DNA from: Candidatus Woesearchaeota archaeon
GTDB lineage: Archaea; Nanobdellota; Nanobdellia; Woesearchaeales; GW2011-AR9
Direction of reading: 5' to 3'
DNA: 48,353 nucleotides
NCBI GenBank assembly: GCA_018303445.1
Contig: JAGVYE010000006.1
Span: forward strand, 1 to 48,353
Positions 1 to 48,353 of this stretch are shown here, in pieces; positions within the stretch are counted from its first letter, which is position 1; each line of letters starts with the position of its first letter. The notes under the pieces are model-generated. The model ran no database searches and was not told the DNA's origin. It saw only the letters and a program-made list of their open reading frames with translations. A program made the translations under genes and the position numbers.

Positions 1-2
1 CA

Positions 3-92
3 GAAGCTGCGGAAATCAGGCTTCCGCTAGGAAGAAATAAGCTGCTGGATTTAATCAAATACCGTTCAAAAATGAAGATGACGAAAAGATGA
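3..92 (+). CDS. Possible 3' end of a truncated gene
   Basis: An open frame enters from the left edge and ends at TGA 90-92, giving about 29 residues rich in Lys, Leu and Arg. It overlaps ATG 89-91, which opens a 16-codon frame ending at TAA 137-139. I do not recognise either piece. Too little is visible to assign a family, and the frame may be open by chance. Confidence 0.25.
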   Translation, partial: EAAEIRLPLGRNKLLDLIKYRSKMKMTKR

Positions 93-144
93 CAGTATCG
101 TTCATAGGAAAAGAATATAAAGTTATCAGGAATCAGTAATTTCC

Positions 145-561
145 ATGGTTAACTATCTCAAAGCCTATCTTTTTATCGCCTTGGCTGTCGGAGGCATTGG
201 CTTTCTTGACAGCAGTCTTAATTCACTAACAGTATGCCCTTGCTCATATCAAGTTATAGTAGATCTTATTGCTTTTCTTTTCTTTATCATAAACATTATC
301 GCCTTGGGGCTTTTTTGGCACCAAAGAAAACCAAGCCTTACTCTTATCCTTCCCATATACCATCTCTTATTCTTTATAATCCTAAATCTAAGTGCTTCAT
401 TTTTTGCTCTGAATGATTCTTTTAGCCTAACAACACTAAAAATGTATAATCTCATCAGCATACTAGGATCTCTGTTTGAGATAGCCTTTAGCATTTATCT
501 CCTTACTAAATTCAAGATGATCCAATTTCCTTCAAAATCCAAGTCGCATATTCATCATTAG
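145..561 (+). CDS. Small integral membrane protein, unknown function
   Basis: This 138-residue protein has about four hydrophobic helices (near residues 5-25, 38-58, 66-88 and 100-122), short polar loops, and a His/Lys/Ser-rich tail. A Cys-Pro-Cys motif lies in the first loop. No family is recognised, so membrane location is the only inference. Its 3' end overlaps the 3' end of the convergent cutA gene by about 50 bp. It could be a divergent member of a small DPANN membrane family; nothing in the sequence shows a catalytic role. Confidence 0.55.
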   Translation: MVNYLKAYLFIALAVGGIGFLDSSLNSLTVCPCSYQVIVDLIAFLFFIINIIALGLFWHQRKPSLTLILPIYHLLFFIILNLSASFFALNDSFSLTTLKMYNLISILGSLFEIAFSIYLLTKFKMIQFPSKSKSHIHH

Positions 562-826
562 GCTTAACATTGATTTTAGTAATACAGGGTATTTTATAAG
601 GATGCATCTTCTTAATTTTTCTTTCCAATTGAGGGAAGAGCTGCTCAATAGTCTTAATAAGTAGAACATATTCGTTGGCTTTCTCTATTTTTCCTTTCCA
701 GAGATACGTACTTTTAACAGGAAAACAATTAACACAAGCTGCGATTCTCCCTTTTAAGATGTGCTCTGTTATGCTTTCTGCATCTTTATTTGACAGCACA
801 GTTACATAAACGTAAATATATTTCAT
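512..826 (-). CDS. cutA: CutA divalent-cation tolerance protein
   Basis: This 104-residue protein matches the CutA1 family over its whole length: an N-terminal strand, the Ala-Cys-Val-Asn stretch near residue 30, the Ser-x-Tyr-x-Trp-Lys-Gly-Lys segment near 40-47, and the His-Pro-Tyr-x-x-Pro motif near residue 75. CutA proteins form trimers with a ferredoxin-like fold and bind divalent metals; their exact role is unsettled. The start lies 26 bp after the argS stop on the same strand, so the two are probably cotranscribed. Length is normal for the family. The family call is firm, the physiological role is not. Confidence 0.9.
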   Translation of the reverse strand: MKYIYVYVTVLSNKDAESITEHILKGRIAACVNCFPVKSTYLWKGKIEKANEYVLLIKTIEQLFPQLERKIKKMHPYKIPCITKINVKPNDEYATWILKEIGSS

Positions 827-852
827 CTTTATATCTTCTTTTCTCTTCAGGA

Positions 853-2535
853 TTACATTTTTTCAAGGGCTTTAATCCCCAGGAGATTAAGCCCATTAGC
901 CAAGATTTGGCGTACCGCGTCAACTAAAGTTAAACGTGCCGATTTGATTTTAACTTCTTCTGAGAGGACAGGACAGGAATGATAAAACTCATTAAAAACA
1001 TGAGCTAAATCAAGGAGATAACGACATAAAAGATGGGGTTTATATTGTTTTGCCGCTTCCTTCACTGTATTGGAAAAGGTGCTCAAAAAAAGGACCAGAG
1101 CACGCTCTTGCGGTTGAATGAGAACTTCAAATGCGGCTTTCAGAGGTATCCGCCCGGCTTTCTCCAAGATAGAACAGGCTCGCGCATGGGTATATTGTAA
1201 ATAGGGGCCGGTTTCACCTTCAAAACTTAAAGATTCTTCCGGATTAAAAACCATATCCCGCGTCGCATCAGTTTTAAGCATGAAAAATTTAATCGCTGCT
1301 AAGCCAATAAATTCTGCTCTTTGTTTTATTTCTTTCTCGGAAAGATCTCGGTAGCGAGTGCGAACTTCTCTCTCCGCCAGTAAAGCCATCTCGTCCATTA
1401 AATCATCAGCGTCAATGACCATTCCTTCTCTGGACTTCATCCTGCCTGTAGGCAAGTTTACCATCCCATAACTTAAATGATACAGATCTTCGGCAAAAGG
1501 GCGTTCTAACAACGAAAGAATCTTAAACAATTGCTGGAAATGGAGGCGTTGTTCTGAAGCAACTACGTAAATCAAGTTATGAAACTTATAATCCAGATAT
1601 CGTTGCTGAGCAAGATACAAATCCTGTGTAATATACACGCTCGTCCCATCCCCGCGTAAAACAACCTTATTGGGAAGACCATATTGCTCTAAAGAAGCAA
1701 GGATATTTTTAGAGTCATCTTTTACAAAAACTTTTTTTTGAAGACCTTCAAACGCTACTTCTTTTCCTTGTTCATAGATCTCTGACTCGAAATACTCTTT
1801 ATCAAAAGATATGCCAAACCTTTTATAGGTTTTAGCAAATCCGTGCAGCACCCACGAATTCATCTTTTTCCAGAGCTTTCGTACTTCCGCATTTTTATAT
1901 TCCCACTGCCATAGCATCTGCTGTGCTTCCTCCTTTAAGTTAGGATCATCTTTCAGCTTTTGCGAAAAAAGTACATAGAAGTCCCCAACAAAATGATCTC
2001 CTTTTTTCTCCGGTTTTTTCCCTTTCCCCCATTTTTGATATGCGATCATGGACTGGCAAATATGGATGCCCCGGTCATTGACGATGTTAACAGGATGAAC
2101 TTTATTCCCCTGAAATGAAAGTAAACGGCACACTGCATTTCCCAGAGCCATATTTCGTATATGGCCTAAATGCAGTGGCTTATTGGTGTTTGGACCGCAA
2201 TATTCAACCACAATCGAGTCACGATCTTGTCCTGCACCGAATTTTTCTTTCTTTGTTCTAATTGGGGAGATTATTTCCTTTGCAACAAAAGGAACACTAA
2301 GAACAAAATTGAGATACGGTCCAACTACTTCTGCTTTAGAAATAAAAGAAGGGAGTTTTATCTTTTGTTTCAGTTTTTCCGCTTCTGCTTTTGGATTTTT
2401 CCCCAGTTTGAAACAAGAAAAAGCATAATCTCCCAGTTTAGGATCAGGAGGGACGGCAACGAGGTTTCCAACTTCCTCTTCCGGCAATCCCGTTTCTTTC
2501 ACGATTATCTTCACAAGTTCCTGCTTAAATTCCAT
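853..2535 (-). CDS. argS: Arginyl-tRNA synthetase
   Basis: Class I ArgRS, which charges tRNA-Arg with arginine in the cytoplasm. Numbering from a TTG six bases upstream, an Arg-tRNA-synthetase N-terminal domain (about 5-90) comes first. The HIGH-type motif Pro-Leu-His-Leu-Gly-His follows at 122-127, then a Met-Lys-Ser-Arg-Glu-Gly loop near 370 in the place of KMSKS, as is usual for ArgRS. A helical DALR anticodon-binding domain ends the protein. I chose the ATG at 2535 over the in-frame TTG at 2541 because a TATA-like box is centred 29 bp upstream of it, giving a leaderless transcript. Length (560) is typical. cutA follows 26 bp downstream. Structured element copy 1 lies just beyond the promoter. 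Confidence 0.96.
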   Translation of the reverse strand: MEFKQELVKIIVKETGLPEEEVGNLVAVPPDPKLGDYAFSCFKLGKNPKAEAEKLKQKIKLPSFISKAEVVGPYLNFVLSVPFVAKEIISPIRTKKEKFGAGQDRDSIVVEYCGPNTNKPLHLGHIRNMALGNAVCRLLSFQGNKVHPVNIVNDRGIHICQSMIAYQKWGKGKKPEKKGDHFVGDFYVLFSQKLKDDPNLKEEAQQMLWQWEYKNAEVRKLWKKMNSWVLHGFAKTYKRFGISFDKEYFESEIYEQGKEVAFEGLQKKVFVKDDSKNILASLEQYGLPNKVVLRGDGTSVYITQDLYLAQQRYLDYKFHNLIYVVASEQRLHFQQLFKILSLLERPFAEDLYHLSYGMVNLPTGRMKSREGMVIDADDLMDEMALLAEREVRTRYRDLSEKEIKQRAEFIGLAAIKFFMLKTDATRDMVFNPEESLSFEGETGPYLQYTHARACSILEKAGRIPLKAAFEVLIQPQERALVLFLSTFSNTVKEAAKQYKPHLLCRYLLDLAHVFNEFYHSCPVLSEEVKIKSARLTLVDAVRQILANGLNLLGIKALEKM

Positions 2536-2558
2536 AAACAAACCAGAAAGTAAAGAAC

Positions 2559-2568
2559 TTTATATAAA
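2559..2568 (-). promoter_or_regulatory. TATA box of argS (palindromic)
   Basis: The palindrome TTTATATAAA is centred 29 bp upstream of the argS ATG, the spacing expected for a leaderless archaeal transcript. Because it is symmetric it could also drive transcription on the + strand into structured element copy 1, whose first stem begins about 21 bp away. Confidence 0.6.
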
Positions 2569-2582
2569 TTATGTTCTTACGT

Positions 2583-2724
2583 GACTCTGTAGAAAAGTCG
2601 CCAATATGGCCAGTGAGCACTTGTCTATTCGTAAGACCGCTTTGCCCCAGCTCTCAGGAAAACAGTTGAGTAATATACGAGACGTCGAGAAAGCGACGGT
2701 GCGAACGGGACTTTTCTACAGAGC
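2583..2724 (+). mobile_element. MITE-like structured element, copy 1
   Basis: This 142-bp non-coding element is bounded by a 15-bp perfect inverted repeat (CTCTGTAGAAAAGTC at 2585-2599, complement at 2709-2723). It is flanked by a perfect 9-bp direct repeat TTCTTACGT at 2574-2582 and 2725-2733. Inside is the core GGCCAGTGAGCAC (2608-2620), then CTATTCG, then an inner stem CGCTTT/AAAGCG (2638-2643 with 2690-2695) and GGTGCGAACGGGA before the right arm. Copies 2 and 3 share the core but differ in the stems, which stay complementary. It sits between argS and the B3/4 gene. It could be a short transposable element or an RNA gene; the flanking repeats favour mobility. Confidence 0.75.
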
Positions 2725-2749
2725 TTCTTACGTACTTTCTTACAAAAAA

Positions 2750-3433
2750 TTAGAATACCCTCTGGTTATCTTCCTTTACTAAAATAACCAGTTTAGTTCT
2801 TGCATAACAGAAGGTCTTAAGAAGGGTACTTAATTCTTGAGCCATCTTCTTTAAATTTTCAAGAGTAATAGGCGGCACAGCTTCAATATGAATAAGAGCC
2901 GCAGTTGAATTTTTACGCAGCTTAGTGCGTGAACTTTTCCAATAATCTAACCTTGTAGCAATGATCCCTTTCTTATCTTTATAATATAACTCTCCTTTCT
3001 TTAATTTTCTGAAACTTCCACCTTTCTCCACTCCAGTAGCGATGGAAAAAGTAAGATCATGATCTATGCTCTTAGAATCATCAATGCCGACTGGAACAAA
3101 ATATTTTAAAGCAATATAATAAACCAAGTTTTGCAAGCTATTTTTTGTCGCAAGAGTTCTCTTAGATAATACTGTTCTCATTATTTTTTCCAAAGAAGTA
3201 GAGTAATGCTTGCCTTTTAATCCTTCCACCACCACACGCCAATTAGAAATTAGTTCATGATACTTTTTTGTGTTTTTATGAAAAAGAAGCTGCACTAGCC
3301 TTTCTTGTTCCTGAAGAAGATGGCATGACTCTTCAAGCTTTGATTGAGGATCAAAAGAATTCACCTGCAAAAACGCGATGGCAAACTGAGGATGGAATTT
3401 TTCAAAGACCTCTTTAGCGATGATAATTTTCAT
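2750..3433 (-). CDS. Solo B3/4-domain protein (PheRS beta-like)
   Basis: This 227-residue protein carries a B3/B4 domain like that of the phenylalanyl-tRNA synthetase beta subunit, roughly residues 75-215. Recognition features are the Gly-Ile-Asp-Asp run near 115, Gly-Gly-Ser-Phe-Arg near 137, and the Tyr-Trp-Lys-Ser-Ser-Arg-Thr stretch near 165. In PheRS this domain hydrolyses mischarged Tyr-tRNA-Phe; stand-alone versions (COG3382) are thought to act on tRNA or aminoacyl-tRNA, but most are uncharacterised. Its start overlaps the stop of the upstream membrane-protein gene by 4 bp, so the two are translationally coupled. The domain call is fairly sure, the activity is inference. Confidence 0.75.
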   Translation of the reverse strand: MKIIIAKEVFEKFHPQFAIAFLQVNSFDPQSKLEESCHLLQEQERLVQLLFHKNTKKYHELISNWRVVVEGLKGKHYSTSLEKIMRTVLSKRTLATKNSLQNLVYYIALKYFVPVGIDDSKSIDHDLTFSIATGVEKGGSFRKLKKGELYYKDKKGIIATRLDYWKSSRTKLRKNSTAALIHIEAVPPITLENLKKMAQELSTLLKTFCYARTKLVILVKEDNQRVF

Positions 3434-3804
3434 AGTTTCATTTTTTCCGTAGTTTTCTTAGAAATCAAGCGAGAGAAAAATCTCCTAATAGGCCCTTTTT
3501 TCTCTCTGGAAGAAGGCAAGCCGTAGTGCTTGTTTAAATGATCTAAGTCAAAACGAATATCTTCTAATAATTTAACCTTTTTTCGCTCATAATAAGCCCT
3601 TAGCAGCAAGAGAAAAAGGTAAATGCCAAAAACTCCACCAACCAGAAGACTTACGCGAACCAGCCAAGGACGAATCATTTCCTCTAATTGACTTAGCCCT
3701 AAAAAGTCTGTTCCTTCAGGGATTTGCGCGAACTCCAGTTGGGCATAAATAAATGGTAGAAATAATAATAAGAGAAATAAGAGAGGCAATATTTTAATCT
3801 TCAT
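3430..3804 (-). CDS. Membrane-anchored protein with signal peptide, unknown function
   Basis: This 124-residue protein has a strongly hydrophobic N-terminal signal segment (residues 4-20, ending near Ala-Gln), an outside segment of about 25 residues, a second membrane helix near 50-70, and a basic cytoplasmic tail. No family is recognised. The topology suggests a small bitopic protein with a positively charged inside domain. It overlaps the following B3/4 gene by 4 bp, so both proteins are made together. No sequence link to a known secretion or tRNA system is visible. Confidence 0.6.
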   Translation of the reverse strand: MKIKILPLLFLLLLFLPFIYAQLEFAQIPEGTDFLGLSQLEEMIRPWLVRVSLLVGGVFGIYLFLLLLRAYYERKKVKLLEDIRFDLDHLNKHYGLPSSREKKGPIRRFFSRLISKKTTEKMKL

Positions 3805-3897
3805 CTTCTATCACTTTTTTTCTTAAAGACTCATTTAGGTGTTTTTATATGTTTCGTTGAGGTTTTTTATGATGGGACTTTTCAAGAATGAAGAAAA

Positions 3898-3907
3898 TTT
3901 TATAAAC
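3898..3907 (+). promoter_or_regulatory. TATA box for tRNA-Gln
   Basis: TTTTATAAAC lies about 32 bp before the first base of the tRNA. That places initiation a few bases upstream of the mature 5' end, as usual for archaeal tRNA genes. Confidence 0.6.
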
Positions 3908-3934
3908 AATTGATCAAAAGATATAATTTAAGAT

Positions 3935-4064
3935 AGCCCCGTGGTGTAGCGGACTAGCATAGAGCCCTTTGGCCCTTCATGGGATGAAAGGCTTTGACCT
4001 CGGTTCGAATAAGTTCCGTAAGAATATAATGAGAAGCGGAGCTTCGACTTTCCGAGCGGGGCTA
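3935..4064 (+). tRNA. tRNA-Gln(TTG) with two introns
   Basis: The 130-bp gene folds as a tRNA once two insertions are removed. Acceptor AGCCCCG (3935-3941) pairs with CGGGGCT (4057-4063); discriminator A is 4064. D stem GTGT/GCAT is at 3944-3947 and 3957-3960. Anticodon stem GAGCC (3962-3966) pairs with GGCTT (3990-3994), and anticodon TTG is 3969-3971. The loop holds 16 extra bases, best placed at 3973-3988, the canonical 37/38 intron site. T stem CTCGG (3999-4003) pairs with CCGAG (4052-4056), but 48 bases lie between the arms, so about 41 bases interrupt the T-loop. That insert has an 8-bp helix (4011-4018 with 4037-4044). The mature tRNA would be 73 nt with no encoded CCA. Exact intron ends are uncertain by 1-2 bases. 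A T8 run follows. Confidence 0.85.
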
Positions 4065-4072
4065 TTTTTTTT
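4065..4072 (+). terminator. Oligo-T terminator after tRNA-Gln
   Basis: Eight T residues directly follow the tRNA discriminator base, a typical archaeal RNA polymerase termination signal. Confidence 0.55.
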
Positions 4073-4116
4073 AAGAATTTCAGGCTTTTTCTTTCCAAAA
4101 AGCCACCACCAAGTCA

Positions 4117-4890
4117 TTAATTAACAATCTCAATCTTGGGCACAACTTTTCCTTCCATTTCCATCACTTCTTCTACTAATTTACCATAGTCTTTTGCCCC
4201 GGGGCTATTCCTCGCGTACTTAAAGATTGATTTTCCATACTTAGGCGCTTCTTTCAACTTTGAATTGAGGCGAATGGGCGTACTCAGCAGCCCTGGATTT
4301 TCCTTCTGGAGATCTTCTAAGGTGTTCCGGCAAATCCGCGTGCGCTTATCAAAGAGCGTGGGAATTATTTTTGTAATCTGTAAGTGATGGTCATAACTTT
4401 GATTGATTTTTTTCACAATTTCATTCATTTTCTTTAACGCATCATGCCCTAAAAAATCAGTTGACGTTGGCACAAAAGCTTCGTCACAAAAAGCCATCAC
4501 ATTCTGATTGAGAACCCCTAACGAAGGAGGGCAATCAACGAGCAAGTAATCATAGCCTTGAACCGTATCCAACAATTCCCGTAACAATTGCCGTGATTTC
4601 GGCTGAGTTGACATATAATGTTCGGCTTTGGTAAGTGTCTCCTTAGAAGTAATGATATCAAAATTCTTTGCCAAGGTAACAATGCACCTGCTTATAGGCA
4701 CATTGCCTAACAAAGCATCATATAAAGTATAATTTGCCTGAATGCGTAATGAAAGATCAATATTTCCCTGAGGGTCCAAATCAACAAGAAGAACTTTTTT
4801 ATCACAACGGGATAATCCCGCCGCAAGATTGACAGCCGTGGTTGTTTTCGCCACTCCGCCTTTATGATTCATCACACAGATTTTTCTCAT
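4117..4890 (-). CDS. parA: ParA/Soj-family ATPase
   Basis: A ParA-type P-loop ATPase of about 257 residues. The deviant Walker A motif Lys-Gly-Gly-Val-Ala-Lys-Thr-Thr starts about 10 residues in; the signature Lys and the catalytic Lys-Thr are present, with Ala where Gly is more usual. Walker A' follows as Asp-Leu-Asp-Pro-Gln-Gly, and Walker B as Leu-Leu-Val-Asp-Cys-Pro-Pro-Ser. Such proteins segregate chromosomes or plasmids or position cellular cargo by ATP-driven dimerisation on DNA. No ParB or centromere-like repeat is visible beside it. I placed the start at ATG 4890, with GGTGATG just upstream; in-frame ATG 4902 is the alternative. Structured element copy 2 lies upstream. Confidence 0.88.
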   Translation of the reverse strand: MRKICVMNHKGGVAKTTTAVNLAAGLSRCDKKVLLVDLDPQGNIDLSLRIQANYTLYDALLGNVPISRCIVTLAKNFDIITSKETLTKAEHYMSTQPKSRQLLRELLDTVQGYDYLLVDCPPSLGVLNQNVMAFCDEAFVPTSTDFLGHDALKKMNEIVKKINQSYDHHLQITKIIPTLFDKRTRICRNTLEDLQKENPGLLSTPIRLNSKLKEAPKYGKSIFKYARNSPGAKDYGKLVEEVMEMEGKVVPKIEIVN

Positions 4891-4959
4891 CGCCATCACC
4901 ATTTTTTATATTTTTCATTTTTGGAACAAGAGGTGGATTATAAAGTTTGCTGTGCTATA

Positions 4960-5101
4960 GGCCCCTATGAAATCATCGCCAAGGGGGCCAGTGACACGGG
5001 ACTATTCGTGAGACAACCATGCCCTCGCTTTCGAAAAACAAGCCCCTCCTAAAATTATCAGCCTTTCCTGCGAGGGTGCGAACGAGATGGTTTCATATGC
5101 C
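4960..5101 (+). mobile_element. MITE-like structured element, copy 2
   Basis: This 142-bp element has the same core as copies 1 and 3: TCGCCAA, a CCAGTGA-CAC stretch, CTATTCG, AGAC, and GGTGCGAACG near the right arm. The terminal arms (4960-4977 and 5086-5101) pair as TATGAAATCATC with GATGGTTTCATA, with one G-T pair. The inner stem is CCCTCG/CGAGGG (5022-5027 with 5071-5076). No convincing direct repeat flanks it, so it may be older than the other two. It lies between parA and pyrF in the same + orientation as the other copies. Confidence 0.65.
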
Positions 5102-5133
5102 ATCATAATATTAATGACTCCAAACAAGAAAAG

Positions 5134-5141
5134 TATTTATA
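5134..5141 (+). promoter_or_regulatory. Probable TATA box of pyrF
   Basis: TATTTATA here would place initiation near 5165, giving pyrF a leader of about 120 nt that includes the 81-bp inverted-repeat element. No closer TATA-like sequence with the right spacing is visible. Confidence 0.45.
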
Positions 5142-5178
5142 CGACTCTGAAAAGAACCTCAAGAAATAATAATTACTG

Positions 5179-5259
5179 GGTAGTGCACATATTTGACTGA
5201 TGGATTATTGCTTTTTATGCAAGAATTAGTTTAGCGTATCAGTCATTTCTACACACTAC
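5179..5259. mobile_element. 81-bp inverted-repeat element in the pyrF leader
   Basis: The element begins GGTAGTG and ends CACTAC. Its 22-bp ends match at about 16 positions, with TGACTGAT (5194-5201) facing ATCAGTCA (5238-5245). A perfect 9-bp direct repeat TAATTACTG flanks it at 5170-5178 and 5260-5268, as expected of a target-site duplication. The core is unlike the 140-bp elements. As RNA it would fold into a long hairpin just before the pyrF ribosome-binding site (AGGAGG, 5273-5278), so it may affect pyrF translation. Confidence 0.65.
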
Positions 5260-5287
5260 TAATTACTGAAAGAGGAGGTAAATACGC

Positions 5288-6178
5288 ATGACTTCATTTC
5301 GTGAAAAGTGGCTGGCAGCAGTAGACGCAAAAAATTCTGTTCTGTGTGCAGGTTTAGATCCTGCGGAATTTAAAATGGGAAGAAGGGAAGAAGGATTACC
5401 ACCAGGAGCATTTAAGCTAGCTTGGTCACTTAGATATATTAATGCCATTGCCCCTTATGCTGCTGCGGTAAAACCGAATGTGCAGTTTTGGAAAGATAAC
5501 GAGGATATGGAAAGCCTACAGGCAATTGTTCAATATGCTCATGAAAAAGAATTAGTCGTGATTGACGATTCTAAGTTAGCAGACATCGGAGCGACGAATG
5601 ATGCTGGCTTATATCATGCAAAAAAGAAAGGTTTTGATGCCGTGACTCTTGCTCCTTTTGCGGGAAATATGGAAGAAGCAGCAAAACAAGCCCAAGCCAG
5701 AGATATTGGGCTTATTGCCATGTGTCTTATGAGTAATCCTGAATATGAACGAGAGAAGAACAAGTGGGTCGCAACAAGAGAAGGAGATTATTGGGGAAAT
5801 GGACGCTTAGAAACAGATCAAACGCTTATTGACGGTAAACAACATGTAAAACAATACCTCCAATTAGCTCGCGATGCGAATGCTTTTTATCTTGATGGAA
5901 TTGTCATCGGTGCGCCAAGTGCAAAAAATCACATTAAAGAAGAAGAAATTGCCCAAGTAAGATATTCTGTTAGAGGACAGATGCTTGTTCTTCTTCCGGG
6001 AGTAGGTGCTCAAGGAGGAGAGGCACAAGTGATCTGGAGATATTTTGCAAAAGATGCTGTCATAGTAAATGTGGGAAGAAATTTAATGTTGCCCCGCGGA
6101 ATGAAAACTACACCAGATGATCAAACTTACATAGCTAAACATTTCAGAGACATGCTTAATGAACTAAGAGCTGCTTAG
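5288..6178 (+). CDS. pyrF: Orotidine 5'-phosphate decarboxylase (type 2)
   Basis: Catalyses OMP to UMP, the last step of de novo pyrimidine synthesis. The catalytic Asp-x-Lys-x-x-Asp array is D94, K96 and D99, inside Val-Ile-Asp-Asp-Ser-Lys-Leu-Ala-Asp-Ile-Gly-Ala-Thr. A second Lys in Val-Lys-Pro-Asn (62) and the Gly-Ala-Pro-Ser segment near 205 also fit. At 296 residues it is the long subfamily, unlike the roughly 210-residue form of most archaea, which may reflect transfer. A strong AGGAGG lies 9 bp before the ATG. pyrE is convergent downstream; no other pyrimidine genes are in the window. The leader carries an 81-bp inverted-repeat element. Confidence 0.95.
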   Translation: MTSFREKWLAAVDAKNSVLCAGLDPAEFKMGRREEGLPPGAFKLAWSLRYINAIAPYAAAVKPNVQFWKDNEDMESLQAIVQYAHEKELVVIDDSKLADIGATNDAGLYHAKKKGFDAVTLAPFAGNMEEAAKQAQARDIGLIAMCLMSNPEYEREKNKWVATREGDYWGNGRLETDQTLIDGKQHVKQYLQLARDANAFYLDGIVIGAPSAKNHIKEEEIAQVRYSVRGQMLVLLPGVGAQGGEAQVIWRYFAKDAVIVNVGRNLMLPRGMKTTPDDQTYIAKHFRDMLNELRAA

Positions 6179-6179
6179 T

Positions 6180-6397
6180 GCCTATCCCCGTAGAGTGTTC
6201 AGCAGCATCAGGTCGAACGCCCTCTATGGAAGAGCAAGGGCGTCGCGGGTGGCCGTCCCATCCGAGGACGCAGCCCCATCAGTGGAAAAATCGATGCGTT
6301 CGAAGCAAGAAGAGATCGTTGTCCATTCTGCTTAGACGGGAAAATGAACGGTCTTGAGTTACTAAACACCGTCTATGAACCGCCTAGTTGGATAGGC
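6180..6397 (+). ncRNA. Candidate structured RNA between pyrF and pyrE
   Basis: This 218-bp interval lacks a convincing frame but is rich in complementary segments. GCCTATCC (6180-6187) pairs with GGATAGGC (6390-6397). Inside are ACGCCCT/AGGGCGT near 6219-6245, CGTCC/GGACG near 6258-6275, AAGCA/TGCTT near 6304-6331, and AGACGG/CCGTCT near 6332-6375. A run of seven T follows at 6404-6410. The GC content is clearly above the surroundings. It lacks the conserved motifs I know for RNase P RNA or SRP RNA. It could be an independent RNA, the folded 3' region of pyrF, or a third kind of short mobile element, since its ends form an 11-bp near-perfect inverted repeat. Confidence 0.45.
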
Positions 6398-6451
6398 TCT
6401 TAATTTTTTTATTTTGTATAAAACTATAAAAAACGTTTAAAACAGAGAACT

Positions 6452-7270
6452 TTATTTTCTTTCAACACCATACTTTGCCATATATTGATTAAACTGCCCC
6501 ATTCTTTCCCAATTAATCGGTTGTCTCCTTCCATCTATGAAAACAGGATGATTCTGTTTATGTAACCAATCTACGATAGCCCGAATTCCTCCAATACTAT
6601 AAACGGGAATTCCTGTTTTCAGAGTAAAAGCAGATAAGGCATCCTCTCCCCTTGCATCTAAAACAACATGTGCTCTTTTCCATTCTGCTAATGCCTTATC
6701 AGAAAGACCTGTTGGAACTTCACGATCATAAACCGCAGTTGTTTGTTCACGATCGACGCCAATAAGTAAACCTATGATGGGAAGTCTCTTGCCCGTTCGC
6801 TTTTCTACCGCTTGAATCTTTTTGACCGCTTCATACTTTGTCTCTGCTGTTGATGCAACATCATCAACAATTAATATTCTAGCGTAGTTAAAAAAAGCAT
6901 CCATCACAAACATTTTTTCCTTGCCGGAAGCATCTCCATGTACTTTTGCTTCCTTGCGATCGTATTCAAATCGAAGATCAACACTATAGTCCTGTTCAAG
7001 CATCATCGCGGTGGCTTGAGCGATGGCACTTGCCTTGTAAGAAGGCCCAAAGATAACATCAACTCTTTGATCTCCTCGATTTAAAGACAACTCAACCATT
7101 CGCTGTGCATAAAGCCTTCCTAACTCTGCAATGCTTGCCCCAGTTTTAAAAACTCCAGTGTTAACAAAAAAAGGAGTAGGTCGGCCATCTTTTAAAAATA
7201 AATCTGAAGCAAAATATAACCCTTTACGATCCGCAAGAGTCCGTGCTAGAGTTTCAAGTGAAACGCTCAT
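6452..7270 (-). CDS. pyrE: Orotate phosphoribosyltransferase
   Basis: Transfers phosphoribose from PRPP to orotate, giving OMP, the substrate of the adjacent pyrF product. The PRPP-binding motif reads Ile-Leu-Ile-Val-Asp-Asp-Val-Ala-Ser-Thr-Ala near 132-142. The loop Phe-Glu-Tyr-Asp-Arg-Lys-Glu-Ala-Lys-Val-His-Gly (101-112) is characteristic of OPRTs, and Phe-Gly-Pro-Ser-Tyr-Lys (74-79) fits the orotate site. At 272 residues it is longer than the usual 180-230; the extra length is in the C-terminal half. It is convergent with pyrF, across the structured interval. An AT-rich TATTTAAAT lies 25-30 bp upstream of the start. Confidence 0.93.
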   Translation of the reverse strand: MSVSLETLARTLADRKGLYFASDLFLKDGRPTPFFVNTGVFKTGASIAELGRLYAQRMVELSLNRGDQRVDVIFGPSYKASAIAQATAMMLEQDYSVDLRFEYDRKEAKVHGDASGKEKMFVMDAFFNYARILIVDDVASTAETKYEAVKKIQAVEKRTGKRLPIIGLLIGVDREQTTAVYDREVPTGLSDKALAEWKRAHVVLDARGEDALSAFTLKTGIPVYSIGGIRAIVDWLHKQNHPVFIDGRRQPINWERMGQFNQYMAKYGVERK

Positions 7271-7375
7271 GAATTCTTTTTATATCTCATTTGATTTAAA
7301 TAATTATGTTTTTTTTAAAAGATATAATTGAAAAGAACTTAAAGAGAATACTAAGACAAAAAGGCAAAGAAGAAT

Positions 7376-7972
7376 TTAGGCGCACTCTTCTTTGATGTCT
7401 TTTACTTCCAGCGTAAACTGCACCCTCGTAATCGTAGGATGAGTAATCACAGAACCCTTCTCGCCTTTCTTTAACGCTATTACTTCCGTTCCGAGAACTT
7501 TTCCTGTTGTTACTTTCTCAATTTCCAAAGGAACAACAACATCTGTCCCTGGACAATATTGAGGGGTTTTCAAAACATCATACCCCATTGCCCCGGCATA
7601 CGCATAATTACCTTCTCCGCTTCTTACCGTGACCTTTTCGCCGTCGTTCGTCATTAATGTAACTTGCTTGATCGTACATTTCTTTTCACAATTTGTCTCA
7701 TATAAAGAAGCGATAGTTTTACACATTCCATCAACACACTTTTCACTTGCAGCGCATTTGCTATTATCATCACATTGTGATCCTGATCCCTTTGCTTTTA
7801 CTGTTGAAGGAGTTGTCTGCGTTGCCCCAGTTACAACTTCTGTCTTATTAACTTTATTACGTACCTCAACCCGCAGTACGGGCTCTTCTTTTGCCACTTC
7901 TGGTACACAACTAAAAAGTAAAATAGACACCAAGAAAAACGAAATTACTATTATAATCAAATTATTTTTCAT
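7376..7972 (-). CDS. Putative secreted lipoprotein, Cys-containing
   Basis: This 198-residue protein begins with a Lys-Asn-Asn start, a hydrophobic core and a Leu-Leu-Phe-Ser-Cys box near residue 22, consistent with a lipid-anchored export signal. A Thr/Ser-rich linker follows. Next comes a small Cys cluster (Cys-Asp-Asp-Asn-Ser-Lys-Cys ... Cys-Val-Asp-Gly-Met-Cys) that resembles Cys-rich knots of surface proteins, and then a beta-rich domain ending in Cys-Ala. No family is recognised. The start at ATG 7972 is chosen for the GGTGGGTG site upstream, rather than the longer frame from 8026 that would run into polX. It begins 12 bp after polX and is probably cotranscribed. Confidence 0.65.
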   Translation of the reverse strand: MKNNLIIIVISFFLVSILLFSCVPEVAKEEPVLRVEVRNKVNKTEVVTGATQTTPSTVKAKGSGSQCDDNSKCAASEKCVDGMCKTIASLYETNCEKKCTIKQVTLMTNDGEKVTVRSGEGNYAYAGAMGYDVLKTPQYCPGTDVVVPLEIEKVTTGKVLGTEVIALKKGEKGSVITHPTITRVQFTLEVKDIKEECA

Positions 7973-7983
7973 TTTCACCCACC

Positions 7984-9732
7984 TCACTTCTGTAATGCTT
8001 TTTCGATCTTGGAGAGAGACCAACAATTTAATATATCTTTTGTTTCTGCCCAGCCTCGGCGCGCCATATTCAGCGCTAAAGCATAAAAAGGCAAATGGGC
8101 TAGGTCATGCGCATCTGTTGCTAAGGAGAATTTACACCCTGCCTCTAAAGCCGCTTTCACTTTTAACCCTTCTAAATCCATCCTTTTAGGAGAACCATTT
8201 ATTTCTAAAAAGACTTTGTTATTTCTTGCACTCTCGAACACTTTTCCCCAATTCAGGGCTATTTCCGGTCGCTCTTCCAATAACCGATCCGTGGGGTGGC
8301 CCAATATATTAATAGTATTATTCTCGAACGCTTGACAAACACGCTTTGTCATTTCTGGTTCAGCCATTTTCGTTGAAAGATGAACAGAGGCAATAACCAC
8401 ATCCAATTCTTGCAGTTTCTTTCGGCTTAAAGGCAAAGTTCCGTCCTTCAAAATATCAATCTCGAGGCCAGAAAACACTTTTATCCCAACTTTTTTCTGC
8501 ACCTTTTCAATCTCACGTACATAACTATCTAACCTTTTTTCCGTAAGCGGATGAACAATGCCCAGAGGTCCAAAATGATCATTAAAAGAGATAAACTTTA
8601 ATCCTAATTCTTCTCCCTTTTGAGCCATTTCTAACAAAGAATTATTTCCGTCGCTCCATACCGTGTGATTATGAAAAACGCCTTTTACGTCATTCACGGC
8701 GATAAGTTTTGGTAACTTTCCTTCCAGAGCTGCTGTAAGTTCCCCTGTATTCTCACGTAATTCTGGAGGAATGTACTGCAAACCAAGTTTAGTATAGATT
8801 TCTTGTTCTGTTCGTCCTGTAATCCATTTTTTCCCTTTCAGGGTAAAAAGACCATATTCGCTGAGCGTATAGCCTTTACTTAAAGCAAACTTTCGCAATT
8901 CCACATTATGCTCTTTACTGCCAATAAAATAATTCATGGCCGAGCCGAATTCTTTTGCTCTAACAACTCTCAGATCCACTTGTAAGCCATTAGAGAGCCG
9001 GATGGAACTCTTCGTTGTCCCTTTCGCTAAAACTTCCTTGACATCCGGCAAGGAAACAAAAAAGTTCATTACCTGTTGCGGTTTTGAAGAAACGACAAGA
9101 AAGTCTAAATCACCAACAGTTTCTTTTCCCCGGCGGAATGATCCGGCAACTTCTACTTTTGCAACGATATCTAAAGAACTTAATCTTTTTCGTATTTCTT
9201 CAACAACAGGTTGAACTTGAAAATACAAAAATCGTCGCGGTTTCGTTTTAATAAACTGTACCCCTTCCCAGAGAATTTGTTCTGTTTTTTCCCCAAATCC
9301 AGACAGGGCCCTAATTTTATGCTTTTCAAGTGCTTTCTCCAAGTTTTTTATGTTTTTAATTCCCAACTTCTTGTACAAAACTTTTATTTTCCTAGGCCCA
9401 AGTTGGGGGACAGACAATAATTCTTCAATATCTAAATCTATTTCCTTCTTGAGTTTTTCATAATAGGACAATTTCCCAGTTTCCAAAAGCTCCGTAATTT
9501 TTTCCGCAATAGCTTTCCCTACTCCGGGTATTTCTTCTAATTCGTCTCTTCGATACACTTCACGGATATCTTCAGATAATGACTCGATAGACAAAGCGGC
9601 CCTTCGATAAGCTTGCGGTTTAAATGGAACTTCCTGTAATTCTAAAATGTCAGCAATAGTATTAAGGATTTTCACTACTTCAAGATTTTTCATAGAAGCA
9701 AGGAAAATAGCAGGGTTTTTATGATTTGTCAT
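7984..9732 (-). CDS. polX: DNA polymerase X family with PHP domain
   Basis: A 582-residue PolX, likely a gap-filling repair polymerase with 3'-5' exonuclease or phosphoesterase activity. In order: helical 8-kDa domain with helix-hairpin-helix motifs (Ile-Pro-Gly-Val-Gly-Lys near 68-73, Val-Pro-Gln-Leu-Gly-Pro near 108-113), nucleotidyltransferase palm (Gly-Ser-Phe-Arg-Arg-Gly, then metal-binding D208 and D210, with D253 third), and C-terminal PHP domain starting His-Asn-His (354-356). Length matches bacterial and archaeal PolX. The start is ATG 9732 or the inner ATG at 9693, which aligns better with family N-termini; a shared TATA palindrome about 35 bp upstream favours the first. It is divergent from the HD-protein gene. 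Confidence 0.94.
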   Translation of the reverse strand: MTNHKNPAIFLASMKNLEVVKILNTIADILELQEVPFKPQAYRRAALSIESLSEDIREVYRRDELEEIPGVGKAIAEKITELLETGKLSYYEKLKKEIDLDIEELLSVPQLGPRKIKVLYKKLGIKNIKNLEKALEKHKIRALSGFGEKTEQILWEGVQFIKTKPRRFLYFQVQPVVEEIRKRLSSLDIVAKVEVAGSFRRGKETVGDLDFLVVSSKPQQVMNFFVSLPDVKEVLAKGTTKSSIRLSNGLQVDLRVVRAKEFGSAMNYFIGSKEHNVELRKFALSKGYTLSEYGLFTLKGKKWITGRTEQEIYTKLGLQYIPPELRENTGELTAALEGKLPKLIAVNDVKGVFHNHTVWSDGNNSLLEMAQKGEELGLKFISFNDHFGPLGIVHPLTEKRLDSYVREIEKVQKKVGIKVFSGLEIDILKDGTLPLSRKKLQELDVVIASVHLSTKMAEPEMTKRVCQAFENNTINILGHPTDRLLEERPEIALNWGKVFESARNNKVFLEINGSPKRMDLEGLKVKAALEAGCKFSLATDAHDLAHLPFYALALNMARRGWAETKDILNCWSLSKIEKALQK

Positions 9733-9763
9733 CTAGGAGGGAGATAAATTTACTACCATAGAG

Positions 9764-9771
9764 TTTATAAA
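9764..9771. promoter_or_regulatory. Shared divergent TATA palindrome (polX / HD gene)
   Basis: TTTATAAA is centred 27 bp upstream of the HD-gene ATG (9795) on the + strand and about 35 bp upstream of the polX ATG on the - strand. One symmetric box may serve both genes. The HD gene would be leaderless. Confidence 0.5.
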
Positions 9772-9794
9772 TTACCGAGAACGATCTTAATTTA

Positions 9795-11549
9795 ATGCTT
9801 TCAGCAAGAACAATTGATAAGTATGTAGAACTGGTAAATGAAAAAGTGGCGGCAAGAACCGCTCTTACAGCACAACAAATTTTTGAGGCTGTGGAGAGAG
9901 ATTGTCAAAATGAACTATCAAAATTAGTTGAAGATCTCCAAGAGATTGTCCCTCATTTGGAGATTCCGCCGCCGCATTTATATGCTTTAAATGCAAATCT
10001 TTTTGTAGCCATTCTGGGTTATGGAAAAAAGAGAAGAAAGCTAGGAGATCACACTTTCTTTAATCACCCTTATGAAGCGGCAAAAATTGCCGCTGAAGCT
10101 TATGGAGATCTTCGATTGACTGATCTGGACACTTTCCTTGTTCGCATCGGAATAGGATTACACCATGATAGAGCAGAAGAACGAGTTGAAGATAGACTTA
10201 AGAAAGAAAAACAAGAGATAAGAACAGAAACCGTCTCAGAAATATTTCCCAGAAAAAGACGCCTGCCTAATCGAAGAATCTTCTTCGCTTTCTCACAAGT
10301 GGCAGAGTACTATGGAGTCCATCTTCCAGAGTATGAAGAAGAAATGCCTGAGTACAGAAAAAGGCTGGAAGAACTAGTTGGAAGAAAGAATGTAAAACAA
10401 ACACTACGGAGAAGAAATGCTAGTTCTCAAAATATTTGGGACTACTTTCCTCTTGCAGAGAAATATCGTGCCATAGTGGAAGAGAAAACCAACGACAGAG
10501 AAATACAGTATTTAGAAGAAGAAAGAAGAATTTTTGCCCATGAACTGGCAACTTCATTAATTATCGCAGAAAATTTTTGGGGGGAATTCGATGCTTCTCA
10601 AGTTCACCGAAGAATAAGAGTTTCCGTTAATTGCCTTACCAGAACAAGCGCAGAGCACTATTACAAATCATCAAAGAGAGTAGTTGCCAGTAGGAACTGG
10701 GATACAATTATTGGAAAACTTGTTGACAGAAGAGCTAACATGAGAAATTTAGATCTCAGAGAACCTGCAACAGATGAAATCAGATATTTTAAGTACACTA
10801 CTAAAAGAGAAGAAAGACAAACAAGCAGAGAATTAAAAGCCAGTTTAATTAGAAAAGAAGACCGCCTTGATCTCGTCTCGCTTCTTACTTTAAGTGATGA
10901 CGAAGAAAAAGGGACCATTGACCAAAGAGCATATGAAATTGTTAGAGAGAATGCCGAAAGACAGAGACGAGAAAATATATACGATCGAAAGAGAGGGAGC
11001 AGGAAAGTAGTACGTACTCATTTAAGACCACATGATAAATTATACCAGCTCTACAAAAATATTATTTCTATAACTCATATTCGCAGCAAGTATCAGCCCG
11101 CCGCGATTCCTGTAGAAGCAAAGTACCACCTTTATAAGCTGCTTGCAGAAACTAGAGAAGAAGCAGCAAAAATAGTTGAAGAAACGTTCTCCAGTTATTG
11201 CCGGCAGGAAAGTCCTAATTTTAAGCTTGCGGATGCCCGCCGCATTTATCTGGATATGCAAGAATATGAGAAATTAGGAGGATTTGCCAGAGTTACTCAG
11301 GAAGCTCAGGGAGCAAAAGACCCCTCCATTTTTGATGGGCTCCTAAAACGATACTTTGACCAGAGAGTAAGAGGTAACAAAAGCCTTAATGGAACTCTTC
11401 TCTACAACAAAGGAATGCTCTTTGCGACAGCTCTGGCATTACATAGATTAACTGAGATTTATATCCAAGATCAGGAATTTTATTTAGATGGAATGACTTA
11501 CCAAGGTCTTAAACCTTCACTGCCAGTTGCAGGAAGAAATAGAGAATAA
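9795..11549 (+). CDS. SpoT-like HD-domain phosphohydrolase, large insertion
   Basis: This 584-residue protein has the metal-binding pattern of the RelA/SpoT/MESH1 HD hydrolases. His-Pro is at 91-92 in an Asn-His-Pro-Tyr-Glu-Ala-Ala helix, and His-His-Asp at 123-125 is followed by an acidic Glu-Asp stretch. Val-Asp-Arg-Arg-Ala-Asn-Met-Arg-Asn-Leu lies at 310-319, which resembles the Lys-Leu-Ala-Asp-Arg-Leu-His-Asn-Met-Arg-Thr-Leu motif. The gap between the second and third motifs is much longer than in SpoT, so an insertion of over 100 residues is inferred. No synthetase domain is seen. It could cleave an alarmone or another nucleotide; substrate unknown. The C-terminal half is charged, helical and unrecognised. 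Transcription is probably leaderless. Confidence 0.65.
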   Translation: MLSARTIDKYVELVNEKVAARTALTAQQIFEAVERDCQNELSKLVEDLQEIVPHLEIPPPHLYALNANLFVAILGYGKKRRKLGDHTFFNHPYEAAKIAAEAYGDLRLTDLDTFLVRIGIGLHHDRAEERVEDRLKKEKQEIRTETVSEIFPRKRRLPNRRIFFAFSQVAEYYGVHLPEYEEEMPEYRKRLEELVGRKNVKQTLRRRNASSQNIWDYFPLAEKYRAIVEEKTNDREIQYLEEERRIFAHELATSLIIAENFWGEFDASQVHRRIRVSVNCLTRTSAEHYYKSSKRVVASRNWDTIIGKLVDRRANMRNLDLREPATDEIRYFKYTTKREERQTSRELKASLIRKEDRLDLVSLLTLSDDEEKGTIDQRAYEIVRENAERQRRENIYDRKRGSRKVVRTHLRPHDKLYQLYKNIISITHIRSKYQPAAIPVEAKYHLYKLLAETREEAAKIVEETFSSYCRQESPNFKLADARRIYLDMQEYEKLGGFARVTQEAQGAKDPSIFDGLLKRYFDQRVRGNKSLNGTLLYNKGMLFATALALHRLTEIYIQDQEFYLDGMTYQGLKPSLPVAGRNRE

Positions 11550-11627
11550 CACTTTTACAACGAGAACATTAAATAGGTATAAGAATAATAAATTCTCACA
11601 ATCTTCCTAGAAAAATGGTTTCGTCTC

Positions 11628-11764
11628 GGCTCATATGAAACCCTCGCCAATTGGCCAGTGAGCACAGGGCTATTCGCCAGACGGCCTGGCCTCCACATTC
11701 CTAAATCAGTGCGATTTTCTGTGAAAGCAAGTGGAGGTGCGAACGGGAGGGTTTCATATGAGCC
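11628..11764 (+). mobile_element. MITE-like structured element, copy 3
   Basis: This 137-bp element has perfect 18-bp terminal inverted repeats, GGCTCATATGAAACCCTC at 11628-11645 and the complement at 11747-11764. It is flanked by the direct repeat TTTCGTCTC at 11619-11627 and 11765-11773 (ten bases match if the next G is counted). The core GGCCAGTGAGCAC is at 11653-11665, followed by CTATTCG, an inner stem CCTCCAC/GTGGAGG (11690-11696 with 11731-11737), and GTGCGAACGGGA. It lies just upstream of the leuS TATA box. This is the best preserved of the three copies. Confidence 0.78.
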
Positions 11765-11779
11765 TTTCGTCTCGCAACC

Positions 11780-11790
11780 TTTATAAAAAA
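11780..11790 (+). promoter_or_regulatory. TATA box of leuS
   Basis: TTTATAAAAAA is centred about 27 bp before the leuS ATG, implying a leaderless transcript. It starts 16 bp beyond structured element copy 3, so the insertion left the core promoter intact. Confidence 0.6.
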
Positions 11791-11810
11791 TCCCTTCCCT
11801 ACGCTTCTTT

Positions 11811-14627
11811 ATGCCTCTTAACTGGAAAGAAATACAAGGTAAATGGCAGCAGAAGTGGCAGGAAGCAGAACTAGGCAAAGCCAGCGTGAAGAAAAACAAA
11901 GAAAAATTCTTTATGATCTTTGCTTATCCCGGCATCTCCGGTTTCCTTCATGTTGGCCATATGCGCGGTTTTTCTTACACTGATGCTATTTGCCGTTATG
12001 AACGCCTGCAAGGTAAGGAAGTTCTCTTTCCTGTTGGCACGCACGCTTCCGGCAATCAAGCTATTGCCTTTGCCAATAAAGTGAAAAACAATGACCCCGA
12101 CTGGATCGAATACCTTAAAAATAACGGTTGTCAGAAGGAGAAAATCAAAGAGCTCACTGATCCAGCTAAAATCATTGAATATTTCAACCAAGTATATGTA
12201 CAGGATTATTGGAAGAAATTTGGTTTTTTATGCGATTGGGAACGTTTTACGTGCACTACTTTTCCCGATTATGAAAAATTTATTCACTGGCAATTTAAGA
12301 AACTGCAGAAAAAAGATCTTCTCATTCAGAAACCATACTTTGCGACTGCCTGTATTAAATGCGGGCCTGTTGCCGTTGATCCTTCTGAGACTGACCTTTC
12401 TAAAGGAGGGAACGCAGAAAAAAATGAATACACAATATTAAAGTTCAAGTATAGCGACGATTACCTGGTCGCGGCTACCTTAAGGCCAGAAACAATTTAC
12501 GGGCAGACTAACCTCTGGATCAATCCAGAAGCAAAATATGTGCGGGTTCAGGTAGAAAACGAACACTGGATATTAAGCGAAGAAGCGGCAGAAAAATTAC
12601 GTTTTCAGAAGCTGGATGTTATTCTAAAAGAGAATATTGATCCCCAGAAACTAATTGGAAAAACTGCTCTCGCGCCAGGAATAGACACTGAGATTATTAT
12701 TCTTCCTGCAACGTTTTGTGATCCAGCAATAGGAACGGGAATTGTTACTAGTGTACCAAGCGATGCGCCTTATGATTATGTTGCGCTTAAAGCTTTGCAA
12801 GATAACTATAAAGAATGCCAAAAGTGGGGGCTTGACCAGGAAGAAATACGATCGATTAAATTAATGCCCATAATTGAATCAAAAGGATTTGGAAAATTTG
12901 CTGCTCAAGAGATTGTAGAAAAAATGCAAATTAAATCCCTCCATGATCCAAAACTAGAAGAAGCCACGAATGAGATTTACAAAATAGGCCATCATACTGG
13001 AATTATGAGAGAGAATTGCGGCAAATATAGTGGGATGAGAGTAGAAGAAGCAAAAGAACTTGTGAAAGCTGACCTCCTAGAGCAAGGGAAAGCGGATCTT
13101 TTCCATGATTTGAGCGAAGAAGTCATCTGCCGTTGTGGGAATAGAGTGATTATTAAGCGTATTGACGACCAATGGTTCATTAAGTATTCTGACCAAGAAC
13201 TTACAGAACGAAGTAAGGAACAAGCCAAGGAAATGCACATCCTTCCAAAAGAATATTATGATCACCTTCCCTCAATTTTAGACTGGTTTGGCGACCGTGC
13301 CTGTGCCAGATTAGGAAACTGGCTAGGAAGCAAATTCCCATTTGATGCCAAATGGACTATTGAGCCAATAAGTGATTCAACATTGTACCCCGCTTATTAC
13401 CTTGTTTCTAAGTACGTCAATAATGGAACAATATCGCTTCAGGATCTAAACGAAGACTTTTTTGACTATGTATTCCTCAGCCAAGGAAAAGGAAAACCGG
13501 AATGGGAACTGATCAAAGAAGAGTTTAACTATTTTTATCCTCTCGATATCAACCTTGGCGGTAAAGAGCACAAGACCGTTCATTTTCCCGTCTTTCTTAT
13601 GAATCATGTCGCCATTCTTCCTGAGGAAAAATGGCCGCAAGGAATTCTTGTGAATTGGTGGGTAACTGGGAAAGGAACAAAAATTTCCAAGAGTAAAGGC
13701 GGTGCCGAACCCATTCCCCAAGCAATAGAAAAATATGGCGTTGACGCGATGAGATTATATTATGCCCATATTGGCAGTCCTCATGTTGACGTCGTCTGGG
13801 AAGAAGAAGTGGTTTTAAATTACAAGAACGCTTTAGAAAAGATCCATGCCTTTGTGGAAGAAGCGCATCAACAAAAAGGGAATGAAAGAATGATTGATCG
13901 CTGGCTTCTTTCCCGCCTTCATGAACACATAAAACAAAGCACGAAGGTAATGCAAAGTTATGGATTGCGCGACTTAGCTTCTGTCGTCTACTTTACAATG
14001 TATGATGACCTGCGCTGGTATCTTAGAAGAGGAGGAAAATATAAAAAAACGATAGATGAATATACTTTAGCCTGGTGTAAACTTATGAACCCCATTACTC
14101 CTCATTTCAGTGAGGAACTAAATACTTCTGAAGGACTCATTTCAGCAGCGAGTTGGCCAGCAGCGGAAGAAGAAAAAATCAACAAAAAAACTGCCGTAAG
14201 TGAAGAATTACTTAAAGAGACGATGGAAGGCATACGTAATGTTGTAAAACTCGCCAAAGTGGAAAAACCAAAAAAAGCAATTCTATTTGTTGCCGAGAAA
14301 TGGTTTTATGAACTATTTACTTTGCTTGCCCATGAAATAAACGTCACGCGAAACATAGGGGAAATTATGAAAAGAGTGCTGGAAGTAGAAGAATTAAAGA
14401 TAAAAGGCAAAGAAGTGAGCAAGCTTGTTCAAAGTGTTCTTAAAGATGTTTCAAAGTTGCCGACATTAGTAACATCACAGGAAGAAGAACTAGCCGCATT
14501 GCAAGATGCTCAGGAATTTTTAGAGAATGAATTCAGCTGCAAAGTAGAAGTAAGCGTAGCTGAAGAGAGTGAACATCCAAAAGCCAGGCAAGCAACGCCG
14601 GGAAAGGTAGGAATTGTCATCGAGTAA
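11811..14627 (+). CDS. leuS: Leucyl-tRNA synthetase, archaeal type
   Basis: Class I synthetase of 938 residues, the usual archaeal length. The HIGH-type motif His-Val-Gly-His is at 47-50. A Cys-x-x-Cys zinc-type pair lies near 182-185, and the CP1 editing domain (Thr-Leu-Arg-Pro-Glu-Thr-Ile-Tyr-Gly near 225) follows. A second Cys cluster is near 440. The Lys-Ile-Ser-Lys-Ser loop is near 624-628, then a helical anticodon-binding region and a charged C-terminal domain. It charges tRNA-Leu and edits mischarged products. Transcription is probably leaderless. The gene stands alone on its strand, after structured element copy 3. Confidence 0.97.
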   Translation: MPLNWKEIQGKWQQKWQEAELGKASVKKNKEKFFMIFAYPGISGFLHVGHMRGFSYTDAICRYERLQGKEVLFPVGTHASGNQAIAFANKVKNNDPDWIEYLKNNGCQKEKIKELTDPAKIIEYFNQVYVQDYWKKFGFLCDWERFTCTTFPDYEKFIHWQFKKLQKKDLLIQKPYFATACIKCGPVAVDPSETDLSKGGNAEKNEYTILKFKYSDDYLVAATLRPETIYGQTNLWINPEAKYVRVQVENEHWILSEEAAEKLRFQKLDVILKENIDPQKLIGKTALAPGIDTEIIILPATFCDPAIGTGIVTSVPSDAPYDYVALKALQDNYKECQKWGLDQEEIRSIKLMPIIESKGFGKFAAQEIVEKMQIKSLHDPKLEEATNEIYKIGHHTGIMRENCGKYSGMRVEEAKELVKADLLEQGKADLFHDLSEEVICRCGNRVIIKRIDDQWFIKYSDQELTERSKEQAKEMHILPKEYYDHLPSILDWFGDRACARLGNWLGSKFPFDAKWTIEPISDSTLYPAYYLVSKYVNNGTISLQDLNEDFFDYVFLSQGKGKPEWELIKEEFNYFYPLDINLGGKEHKTVHFPVFLMNHVAILPEEKWPQGILVNWWVTGKGTKISKSKGGAEPIPQAIEKYGVDAMRLYYAHIGSPHVDVVWEEEVVLNYKNALEKIHAFVEEAHQQKGNERMIDRWLLSRLHEHIKQSTKVMQSYGLRDLASVVYFTMYDDLRWYLRRGGKYKKTIDEYTLAWCKLMNPITPHFSEELNTSEGLISAASWPAAEEEKINKKTAVSEELLKETMEGIRNVVKLAKVEKPKKAILFVAEKWFYELFTLLAHEINVTRNIGEIMKRVLEVEELKIKGKEVSKLVQSVLKDVSKLPTLVTSQEEELAALQDAQEFLENEFSCKVEVSVAEESEHPKARQATPGKVGIVIE

Positions 14628-14668
14628 AAAGAAGAAAAAGAGCCAAGTTTAATTTTAGATGAATAATT

Positions 14669-15838
14669 TCAGATGAACTTTTTTTTATTGGCGTAATAAG
14701 AAAAAACAAGTATACAAGAAGCTAAGTTCCGTTTCAAAAAATTAGGATCAAGTAAATTACGCAAAACCTCAAGCACATCTGAAGGAACCTGAGGACAGGC
14801 AGTTTTAACATCGCGTATTTTTTCATCACAAGAGGCTTCGTTGTAACCATTTATGAAGCGGATGATGGATCTCTCTCTTCGATCTTCCACAAAATCCTTT
14901 CGTGTAAGAAGAGTATAAACAAGAACTCCTAATTGATAGGCATCAGTTTCCGGACAGTATAATTTGGCTTGGAGTTGCTCAGGCGCCAAATACAGCAATG
15001 TTCCCGAAAAGATAGAAGAAAGACGTGGAACCAGAGGGAGAAAACGTGGATCTCTATTGAAATTTTCTTCTCCGACTTTTCTCGCCGTGCCAAAATCCAG
15101 AAGAATAACGTGCGGCTCTTGAAGAGAGTCATATTGGAGAAGAACATTTGCTGGTTTCACGTCTCCATGTACGATGTTGTGGCCATGAATATATTGTAAT
15201 GTTTTGCCGGTTTGAACGGCAATTTGCAAGATACTTTCAAGAGATAGATTTTCCGGAAAAGATAAAGGAACAACGTTGTGAGGAGGATCATTTTTACCAA
15301 GCTCGTCAGGATTGATTGGAACAGTGGAAGTTTTAAGCTGAAAGAGATAACGTGCTAAAGAATGAGATCGAGGAAAATATTCCAGTTCCATGCCAACATA
15401 AAGATCCGCAGCGCTTTGTAAAAATTCCCAAGGGCGTATCAGAGCTGGTATCCTTTTATATAAAGAAGGGTCGCTGTTTAATTCTTCTAAAGCTAAACTT
15501 TCGATGACGGCTGCACAAAGCGCGGAAAATGAGGCTACACCGCTTTCTGGACTAGGACGGCTAGAAGACAAAGAAAATTTTCTTTGTCCATAACAAAGAT
15601 TTCCTTTATCAGTAATCGCGACAGAAATAGGAACGTATGCACCATCATTTTCCATAATTCCAAGAAAACCGGAAACGATTTTGGTAAGTTTTACCGCTAC
15701 GTTTCCCTCACCTCTGCCGGGAAGATGGTAAACCGTGCTGAAACCTCCCTGCCCGATCATCTCTCCGAGATCCTCCCGACGGTAGCGAGGATTTCCTTCT
15801 GACAACAAAGCTTGAAATACTCTTTCTTTGAGCACCAT
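14669..15838 (-). CDS. Eukaryotic-like Ser/Thr protein kinase (first)
   Basis: A 389-residue kinase with a complete catalytic set: glycine loop Gly-Gln-Gly-Gly-Phe-Ser-Thr-Val (29-36), Val-Ala-Val-Lys with K50, catalytic loop His-Gly-Asp-Val-Lys-Pro-Ala-Asn (224-231), metal site Asp-Phe-Gly (248-250), and Ala-Pro-Glu near 280. His-Gly-Asp replaces the more usual His-Arg-Asp. An unusually long stretch of about 140 residues separates the N-lobe from the catalytic loop. No membrane helix is seen, so it is cytoplasmic. A TATATAAA box about 29 bp upstream suggests leaderless expression. Targets are unknown; a second kinase lies 3 kb away. Confidence 0.88.
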   Translation of the reverse strand: MVLKERVFQALLSEGNPRYRREDLGEMIGQGGFSTVYHLPGRGEGNVAVKLTKIVSGFLGIMENDGAYVPISVAITDKGNLCYGQRKFSLSSSRPSPESGVASFSALCAAVIESLALEELNSDPSLYKRIPALIRPWEFLQSAADLYVGMELEYFPRSHSLARYLFQLKTSTVPINPDELGKNDPPHNVVPLSFPENLSLESILQIAVQTGKTLQYIHGHNIVHGDVKPANVLLQYDSLQEPHVILLDFGTARKVGEENFNRDPRFLPLVPRLSSIFSGTLLYLAPEQLQAKLYCPETDAYQLGVLVYTLLTRKDFVEDRRERSIIRFINGYNEASCDEKIRDVKTACPQVPSDVLEVLRNLLDPNFLKRNLASCILVFSYYANKKKFI

Positions 15839-15862
15839 GGGTAAGAGACGGTTACTATTTTC

Positions 15863-15870
15863 TATATAAA
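15863..15870 (-). promoter_or_regulatory. TATA box of the first kinase gene
   Basis: TATATAAA (read on the + strand) is centred about 29 bp upstream of the kinase ATG at 15838. The divergent membrane-protein gene starts 44 bp away on the other side and may share this AT-rich region. Confidence 0.5.
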
Positions 15871-15913
15871 CGTTATCGCAGAATTTATTAAGGCAAACAA
15901 AATTAAGAAAAAC

Positions 15914-16423
15914 ATGGAAAAAAAGCGCACTCTCATCACCATTGCCATTGCCTTGGTTCTAGCTTTCTTTGTAGGATATGGCATAGAAGTATTTGATCCT
16001 TCACCCCGATATGACTTTTTCTGTCCTCCCTTGCTGTACGAGATTACAAATCAAACTCAATGTGAAGCAGCAAGCGGCGCTTGGAATCCGCCATTTGAAA
16101 AACAAACAACGCCAAAGCCCATTGCAAATAATTTCTGCCAGCCTAAGCCTTCCTGCCACCAAGATTTTGAAAAAATAATGGCTAAACATAATAAAATTGT
16201 CTTCATTATTGCCGTTATTGTAGGATTAATCGCGATTATAGGAGGCGTGCTTCTTAGAAAAGAAATCATCAGCACAGGTTTTGTGGGAGGCGGCATTCTT
16301 ATTATTTTGTATGGAACACTTCGCTATTGGCGTTATGCTGAAGATGTCCTTAAATTTGTTTTGCTGGGAATAGCCTTGGGAATCTTAATCTGGATTGCGT
16401 ATAAAAAATTGGAACCAAAATAA
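15914..16423 (+). CDS. Membrane protein with an exported Cys-containing loop
   Basis: A 169-residue protein with an N-terminal helix (about 6-24), an outside loop of about 70 residues containing four Cys, and three further helices (about 96-116, 119-140 and 145-163). The loop motif Cys-Glu-Ala-Ala-Ser-Gly-Ala-Trp resembles the Cys/Trp modules of the giant surface proteins in this window, so it may have an extracellular binding role and be stabilised by disulfides; this is inference. No named family is recognised. It is divergent from the first kinase gene. Confidence 0.6.
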   Translation: MEKKRTLITIAIALVLAFFVGYGIEVFDPSPRYDFFCPPLLYEITNQTQCEAASGAWNPPFEKQTTPKPIANNFCQPKPSCHQDFEKIMAKHNKIVFIIAVIVGLIAIIGGVLLRKEIISTGFVGGGILIILYGTLRYWRYAEDVLKFVLLGIALGILIWIAYKKLEPK

Positions 16424-16428
16424 AAATC

Positions 16429-16585
16429 ACCACCGCCCCAAGCAGCGAGGTATCAGAAACAAATAAAAATCCCAACCGCTCCAAGGGGTGGGGTATTTTC
16501 AATGTATCTGATACCCCGTCTAATAATGGCGAATTGATGCAAAACAACCCAACCACCGCAAGCAAGGGGGGTATCAGAAACAAAT
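16429..16585 (+). repeat. Imperfect repeats in the leader of the PUA gene
   Basis: The 16-bp sequence GGTATCAGAAACAAAT occurs at 16449-16464 and 16570-16585; the second copy contains the PUA-gene ATG. Each is preceded by a related ACCACCGC...AAGCA segment, so the repeat unit is about 38 bp. A third, weaker copy lies at 16472-16503, and an inverted half (GTATCTGATACC) at 16504-16515. GGGGTAT and ATACCCC can pair across the middle. This could be an operator array or a folded leader that controls the downstream gene. Confidence 0.55.
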
Positions 16586-17039
16586 GAAACGCGTGCCGCT
16601 AAAGAGTAAAGAAATAAACAAAGAATTGGAAGTACACGGTATTTCTGTTGACAAAAAAGACTTTGTGGAACTTCAAGAGGAGGAAAAACAAAAGATTATT
16701 TTCATTAATCGCCAGCCTTCTTTTTTTTATTACGAAGAAAAACTTATCCCTACGTTAAAGTACCTGCAGCAAAATCAAAACTTCCTCAAACAAATCACCA
16801 TAGATAAAGGAGCAATTAAGTTTATTGTCAATGGCGCAGATGTTATGCGTCCCGGGATTACTGACATCCAAAAATTGATTCAGAAAAACGATGTTGTTGT
16901 TATCATCGATCAAGAACATAAGAAACCGCTTGCTGTTGGAATTGCATTATTTAATTCAGAAGAAATGAAAGCTGCAACTAAAGGAAAAATGGTAAAAAAT
17001 ATTCATTATGTCGGAGATGAAGTGTGGAAAGTTTCTTAA
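16584..17039 (+). CDS. Archaeal pre-PUA/PUA domain protein (MCT-1-like)
   Basis: 151 residues with an N-terminal alpha/beta pre-PUA region (1-70) and a PUA RNA-binding domain (about 73-148). The PUA signature Asp-Lys-Gly-Ala-Ile-Lys-Phe-Ile-Val-Asn-Gly-Ala-Asp-Val-Met-Arg-Pro-Gly-Ile is clear near 78-96. Related archaeal proteins and eukaryotic MCT-1/Tma20 bind RNA and act in translation initiation or ribosome recycling. The start ATG lies inside a repeated 16-bp sequence, so the repeat may affect its expression. It overlaps the 3' end of the convergent PfkB gene by 4 bp. Confidence 0.85.
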   Translation: MKRVPLKSKEINKELEVHGISVDKKDFVELQEEEKQKIIFINRQPSFFYYEEKLIPTLKYLQQNQNFLKQITIDKGAIKFIVNGADVMRPGITDIQKLIQKNDVVVIIDQEHKKPLAVGIALFNSEEMKAATKGKMVKNIHYVGDEVWKVS

Positions 17040-18373
17040 GCAGCCATCGCTTCAGGATCAATATGGATAATCCTTACTTCATCTTTTAGTTTTCGGACTT
17101 CATCTATCTGAGCTGCTTGATTTCCTTTCCGTTGGATATGCGAAGCTGCTGTTGCCGTTGCATAACGCAACCTCTCGGACATAGATTTTTCTCCTTGTAA
17201 ATGAGTAAAAGTGTATCCTGCCACAAAGGCATCTCCCGCCCCAATAGCACAGTTAACAGGGACATTAAGGGCTGAAGCTTGATAACAACCTGCATCTGAA
17301 AAGAGCAAGGCACCACGGGAATCCAAAGAAACAAGCATCACCTCGATGCCTTTTTTCTTTCTAAGTTCGTTTAATGTTCTTGCTAATTGAGGGATAGGAC
17401 TATTTTCTATTTTTACACCAAGATATTTTTCTATTTCCGGACCGTTAGGTTTAACAATATGAGGTTGCGCATCCATAGCCTGTCGAAACGCTTCTGGGTT
17501 AGATGTATCTAAAATAGTTGTAACCCCTTGATTTTTGAGAATTTTTATCATTCTTGCGTATATGGATGGCTCCACATCACGTGGGAGAGATCCCCCGATA
17601 AGAACAGCATCTCCTTTTTGTGCCGCGCCAATTAATTTGCTTTCTAAATCATTCACGCATTCAGGAGTCACGGAAGGATTTTGGAGAGTAAGACGCATCG
17701 ATTCATGAGCATTGACAATTTTCATGGCTACAGTATTCCCGGCTATGGAACGGAAGTAAAAAGGAATTATCGCCCTATCAACAAGTTCTTGAAGTATTTT
17801 TCCACTTTCTCCGCCAACTAACGCATAAGCACAGACATTTTCATATCCTAAGGCGTTCATATTCCGTACCACATTTAGTCCTTTTCCTGCAGGAACCATT
17901 ATTCTGCTATCATTTTCATCATAAATATCTAATGAAGGACTTAGGGAAAAAGCGTGAAGAACAGGTTGCCGCCAACTGCTCGTAACACTAAAAACACGGC
18001 CATAAGAAGCGATAGTTGATACTCCATCATCAGAACTACTTTGATGTCTTTCCAAGCATAATACTCTGAGCGAAGGTAAATCCTGTGCCTCTTTTGCTAA
18101 TCCATTCTTACAAGCTGCAACCTCTTCGTCTGAGCGTAATACTTCTACAGGAAATTTTTTTGCCCCAGCAAGATAAAGAGCAAATCCTTGATTATGCCCA
18201 GATACAGCATAGAAAACCCCTTCGTCTCCATTATTGCCATCACCTTCGACAACCCTCATCGGATCAACAGGCAAATGGCCACGTGCTAGCACATACCAGC
18301 GATGGACATTCTTCCAGTCTAACCAACTCCCTTCTGTTACCCGTATTCCCGGTAAATAAACTTCCTCTCGCAT
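17036..18373 (-). CDS. PfkB-family sugar kinase with N-terminal extension
   Basis: Numbering from a TTG at 18388, residues 141-430 form a PfkB/ribokinase-fold kinase. They contain Pro-Ala-Gly-Lys-Gly-Leu-Asn-Val near 166-173, Lys-Pro-Asn-Gly-Pro-Glu at 313-318, and the catalytic Gly-Ala-Gly-Asp-Ala-Phe at 383-388. These resemble 1-phosphofructokinase and tagatose-6-phosphate kinase, so a phosphosugar substrate is likely but not proven. Residues 1-140 are an extra region with no recognised domain. I place the start at ATG 18373 because a TTTATTTAAA box is centred 25 bp upstream; the TTG is weaker. The 3' end meets the convergent PUA gene. Confidence 0.82.
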   Translation of the reverse strand: MREEVYLPGIRVTEGSWLDWKNVHRWYVLARGHLPVDPMRVVEGDGNNGDEGVFYAVSGHNQGFALYLAGAKKFPVEVLRSDEEVAACKNGLAKEAQDLPSLRVLCLERHQSSSDDGVSTIASYGRVFSVTSSWRQPVLHAFSLSPSLDIYDENDSRIMVPAGKGLNVVRNMNALGYENVCAYALVGGESGKILQELVDRAIIPFYFRSIAGNTVAMKIVNAHESMRLTLQNPSVTPECVNDLESKLIGAAQKGDAVLIGGSLPRDVEPSIYARMIKILKNQGVTTILDTSNPEAFRQAMDAQPHIVKPNGPEIEKYLGVKIENSPIPQLARTLNELRKKKGIEVMLVSLDSRGALLFSDAGCYQASALNVPVNCAIGAGDAFVAGYTFTHLQGEKSMSERLRYATATAASHIQRKGNQAAQIDEVRKLKDEVRIIHIDPEAMAA

Positions 18374-18392
18374 GAGAAAAAAAGCCAAAACA

Positions 18393-18402
18393 TTTATTTA
18401 AA
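18393..18402 (-). promoter_or_regulatory. TATA-like box of the PfkB gene
   Basis: TTTATTTAAA on the + strand (TTTAAATAAA on the - strand) is centred 25 bp upstream of ATG 18373. This supports that start and leaderless transcription. Confidence 0.45.
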
Positions 18403-18444
18403 AGCTTTATAGAACACTGACACAGGTCAAAAATTCATCTGCAA

Positions 18445-18789
18445 ATGATTACTAACAATACGACGAACACTATTATCTCTTCACAGGAAATCATCTGTAC
18501 TTCTTTTCTTTCTCAAATGTGGGGACTAATGTTCCGCAAGAAGCAAAACCTCATCATGATTTTCAAAGAAGAAAAACATCTTTCTTTACACAACTTCCTT
18601 GTTTTTTATCCAATTGATGTAATTGTTATAGATAAGGATATGAATGTTGCAGAGATAAAAGAAAATTTTCGACCCTTTACATTTTGGCGTTCTTCAAAAA
18701 AAGGAAAATATGTAATTGAATTAGGGAAGGATCGTCTTAAAGGGAAAGTAAATCCGGGAAATAAAATATTAATAAAGAATTTACAGTAA
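18445..18789 (+). CDS. DUF192 family protein
   Basis: 114 residues matching DUF192 (COG1430): Trp-Gly-Leu-Met-Phe-Arg near 26-31, an Ile-Asp-Val-Ile-Val-Ile strand near 57-62, and a C-terminal Tyr-Val-Ile-Glu-Leu ... Gly-Asn-Lys-Ile-Leu-Ile segment. The family has a small beta-barrel fold, and its biochemical role is not established. No signal peptide is seen, although many relatives are exported. It is divergent from the PfkB gene and overlaps the 3' end of the second kinase gene by 9 bp. Confidence 0.82.
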   Translation: MITNNTTNTIISSQEIICTSFLSQMWGLMFRKKQNLIMIFKEEKHLSLHNFLVFYPIDVIVIDKDMNVAEIKENFRPFTFWRSSKKGKYVIELGKDRLKGKVNPGNKILIKNLQ

Positions 18790-19824
18790 CGCCTCTGCTG
18801 CTCTGATGATCGCCGTCATATCCCTTTTTTCTGGTTCACGAACAACCGTATGAGCAATCGCTTCCTGAGCATATTTCTTCTCCCTTTCACTTAAGTGCGG
18901 ATGTGAAGCTAACTTTGCTAACAAATCAGCAGTAGATTCAGGACGAAAATTTGCGCGTGTTCTAAAAGTTTCATCAAGAAAAGCGCTTTCCCTCATCAGA
19001 GCTTCCCAAAAAACGATCCCTAATGAAAAAACGTCTGAAGCAGGAGTCCCTTTCTCACCGACAGCAACTTCTGGAGCTGCATAGTATGGCCGACCGAACC
19101 CTTTCCTTTCTGGAACATATTCTCGTATTGATAACTCGCTCCAGTTTATGGTATTTAAGCCTTGAAAACCAGGTTGTGGAAGATGTTCCGTAATATCCTC
19201 CGGCGAGATAAAAGTTGCCAGACCATAATCAATAAGAGTATGAACTTTGCCTGAGGCCACGATAATATTTTCTAAAGCAATATCACGATGAATAACATTA
19301 TTTGCATGAATTAAGGTAAGATCAGATGTCATTTTGCTTATAACCTCTCCTACTGTCTGTAGGTAGGATGATTTATTGCCAGAGTTCCTATGAAGCCACC
19401 TCGGATCCATAAAATTAACAAAAGATTGTCCTGGAATATAAGAAAGGAAAAGAACTTCACAGAGATAATGCTGGTCATCGAGAAGAAAAGCGTTTCCCCG
19501 AAATTCGGGCCGGCCTAAAAAGTCTTGTAACTTTCTGGTTATGGCCGCTTCTTTGACAGCCATATACATCCATAATGCAGAATTATAACCTAAATTAATT
19601 TTTTTGCCTTCTACATAAACTACGGAGTCGTTAGGAGGAACAGAAACTTCTAAAGACTCATGCACAGGCAAGGATTGAAGAATTCTATGAGAACCAATAA
19701 CCGTAACTTTAGCCACTAAATCATAGCGATGATAAATATCGCTAATGCCGCCTTTTCCAAACAATGTTCCTAACACAGAAGGAGGAAAGGAACTTGGAAT
19801 TTTTGTTCCCGGATGAAATAACAT
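18781..19824 (-). CDS. Eukaryotic-like Ser/Thr protein kinase (second)
   Basis: A 347-residue kinase. The glycine loop is Gly-Lys-Gly-Gly-Ile-Ser-Asp-Ile (23-30), the ATP-anchoring Lys is K39, and the catalytic loop His-Arg-Asp-Ile-Ala-Leu-Glu-Asn (179-186) carries Ala-Leu where Lys-Pro or Ala-Arg is common. The metal site reads Asp-Tyr-Gly (199-201), and Ala-Ala-Pro-Glu near 250 closes the activation segment. It resembles the first kinase in general layout but not closely in sequence. No membrane helix is visible. The start lies 21 bp past the EF-2 stop. Substrate unknown. Confidence 0.85.
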   Translation of the reverse strand: MLFHPGTKIPSSFPPSVLGTLFGKGGISDIYHRYDLVAKVTVIGSHRILQSLPVHESLEVSVPPNDSVVYVEGKKINLGYNSALWMYMAVKEAAITRKLQDFLGRPEFRGNAFLLDDQHYLCEVLFLSYIPGQSFVNFMDPRWLHRNSGNKSSYLQTVGEVISKMTSDLTLIHANNVIHRDIALENIIVASGKVHTLIDYGLATFISPEDITEHLPQPGFQGLNTINWSELSIREYVPERKGFGRPYYAAPEVAVGEKGTPASDVFSLGIVFWEALMRESAFLDETFRTRANFRPESTADLLAKLASHPHLSEREKKYAQEAIAHTVVREPEKRDMTAIIRAAEALL

Positions 19825-19844
19825 TTTCTTTGGAAAAAAATCTT

Positions 19845-22800
19845 TTAAATACTCAGCTCCCCTGCCGTCAATCCTTTCCTCTGAATGATTAGCTGCCGCA
19901 CTTTCTCCTGCAATTCATAAGGCAATTTCTCAAACATTTGATCCATTAAAGAAGAATTTCCTCTTCCCTCAGTTGCCGAGCGCAAGTCATTGCTCCAGCC
20001 TAACAATTCTCCTACTGGTAATTTAGCCACAACAATGGTAAGATTACCTTCCTGATTCATTTCCAAAAGTTGTCCTCGTTTAGAGCTTACAAGCTTTGAA
20101 ATCTCTCCTACATAGTCATGCGGTATCTCTATTCTCATTACTTGCAAAGGCTCGTACATCACCGGACCAGCTTGCATCATTGCTCCCCGTATTCCTTCGC
20201 GAATCGCCGGATACATTTGAGCTGGCCCTCGATGGATCGCATCTTCATGCAACGTACAATCAGTTAAGCTGACCATAACATTGATGCAAGGTTCTTTTGC
20301 CAAAGGGCCGGCTTTCATGACATCTTGAAACATCTCCAAAACCATTTCCATGATCTCATTAATTTGCACAATGCCCCGAGTCGCGTCAAGAAAGAGATTT
20401 CCCCCATAAGCTGCTTTGACCATGCCTGCCCTCTTAGCATCCCAGTCGCATTCTTCCCGCAAAAAAGTAATGACTAAATCGTCCTTGCGGCGGTACCGCC
20501 CCGTAGGCATTTTTCCGCTCTTTAATCCTTCCGCGATCTTTGGATCCAAAGGTTCTACTTTAAAATACAGTTTGTTATGTTTGTTGGGAGTTTTCCCTTC
20601 TACTTCTAAACTTGGTTTGGTGATCGTTTCCCGATACACAACAATGGGCGGGGATGTTTTCACTTCCACTCCTTTCTCTGTGATGATTCTGTTTTCGATA
20701 ATTTCTAAATGGAGTTCGCCCATGCCGCTAATTAAGTTCTGGCCCGTTTCTTCATTAATTTCAACTTTAATGGAAGGATCTTCACGCCCAACTTTACGTA
20801 ATACCTCAATCAACTTTGGCAGATCTCCCGGCTTTTTCGGCTCAATGGCTTTGGTAATAACCGGTTCAAAAATATGCTTCAGTTCTTCAAAAGGCTCTTC
20901 CTGTTCAACTGTTACTGTTTCTCCCGCAAACCCGGTTACTCCGGAAATAGCTAAGACATTTCCTGCTGGCAAGGACTCGATGAGTTCAGGCTTTACCCCA
21001 TTGTAAATATACACATTTTGAACACGCTGCTTAAGTTTAGCATTATTTAAGTACACTTCCGTTCCCATTCTAATCGTTCCACTAAACAAACGTCCTGCGG
21101 AGATATCTTTTCCGGACTTAGGGTCAATCACAATACGAGTGATGACAAAAGCAATTTTCCCTTGAGGATTGCAGGTTAACAAATCTTTTCCTAATTGCGA
21201 TTCAGGATCGCCATGCCACATTTTTGGGATACGATAAATTTGTGCTGTGACAGGATCTGGAAGATGTTTTATGACCATGTCCAGAACAACTTCATGCAAG
21301 GGGGCATTTGCCCAGACCCATTCTTTTCTCTGTTCTTCTTCCATTTCGTAAATCATTAAAATGTCAGAAAATTTAATTCCTTTTTTCTGCATGTACGGAA
21401 AAGACAGCGCCCAGTTTTCCCGCGCGCTCCCAAAGGCTACACTTCCATCCTGCACGTTAACTTTCCATTTTTCTCGATACTGAGCCTCAGAGATATTTTC
21501 CACCATCGTGTTAAACTGCGTAACCAGAGCCAGGATACGCTGTGAGATTTGTTCGGGATTCAATTTTAACTCTTTCACCAGGCGGTCAACTTTATTAATA
21601 AATAAAACTGGTTTTACTCGTTCCCGTAAGGCTTGGCGGACAACCGTTTCCGTTTGGGGCATGACTCCTTCTACTCCGCAAATTAAGACAACTGTTCCGT
21701 CAATGGCCCGCATTGCTCTGGTAACATTTCCCCCAAAATCAACGTGCCCCGGCGTGTCAATGAGATTGATAAGATATTCTTCTCCTTTATAGGCATGAAC
21801 CATGGAAACATTCGCGGCATCAACAGTCATCAGCCGTTCTTGTTCATCTTTATGCTGCCAAGTCGCCATCCCTTCTTCTAAATCGCCTGCGGCTTTAGAG
21901 GACATCATTCCCGCTGCCGCTAAAAGATTGTCTGTAAAAGCCGTATTATGAATCACCATTCCTTCGGCAATGAAATTCTTATTATCTGGTATAGAGAAAT
22001 CATAAACGATTGGTTCTTCGCGTTGTTCTATTCTAATTATTTCAACAAAAGCCAAATCTCCAGAAGTTAACCGATCCATAATTGTTGTTTCCATGTGCAA
22101 ATCAGCCATTTGTTGCTTAAGGCGTAAAGCTGTTCCTAAAGTTGGCGTTAAAATTTGTTTTTCATATTTATAGTAGTGATGGTCAATAGAAGCCATGGGC
22201 ACTTTTCTTAACGAAATCATTTGAGCACTAGAAAGAGGAATAGTATCGGTAACTAAGTTGCCTTGGATTCTGGCAACTAACTTTTGAGTTTTCTGGATTT
22301 TATGTTCTACTTCAAAACTAATATTATCTAAATACTGCTTAGCCGATATCCCTGAAAGATACAAAGTATCATGACTAATTATACTTGTACAACTAAATCT
22401 AAGTAATAATAACTGCAGATCCTTTAACATCTGAGGACTTACCGAAGTAACTGAAACAGCTCTCCTGGATTCTTCTACCGTCCCATCACAATCAAAATAT
22501 GCTTTAATGAATTGAGAAACGGTATTCTGAGGCGCACGGAAGATGAAATCATTGAGGTGAATATTATGACTTTTTTGCCGAGCTGGATAATCAAACAAGG
22601 CTTTAAATAAATAAGTTAAAGATTCATTAGTTAACACTTCCGGCGTTCTGTCTTGATTTTCAACATAAATCGGATTGATACCTAAATTTCGGCAGATATT
22701 CATGCATTTATCTTTCAATTCCTGTTTTCCCACCACAAACTTTTTTCCACTGCCATCGCCAAAAAATAACCCTGCTAGATAAAATAATTCATTGAAATTT

Positions 22801-23588
22801 AAAGGCAAGGAGATTTCTTTGGTGCTTTTAGTAGTTGGTCTAAATGAAATTGATTTGATATGGTCATAAACACTGGAAATACTTTCAATCTTAAACAAAT
22901 CAACTAACTTTAATAACTGCGCTAGGGAATATCTACCCTGCCAAATTCCATGGTAAAACGATTTTTCTTTAACTGATAGTAAGTTAGCAATAGATTTTAG
23001 ACCGTGCCGCAGAATTCTATCTTTTAAATTCTCAGCATATTCCTGCTTTAATTTTACATGACAATGTTGTTTAGCCAGTCTCTGTAAAGTTTCCTCTTTA
23101 AGATTTAAAGTTTCATCAATATCTATTTTTCTAGCGCAAACGATGCGATCACCTAATTTTAACTCTTGAGCTTCTTTTTCGGCAAACTGCATATCTTCCA
23201 AAGTAATGTAACGATGCTCTGGAGTGGTCGTAATTTGAGCGCCGGTTCTCAATTTTACATTAATAGCACCTCCACCAGATAATTTCCAAGCATGACTAAT
23301 GACTTTTTTTTCCAGTTTACCTGTTTCTTTATTCAGAGAAAAGACACCAATATTGGTATGAGAAAGATCATAAACAGTTTCTTGAGCATCATCTCTTACC
23401 AAGGTGCCCAGAGTAGTAGCTTGTTGATATAGTTGTTCAGCAGTAATAACAGTTCCATCAGTTAGAAACAGCCTAGTATTAGGAGCTACACATTTTCCAT
23501 GATGTATATGGGCACTCGTACAAATATTTCGAATCTTGGAAGGTGTCTGCGTAATCCGCATCACCTTCTCAACCATTCTCTCTCCCAT
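19845..23588 (-). CDS. fusA: Elongation factor 2 with intein in the P-loop
   Basis: EF-2, the GTPase driving ribosomal translocation. After removal of a 516-residue intein the protein is about 731 residues, normal for archaeal EF-2. The intein sits between Lys and Thr of the G1 loop, which reads Ala-His-Ile-His-His-Gly-Lys/Thr-Ala where most EF-2 have Ala-His-Ile-Asp-His-Gly-Lys-Thr-Thr. G3 is Asp-Thr-Pro-Gly-His and G4 is Asn-Lys-Val-Asp. The C-terminal part has the diphthamide loop Asp-Ala-Ile-His-Arg-Gly-Pro-Ala-Gln. I chose ATG 23588, with GGTGA upstream, over the GTG at 23597. It lies in a cluster after NDK and ribosomal genes. It cannot bind GTP until the intein is spliced out. Confidence 0.97.
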   Translation of the reverse strand: MGERMVEKVMRITQTPSKIRNICTSAHIHHGKCVAPNTRLFLTDGTVITAEQLYQQATTLGTLVRDDAQETVYDLSHTNIGVFSLNKETGKLEKKVISHAWKLSGGGAINVKLRTGAQITTTPEHRYITLEDMQFAEKEAQELKLGDRIVCARKIDIDETLNLKEETLQRLAKQHCHVKLKQEYAENLKDRILRHGLKSIANLLSVKEKSFYHGIWQGRYSLAQLLKLVDLFKIESISSVYDHIKSISFRPTTKSTKEISLPLNFNELFYLAGLFFGDGSGKKFVVGKQELKDKCMNICRNLGINPIYVENQDRTPEVLTNESLTYLFKALFDYPARQKSHNIHLNDFIFRAPQNTVSQFIKAYFDCDGTVEESRRAVSVTSVSPQMLKDLQLLLLRFSCTSIISHDTLYLSGISAKQYLDNISFEVEHKIQKTQKLVARIQGNLVTDTIPLSSAQMISLRKVPMASIDHHYYKYEKQILTPTLGTALRLKQQMADLHMETTIMDRLTSGDLAFVEIIRIEQREEPIVYDFSIPDNKNFIAEGMVIHNTAFTDNLLAAAGMMSSKAAGDLEEGMATWQHKDEQERLMTVDAANVSMVHAYKGEEYLINLIDTPGHVDFGGNVTRAMRAIDGTVVLICGVEGVMPQTETVVRQALRERVKPVLFINKVDRLVKELKLNPEQISQRILALVTQFNTMVENISEAQYREKWKVNVQDGSVAFGSARENWALSFPYMQKKGIKFSDILMIYEMEEEQRKEWVWANAPLHEVVLDMVIKHLPDPVTAQIYRIPKMWHGDPESQLGKDLLTCNPQGKIAFVITRIVIDPKSGKDISAGRLFSGTIRMGTEVYLNNAKLKQRVQNVYIYNGVKPELIESLPAGNVLAISGVTGFAGETVTVEQEEPFEELKHIFEPVITKAIEPKKPGDLPKLIEVLRKVGREDPSIKVEINEETGQNLISGMGELHLEIIENRIITEKGVEVKTSPPIVVYRETITKPSLEVEGKTPNKHNKLYFKVEPLDPKIAEGLKSGKMPTGRYRRKDDLVITFLREECDWDAKRAGMVKAAYGGNLFLDATRGIVQINEIMEMVLEMFQDVMKAGPLAKEPCINVMVSLTDCTLHEDAIHRGPAQMYPAIREGIRGAMMQAGPVMYEPLQVMRIEIPHDYVGEISKLVSSKRGQLLEMNQEGNLTIVVAKLPVGELLGWSNDLRSATEGRGNSSLMDQMFEKLPYELQEKVRQLIIQRKGLTAGELSI
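21945..23492 (-). other. Intein with LAGLIDADG endonuclease, in EF-2
   Basis: Codons 36-551, counted from the GTG at 23597, form a self-splicing protein intron. It starts with Cys-Val-Ala-Pro-Asn-Thr (block A), has Thr-Thr-Pro-Glu-His-Arg-Tyr (block B), two dodecapeptide endonuclease motifs (Leu-Ala-Gly-Leu-Phe-Phe-Gly-Asp-Gly near 274-282 and Ile-Lys-Ala-Tyr-Phe-Asp-Cys-Asp-Gly near 364-372), block F with Val-Tyr-Asp-Phe-Ser-Ile-Pro, and ends Val-Ile-His-Asn before Thr of the host. All catalytic positions look intact, so both splicing and homing activity are plausible. Confidence 0.95.
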
Positions 23589-23628
23589 GATTGTCACCTA
23601 TTCCTATTAATTGAATTTCTAAACAAAA

Positions 23629-24111
23629 CTAAAAAGTATGCTTCTCATGCACGGTTTGATAACTGTGTATTTCTTTTTCTGAAAACCATAACGTAATTTC
23701 CTCTTCCGCTTCTTTTTTACTGCCTGAAGCATGAACAAGGTTTTTAATCGCGATGCCCTTTTTATCGGTGTATTCATAAGAATGATGCGCGTAATCACCC
23801 CGAATCGTACCCGGCAGTGCTGTTCTTGGCTCTGTCCCTCCCACTATCTTGCGCACTTGTTCTACGGCATGCAATCCCTCTAAAACGATAGCGACAATAG
23901 GTCCGGAAGTGATGAATTTTTCCAGTCCTTTGTAAAATCCTTTCTCAACATGAGCAGCATAATGTCTTCGAGCAAAATTCTTATCAACCAAAACCATTTT
24001 CATACCTACAATTTTTAAACCAACACGCTCCAATCTCGTAAGTACTTCTCCAACCAGCGCTCTTTCTACTCCATCAGGTTTAATCAGAACCAAAGTCTGT
24101 TCTATCATCAT
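23629..24111 (-). CDS. ndk: Nucleoside diphosphate kinase
   Basis: Balances NTP pools by phosphate transfer through an active-site His. The 160-residue protein has the Leu-Ile-Lys-Pro-Asp-Gly start (9-14), Arg-Gly-Asp-Tyr near 104-107, and the catalytic H127 in Asn-Leu-Val-His-Ala-Ser. Length is typical. The first two codons are both ATG; the GGAGG upstream is spaced better for the second, at 24108. Its start overlaps the L24e stop, indicating translational coupling. The order L7Ae, S28e, L24e, NDK is the standard archaeal cluster, here followed by EF-2 where many archaea have IF2. Confidence 0.96.
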   Translation of the reverse strand: MMIEQTLVLIKPDGVERALVGEVLTRLERVGLKIVGMKMVLVDKNFARRHYAAHVEKGFYKGLEKFITSGPIVAIVLEGLHAVEQVRKIVGGTEPRTALPGTIRGDYAHHSYEYTDKKGIAIKNLVHASGSKKEAEEEITLWFSEKEIHSYQTVHEKHTF

Positions 24112-24338
24112 GAACCTCCTTTATTCTCTGTCTTATTCTCTGTCTTATTCTCTGTCCCTTTTTTATGTTCATCGCGATAAATTTTTGTCCATCGCGTTTC
24201 TAATGGTTTTCTTTTGAGATTTAAGTAATTCTTCATGCACTTAGAATTCTTAAACCAAAGAATTTTTCCGTCCGTTAAAACATACATTATGCCCGCTCCG
24301 GTGGGAACTTGCTCTCCAGAAAAACTACATTTTGGCAT
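24108..24338 (-). CDS. rpl24e: Ribosomal protein L24e
   Basis: A 76-residue large-subunit protein. The core Cys-Ser-Phe-Ser-Gly ... Gly-Ile-Met-Tyr-Val ... Trp-Phe ... Ser-Lys-Cys-Met-Lys-Asn-Tyr is clear. In most archaeal L24e four Cys bind zinc; here only C4 and C34 remain, Ser replacing the second Cys of the first pair and Lys the first of the second pair. The C-terminus ends in three Thr-Glu-Asn-Lys units encoded by a 12-bp tandem repeat, probably a flexible tail. It overlaps ndk by 4 bp. Confidence 0.93.
   Translation of the reverse strand: MPKCSFSGEQVPTGAGIMYVLTDGKILWFKNSKCMKNYLNLKRKPLETRWTKIYRDEHKKGTENKTENKTENKGGS
24121..24156 (-). repeat. Three 12-bp tandem repeats in the L24e gene
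   Basis: TTATTCTCTGTC is repeated three times without change. In frame it encodes Thr-Glu-Asn-Lys units near the L24e C-terminus, so copy-number changes would keep the frame. Confidence 0.85.
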
Positions 24339-24405
24339 CTACAACACCTCGCAGAGAGAAACTAAAAATCATCAAATAGATAAAAGCGGGATACATGTTC
24401 TTCAC

Positions 24406-24705
24406 CTATCGTTTTTTAGGGCCGCTGAACCGCCCTCCCCCTATTCTTTGTGCTTCAATTTCTGTTTCTGTAAGCATTAAGATGTCCCCAACTTGTATTG
24501 GGCCTTTTACATTCCTTCTAATAGCTTTATTCCTATCCCTTCCATCCAAAATCTGGCACATCACTTGTGTTAACTCTCCTCTTGTTCCAGCGCGGGAAAC
24601 AATTTCTTTTACTTCAGTTGGCGTCGCTTCGACAAAACGTATTTCACCCTCTACTTTGATTTCTTCTTCCGCAGGCTTCTTACCAAACATTTTTTTTACA
24701 ACCAT
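24406..24705 (-). CDS. rps28e: Ribosomal protein S28e
   Basis: A small-subunit protein with an OB-like beta-barrel. The family core runs from about residue 23 to 97 and includes Arg-Ala-Gly-Thr-Arg-Gly-Glu-Leu-Thr-Gln-Val, Ile-Leu-Asp-Gly-Arg-Asp-Arg-Asn and Asn-Val-Lys-Gly-Pro-Ile. At 99 residues it has an N-terminal extension of about 20 charged residues compared with typical archaeal S28e (about 70-75). An inner start would shorten it, but no better ribosome-binding site is seen. It is 20 bp after L7Ae in the same operon. Confidence 0.93.
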   Translation of the reverse strand: MVVKKMFGKKPAEEEIKVEGEIRFVEATPTEVKEIVSRAGTRGELTQVMCQILDGRDRNKAIRRNVKGPIQVGDILMLTETEIEAQRIGGGRFSGPKKR

Positions 24706-24725
24706 GAAACATCACGCTTTATTTT

Positions 24726-25046
24726 CTAGCTTTGCTTAGTCAAGCTCTCAACTGCCACTTTTGCTTCACCTTCTTTAACAATAGCCACTGCGGAAGTGGC
24801 GACAGGCAACCCTGCCGCGGCTCCTAAATCTTCTTTTTTAGAAATCGCAAGGCAGGCGATACGTTTATCTTTACAAAGCAAGGGCAGATGCATAATAATC
24901 TCTTTTGGTGTAACATCAGCCGCATACACGACAAGTTTGGCTTGTCCTTTTTCTATTGCTTTTGTTGTTTCATTCGCACCTTTGCGTATCTTTCCGGTAG
25001 TGCGGGCAATTTCAACTGCTTCTAGGATTTTTGCTTCATCAGCCAT
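24726..25046 (-). CDS. rpl7ae: Ribosomal protein L7Ae
   Basis: A 106-residue kink-turn RNA-binding protein. In archaea L7Ae is part of the ribosome and of C/D and H/ACA guide RNPs. Diagnostic segments are Gly-Lys-Ile-Arg-Lys-Gly-Ala-Asn-Glu (18-26), Ala-Ala-Asp-Val-Thr-Pro near 42-47 and Leu-Gly-Ala-Ala-Ala-Gly near 73-78. It is the first gene of the L7Ae-S28e-L24e-NDK-EF-2 run; GAGGTCG precedes the ATG. Slightly short for the family (about 120) but complete in its core. Confidence 0.95.
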   Translation of the reverse strand: MADEAKILEAVEIARTTGKIRKGANETTKAIEKGQAKLVVYAADVTPKEIIMHLPLLCKDKRIACLAISKKEDLGAAAGLPVATSAVAIVKEGEAKVAVESLTKQS

Positions 25047-25199
25047 AAGTATCGACCTCGACGTTTATTTTGTGAGTGTTACAATCATTTCTTCACAAAG
25101 GTAATAGAATAAACTCTTTACCTCGTTGAAGAACCAACTTCATTGGTAATAGTTTTCTAAAACAGATGTTTCTTTAAAAATGTTGTGGTAAAAAGAGCT

Positions 25200-26297
25200 T
25201 TATAATTTCCTCACTATTCCACGATCCGCATCAACTTCCACCAGATCTCCATCTTTGAAAATAGAAGTTGCTTTTTCAGTTCCCGTGATGCAAGGTATTT
25301 TTAGCTCTCGACTGATAATTGCCGCATGGGAAAGGATTCCGCCTTTATCTGTAATGATTGCTGCTGCTTTCTGCATTAATGGAATAAATTCTGGAGTCGT
25401 CATTTCACAAACTAATATTTCATCGTCATTAAAAACTATATTAGATAAATTTCCTGAAGGAATAATTCTTACTTTACCTTGTATTTTTCCAGCATAAGCA
25501 GAGCTACCGGAAATCTCATTATCGTTATTTCCTAAATCAACCCTCTTTACGGCAAAATCTTGAAACATCTTACCTAATATCCTGTTATAATCAATAAACC
25601 AAATACCAAACTCTTTAGAAGTCGCAGTTTCAAAATATCCTTCAAGATATCCTTGAGCCAAGGTTGATTTGAGTGCCTCTTTTAGTTTTTGTTGAACAGA
25701 TAATTCTCCTACGTGAAGATATCTAATTACTTCTTTAAGATGCCTCACTGCTTCTTCATTTTTGGAACTAAGTTGCCAGTCTGTGAAGTTATAAGAAAAA
25801 CGGAGTGGTTTGTCTTGATCATAAAACCCTTGCGTTAATTGATGATGCCCCCCTTTAATAATTTCTCCGAAAATTCCTTTTTGATTTACAACAAAAATCG
25901 TTGACCATTCGCTTACTTCAATGTGAGGAACAAAATCAACACGATATTTTGCAGGATCAATTTTTTGTTCGTTAAACCAGCTGAGAGTGTCTCTTATTTT
26001 TCGTCCTCTTATTCTCAGTTTAGGCAGCTGATTATCCAAGGGAATAAGTCTTAAGGCACATAATTCATCACCATGTTCTTTTAGGAATTTTTTAAAAACA
26101 AGCGAGGTTTCCAAAATTTGAGTGGCGAGAAATTGGTAGGGTTTATCAAACGGAAGACCAAGTACCTTATGAAGAACACTTAATCTTTCTCTTTTATCAT
26201 TATCTTCTTTACGCATTTCATTTGCACTAGCATGACCTATTTTCTCAAACCATTCCGTAAACGAAATCTGTGTTTCGTAAAGCTTTGCCAGATCCAA
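25200..26297 (-). CDS. PEP-utilising swivel-domain protein, unknown partner
   Basis: The last 90 or so of 365 residues form a PEP-utilising mobile (phosphohistidine swivel) domain: Thr-Asp-Lys-Gly-Gly-Ile-Leu-Ser-His-Ala-Ala at 316-326, with phospho-acceptor H324, then Ile-Pro-Cys-Ile-Thr-Gly-Thr. The first 270 residues match nothing I recognise and lack clear ATP-grasp motifs or a TIM barrel, so it is not a full PEP synthase. It may work with a separate ATP-binding subunit, or be a truncated synthase. The start appears to be TTG at 26297: an in-frame stop lies just upstream and GGTGAT precedes it. It is divergent from the U32 gene. Confidence 0.75.
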   Translation of the reverse strand: MDLAKLYETQISFTEWFEKIGHASANEMRKEDNDKRERLSVLHKVLGLPFDKPYQFLATQILETSLVFKKFLKEHGDELCALRLIPLDNQLPKLRIRGRKIRDTLSWFNEQKIDPAKYRVDFVPHIEVSEWSTIFVVNQKGIFGEIIKGGHHQLTQGFYDQDKPLRFSYNFTDWQLSSKNEEAVRHLKEVIRYLHVGELSVQQKLKEALKSTLAQGYLEGYFETATSKEFGIWFIDYNRILGKMFQDFAVKRVDLGNNDNEISGSSAYAGKIQGKVRIIPSGNLSNIVFNDDEILVCEMTTPEFIPLMQKAAAIITDKGGILSHAAIISRELKIPCITGTEKATSIFKDGDLVEVDADRGIVRKL

Positions 26298-26467
26298 TCA
26301 AATCACCATTTTAACAAGCGTTTCTCTCGTGCTCATCGACAGAAGTCAATCCTGTACTCTATATATAATGATTCCTCTCCTGGAGCTCTAATGATCGTAA
26401 GTGTTCAAAAGTATACCAAAAGATCATGTCAAACGCAAGAGAGTAAGGGATCATTTTGTAACTAACA

Positions 26468-26476
26468 TTTATAAAA
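26468..26476 (+). promoter_or_regulatory. TATA box of the U32 peptidase gene
   Basis: TTTATAAAA is centred about 26 bp before ATG 26498, consistent with a leaderless transcript. Confidence 0.6.
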
Positions 26477-26497
26477 TACCACTTCTCCAGAATATAA

Positions 26498-28717
26498 ATG
26501 GAAAAAATACAACTTCTTGCTCCAGCAGGGAACTTTACTGCTCTTGTTGCTGCCGTAAGTAATGATGCTGATGCCATCTATCTCGGCTCAAAACTATTCA
26601 ATGCACGCCGCTTGGCAGGAAACTTTAACCAAGAAGAGTTGAAAAAAGCCGTACAATACGCACACCTTCATGACGTAAAAATTTTTCTTACCCTTAATAC
26701 TCTTATTAAAAATAACGAAATCGCTCCTTTCCTCAACCAAGTCAGCATCGCTGCTCAATATGGAGTAAATGCTGTTATTCTTCAGGATCTTACCTTCGCT
26801 CCTCTCATCAAAAAATATTTCCCTCTACTCAAAATACATGCCTCGACACAAGCGACAATTATGAACTCCCCCTCAATCCAGTTTTGGCAAAAATATGTTG
26901 GTGTCTTTGTTTTAGCTCGAGAAGTTACAAAGCAACAAGTTCGTGAGATGTTTGAGAAAACAAATGCTCATCTAGAGGTTTTCATTCATGGCCATCTCTG
27001 CATATCTTATTCAGGACAATGCTTTATATCTTCTCTTATTGGTAAACGCTCTGGCAATCGTGGTTTGTGTGCCAGTTCTTGCAGAAAACAATACAATGGT
27101 GATCATTATCTTATTTCTGCGAAAGATCTTTGCATGATTAAAAATATTCCCGATGTTATTGAAAGTGGGGCAAAAACGGTTAAGATTGAAGGAAGAATGA
27201 AATCTGCTGAATATGTTGCCACGACAACAAGAGCTTATCGCCAGCAAATTGATGCCTATTATGAAAGAAAACCAAAGTCCGTTACTCAAGAAACAATGAA
27301 AGATTTAAAATTAGCATTTAACAGAGAATTCACTCCTGGCTTTTTCAATGAGGAAAAAAGTATTGTGGATCCTCTTATTCCTTCAAAAAGAGGAATTCTC
27401 CTCGGAAAGGTTAGTAAAGGATATCTAAAAGTAGAGGATACTTTACAGCTCTTTGATGGCCTTTCTACTGTTTTTAAAGGAAAAAAAGAAGGTGGCTTTG
27501 TAAGGAAAATAATGACTAAGGAAAGAAAAGAGGCACGAAGAGTGATGAAAGGGGAAAGTGTAAAATTATTTGTTCCTGGATTTAAAGAAGGCGCTCTCGT
27601 ATACCTCCTTTCTCAACACGGAGGAAAAAATCTTCTCGGAGAGATGAAATTAGTACCAATAAGTATTTCCATCCAAGTCGAAGAAAATGAACATCCTGAA
27701 ATAATCATCACTGTAAAACAAAAATCATTTTCATTAAAACTTAACACAAAATCCACAACACCACAAAAACATCCTCTCCGCAAAGAAGAAATGGAAAAAG
27801 AAGTGAGGAAATATCAAAGTGATATCTTCAGAATAGAGTCTATCGACATTCAAACTGATAATTCTTTCATTCCCAAAAGTGAGATCACCACTTTCCGTAA
27901 GGAATTAGACCAAAGGATTCTTGATTTTCTTATTCCCGCCTATTCAGAAAAGCTCATCATTCCCTCACCAACATATCTTAACACAACAGCGAAAGAAAAA
28001 AAACTTCACGTTCAAGTATATTCTCTAAATGATGTACTAAAAGCAATAAGTGCCGGAGCCGCTATTATTTATTATGATATTTTTGCCGACGATTTCGTTC
28101 AGGCACGAAATTATACTAGAGGAAAGACAGAATTCTTCGCCTTCACACCCATGGTCGTAAGCGATGAAGATTGTCAAAAAGTGAAAGAGATAGTTTTCCA
28201 AACCAAACCAGATGGTATTCTTGTAAACAATATCGGCCTTCTTCAACTTAACTTGCCTTGTAGAATTGTTCTTGGCTATCAACTAAACATTTTTAACGAC
28301 CAGCAACTTCAATTCTATAATTATCCGGCCATTGCTTCATTAGAACTTAATGCCAAAGAACTCTCTTCATTCCGTAATAAAGAAAAGATCATCTATTATG
28401 CTCATGGAAATCCCGTCGTTATGACCTTTAAAGAATCATTTAATGTAAACCATCTCACGGACAAAAAAAAGTACACCTTCCGCTTAAGAAAGACAAAAAC
28501 AGGAGCAACAGAAATGCTCTATTCCAGAACCATTGGGCTTCTGCAACATACACCAGAAATACTTCAAGCAGGAATCAGCCAGCTTTACCTTGATCTAGAA
28601 AAAGATGTCTTTGAACTGGTACAAATATATAAGAAACTCCTTGCAGGAGAAAAAGTAGCTATATCCACTTTCAAACAAGATGTGACCATCGGCAACTTGG
28701 AGAAAGGAGTAATGTAA
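26498..28717 (+). CDS. Peptidase U32 family protein (RlhA/TrhP-like)
   Basis: A 739-residue member of the U32 family. Residues 5-85 give the Leu-Leu-Ala-Pro-Ala-Gly start and the Asp-Ala-Ile-Tyr-Leu-Gly motif of its TIM-like barrel. Near 163-200 lies the Cys-bearing signature (His-Gly-His-Leu-Cys ... Ser-Gly-Gln-Cys ... Gly-Leu-Cys-Ala-Ser-Ser-Cys), whose four Cys probably hold an iron-sulfur cluster. Lys-Ile-Glu-Gly-Arg-Met-Lys-Ser follows near 228-235. Bacterial relatives RlhA, TrhP and UbiU/V hydroxylate rRNA, tRNA or ubiquinone precursors, so an RNA-modifying role is more likely than proteolysis. Extra C-terminal domains match the long RlhA type. No partner gene is adjacent. Confidence 0.88.
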   Translation: MEKIQLLAPAGNFTALVAAVSNDADAIYLGSKLFNARRLAGNFNQEELKKAVQYAHLHDVKIFLTLNTLIKNNEIAPFLNQVSIAAQYGVNAVILQDLTFAPLIKKYFPLLKIHASTQATIMNSPSIQFWQKYVGVFVLAREVTKQQVREMFEKTNAHLEVFIHGHLCISYSGQCFISSLIGKRSGNRGLCASSCRKQYNGDHYLISAKDLCMIKNIPDVIESGAKTVKIEGRMKSAEYVATTTRAYRQQIDAYYERKPKSVTQETMKDLKLAFNREFTPGFFNEEKSIVDPLIPSKRGILLGKVSKGYLKVEDTLQLFDGLSTVFKGKKEGGFVRKIMTKERKEARRVMKGESVKLFVPGFKEGALVYLLSQHGGKNLLGEMKLVPISISIQVEENEHPEIIITVKQKSFSLKLNTKSTTPQKHPLRKEEMEKEVRKYQSDIFRIESIDIQTDNSFIPKSEITTFRKELDQRILDFLIPAYSEKLIIPSPTYLNTTAKEKKLHVQVYSLNDVLKAISAGAAIIYYDIFADDFVQARNYTRGKTEFFAFTPMVVSDEDCQKVKEIVFQTKPDGILVNNIGLLQLNLPCRIVLGYQLNIFNDQQLQFYNYPAIASLELNAKELSSFRNKEKIIYYAHGNPVVMTFKESFNVNHLTDKKKYTFRLRKTKTGATEMLYSRTIGLLQHTPEILQAGISQLYLDLEKDVFELVQIYKKLLAGEKVAISTFKQDVTIGNLEKGVM

Positions 28718-28730
28718 GATCTTCTTCTAT

Positions 28731-29111
28731 TCAAACCAAAAAATAGTTTCCCCCAAAAATTTTTAGTGGACAAACATCATAGCGAAAAAAAAACAGAGGA
28801 GCGCAACGATCAGGTGATGGGAAGGAAAATGATGGAGAAAGACTAGCGCGAATACTGCTCCCACTTCCTTCATCTTTATCTTCTCCAGGGGAAAATGAAG
28901 AAAAAATCTGTTGTAACTCATCTAATTCATTTGGAGATTTTGACCTATAATTGGTCTCCTCAGGAGATTCTGTTGAACCATGCTCTTTTTGAAACGAAGG
29001 ATCTTCTGTCTTATCAAAAATTCTTCGAGAACCAATACGACCTTCAGCTATTGTAGTATAAAAAGAACTTGCTACTATTCCTGCTAATACTAAACCACCT
29101 TGCTTTGCCAT
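28731..29111 (-). CDS. Small hypothetical protein with acidic, Ser-rich middle
   Basis: 126 residues, no family recognised. The N-terminus (Met-Ala-Lys-Gln-Gly-Gly then a short hydrophobic run to about residue 20) could be a weak signal or membrane anchor. The middle is Ser/Glu/Asp-rich and likely disordered, and the end is hydrophobic and aromatic. A good GAGGTG site lies just before the ATG and a TTTATATAAG box further upstream, supporting a real gene. It is divergent from glmS. The lack of conservation evidence keeps this tentative. Confidence 0.45.
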   Translation of the reverse strand: MAKQGGLVLAGIVASSFYTTIAEGRIGSRRIFDKTEDPSFQKEHGSTESPEETNYRSKSPNELDELQQIFSSFSPGEDKDEGSGSSIRASLSPSFSFPSPDRCAPLFFFRYDVCPLKIFGGNYFLV

Positions 29112-29209
29112 AACACCTCTCTATTGACGAAACGTATAATTCTTATATAAACCTTATGAGAAATGTTTAAATAAGAGTGCTTTTTTCTGAAAGACTGCCA
29201 TAACACACT

Positions 29210-29243
29210 CCCTTTTCGTCCTTCCTCTGAAGGACGAAAAGGG
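29210..29243 (+). promoter_or_regulatory. Perfect 15-bp hairpin in the glmS leader
   Basis: CCCTTTTCGTCCTTC (29210-29224), a 4-base loop, and GAAGGACGAAAAGGG (29229-29243) form a perfect stem. A TTTAAATAA box at about 29165-29173 would start transcription near 29195, so the stem would lie at the 5' end of a leader of about 130 nt before glmS. A T-rich stretch follows, so it may also work as an attenuator. It does not resemble the bacterial glmS ribozyme. Confidence 0.5.
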
Positions 29244-29326
29244 CTTTATTTTAAGCGCATGTTGATTTTTAATATCATATCGAGGATTCATAACCTTCTT
29301 AAGTTCCCTTGGAACCATTTACAGTC

Positions 29327-31069
29327 ATGTGCGGGATTTTTGCGTATATCGGATCACGAGAAGCGTATTCTCTCATTATTAATGGTTTAGAACGGTTAGA
29401 ATACCGAGGGTATGATTCGGCAGGAATTTGTACGAGTGATCATAACCAATTAATAATGAATAAAGCACAAGGAAGAGTTGAAAATCTTAAATCAAAAGTA
29501 TTGCCAGGAACATTTGGCATTGGCCATAACCGCTGGGCAACTCACGGACAGCCTTCCGACCGCAATGCTCACCCTTTCTTGGACAGGAATAAACAGTTTG
29601 CCATCGTCCATAATGGGATTATTGAAAACTACTTGGAACTAAAAGAAGAATTGCGTCAAGAGGGTATTATCTTCACATCCGATACAGATTCTGAGGTTAT
29701 TGTCCATTTAATTTCTAAATATTACCCCCATGCAAGACTTACAGAAGCGGTAATAAAAACATCAAGAAGACTTCAGGGAGCGTATGCTTTTTGTGTGATA
29801 AAAAATGATTTGCGTGAAATTATTGGCGCGCGCCATGACAGCCCTCTTATTGCAGGGGTTGGCGAACAGGAAAATTTTCTCTCCTCTGACATTTCTGCCA
29901 TTATCGGACACACCAAAAAAATAATCCACGTGAAAGATTTTCAGATTGTAAGAATAACTGAGGAAATAGTAGAACTTTTCAATTTTCAGAATGAACCGCA
30001 GCCCTTGGAAATAAAAGAAATAAAAGGGAACGTAGAAAAGGAACAGAAGCCAAGCTTTAAACATTTCATGTTGAAAGAAATTTTTGAACAGCCTTCAGTT
30101 GTACAAAAAATCTTGCAACACCCACCAAGTTTTGCTCAGTTCTCCCAGAAGCCGCAGAGAATCATCATCATTGCTTGTGGCACGGCGAGTTATGCCGGAT
30201 TTATCGGCAAATACATCTTAGAAAAAATAACTAAAATCCCTGTTATTAATGAAATTGCCTCTGAATTTCGTTATAAAGAACCATTATTAACATCAAGTGA
30301 CCTTGTAATGGCTATTTCACAGAGTGGAGAAACGGCTGACACTCTCGCTGCCGTTCGCCTTGCCAAAAATTTAAGAATAAGAACTCTCGGCATCATTAAT
30401 GTTGCCAATAGTAGCATCGCCAGCGAAGTTGATGACGTGATTTATACTGAAGCCGGATCAGAAATTGGCGTCGCTTCAACGAAAGCTTTTCTTGCTCAGG
30501 TAACAGTTCTCTATCAGCTTGCTTATTCTTTTTCCCACCAGAATTTCTTTCCCTCTGCTCTTGCGCAAACCATGGAGAAAATGCTTTCTCTTAATGAAGA
30601 AATACGAAAAATCGCCTTAAAGTACTGCCTTTTTCAAAATTTTTTATACCTTGGAAGAAATGTGAATTATCCTCTCGCCTTAGAAGGAGCGCTCAAGCTT
30701 AAAGAGATCTCTTATCTTCATGCCGAAGCCTATCCTGCCGGAGAACTGAAACATGGCCCTATTGCTCTTATTTCTGAAGAAATGCCCACCCTTGCCATCT
30801 GCCCGGAAGATGAAGTATATTCCAAAATGCTGAATAATATTGAAGAAATTAAAGCCCGCCGGGGTAAAATAATTGTCATTGCCACCGAAGGAGATAACAA
30901 AATAAAAAATCTCAGCAACGATCTTATTTTTATTCCAAAAGCAGATGCCATACTATATCCGTTCCTTATCACCATTGCCTTGCAGCTTTTTGCTTATCAT
31001 ATTGCTGATTTGAGAGGATGCGATATTGATAAGCCAAGGAATTTGGCGAAAAGTGTGACGGTAGAATGA
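29327..31069 (+). CDS. glmS: Glucosamine-fructose-6-phosphate aminotransferase
   Basis: Makes glucosamine-6-phosphate from fructose-6-phosphate and glutamine, the entry to UDP-GlcNAc and surface glycans. I start at ATG 29327, because its second codon is the catalytic Cys of the N-terminal glutaminase (Cys-Gly-Ile-Phe-Ala-Tyr-Ile-Gly) and this Cys must be exposed; the frame extends 18 bp further upstream. The His-Asn-Arg-Trp-Ala-Thr-His-Gly segment near 70 and two SIS isomerase domains (Ser-Gln-Ser-Gly-Glu-Thr; Gly-Ala-Leu-Lys-Leu-Lys-Glu-Ile) follow. The C-terminus has the usual Ala-Lys-Ser-Val-Thr-Val-Glu ending. A HAD gene overlaps its stop by 4 bp. Confidence 0.96.
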   Translation: MCGIFAYIGSREAYSLIINGLERLEYRGYDSAGICTSDHNQLIMNKAQGRVENLKSKVLPGTFGIGHNRWATHGQPSDRNAHPFLDRNKQFAIVHNGIIENYLELKEELRQEGIIFTSDTDSEVIVHLISKYYPHARLTEAVIKTSRRLQGAYAFCVIKNDLREIIGARHDSPLIAGVGEQENFLSSDISAIIGHTKKIIHVKDFQIVRITEEIVELFNFQNEPQPLEIKEIKGNVEKEQKPSFKHFMLKEIFEQPSVVQKILQHPPSFAQFSQKPQRIIIIACGTASYAGFIGKYILEKITKIPVINEIASEFRYKEPLLTSSDLVMAISQSGETADTLAAVRLAKNLRIRTLGIINVANSSIASEVDDVIYTEAGSEIGVASTKAFLAQVTVLYQLAYSFSHQNFFPSALAQTMEKMLSLNEEIRKIALKYCLFQNFLYLGRNVNYPLALEGALKLKEISYLHAEAYPAGELKHGPIALISEEMPTLAICPEDEVYSKMLNNIEEIKARRGKIIVIATEGDNKIKNLSNDLIFIPKADAILYPFLITIALQLFAYHIADLRGCDIDKPRNLAKSVTVE

Positions 31070-31713
31070 ACGTGTTCAGATACAATTCACTTTCTTTTTC
31101 TTCTCGGATCGCGCTGGATCTAGACTGTACTTTATCTGACACACAACAATTTTATTTCAGAGAATGTAATAAAATTTCCCCTATAGAAGAAAAAAGTATT
31201 GATGAATTGATAAAAGAATACTATTACGCAGAAAATGTTCCCAAATTGTCAGGAAATAAACAGATAGAGGAATGGCTGATCTGGTTTCGAAATTCTAATC
31301 AAGCTCATGAAGAACTCCCTTTATTTCCTGGTGCACAGGAAGGGGTTGCCAAAATTAATTCACGTATTAAAATAGGTGCCTACCTTAGCGGCAGACTAGA
31401 CACTGTTTATGAAGGGAGTAAAAGATGGCTGCAAAAACATGGATTTCCAGAAGCTCCATTATATTTGCGCCCTAAAATTATTTCTGGAAACCATTGGCAG
31501 GAATGGAAAGCCAGAGTATTATCTAATCTATTTCCTCTTATTCGAGGCGCTGTTGATGATGACCGAAAACTTCCCTACGAATTACAAAAAATAGGATACC
31601 AAGGAAAAATCTTTATTTTTGGTTGCACTGATCACCCTCTTGCTGACGGACAATACCTTCCTTGCCCCGCCTGGAAAGATGTTGCTCTGGCCGTAGAAAA
31701 ATCATTCTCTTAA
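31066..31713 (+). CDS. HAD-superfamily phosphatase-like protein
   Basis: 215 residues with the HAD motifs: Asp-Leu-Asp-Cys-Thr with nucleophile D18 and acid/base D20, a Ser-Gly-Arg motif II near 107, and Val-Asp-Asp-Asp motif IV near 164. The insert between motifs I and II is helical, like 5'-nucleotidases. It overlaps glmS by 4 bp (ATGA), so both are made from one mRNA; a role in sugar-phosphate or nucleotide-sugar metabolism is suggested by that context only. Substrate unknown. Confidence 0.72.
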   Translation: MNVFRYNSLSFSSRIALDLDCTLSDTQQFYFRECNKISPIEEKSIDELIKEYYYAENVPKLSGNKQIEEWLIWFRNSNQAHEELPLFPGAQEGVAKINSRIKIGAYLSGRLDTVYEGSKRWLQKHGFPEAPLYLRPKIISGNHWQEWKARVLSNLFPLIRGAVDDDRKLPYELQKIGYQGKIFIFGCTDHPLADGQYLPCPAWKDVALAVEKSFS

Positions 31714-31984
31714 GCAGCTAAACGGGACCAAGCACACTTAGAAAAAAGATAATTCAATAACATTTAGTTTCCGAATCGTTGTTTCTCAAAAATTTTTTGT
31801 CTCTGTTTAGTACTCAACACTAGCGAAAATTATCCTGCTGCCGTAGTTTTTTCTAAAAATTTGTTCTATAAATTCCGAGTGAAACAGAGCCAAGTTCAAC
31901 AAACATAGATCCATTCTCCCATGGACAGTTGAAAGGCGGTGTAAACCGGTGCATTAATTATGGCGGTGATTATTTTTCACGATT
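31714..31984. other. Intergenic stretch, no gene seen
   Basis: About 270 AT-rich bases between the HAD gene and the acidic-protein gene. There is a TATA-like TCTATAAATT near 31865 but no convincing frame or tRNA. A short stretch of higher GC (31930-31965) with GGCGGTG motifs may be part of a transcript, but I cannot assign it. Confidence 0.4.
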
Positions 31985-32281
31985 TTATTCTGTGGGGGTT
32001 TCTTCGGCTGCTGGTTCTGAAGGTACTTCTTCAACTGCTTCCACGGGTGTTTCTACAATAGCTTGTTCATCAGCAGGAACTTCTGGAACTGATTCTTCTG
32101 CTAAAAGTTCTTCTACCGATATCTCGTTTTCTGCTACCGGAACGGAAAAAACCTTAACCAACAATACTAAAACCAAAACCAGGATTACTATTTCCAAAAC
32201 ATTACATTTAACTCTTCCAGAAAAATAGAAAAAGTGGGGCAATTGCTGAGGTTCGCTCCAGACCAATCCGAGACTAAACAT
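31985..32281 (-). CDS. Membrane-anchored acidic Glu/Pro/Val-rich protein
   Basis: Up to 98 residues: a hydrophobic Ile/Leu/Val helix (about 28-45) followed by a strongly acidic tail of Glu-Glu, Val-Pro and Ala-Glu units, which suggests a flexible exported region. The start is unclear; an inner TTG just before the helix would give about 70 residues. The opposite frame is Ser/Thr-rich low complexity, and I judge it a shadow. Similar acidic anchors occur in archaeal surface proteins, but no family is recognised. Confidence 0.4.
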   Translation of the reverse strand: MFSLGLVWSEPQQLPHFFYFSGRVKCNVLEIVILVLVLVLLVKVFSVPVAENEISVEELLAEESVPEVPADEQAIVETPVEAVEEVPSEPAAEETPTE

Positions 32282-32321
32282 ATTTCCTTGTTCTTTTCTT
32301 CCCTCACCTTAAAGCATTGGT

Positions 32322-32760
32322 CTAACTGGCTTTTAAGTTCATGAAGCACATCTTCGGTAATAACATTAAAGTTAAATCAATCATATCAAAGGTAAATTCT
32401 TCTGTTTCTAAGTTATAAGGAGGAACATGGATAAATCTGATTCTTTCTCTTAGAGCATCGATTCTATCTCATAAAAACAGCAGATTCTTTAGGAATTTTA
32501 TGTTCGCTGCAAATTCTTGCCAGATCCTTTCCTCGTTGATATTTGCCTTCAACTGGAATCATATCAGCGTAGGTATAAATACTTTCAATATTTTCTGCTA
32601 TTTTTAAGTCGTTTAAGTGTTGATGTACCCTTACTTCATCTGGATCGTCAGTTGCAACATCTAAAGGCGAACTGACGCTAAAGCCGAAAGAAGACTTAAT
32701 ACATACCTCTAAATGGCGGCTATTCTGACCGCAGTAAGCGGGGGATAAAAGAAAGGGCAT
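32322..32760 (-). pseudogene. Broken HAD-family phosphatase remnant
   Basis: Two frames on the - strand read as one protein. The first (32760 to 32464) has Ile-Tyr-Thr-Tyr-Ala-Asp-Met-Ile-Pro-Val-Glu-Gly-Lys and ends in Ser-Ala-Val-Phe then a stop. The second frame resumes within a few bases as Asp-Arg-Ile-Asp-Ala-Leu-Arg-Glu-Arg-Ile-Arg-Phe and runs to TAG 32322. Joined, they give the motif-IV strand of a HAD phosphatase (Val-Phe-[Ile-Asp]-Asp-Arg). The N-terminal Asp-x-Asp nucleophile region is missing. So there is one frameshift plus N-terminal loss, and the gene appears dead. A sequencing error could mimic the frameshift but not the lost N-terminus. Confidence 0.6.
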
Positions 32761-32812
32761 TAAATTCTCAATTACAACAATCCATATAAATAATCATTTC
32801 AGATTCAAAAGG

Positions 32813-34036
32813 ATGAAATTCGCTCACTTAGCAGATCTTCACCTCGGCTCTTGGCGGGAAGAGAAAATGCGTCATCTTTCTACGAAGGCTTTCATTACGG
32901 CGATAGACCAATGTATCTCGCAAAGAGTTGATTTTATTCTTTTTGCTGGTGATATTTTTAACACCTCTCTGCCTTCTGTCGACACTCTCAAAATTGTGAC
33001 GCAAAAACTAAAAGAACTTCAAATGAAACATATTCCGTTGTATGTCATTGCCGGCTCTCATGACTTTTCACCTAGCGGCAAAACGATGATTGAAGTTCTT
33101 GAAAAAGCCGGATTAGTAATTAATGTGTGTAAAGGTTTTATTGAACCTGAAACGCAGGAACTCCATCTTACTTTTACCCTTGATGAAAAAACGGAAGCAA
33201 AAATCACAGGGATTATTGGCAGGAAAGGCCAGCTGGACAAAATCTACTACCAAAACCTGCATCGGGAAAATTTAGAGAAAGAACCGGGATTCAAGATTTT
33301 CATGTTTCATACCACTTTAAGCGAAATGAAACCGAAACATCTCGAACAGATGGAAGCTCAGCCCGTTTCTTTTCTCCCCAAAGGATTTGATTATTATGCT
33401 GGCGGACACATTCACCACCCCACTAAAATTGAACTTCCAGAATATGGGATACTTACCTATCCCGGAGCTCTTTTCCCTAACAATTTTGCGGAAATTGAAA
33501 AGTATCATCAGGGAGGATATTACCTTATAACGGTTGAAGATGGCGCGCCAAGCGTGGAATGGCTCCCAGTGGAAGTTATTAAACATCAAACTTTTACTGC
33601 CGACTGTTCAGAAAAAAATTCAGAGGCCGTTGCCTTGAATATCTTAAACCATTTTCGAGACCAGGATCTTACTGATACCATTATTACGATACGGCTTCAA
33701 GGCATGTTAGAAACAGGAAAAGTCTCTGAAATCAACTTTAATGAAATTGTGCAAAAACTGTACTCTCAAGGAGCTTTTTTTATCATGAAAAATACAGCTA
33801 AATTAACTTCCAGAGAATTTGAAGAAATCCTTCTTCCGCAAAGAGATCCAGAAATGATTGAAGAAGAAATTATCCGCGAACATTTGCAGCAAATTAAAGT
33901 GTTCGATCAGGAAAAAGAATTTCACCTTGCGAAAAGTTTATTGCAGACTCTGAACACTTCTAAAAAAGAAGGCGAAACCGTCACTGATTTTCATGACCGG
34001 ATTGAAAGCGAAGCAGATAAAATTATCTTTCCCTGA
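32813..34036 (+). CDS. mre11: Mre11/SbcD-like DNA repair nuclease
   Basis: A 407-residue calcineurin-fold phosphoesterase of the Mre11 family, which with Rad50 trims DNA ends at double-strand breaks. Metal ligands are visible: D8 and H10 (Ala-Asp-Leu-His), D47 (Ala-Gly-Asp-Ile-Phe), His-Asp at 83-84, and Gly-Gly-His-Ile-His-His near 198-203. The usual Gly-Asn-His-Asp motif reads Gly-Ser-His-Asp, so the metal-binding Asn is Ser. The C-terminal helical region is the usual Rad50-binding part. No rad50 gene is adjacent in the window. The ATG is in an AT-rich leader with no clear SD site. Confidence 0.85.
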   Translation: MKFAHLADLHLGSWREEKMRHLSTKAFITAIDQCISQRVDFILFAGDIFNTSLPSVDTLKIVTQKLKELQMKHIPLYVIAGSHDFSPSGKTMIEVLEKAGLVINVCKGFIEPETQELHLTFTLDEKTEAKITGIIGRKGQLDKIYYQNLHRENLEKEPGFKIFMFHTTLSEMKPKHLEQMEAQPVSFLPKGFDYYAGGHIHHPTKIELPEYGILTYPGALFPNNFAEIEKYHQGGYYLITVEDGAPSVEWLPVEVIKHQTFTADCSEKNSEAVALNILNHFRDQDLTDTIITIRLQGMLETGKVSEINFNEIVQKLYSQGAFFIMKNTAKLTSREFEEILLPQRDPEMIEEEIIREHLQQIKVFDQEKEFHLAKSLLQTLNTSKKEGETVTDFHDRIESEADKIIFP

Positions 34037-34168
34037 GAAGAAGTTATATCCGGTGTAGATGTTATATTATGTTTTCGACGCCTATTTTTCCCGCCTTGAA
34101 GAATAGAAAAATCAACTTATAATAGAAGACATTAATTTTTAATATATTTTTAACCTCTATTATATTTA

Positions 34169-34204
34169 AAGGACATAACAATCTTATTAATTATTTATGT
34201 CCTT
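34169..34204. terminator. Inverted repeat between mre11 and VKOR genes
   Basis: AAGGACATAA (34169-34178) and TTATGTCCTT (34195-34204) pair perfectly around a 16-base AT-rich loop. Lying between convergent genes, it may help end either transcript. The flanks share a 7-bp ATTATAT, too AT-rich to be taken as a target duplication. Confidence 0.4.
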
Positions 34205-34259
34205 CATTATATAGTAAATGGCCATAGAAGTCGAACAGCTTATGCAATTTAGTATATAT

Positions 34260-34297
34260 GAAATTCGCAACATTAAGTTCGATTTCTTGCGAATTTC
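34260..34297 (-). terminator. Inverted repeat over the VKOR stop codon
   Basis: GAAATTCGCAA (34260-34270) and TTGCGAATTTC (34287-34297) form a perfect 11-bp stem with a 16-base loop. The TGA stop of the VKOR gene lies in the first arm as transcribed. It is probably the transcript end of the giant gene-doxX-VKOR operon. Confidence 0.45.
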
Positions 34298-34790
34298 AGT
34301 ATAATAAAAATAAAAGGCTATTCCAGAACAGCAGCAAGGTGAGTATTGCCGAAATAAGGCAGTAAAAACAATAATCCTTTATGCTGTGTATTTCAATGAC
34401 GACGAGGATGATGGAGAATATTAGAGCAGCCCCTATAGTTATCAACATTATAAAGTAAATGATGGCCGTAAGTTGTGGCAAAAAAAAAGCCGTAACCATT
34501 CCCGCGAGCATTGAGATATAAAAGAGCAATCCCAGCATTTCATTCCGTATCCCAAAAATATGCGACCATTTACTCTCCGTCACGGCGCCGCAATCATGAT
34601 TTAATGGACACATTAAAGGTTTCTTTCTGTAATGCTGCCAAACCAAATAAGTTGTGTCTGCTATTCCCATCACGCTTAAAACTATAAATGAAGTAATTAA
34701 TTGAATCAGGACTATTTTACTTCGCCTCTTTGTAATGCAAGACTGCTGCCGCAGCCGCGGAAAAGAATATCGCCGCATCTCTGAAGACAA
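34296..34790 (-). CDS. Vitamin K epoxide reductase-like (VKOR) protein
   Basis: VKOR homologues reoxidise a DsbA-like partner through a membrane quinone, making disulfides in exported proteins. Numbered from ATG 34790: helix 1 is about 26-46, a loop has C61 and C67 with S73, then three helices and the catalytic Cys-x-x-Cys at 141-144. The fused thioredoxin domain of some homologues is absent. The start is doubtful: ATG 34790 or 34778 overlaps doxX by more than 60 bp, and the first 22 residues do not look native. An ATA codon after the doxX stop, with AGAGG upstream, would begin just before helix 1. It follows doxX and a giant Cys-rich protein gene. Confidence 0.82.
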   Translation of the reverse strand: MSSEMRRYSFPRLRQQSCITKRRSKIVLIQLITSFIVLSVMGIADTTYLVWQHYRKKPLMCPLNHDCGAVTESKWSHIFGIRNEMLGLLFYISMLAGMVTAFFLPQLTAIIYFIMLITIGAALIFSIILVVIEIHSIKDYCFYCLISAILTLLLFWNSLLFLLY

Positions 34791-35085
34791 TATCTAATGA
34801 TCCTAGGTTAAAGATAATAATAGAAAGTAAAATACCCCCCGCAAGGAAGGAAGCATAGAAAATTTTCTTTCCGGAAAGAAGCCACATTGATAAAATAACA
34901 TTAAAAGTGGCATGAGTAAACAAAATAACTTTTCCCGGGAAAAAGTCTTGAATCCACGCGGGAATAAAACCAATCCAAGCCTCAGGATTCATAACTGCCG
35001 CAATCCCCGCATAAAGAAACACGGTTGCTAAACCAATACGTAAAAAGAAAGAAACTAATTTAGTTTTATCAAATTTTGCAGCCAT
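34717..35085 (-). CDS. DoxX-family membrane protein
   Basis: 122 residues with four membrane helices. The family features are visible: a first helix with Leu-Arg-Ile-Gly-Leu-Ala-Thr-Val-Phe-Leu-Tyr-Ala-Gly and a last helix Arg-Asp-Ala-Ala-Ile-Phe-Phe-Ser-Ala-Ala. DoxX proteins are linked to quinone-dependent thiol or sulfur oxidation and redox homeostasis. It begins 28 bp after the giant surface protein gene and overlaps the VKOR frame. An operon role in oxidative folding of the Cys-rich surface protein is a reasonable inference. Confidence 0.8.
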   Translation of the reverse strand: MAAKFDKTKLVSFFLRIGLATVFLYAGIAAVMNPEAWIGFIPAWIQDFFPGKVILFTHATFNVILSMWLLSGKKIFYASFLAGGILLSIIIFNLGSLDIVFRDAAIFFSAAAAAVLHYKEAK

Positions 35086-35113
35086 TTTACTTCCACAACA
35101 CTTTCACAACTTA

Positions 35114-38100
35114 CTACAACTGCCTTTTCTTTTGATACCAGGTTAATCCTACTATGGTTATCACCACAACTGCGGCAAAGAGAACGATGACCCAGCCCAC
35201 TTTACCAACAACTTTGCCGACGCTCGTTGCTAAGCCCGCTAACGCTGACGGCCCTGCCCGTCCTGCCGGCTGCTGCGCAGCTGCTTCCGCTCCTCCTGCG
35301 GCCACTGGCGCTTGCTGTTGCGCTTCTTGTTGCTGTTCTGCTGCTTGCCCTCCTGTTCCACCTCTGCTTGGCTGCTGTGCCGGCTGTTGCGCTGGCTGTG
35401 CTTTCACCCCTATATTGGGCAGTGTACCTCCTCCTCCACTGCTGCCACGACCAGCAGTACCGCTGGTGGTGCTGCTGCTGCTTCCTGTTGAAGTTGTACT
35501 TTTATAAGTAGAAAATCCTAACCCCACCGCATCAGGAACTAAACATTCCGTCTCTGTCGCGCTGAAGGTACATGTAACTTTACTTGTCACATCTTGGCAA
35601 TTACTTCCGCTATCATCACAGTGCTGTAATACCGTGTCAGCCACTCCATCAGAAGTAGGGATGGAAACTATAGCTTTATCTAACCCTGTCTTTTGCTTAA
35701 AGGCTTGGTACTGATTTGCGTCCATGCCCAACAATTCCGTTCCCGTAAAGAATGATGAGATGTTCAAAGTTTGTTTTTCAAAGATATCAATGCCCACGAG
35801 AGTGATGGAACGAGCGCTTTGAGTATCATTAATAGTAATATTAACATTGGTTAAAAGCTGTGTTGATGCTTTCAATGCATAAGTGGGAGTATAATTGCTT
35901 AAATTCAATGAAGGAATATCTAAAGTCCAGTTATCCGGAATATCAAACTTAAACGTGATATTCACATATTTAAACGAAGTAGTGGCATTATTACAGGCTG
36001 TTACCGCGCAATTTCCACTTGGATCACAGACATTTAATTTATAGAAATACGTAACATTAGAATTTAACCCCGTTACATCTGCAACGTGATGGGGCCTAAA
36101 GTTAGTATGGCTATCTCCATCATTTAATGCCGAGTCATTGATCGTGGCATTCAATGTTGAACAGCGTGAATCATTATAATAATATTTTACCGTTCCATTA
36201 GCCGGCTCGTTGGTGTCAAAGATAAAAGATAATTGCGTAGGCAGGCGGTTATTAATTTTATTCCAGACAATGCTTGGCGCGCTTTCATCGCCTTCTACAG
36301 CCGTAAAGCTGCCGCCGCAGAAGAACGGATCATAGGCGCAATCCAAATCATTACAATCAGTCTTATCATCGCCGTCATTATCGATGTTGTCTTTACATGC
36401 CGGCCCAAACTCGCCAGGGAAGAAGCCAAACTGTTTAAATTTGCTGCATTGTGCTTTATCTTTAGAAGCCGTGCTCGTGCAATCGAAAATCTCCACATTG
36501 ATCCCTTTAAAATCCGCTGAACCAGGCCCAACGGAATCAGTTATATTTGAAGCATTTCCCCCTAAGCCCGCGCTTGTTGCATAAGCTCTCCATTTGGCGC
36601 TGACATTAACATCGCTCTTGCCTGTAAAGGCTTCTTTATCAATCGCCAGAATAGGACCGCCCACAAAGCCGCAGCCGTGTTGTTTATTAGATTTTACAGG
36701 GACATTACTCGAGACCCAATTTCCACTCGAACAATGTTCAGCAAGTAATGTTTCTTTCAGCCTGCTTGTTGCTGTATCCAGCTCTGCTATGTACTTAAAG
36801 TTATACTCAAAGCCGATTTTTGTGGCATCATCTCGAGCTGCGCATCCTCCTGTAGAAACATCATTAGTATCAAGATAAAGATAATACTTAGAAGTATTTG
36901 TCCCATTTCCAATAGTTGCTCCCGTCAGCCCCATCGCTACCCCCTTACAGATCATGGAATCAGACAGGTTTCGCACCATAATTCCATACGAATACGCATC
37001 ATCCATTTTTTTCATGCCTAATCCAGTAATATCTAAGAACCCGGAAGCTATATCTCCTGAACCGTCTGAAGAAATCGCCACAGGCGGCTCTTTATCAATT
37101 CCGGCAAAGAAAGTATTAGTAGATTTATCTTCGCACATTCCTGACCGAGTGCGTACGCGCCAGCCTAAATCTAGAAATAAATTATCTGTAAGCTCAGGAT
37201 CATAATTAGATCTATTACCATCAATAATGACCGTTCTCGTCGTGGTTGTATCGCTGACATTATAATTAAGATTATCGGTCGCGTCCAAATATAAATTACT
37301 TACGGGAATTTCCCACAACGCTTCAATGGCGGAAATCCTTTCTCCGGCAATGGTCGTGCTGTTAAAAAAATAATGAAGCACCGTTCCATTACACGTCGCT
37401 TCAGCATAGGCATTACAAGTTCCAATCATACAGGAACTATTAGTATAATTATATTCCATCATGATTGTCCTTTCACTAAATCCACCGCAAACTATGCGGG
37501 AAATGTTTGCCGTAAGATTTCTCGGGCTGAGGTTTCCTGACATTTCCAAACGGAGATAACTTCCATCCGTGGCATTTAAAAAATAAAATGAAGCATTATA
37601 TCCTCCTGGATTCCCAAAATCATCTCCGGCTTGATTTCCTGGCCGCGTTAAGCCAATAGCCATCCACTGGGCATTAACGTTAATAGTATCGTTTCGCAAA
37701 GGACTCGGATGGCGTAACGCGCCAAAATTATTAATTCCACTAACCCATTGGCAGGAAGGATTTCCCGTACAGGAATTTATATCGCCATCAAATTGGAAAC
37801 AATCTGCTACATTGGAAACAGGCTTGCAATATCCGCTGGTCCATAAGCATGTTCCCGCGCCAAAAGCCGTGCCATTGGCCGTACAATCCGCTTGCGTTGT
37901 AATTAAACCATTCGTGCACGGATCAACACAACTTTCTGATTGAAATCCTTCAAATCCGCCGCTAAACTCATTTCCCCGCCATAAGCAGCCTGCCGTTTCA
38001 CATACTGCTTGATCCGTCTGCACTGAAGCATTATTAGTGCAGCGCACAAAAACCGTCATCGCGCAAAACCCGCCATTGGCAGAATCCCAAGTGCATCCAG

Positions 38101-41100
38101 CCGTCGCATTGCACGTGCCAGAATCAATCAATAAACTGCACGTGTTCAGCATCGTCGAGTTAAGTTCACAGGAATCTTCTGCTTTCCAACTGCACACGCT
38201 TCCACTTAAGAATGATGTGCAGGCGGTTTGATTATGTTCCATAGACTGATTTTCCCAGCATTGGAATGAAGAAGGCTTACAGCTTGCGAAACCAAAATCA
38301 TCACTAAACCAACTGCATCCGGAAACGGCCGTGCAACTTGTCTGTGCCGCCGCCGGAGAACCGTAACTAAAAATATCATATTGGAAGCAATTATTTGGGT
38401 CGGTAGAATCACCGCCGCAGAAAGGGTCAAAGGTGCATTTAAAATCATTACAATCTGTTTGCCCATTATTATCATTGTCAAGGGCATCAAAACAAACTTC
38501 AAATTCACCCGATCTTGGCGTGCAGAAATTTGCCGTTAAATCCCATTGGCAGCCGCCGTTAGCAGGAGAACCGGTGCAAGTTGTTTGAGAATTACATTGA
38601 AAGCAGTCTTGATTGCAGCCTCTCACGCCATTATCAATGCAAAAGTTAGTGACATTATCCCACTTGCAAACCGCGCTTGAGTTTTGGCATGCGGGCTGGG
38701 GATTAGGCATGATGTTACAATCCCCGCAATGTTCATCGCAATCAAACCCTCCGCTTTCTTGGGCAGGAACGCACCACCCTAAGCCATTAAACGCATTCGT
38801 GTTAACTTGAAAAAGACAGCCGGCGGCAGAATTTTGGCATTGCACCTGGGCATCAGAAAGTGTTGTCCAGGGAGTTCCATCACTTTGATATTCACAGGCA
38901 AAACAATCCCTGCTGCAATCCCGAAGCTGGCTAAGGTCGCCGCCAAAATTTTGGGAGCCAGGCCCAATTTCGGCAAACGTTTTTATGTCTACGTTAAACT
39001 CGCACCATTTTTCCGCGGTAACTTTATTGGCAACGGGATCAAAAGTATTCTCTTGCTTCCATAGTCCTCCCATTACGTCGCAAGTATCCTCGCTGGTAAT
39101 ATCATCAAAATTATCCTGCCTGGTAAAATCTAAAAAGCGCGTCTCGCACTGGCTGGTTTTATTATTCCAGCCGCATGGTAAAAAATATAAATTCGCCAAA
39201 TCCCCGCAGCCAGACTGATTATTTACGTAACCGCGAGCTTCACAGGAAGAAACTGGCGGCGAAGGTAGATTAGCTAATGTTTTTGACCTGTTGAAAACAC
39301 ATGCTAGTACATCTTCATCCCAGCTGCATAATCCTGTTCCTTGCGTAAAGCCTTGGTTTTCACAAAATGTGCTATTCTCCACGATAGCTGTACAGTTATA
39401 ACCAACAAAAGAATTATAAAAATTAATTGTGTCTTCTACACATAACCCTTGTGTTCCCGCTGTGGCATCCCAGCTACAGTAAAAAAGAAGAGGATTAGTG
39501 AATCCATCAGCGCCGCAGGCTGATGGAGGAAGGCCCCGACAGGAAGCTTTGTCATGATCTTCAAAAAAATCTTCCGCTAGACAAATTCCATTCAACCATT
39601 GACATTCGCGAACAGGATTAGTAAAACAAGCATCAATGGTTGTATTCAGTATACAGCCGCTGAGTTTATCATTTGTTGTAAGCGTCGCATTATTTGTTTC
39701 ACTATGGAACTTATATTCAAACGTGATACTTGAACCTACTGTTAAATTCTTGACATACAGCGCCACGGAAGTGTTGTCCGGAAGTAAAAAAGCCACCGCA
39801 TCTCCAGGATTGACAAAAGCCTTTGTTTGGCAGCCATAACAACTATTGATAAAATTATCTCTATAAGAAGAATTTGGCACACGAAGGAAATTACTGCGGA
39901 ACTCATCGCCTTGCAATTCTGATGAAAAAAATCCCATAAACAATAACTGCGCCCCATTGATTGCCTCGACATAAGATTCATATGAAGTAATATTATCAAA
40001 TCGTATATAACCCGCTGCCCCGGCAAAGCTTTGATTGCTGAAGTTAAACGTCGCAGAAGAATTGTCAGTAATATCCTGCATTGTCACATTGCCGCTAAAA
40101 AAAATCTGAGGTAAATTATTTGTAAACAATTTAATCTGCCAATCCAGGGAACCGGCAGCACTCGCGCCCACGACTGTGACATTGTTTGACCCGCTTTGGA
40201 TGGCGATACCCCTTGCCGCTTCATCAAAAGAATACGATTTATTCCATGCCGTCGTGTTTTCTGTTCCTGAAGAATTAAACATTTTTAGAAGCCAATTAAA
40301 ATTAAATGTAGTGGGATTAAAATAGGATCCAACAACATACACATTATCTTGAAAATCAACCCCTACATCATAGGCATAATCACCAGCTAAAAGATCTTCA
40401 CTCAGATTGAAGACCTTATCCCACCCTGCGACAATTTCCGTTCCCGAACGATTATATTTCTTAATCACCCAGTATCTATCAACAGCAGAGTTATTACTGG
40501 TAGAATAGCCTGCAACATAAACATTATCCTGAGAATCAACAGCAACGCTATATGCTTCATCATTTATAGAAGAGACGGAACGAAAAGTTTTGTTCCACTC
40601 TGTTACTTCCTCTGAATCATTCAGGTAAAACTTCTTCATCCACCAATCATAAGTACCGACAAACTCTGCCCGTTCTAATGATCCCACAACATATAAGCTA
40701 TCTTGGGAATCGACCGCGGCAGCATAGGCGAAATCACGGCCTCCCATTCCACCATCATATCCTGCATTAAAAGATTTATTCCACTGTGTTGTATTCTCTG
40801 TTCCGCTGCGATTAAAACGCTTAATCCACCAATCCCGGTTGGTGGCTAAATTACTTACTAAATTATCCCCATACCCAACAACATAAATATTATCTTGAGA
40901 ATCAACAGCAATACCTCGGGCAGGTAATACATTTACATTCCCCGCATTGCTATCCCAGAACGTTTTATTCCACTCTGTTATTTCTTCCGAAGCGTTAGGA
41001 TAATACTTTTTAATATGCCAAGCGCTGAGACTCATCGAATCCGTTAGATATCCTGCCACATAGACATTATCTTGCGAATCAACGGCCACACCATATGGTT

Positions 41101-41458
41101 TTTCAATGCTCCCATAATTAATACTTTTATTCCAACTAAGATTTTCTACTCCTAAAGCATCATACCGTTTCAACATCCATGAACTAGAAATATCTGCAAC
41201 TTCTCCTACAACATACAAATGCTTTTGCGAATCAAAGACCGCATCATAGGCAATATCTATACCCATTTCATCTGCGCGAAGATCATACGTTTTATTCCAG
41301 CGCAGTTCATCTTCCGCCGGAGGAGCAGCAACGAAAATGAGAAAAAGTAATAGCATTACAAAGAGCATTACAGTAAAGCCATACTTACCGTGAAATTTAA
41401 ACTTCAATGACAATACCCCCTTTTTCCCATATGAATTCCTGCCTAAATTCATGTACAT
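35114..41458 (-). CDS. Giant Cys-rich surface protein with beta-propeller (2114 aa)
   Basis: A secreted, membrane-anchored giant. Order: signal peptide; seven repeats of 50-60 residues from about 53 to 450, each with Trp-Asn-Lys, Val-Asp-Ser-Gln-Asp-Asn-Val-Tyr-Val-Ala-Gly and a Trp-x-x-Lys-x-Tyr/Phe strand, forming a probable seven-bladed propeller; a beta-sandwich-like region; many Cys/Trp modules; two acidic Asp-Asn-Asp-Asn-Asn-Gly calcium-type loops; a fibronectin-III-like domain; a long Gln/Ala/Gly/Pro linker; a final membrane helix and basic tail. Asn-x-Ser/Thr sites are abundant. The frame opens at ATG 41458, but TTG 41407, after GGGGGT, would put the signal peptide right at the start. 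It leads an operon with doxX and VKOR. Confidence 0.88.
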   Translation of the reverse strand: MYMNLGRNSYGKKGVLSLKFKFHGKYGFTVMLFVMLLLFLIFVAAPPAEDELRWNKTYDLRADEMGIDIAYDAVFDSQKHLYVVGEVADISSSWMLKRYDALGVENLSWNKSINYGSIEKPYGVAVDSQDNVYVAGYLTDSMSLSAWHIKKYYPNASEEITEWNKTFWDSNAGNVNVLPARGIAVDSQDNIYVVGYGDNLVSNLATNRDWWIKRFNRSGTENTTQWNKSFNAGYDGGMGGRDFAYAAAVDSQDSLYVVGSLERAEFVGTYDWWMKKFYLNDSEEVTEWNKTFRSVSSINDEAYSVAVDSQDNVYVAGYSTSNNSAVDRYWVIKKYNRSGTEIVAGWDKVFNLSEDLLAGDYAYDVGVDFQDNVYVVGSYFNPTTFNFNWLLKMFNSSGTENTTAWNKSYSFDEAARGIAIQSGSNNVTVVGASAAGSLDWQIKLFTNNLPQIFFSGNVTMQDITDNSSATFNFSNQSFAGAAGYIRFDNITSYESYVEAINGAQLLFMGFFSSELQGDEFRSNFLRVPNSSYRDNFINSCYGCQTKAFVNPGDAVAFLLPDNTSVALYVKNLTVGSSITFEYKFHSETNNATLTTNDKLSGCILNTTIDACFTNPVRECQWLNGICLAEDFFEDHDKASCRGLPPSACGADGFTNPLLFYCSWDATAGTQGLCVEDTINFYNSFVGYNCTAIVENSTFCENQGFTQGTGLCSWDEDVLACVFNRSKTLANLPSPPVSSCEARGYVNNQSGCGDLANLYFLPCGWNNKTSQCETRFLDFTRQDNFDDITSEDTCDVMGGLWKQENTFDPVANKVTAEKWCEFNVDIKTFAEIGPGSQNFGGDLSQLRDCSRDCFACEYQSDGTPWTTLSDAQVQCQNSAAGCLFQVNTNAFNGLGWCVPAQESGGFDCDEHCGDCNIMPNPQPACQNSSAVCKWDNVTNFCIDNGVRGCNQDCFQCNSQTTCTGSPANGGCQWDLTANFCTPRSGEFEVCFDALDNDNNGQTDCNDFKCTFDPFCGGDSTDPNNCFQYDIFSYGSPAAAQTSCTAVSGCSWFSDDFGFASCKPSSFQCWENQSMEHNQTACTSFLSGSVCSWKAEDSCELNSTMLNTCSLLIDSGTCNATAGCTWDSANGGFCAMTVFVRCTNNASVQTDQAVCETAGCLWRGNEFSGGFEGFQSESCVDPCTNGLITTQADCTANGTAFGAGTCLWTSGYCKPVSNVADCFQFDGDINSCTGNPSCQWVSGINNFGALRHPSPLRNDTINVNAQWMAIGLTRPGNQAGDDFGNPGGYNASFYFLNATDGSYLRLEMSGNLSPRNLTANISRIVCGGFSERTIMMEYNYTNSSCMIGTCNAYAEATCNGTVLHYFFNSTTIAGERISAIEALWEIPVSNLYLDATDNLNYNVSDTTTTRTVIIDGNRSNYDPELTDNLFLDLGWRVRTRSGMCEDKSTNTFFAGIDKEPPVAISSDGSGDIASGFLDITGLGMKKMDDAYSYGIMVRNLSDSMICKGVAMGLTGATIGNGTNTSKYYLYLDTNDVSTGGCAARDDATKIGFEYNFKYIAELDTATSRLKETLLAEHCSSGNWVSSNVPVKSNKQHGCGFVGGPILAIDKEAFTGKSDVNVSAKWRAYATSAGLGGNASNITDSVGPGSADFKGINVEIFDCTSTASKDKAQCSKFKQFGFFPGEFGPACKDNIDNDGDDKTDCNDLDCAYDPFFCGGSFTAVEGDESAPSIVWNKINNRLPTQLSFIFDTNEPANGTVKYYYNDSRCSTLNATINDSALNDGDSHTNFRPHHVADVTGLNSNVTYFYKLNVCDPSGNCAVTACNNATTSFKYVNITFKFDIPDNWTLDIPSLNLSNYTPTYALKASTQLLTNVNITINDTQSARSITLVGIDIFEKQTLNISSFFTGTELLGMDANQYQAFKQKTGLDKAIVSIPTSDGVADTVLQHCDDSGSNCQDVTSKVTCTFSATETECLVPDAVGLGFSTYKSTTSTGSSSSTTSGTAGRGSSGGGGTLPNIGVKAQPAQQPAQQPSRGGTGGQAAEQQQEAQQQAPVAAGGAEAAAQQPAGRAGPSALAGLATSVGKVVGKVGWVIVLFAAVVVITIVGLTWYQKKRQL
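35140..35345 (-). repeat. Near-identical 3' ends of the two giant genes
   Basis: DNA here matches 42470-42672 almost base for base, covering the Gln/Ala linker and membrane helix. Another strongly matching block is 36299-36450 with 43618-43769. The remaining parts of the genes are much more diverged, which suggests recombination between the copies. Confidence 0.8.
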
Positions 41459-41531
41459 TTTTTGTATAAATGCTTATTAAAAAAAAACTCTCTTAATTTA
41501 TATACTTTTAGATTCATTGCAGAGTAGTTAA

Positions 41532-41801
41532 CTACATTTTATACGCTTCATCATGATGACCAAAAAAAATGAACGTAACTGTCTGAACCGTTTCACTAAC
41601 TTCAAACTTCAGAACAAAACTTTTGAGAATATGAACTCTTCTCTCGCCGGCTAAATCGTAAAGTAATGGTTTATAATGAAGTGGATTTTCCACAATTTCG
41701 CTCATCTTTTTCTTCAATGCTTGCTCAAGGGCATGATTTTTTTTGCATAAGGCACGAATCTCTTTTTGGCATTGAGGATGAATCTCAATATTATAAGTCA
41801 T
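41532..41801 (-). CDS. RelE/ParE-family toxin
   Basis: 89 residues matching the RelE/ParE fold: an N-terminal Tyr-Asn-Ile-Glu-Ile-His strand, a helix rich in Lys, the Leu-x-Gly-Glu-Arg-Arg-Val-His-Ile turn near 50-58, and a C-terminal Val-Thr-Phe-Ile-Phe-Phe-Gly-His-His-Asp-Glu strand. RelE relatives cleave mRNA on the ribosome; ParE relatives poison gyrase. The His-His-Asp end favours an archaeal RelE, though this is inference. It is the last gene of a three-gene operon with two ribbon-helix-helix proteins and sits between the two giant surface genes. Confidence 0.82.
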   Translation of the reverse strand: MTYNIEIHPQCQKEIRALCKKNHALEQALKKKMSEIVENPLHYKPLLYDLAGERRVHILKSFVLKFEVSETVQTVTFIFFGHHDEAYKM

Positions 41802-41834
41802 TTAATATCCACCAGTTATGGTTAAAAAAACATC

Positions 41835-42125
41835 TCAGTATTTAAAGATTTCAGCTATTGACTTTACCTTCAAGAGTTTTTCTTTCTTTCGCTTTTCCAG
41901 CTCTTTCCGAAACTCCTCTCTTAAAGGCAACTCATCGACAGGATGCCAATCTATGTTGTCACAGAATTTCCACCCCTCACCAGTTAATGAACCGGTTTTA
42001 ATATAATTCTCAAATATTAATTTCTTAGTCGCTTCTTCTCGAGCGATCTCACTCCAATTAACCCATAAATAATGCTTCAACTGATTCTTAAAATCTTCCG
42101 ACACTGATAAAGTTAGAGAAGCCAT
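41835..42125 (-). CDS. Antitoxin with ribbon-helix-helix N-terminus
   Basis: 96 residues. The N-terminus (Ser-Leu-Thr-Leu-Ser-Val-Ser-Glu-Asp-Phe, then helices to about 40) fits a ribbon-helix-helix DNA-binding fold. The charged helical C-terminus, with Asp-Glu-Leu-Pro-Leu and a Lys/Glu-rich helix, is the likely toxin-wrapping tail. I start at ATG 42125; the frame runs 24 bp further into the preceding gene. The toxin gene starts 33 bp after its stop. It probably binds and neutralises the RelE-like toxin. Confidence 0.75.
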   Translation of the reverse strand: MASLTLSVSEDFKNQLKHYLWVNWSEIAREEATKKLIFENYIKTGSLTGEGWKFCDNIDWHPVDELPLREEFRKELEKRKKEKLLKVKSIAEIFKY

Positions 42126-42135
42126 CCTACCCCCT

Positions 42136-42291
42136 TTATATCTTTCCACATTGTTTTAATTCTTCAAACTTTTGTAATTCTTTAATCCTTAGTTTGAATC
42201 TTTGTTTAAGATACTCAGCCCAGTTTATTTCAGAATGCTCATCGATCTTTTTCTTCAAGTCCTTAGGTATAGAGATTGTAAACGTTGCCAT
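42136..42291 (-). CDS. Small ribbon-helix-helix protein (51 aa)
   Basis: A 51-residue protein (Met-Ala-Thr-Phe-Thr-Ile-Ser-Ile-Pro-Lys-Asp-Leu-Lys, then two helices with Asn-Trp-Ala-Glu) with the same ribbon-helix-helix pattern as the next gene, where Asn-Trp-Ser-Glu is at the same place. It is probably a paralogue that lost the toxin-binding tail, acting as a repressor of the operon. It ends 10 bp before the antitoxin ATG. Two palindromes directly upstream are likely operators. Confidence 0.7.
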   Translation of the reverse strand: MATFTISIPKDLKKKIDEHSEINWAEYLKQRFKLRIKELQKFEELKQCGKI

Positions 42292-42299
42292 TTTTATCA

Positions 42300-42329
42300 A
42301 CTAAATTTAGTATGAACACTAAAATTAGT
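42300..42329 (-). promoter_or_regulatory. Twin palindromic operators of the toxin-antitoxin operon
   Basis: ACTAAATTTAGT (42300-42311, a perfect palindrome) and ACTAAAATTAGT (42318-42329, one mismatched pair) lie 6 bp apart. They sit between a TATA-like GTTTAAATATATC (- strand, 42331-42343) and the first ATG at 42291, covering the probable start site. This fits cooperative binding of RHH dimers and autorepression. Confidence 0.7.
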
Positions 42330-42420
42330 GGATATATTTAAACTTTTCTCATGAGAAACCTTTCCATTCCTACAAGCGAAAAAATTACGAACCAAAAAGG
42401 TTAAAGAAAATAAAAAAACA

Positions 42421-42440
42421 AAAGAAAGAAATCTTTCTTT
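42421..42440 (-). terminator. Terminator after giant surface gene 2
   Basis: AAAGAAAGA (42421-42429) and TCTTTCTTT (42432-42440) form a 9-bp stem just after the TAG stop. On the transcribed strand it is followed by a T-rich run (complement of 42406-42420). Confidence 0.5.
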
Positions 42441-42445
42441 TTACT

Positions 42446-45400
42446 CTATTCCTGTCTCTTCTTAAACCACGTTAAAGCTGCAATGGTTATCACCACAACT
42501 GCGGCAAAGAGAACGATGACCCAGCCTACTTTACCGACTGCCTTCCCAACGCTCATGGCTAAGCCCGCTAACGCTGACGGTCCTGCCCGTCCTGCCGGCT
42601 GCTGCGCAGCTGCTTCCGCTCCTCCTGCGGCCACTGGCGCTTGCTGTTGCGCTTCTTGTTGCTGTGCTGCTGCTTGCCCGCCAGTTCCCCCTGTGCTTGG
42701 AGGCTGTTGTGCTGGCTGTGGTGCTACTGCCGTATTTGGAAGCGATCCGCCGCCGCCGCCACCACCACCAGATGAACTGCTGGTGGTGCTGGAAGATGTT
42801 GTAGTAGCTGTCGTAGTTTTGTATGATGAGAATCCTAACCCCACCGCATCTGGAACTTCACATTCCGTATCTGTCGCGCTGAATGTACATGTTACTTCAC
42901 CTGTGACATCCTGACAGTCAGTTCCATCATCTTCACAATGCTGCAATATCGTGTCAACCACGGCGTCAGAAGTGGGAATGGTAACAATCGTTTTATCCAA
43001 CCCTGTCTTCTGCTTGAAAGCTTGATACTGGTTGGCATCAATTCCGAGGAAGTCGCTTCCTGTCGAAAACGAGGAAATGTTCAACGTCTGCTTTTCAAAG
43101 ATATCAACGTCAACAAACTTAATCGAGCGGCCGCTGGTTGTATCATTAACGGTGATGTTAATTCCCGTTAAGCGATCCGAAGATGCTTTAATTGCGTATG
43201 TCGGTGTGAAGTTTGTCAAGTTCAGTGAAGGAATGTCCACTGTCCAATTGTCAGGAAGATCTAACTTAAAGGTAACATTCACCGGTTTTGCAGACGTTGT
43301 CGCGTTGCTGCATTCGCTCATTGCACAATTTCCACTTGGATCACAGACATTGTACTTGTAAAAATATGTGCTGTTTGCGTTTAACCCAGTTACTTTCGCA
43401 ACGTGATGGGGCCTGAAATTTGTGTGCGTATCGCCATCACTTAAAGCCGTATCGTTAATCGTCGCATTCAACGTTGCGCAAGTAGTGTCATTGTAATAAT
43501 ACTTCACTGTTCCATTGGAAGGCTCATCCGTGCCAAAAGTAAATGCAAGTTGTGTGGGAACTTTTTCATTAATCTTATTCCAAACAACAGTTGGAACATC
43601 ATCGTCATCAGCTCTCGCCGTAAAGCTACCGCCGCAGAAGAACGGATCATAGGCGCAATCCAAGTCATTGCAGTCAGTCTCATCATCGCCGTCATTATCC
43701 ATGTTGTCTTTACATGCCGGCCCAAACTCGCCAGGGAAGCAGCCAAACTGTTTAAACTTGCTGCATTTTGAATTGTCTTTTTGTGCCGTACTGGAGCAAT
43801 CGAAAATCTTCATGTTGATCCCATCAAAGTCAGCCGTTCCAGGAACTGTTCCATCAGTAACGTTAGTCGAGTTCCCCCCTAATCCTGTTGCTGTTGCATA
43901 GGCTCTCCACTTAGCGCTCGTGTTCACATTGCTTTTGGTATGAAGAGTTCCTTTATCAATAGCAAGAATAGGCCCGCCTACAAAGCCGCAGCCGTGCTGC
44001 TTATTAGACTTTACAGGAACATTGCTGGAAACCCAGCTCCCAGAGGAACAAATCTGTGCTGTCAAGACTTCAGATACTACTCCTCGTTGAAGTTCTACGA
44101 CGTACTTAAACAGGTGCTCAAATCCAGTATAACCGAAACCATCAGACGCTGAGCATCCTCCTGTTGAAACACCATTGGTATCGAGGTAAAGGTAATACTT
44201 CGACGTATTCGTTCCATTGCCAATGACACTTCCCGTCGTTCCTACTTTTATACCATTGCAAACCGCCGAGTCACTCATATTCCGCACCGGAATGCCATAC
44301 GCGTATGCTTCTTCTGTCTTTTTCACGCCTAAACCAACAATGTCTATGAACCCGGAAGCGACATCACCCGAGGGGTCACTGGCTATAATTTTCGGTGGTT
44401 CTTGATCCATCCCTTGGAACATCTTGTTTTCAAAGATCGGGTTACACATTCCTGTTTGTGTGCGCACCCGTGTAGCATTGGTTATGGAATCATTCGCGGA
44501 AGAACTTTCCGGAACATGATTTGTTAAGAACCCGTCAACTACAACCGTCGAGAAATTAGCCGTATCAGTAACATTAGAATTATTACTTAGCGTATCAAGG
44601 TACAACAGCCCGACATCTCTTTCCCAGAGAACTTCTATCGTCTCCATTGTACTGTTGAAGAAGTAATTAACAGTTGACCCATTGCAAGTATACCTGTCAA
44701 AGGCATTACAAGTGCCAGACTGACAAGTGCTATTAGAATAATTATACTGCACAAAGATCGTTCTTGTGTCTTGACTGCCGCAAATAATCTGAGAGATATT
44801 CACTGAAACACTCGCATCAGGCGAGGAAAGGTTCGCCGCCATTTCAATTCGCACGTAACCGCCATCCGTTCCATTCAACCCATATGCTGATTCATTCTGC
44901 GACGTATCACTATTCCTTGGCCTTTGCAATCCAATGGCCATCCAGCTCTGGAAGGAACGAATCGTTCCATTCTGCAGCGCATTAGGATTTTTCAAGTCTC
45001 CCGGCAGTGGAATCCAGACACAGTTCGTGTTTGCTTTACACGCGGTTATATCTCCATCATAATCAAAGCATACACTAATACTATCTTTAGCTTGACAGAA
45101 CCCCGTGCTCCAGATACACGTCCCAGCACTGATCACGCTGCCATTCGCCGCGCAATTTGCTGCATCAAGAATACCCGGATTCTGACATGGCTCTACACAA
45201 TTAGAACTGCCACGGAAACCTTCAAAGCTCCCTCCTTGGAATTCATTTCCTCTCCAATAACAATTTTGCGATTCACACAAAGTCTGACTACTCTGTATAC
45301 TCATATTATCAGAACACCTGCCAATAGCAGCTACTTCGCAAATGCTTCTTGGTGTGCTCCACTGGCAGCCACCTACAGCATTACACGTCCCCGCAGTTTG

Positions 45401-47476
45401 CCTGAAACAAGTAGTTTCCAGCGTACTATTAATCGAACATTCTCCTTCAACGACAAAAGAACAGACTGTCACCCCAGTATCTCCCTGGTAAGCTTCGCAT
45501 GCGGTTTGATTATGCTCCATTGATATGTTCTCCCAACATTGGGCAGAAATAGGCTTGCATGAAGAAAAACCATAAGTGTCATTTAACCATACACAGCCTC
45601 CTTTCGCCGTGCAATTTCCTCGTGCTGCCACATCCGAAAAGTCAGGCGAAGAATATTTGCCTCTTTCAAACTGGAAGCATCCGTTAGGATCAACGCTATT
45701 TCCTCCGCAGAATGGATCAAATGAACATTTAAAATCATCACAATCAGTTTGTCCATTATTATCATTATCTGTTCCATCAAAACAAATTTCATACTGACCT
45801 CCGCGTGGTTTACAGAAGGAAATAGTAGTATCCCATTGACACCCGCCCATCGCCGGCGAACCCTGACAGCCGGTTTGGTCAGGACACGCAAAGCAATCTT
45901 GGCCGCAGCTTTGCCGTCCTTCAGGGATACAAGATTGAGTCATATTATCAAACTTACACTCTGCAGAAGAATTTTGACATGCTGATTGCTTCGTTTGTAT
46001 TGGCAGTAAGTTGCAATTCCCACACTGATCATCACAGTCTAGGTCCCCGTCTTCAAAGGCAGAAGTGCACCAGCCAAAACCGTTAAAAGCATTTCCATTT
46101 TCTCTAAATGTGCATCCTGCCGCAGAATTTGCGCATACCGCACTCGCATTAGCACTGGTTGGCCATCTGCTGCCGTTAGTTTGAAACTCACAGGCAAAAC
46201 ACTCACTGCTACAAGATTGTAATTGCCCCGTATTTCCCCAAAAATCCTGCCCGCCAGCGCCAACTTCACTGAACTTCTTTATTGCTATACCCATCTCGCA
46301 CCAGTTTTCTGAAGTTGTCAATTTTTTTATAGGATCGTATGTCGTTTCTGATTTCCATGTTCCTCCTGTTGATTGACAAGAACCCTCACTATTAATGTCA
46401 TCAAAATCATCAAATTTGTTAAAGTTAAAAAAAGCAAAATGGCAATTATTAGTCTGATTATTCCAATTACAAGGGAGGAAATACAAATTTTGTAAATCAC
46501 CGCAACCAGATTGGTTATTAATATATCCTGGAGCTTCACAGAACCAAGCCGGAGGGTCAGGAACATTATCTGCGGTCTTAGATCTATTCAAGCTGCAGAC
46601 GCCATTTGCAAATGTACATAATCCTGTATTCTGGGTAAAAGTTGAATTGTCACATACAGACGAATTAATTATCGCCGTACAATTATATCCGTAATCCCCA
46701 TGAAATAAGGCTCCATTTTCACATACATTAGTAGTATTACTCCAATGACAGAATGAACTGTTAAAGCCTTGACAAGCGCTTCTCGGCAACATATCGCAAC
46801 TAAGAAAATCAAATTCATCAGGATGCGTATCTTGTAAACACATCCCATTCTGCCAATAACATTCAAAACTGGGATTCATAAAACAACTATCGATCGTTAT
46901 ATTCTCAGGACAGCCACTAAAAGGCCGTTCAAAGGTTTCATTATTAGCTTGATTATTATACTTGTATTCAAAAGTTATACTCGTGCCTACCGTTAAATTT
47001 TTTACAAAGAGAACTGCGGAGAAATTCCCCGGCATCACTAAACTCACGAGATCCCCAAGCAGTATTGTAGTTTCACGCGAGCATTCATCACCACAGAAAC
47101 CATGACCGGGAATAACAGAATCTTGATAAGAAGCATTTGGAATACGCACTATAGAGCTTCGAAACTCAGCGCCTTGAAAATCGTCAGAAAAGAAACCATG
47201 AGGAAGAAGCCGGTCATAATTGATTCCATTGATAAAATGTGATGTCAAAACAGCATGAGAAGAGGTGTAGTTGCGAAAACTTAAATAGCCATGAGGGCCT
47301 GCAGATTGATTAGTAAAGTTGAATTTGGCAGAAGCATTAACCTCGCCATTCCTATCCTGATAAACAGTTAATGTTACATTACCATAAATAGTAGCCGCCG
47401 AAACATAAAACGCTGAAAGCAACGTTAGCAGAAATAATACCAAAACTAACCCTTTAAATTTTCTATTTACAACCAT
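42446..47476 (-). CDS. Giant Cys-rich surface protein, paralogue (1676 aa)
   Basis: A paralogue of the 2114-residue protein without the N-terminal propeller. A clear signal peptide (about 8-28, ending Ser-Ala) is followed by the same beta-rich domain (Gly-Phe-Phe-Ser-Asp-Asp-Phe-Gln-Gly-Ala-Glu-Phe-Arg-Ser), the same series of Cys/Trp modules, both acidic Asp-Asn-Asp-Asn-Asn-Gly loops, the fibronectin-III-like domain, the Gln/Ala/Gly linker and the same C-terminal membrane helix. It has many Asn-x-Ser/Thr sites. Stretches of the C-terminal third are almost identical to the other gene in DNA. GGGTGAGG precedes the ATG, and a GATATAAATA box at 47541-47550 gives a leader of about 40 nt. Confidence 0.88.
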   Translation of the reverse strand: MVVNRKFKGLVLVLFLLTLLSAFYVSAATIYGNVTLTVYQDRNGEVNASAKFNFTNQSAGPHGYLSFRNYTSSHAVLTSHFINGINYDRLLPHGFFSDDFQGAEFRSSIVRIPNASYQDSVIPGHGFCGDECSRETTILLGDLVSLVMPGNFSAVLFVKNLTVGTSITFEYKYNNQANNETFERPFSGCPENITIDSCFMNPSFECYWQNGMCLQDTHPDEFDFLSCDMLPRSACQGFNSSFCHWSNTTNVCENGALFHGDYGYNCTAIINSSVCDNSTFTQNTGLCTFANGVCSLNRSKTADNVPDPPAWFCEAPGYINNQSGCGDLQNLYFLPCNWNNQTNNCHFAFFNFNKFDDFDDINSEGSCQSTGGTWKSETTYDPIKKLTTSENWCEMGIAIKKFSEVGAGGQDFWGNTGQLQSCSSECFACEFQTNGSRWPTSANASAVCANSAAGCTFRENGNAFNGFGWCTSAFEDGDLDCDDQCGNCNLLPIQTKQSACQNSSAECKFDNMTQSCIPEGRQSCGQDCFACPDQTGCQGSPAMGGCQWDTTISFCKPRGGQYEICFDGTDNDNNGQTDCDDFKCSFDPFCGGNSVDPNGCFQFERGKYSSPDFSDVAARGNCTAKGGCVWLNDTYGFSSCKPISAQCWENISMEHNQTACEAYQGDTGVTVCSFVVEGECSINSTLETTCFRQTAGTCNAVGGCQWSTPRSICEVAAIGRCSDNMSIQSSQTLCESQNCYWRGNEFQGGSFEGFRGSSNCVEPCQNPGILDAANCAANGSVISAGTCIWSTGFCQAKDSISVCFDYDGDITACKANTNCVWIPLPGDLKNPNALQNGTIRSFQSWMAIGLQRPRNSDTSQNESAYGLNGTDGGYVRIEMAANLSSPDASVSVNISQIICGSQDTRTIFVQYNYSNSTCQSGTCNAFDRYTCNGSTVNYFFNSTMETIEVLWERDVGLLYLDTLSNNSNVTDTANFSTVVVDGFLTNHVPESSSANDSITNATRVRTQTGMCNPIFENKMFQGMDQEPPKIIASDPSGDVASGFIDIVGLGVKKTEEAYAYGIPVRNMSDSAVCNGIKVGTTGSVIGNGTNTSKYYLYLDTNGVSTGGCSASDGFGYTGFEHLFKYVVELQRGVVSEVLTAQICSSGSWVSSNVPVKSNKQHGCGFVGGPILAIDKGTLHTKSNVNTSAKWRAYATATGLGGNSTNVTDGTVPGTADFDGINMKIFDCSSTAQKDNSKCSKFKQFGCFPGEFGPACKDNMDNDGDDETDCNDLDCAYDPFFCGGSFTARADDDDVPTVVWNKINEKVPTQLAFTFGTDEPSNGTVKYYYNDTTCATLNATINDTALSDGDTHTNFRPHHVAKVTGLNANSTYFYKYNVCDPSGNCAMSECSNATTSAKPVNVTFKLDLPDNWTVDIPSLNLTNFTPTYAIKASSDRLTGINITVNDTTSGRSIKFVDVDIFEKQTLNISSFSTGSDFLGIDANQYQAFKQKTGLDKTIVTIPTSDAVVDTILQHCEDDGTDCQDVTGEVTCTFSATDTECEVPDAVGLGFSSYKTTTATTTSSSTTSSSSGGGGGGGGSLPNTAVAPQPAQQPPSTGGTGGQAAAQQQEAQQQAPVAAGGAEAAAQQPAGRAGPSALAGLAMSVGKAVGKVGWVIVLFAAVVVITIAALTWFKKRQE
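42470..42672 (-). repeat. Partner copy of the shared giant-gene 3' end
   Basis: This is the second copy of the block at 35140-35345. Both are in the same orientation about 7.3 kb apart, so recombination between them could delete the toxin-antitoxin operon and fuse the two giant genes. Confidence 0.75.
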
Positions 47477-47540
47477 TTTTTCCTCACCCTCTTTTATCGA
47501 CGATTAAATTATGAACTTCGTTCTAGAACTAAAGTTGAAG

Positions 47541-47550
47541 TATTTATATC
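47541..47550 (-). promoter_or_regulatory. TATA box of giant surface gene 2
   Basis: GATATAAATA on the - strand, about 70 bp before the ATG. With the SD-like GGGTGAGG at 47482-47489 it implies a leadered transcript, unlike most genes in this window. Confidence 0.5.
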
Positions 47551-47717
47551 TTTGTTTTCATTGGAAGATAGTTAATTTTAACCAAAGATCGTTAATTTGG
47601 CTCATCATACCGTCGTATATTCTCTAAAATATTTTACAGAATATATATGCCACATATAAAGCATTACCGAAAGTTCTAATAACTAATTCTAATAACTTAA
47701 ACCTAATTTTTTAAAAT

Positions 47718-48128
47718 ATGGCTAAGATCTGGAAATATTCTATCGGGCTAGTTGCTATAGTTGCAGGAGCAGCTTTGAGTTATATTTCTTACCAAAGATA
47801 CCAGCAGAAAATAGAGAGTAGTTATAATTCTGGCGTTCAAGATGGTAAAATGCAAGGGATAGATGAAACATTGCAAGAAATAAAGTTAAATATAGAAGAT
47901 ATTAATAGCGATGGTCTGGAAGATTTTTGTATCCTGCTTCCTCCCAAGAGCACAGAACAGATTAAGCGCATGATCTGCCGGATTGATTACAATAATGATT
48001 GCATCCAAGATACGGTTTATGTGTCTATTGATGAACAGAGCAATCCAGAGATAGTCAATCAGGAAGCGGGAAAGAGAAAGTCCGGCATTTGCACGTCCCG
48101 ACCAATTCCGCAGACTATTCACCGATAG
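47718..48128 (+). CDS. Membrane-anchored protein with calcium-loop-like motifs
   Basis: 136 residues: one N-terminal helix (about 8-24) followed by an exported region with two Asp-rich loops, Asp-Ile-Asn-Ser-Asp-Gly-Leu-Glu-Asp near 62-70 and Asp-Tyr-Asn-Asn-Asp-Cys-Ile-Gln-Asp near 89-97. They resemble single EF-hand or dockerin-type calcium loops, the second with Cys where Gly is usual. A few Cys could form disulfides. No family is named with certainty. It is divergent from giant gene 2, so a surface role is plausible. Confidence 0.6.
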   Translation: MAKIWKYSIGLVAIVAGAALSYISYQRYQQKIESSYNSGVQDGKMQGIDETLQEIKLNIEDINSDGLEDFCILLPPKSTEQIKRMICRIDYNNDCIQDTVYVSIDEQSNPEIVNQEAGKRKSGICTSRPIPQTIHR

Positions 48129-48264
48129 CTGAAATAAAATAACAGCACTTAAAGATCGGCATGGCAAATTATTTTCTTCATACTTTAACAAGAATTAGTA
48201 TTAAAAAAATCCTCCAACACCAACAAAAACATAGAAAGAGAATATAATAATAATTGTGCTATCA

Positions 48265-48331
48265 CGTTTTTAGTTTACATTAATTAAGACCGCTTGGTGG
48301 TCTTAATGTACAAACTAAATTACAAAAAACG
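48265..48331. repeat. Long imperfect palindrome near the right edge
   Basis: The arms include CGTTTTTAGTTT facing AAACTAAATTACAAAAAACG, then ACATTAA facing TTAATGT, and AAGACC facing GGTCTT around a short GC-rich loop. Total span is about 67 bp. It may end a transcript or form the edge of a mobile element that continues beyond the window. No coding frame overlaps it. Confidence 0.5.
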
Positions 48332-48353
48332 GGTCTGGATTATTAAGCAAAAG

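What the first reader, a model, noticed from the sequence alone, without database searches (positions are those of the whole stretch)
41532..42343. Three-gene RHH-RHH-RelE operon with twin operators between giant genes
A short RHH protein precedes a full antitoxin and a RelE-like toxin, with two 12-bp palindromes over the promoter. The extra RHH gene may divide repression from neutralisation. Its place between directly repeated giant genes means that any recombination deleting the region would expose the cell to toxin, stabilising the pair.
Basis: partly seen in the sequence, partly recalled or inferred. Interest (0 to 1): 0.6.

Follow-up and report, generated by a model that had tools for sequence, protein, structure and literature searches.

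The report
Two-repressor toxin–antitoxin operon in archaea
A small toxin operon in a tiny-genome archaeon carries two related DNA-binding proteins where the textbook arrangement has one, and the same pair recurs in many related archaea, also in front of a quite different toxin, so it looks like a reusable control unit for toxins.

Summary
On the minus strand lie a 51-aa ribbon-helix-helix (RHH) gene, a 96-aa RHH antitoxin and an 89-aa RelE/YafQ-fold toxin, behind an archaeal-type TATA box and two 12-bp palindromes 18 bp apart.

The three-gene layout is conserved. All 18 full-length antitoxin matches in 371 genomes of the phylum have the small RHH gene directly upstream, as do 12 of 13 toxin relatives (the 13th is cut by its contig end). 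The same RHH pair also precedes VapC-like PIN toxins (13 loci). First-position RHHs cluster with VapB antitoxins but lack their toxin-binding tail. Second-position RHHs form a separate lineage and carry W[VI]NWS in 43 of 43, against 0 of 43 first-position and 0 of 38 single VapBs.

Divergence of gene 1 and of the operator follows the antitoxin's RHH core more than its tail or the toxin. Best reading: gene 1 is a tail-less RHH co-repressor that works with the antitoxin's own RHH; the antitoxin's tail neutralises the toxin. Heterodimer or neighbouring homodimers is undecided.

New variant of tripartite type II toxin–antitoxin systems.

The parts
42332..42342 (-). TATA-box-like element TTTAAATATAT of the operon promoter
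   Evidence: Read directly from the sequence; similar elements precede the operators in most relatives. Role inferred from general archaeal promoter knowledge (recalled).
42318..42329 (.). Operator palindrome 1, ACTAAAATTAGT (5 of 6 pairs), between TATA box and expected transcription start
   Evidence: twin score 22 against 14.5 shuffled mean; 0 of 4000 shuffles.
42300..42311 (.). Operator palindrome 2, ACTAAATTTAGT (perfect), 18 bp from the first, 8 bp upstream of the g1 start codon
   Evidence: the twin pattern is found at one place in the genome.
42136..42291 (-). Gene 1: minimal RHH protein, 51 aa, VapB-like without the toxin-binding tail
   Evidence: clade of first-position RHHs in the tree; pN/pS median 0.22.
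42129..42134 (-). Shine-Dalgarno-like GGGGGT in front of gene 2
   Evidence: Read directly; not tested.
41991..42125 (-). Gene 2, N-terminal RHH core (first 45 aa) with the second-position signature WVNWS
   Evidence: second-position lineage in the tree.
41835..41990 (-). Gene 2, C-terminal tail (motif FC..IDWHPVDELP), proposed toxin-neutralising segment
   Evidence: Conserved in alignment A1; occurs without an RHH strand in front of RelE in L100, L121, L122; tracks the toxin.
41532..41801 (-). Gene 3: RelE/YafQ-fold toxin, 89 aa

Best explanation
The locus is a three-gene type II toxin-antitoxin operon of DPANN-type archaea. Gene 3 is a RelE/YafQ-fold toxin, most likely a ribosome-dependent mRNA endonuclease (inferred from the fold). 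Gene 2 is the antitoxin: its C-terminal tail neutralises the toxin and its N-terminal RHH binds the operator. Gene 1 is a tail-less RHH protein of VapB descent that acts together with the RHH of gene 2 on the twin palindromes between the TATA box and the start codon, shutting the operon down. Its job is repression (and possibly tuning of conditional cooperativity), not neutralisation. Shown by sequence: gene order, conservation, the two RHH lineages, tail against no tail, the operators, and coupling of gene 1 divergence to the gene 2 RHH core and the operator. Inferred: DNA binding, repression, the toxin's activity, and whether gene 1 and gene 2 form heterodimers or adjacent homodimers.
For: Full-length g2 matches have g1 directly upstream in 18 of 18; toxin-ascertained relatives in 12 of 13, the other being cut by its contig end; distinct RelE-type g2 with the tail motif in 27 of 27. 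g1 is 51 aa at the median in both toxin classes, single VapBs 74 aa. g1 of 16 of 16 relatives matches the VapB model; the window's g1 covers positions 2-46 of its 69. All g1 of both toxin classes fall in one clade (99/87), apart from all g2 (99/96); separate duplication within each toxin class is rejected (p-AU 0.0073). W[VI]NWS in 43 of 43 g2, 0 of 43 g1, 0 of 38 VapB, and in 2 of 2 further pairs. g1 distance follows the g2 core (r 0.73; partial 0.65 given the tail, 0.61 given the toxin) but hardly the toxin or tail once the core is accounted for (0.11, 0.05), while the tail follows the toxin (0.72; partial 0.58). Operator distance follows g1 (r 0.58, p 0.009) and the g2 core (0.52, p 0.018), less the tail (0.30, p 0.11) and toxin (0.33, p 0.10). 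Antitoxins with the tail but no RHH strand stand in front of RelE in three loci.
Against: No experiment. The distance correlations use 25 of 28 RelE triples, 17 with a usable operator; they share ancestry, and neighbouring genes travel together, so linkage alone could give part of the pattern. r(g1,g2core) exceeds r(g1,toxin) in only 91% of bootstraps, and with six divergent rows removed g1 correlates almost as well with the tail (0.64) as with the core (0.70). The tree has 48 columns for 124 rows. The twin 18-bp operators are also enriched in single-RHH VapBC, so they need no second RHH. 8 of 30 RelE triples have their best repeat at another spacing, and only 9 of 30 reach p 0.05 alone. The joined g1-g2 model showed no strand pairing.
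Confidence: 0.6

Rival explanations
1. Obligate RHH heterodimer: gene 1 and gene 2 pair strand to strand in one mixed dimer, so that each DNA-bound dimer carries only one toxin-binding tail. This fixes the toxin stoichiometry and replaces ordinary conditional cooperativity.
For: Contrasting residues at the same place in every pair (mostly E, D or Q in g1, W in g2); g1 co-diverges with the g2 core; gene starts and stops often abut or overlap, as for subunits made together.
Against: The residue could sit at a dimer-dimer contact or at the DNA backbone instead. The joined model gave no paired strands, pTM 0.43. VapB relatives are known as homodimers (recalled).
Confidence: 0.3
2. Separate homodimers: gene 1 dimers are the constitutive repressor, gene 2 with or without toxin binds next to them, one per palindrome, much as PaaR and PaaA-ParE act independently.
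For: Two near-identical palindromes; both RHHs keep S/T3-T5-S7. A known system has regulator and antitoxin-toxin complex repressing independently (PMC4803016, passages).
Against: Single-RHH VapBC operons have the same 18-bp twin arrangement without a second RHH.
Confidence: 0.35
3. Gene 1 is a decaying remnant of an older antitoxin (a truncated VapB) carried along in the operon.
For: It is a VapB-like protein without the last third.
Against: Present in every intact full-length case, under purifying selection like g2 and toxin (0.22 against 0.24 and 0.24), and kept with two unrelated toxins.
Confidence: 0.05
4. The operon is a local safeguard that punishes recombination between the flanking giant genes.
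For: It lies between direct repeats with 84 bp of exact identity.
Against: No link between operon and giants among the relatives searched: 4 genomes with operon and no giant match, 2 with a giant match and no operon.
Confidence: 0.03

Closest known systems
omega-epsilon-zeta of plasmid pSM19035 (PMC4803016, passages seen)
   Same: Three genes; a small RHH regulator separate from the toxin-binding antitoxin; arrays of short repeated operator boxes.
   Different: There antitoxin and toxin play no part in transcription; here the antitoxin keeps its own RHH. The toxin there is zeta, here a RelE fold.
paaR-paaA-parE of E. coli O157:H7 (PMC4803016, passages seen)
   Same: Regulator + antitoxin + RelE/ParE-fold toxin in one operon; the toxin model here also matches the ParE2 structures 5cw7/5czf.
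   Different: PaaA is not an RHH antitoxin (recalled). In the archaeal operon both upstream genes are RHH and related to each other, and the pair also serves a PIN toxin.
Two-gene RelBE / DinJ-YafQ
   Same: RHH antitoxin with C-terminal tail next to a RelE/YafQ-fold toxin; autoregulation from palindromes.
   Different: An additional tail-less RHH gene at the first position.
Archaeal VapBC
   Same: Gene 1 falls with VapB antitoxins in the tree; 18-bp twin operators; the same RHH pair is found with PIN toxins.
   Different: Here the toxin is RelE-like, and gene 1 lacks the VapB tail.

Membership tests
RelE/ParE superfamily toxin | Sequence match to the curated family | tested here: met
   PF05016 ParE_toxin 29.2 bits against cut-off 23.
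RelE/ParE superfamily toxin | RelE-type fold | tested here: met
   Model pLDDT 84.6; 4fxe_E RelE Z 12.7, 1.7 A, 80 residues; 4q2u_L YafQ Z 11.9.
YafQ subfamily (TIGR00053) | Score above the curated cut-off | tested here: not met
   61.8 bits against 87.25 for the window protein, E 7.1e-17; 15 of 15 relatives match at E up to 0.001, scores against the cut-off not shown for them.
RelE/ParE superfamily toxin | Ribosome-dependent mRNA cleavage | not testable with these tools
   Needs a bench assay.
Canonical two-gene RelBE | Exactly one antitoxin gene next to the toxin gene | tested here: not met
   Two RHH genes precede the toxin in the window and in the intact full-length relatives.
Tripartite type II TA | Third gene co-located as regulator with antitoxin and toxin | tested here: met
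   Gene order and conservation; the regulator role itself is inferred.
omega-epsilon-zeta | Antitoxin without a DNA-binding domain of its own | tested here: not met
   g2 carries an RHH core with conserved strand residues.
VapB antitoxin (NF050799) | Score above cut-off and C-terminal toxin-binding region | tested here: not met
   g1 scores 31 bits against cut-off 60 and covers positions 2-46 of 69.
RHH (MetJ/Arc/CopG) DNA-binding proteins | Beta strand followed by two helices, strand paired in a dimer | tested here: inconclusive
   RHH_1 matched in 6 of 16 g1 relatives at E up to 0.1 (best 0.006). Model of the joined pair has the two helices of each RHH but no assigned strand.
VapBC | PIN-domain toxin | tested here: not met
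   The window's toxin is RelE-fold. The PIN class occurs in 13 other double-RHH loci.

The most novel reading that the evidence does not exclude
The two RHH genes form a toxin-agnostic control cassette of DPANN-type archaea: an obligate pair (tail-less RHH1 + W-marked RHH2), old enough to predate the split between its RelE and PIN versions. It reads twin 18-bp operators as mixed dimers, while only the tail of RHH2 and the toxin are exchanged as a unit. The mixed reader would fix how many toxins can sit on the promoter and so replace conditional cooperativity by a built-in stoichiometric limit.
Probability: 0.3. Interest if true: 0.65.

Novelty: new variant of a known kind. Interest (0 to 1): 0.48.

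Why it matters
In most type II toxin-antitoxin operons one protein both represses and neutralises, and the ratio of toxin to that protein sets expression. Here the DNA-reading part is duplicated and one copy has lost the neutralising tail. The arrangement recurs with two unrelated toxins across many archaeal genera, so natural pairs exist with which to ask what a second reader does to the switch. It also gives a simple sequence mark (W[VI]NWS in the second RHH) for annotating such loci, whose first gene, at about 51 codons, is easy to miss.

Tried and rejected
Giant-gene stabilisation: rejected as unsupported (see rivals). 'Twin operators because there are two RHH proteins': rejected, since single-RHH VapBC operons have them too. 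'Gene 1 is debris': rejected. Separate duplication of the RHH in each toxin class: rejected by the AU test. Repeated toxin swapping judged from gene 1: the drawn tree suggests it, but one clade of all RelE-type g1 is not rejected (p 0.09), and without L120 it fits as well as the free tree, so no swap count is claimed.

Solved-structure searches by sequence for g1, g2 and the toxin gave nothing significant. The joined g1-g2 model and its Foldseek search (best E 1.5) say nothing about pairing. No relatives in viral contigs for toxin or g2 or in plasmids for g2; one distant RelE in a Geoglobus virus. PADLOC: one weak toxin match, E 7.6e-4. Rfam and tRNA scans of the window gave none. Print: eight library searches listed no paper that by title or opening abstract describes an archaeal RHH-RHH-toxin operon. 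Only passages of PMC2701414, PMC4803016 and PMC11980606 were read. The library holds open-licence papers only, so an earlier description elsewhere is possible.

Full report
What is there. The minus strand of 41532-42343 carries three closely packed genes. Gene 1 (42136-42291) encodes 51 aa, gene 2 (41835-42125) 96 aa and gene 3 (41532-41801) 89 aa. Upstream of gene 1 are a TATA-like TTTAAATATAT (42332-42342) and two 12-bp boxes, ACTAAAATTAGT (42318-42329) and ACTAAATTTAGT (42300-42311), 18 bp apart. The twin scores 22 against a shuffled mean of 14.5, is matched by 0 of 4000 shuffles and is found at only one place in the 1.22-Mb genome with up to 3 mismatches. By general archaeal promoter spacing (recalled), transcription would start between or close to the boxes, so a bound repressor would block polymerase.

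The toxin. It matches PF05016 above its cut-off and the YafQ model TIGR00053 below its cut-off. The AlphaFold2 model (pLDDT 84.6) matches RelE, YafQ and ParE structures (Foldseek; Z 12.7 for RelE 4fxe and 11.9 for YafQ 4q2u). Invariant residues in alignment A3 (15 sequences, the window's included) include G52, E53, R55, H57, H82, H83, D84 and Y87. An mRNA-cleaving activity is inferred, not shown.

The layout is conserved. A toxin search of genome contigs gave 13 relatives, by title nearly all DPANN archaea, one labelled Euryarchaeota and one uncultured archaeon. 12 of 13 have gene 1 and gene 2 upstream; L103 is cut by its contig end. In L093 gene 1 seems to start with ATT instead of ATG. A search with gene 2 of 371 genomes of the phylum gave 18 full-length matches, the window's included, all 18 with gene 1 upstream. 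Over all loci held, 27 of 27 distinct gene 2 proteins with the tail motif have gene 1 directly upstream. Median pN/pS over pairs at 65% identity or more is 0.22 for gene 1, 0.24 for gene 2 and 0.24 for the toxin.

The pair also serves another toxin. Among 92 distinct RHH operons in loci L001-L160 there are 28 RHH-RHH-RelE, 2 RHH-RHH without a recognised toxin (counted with the RelE class below), 13 RHH-RHH-PIN and 38 RHH-PIN. The other 11 (6 RHH alone, 3 RHH-RelE, 1 RHH-RelE-RelE, 1 RHH-PIN-PIN) were left out of later counts. First-position RHHs have a median of 51 aa in both classes; single VapBs 74 (range 70-83); second-position proteins 98 (RelE class) and 82 (PIN class). In a tree of 124 RHH cores (48 columns) all 43 first-position RHHs form one clade (99/87) beside VapB, and all 43 second-position RHHs lie across a branch with 99/96 support. 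A tree in which the RelE-class pair arose on its own is rejected (p-AU 0.0073). The motif W[VI]NWS occurs in 43 of 43 second-position RHHs, 0 of 43 first-position and 0 of 38 single VapBs (the script accepted S or A at the last place, and the listing shows S in all). Because many pairs were found with a profile containing this W, I looked at pairs found through gene 1 instead: L142, L154, L156 and L161, L162 carry it too, 5 of 5.

What gene 1 goes with. In 25 of the 28 RelE triples (three dropped: toxin outside 80-95 aa or gene 1 under 44 aa), gene 1 distance correlates with the gene 2 RHH core (r 0.73), less with the toxin (0.51) and the gene 2 tail (0.43). Given the core, the partial correlations with toxin and tail are 0.11 and 0.05. 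The tail correlates with the toxin (0.72; partial 0.58). For the 17 with a recognisable TATA anchor, operator distance correlates with gene 1 (0.58, p 0.009) and the core (0.52, p 0.018), not significantly with tail (0.30, p 0.11) or toxin (0.33, p 0.10). Against this: r(g1,core) exceeds r(g1,toxin) in only 91% of bootstraps, the partial for toxin has a wide interval (-0.29 to 0.61), and without six divergent rows the g1-tail correlation (0.64) is close to g1-core (0.70). Linkage and common ancestry are not excluded.

Separable neutralising tail. Three loci (L100, L121, L122) have a two-gene form: the same tail and a RelE relative, but no RHH strand and no gene 1. This fits a tail that neutralises by itself, with DNA binding as an added function. 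It is sequence evidence only.

Operators. With spacings of 15-21 bp allowed, the best twin repeat falls at 18 bp in 22 of 30 RelE-class, 10 of 13 PIN-class and 17 of 38 single-VapBC upstream regions, against a shuffled rate of 0.12-0.14. The 18-bp twin therefore belongs to this VapB-type regulation in general and is not a product of the extra gene. Only 9 of 30 RelE-class regions reach p 0.05 one by one.

Setting. The two giant genes (2114 and 1676 aa) share 58% aa identity, 74% DNA identity over about 1.95 kb at the 3' end, and an 84-bp exact stretch. Of 60 genomes searched, only this one has two matches to the giant's C-terminal 299 residues; G007 and G016 have one weak match each and lack this operon at the thresholds. 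G030, G033, G051 and G062 have the operon and no giant match. The setting is therefore incidental on present evidence.

Mechanism. I favour joint operator reading by gene 1 and the gene 2 RHH, with neutralisation by the gene 2 tail. Whether the two RHHs pair in one dimer cannot be told: the joined-chain model showed the helices of both RHHs but no strand pairing (pLDDT 72, pTM 0.43), and its fold search found nothing.

Known relatives. Tripartite type II systems are known (pasABC, omega-epsilon-zeta, paaR-paaA-parE, spoIIS; passages of PMC4803016). None of those, as far as the passages read show, has two related RHH proteins of which one is the antitoxin. Eight library searches listed no description of this archaeal arrangement (see Tried and rejected). 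I rate it a new variant of a known kind.

Noticed in passing
window 35114-41458 and 42446-47476: Two giant, directly repeated genes (2114 and 1676 aa) with near-identical C-terminal ends and a shared exact 84-bp stretch; the longer one has an extra N-terminal beta-propeller-repeat region (SBBP). Almost absent from 60 genomes searched.
   Followed up: partly
window 19845-23597: Elongation factor 2-like gene interrupted by an intein with a LAGLIDADG-type domain.
   Followed up: no
window 31714-32812: About 1.1 kb without an ORF of 100 aa or more and without an Rfam match.
   Followed up: partly
L100 1524-4700: Three RelE-type cassettes in a row: a two-gene form whose antitoxin has the tail but no RHH strand, then two RHH-RHH-RelE operons. 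L101 has two operons in a row.
   Followed up: partly
L112: An RHH-RHH pair with no RelE of its own behind it; a different RelBE-like pair lies on the opposite strand just downstream.
   Followed up: partly
L114 1787-2251: RelE gene whose second half no longer resembles the family, possibly a frameshifted or fused copy.
   Followed up: no
L093 about 2534: Gene 1 seems to begin with ATT where relatives have ATG.
   Followed up: no
BK065157.1 9275-9532: Distant RelE relative (31% identity) in Geoglobus ahangari pleomorphic virus 1.
   Followed up: no
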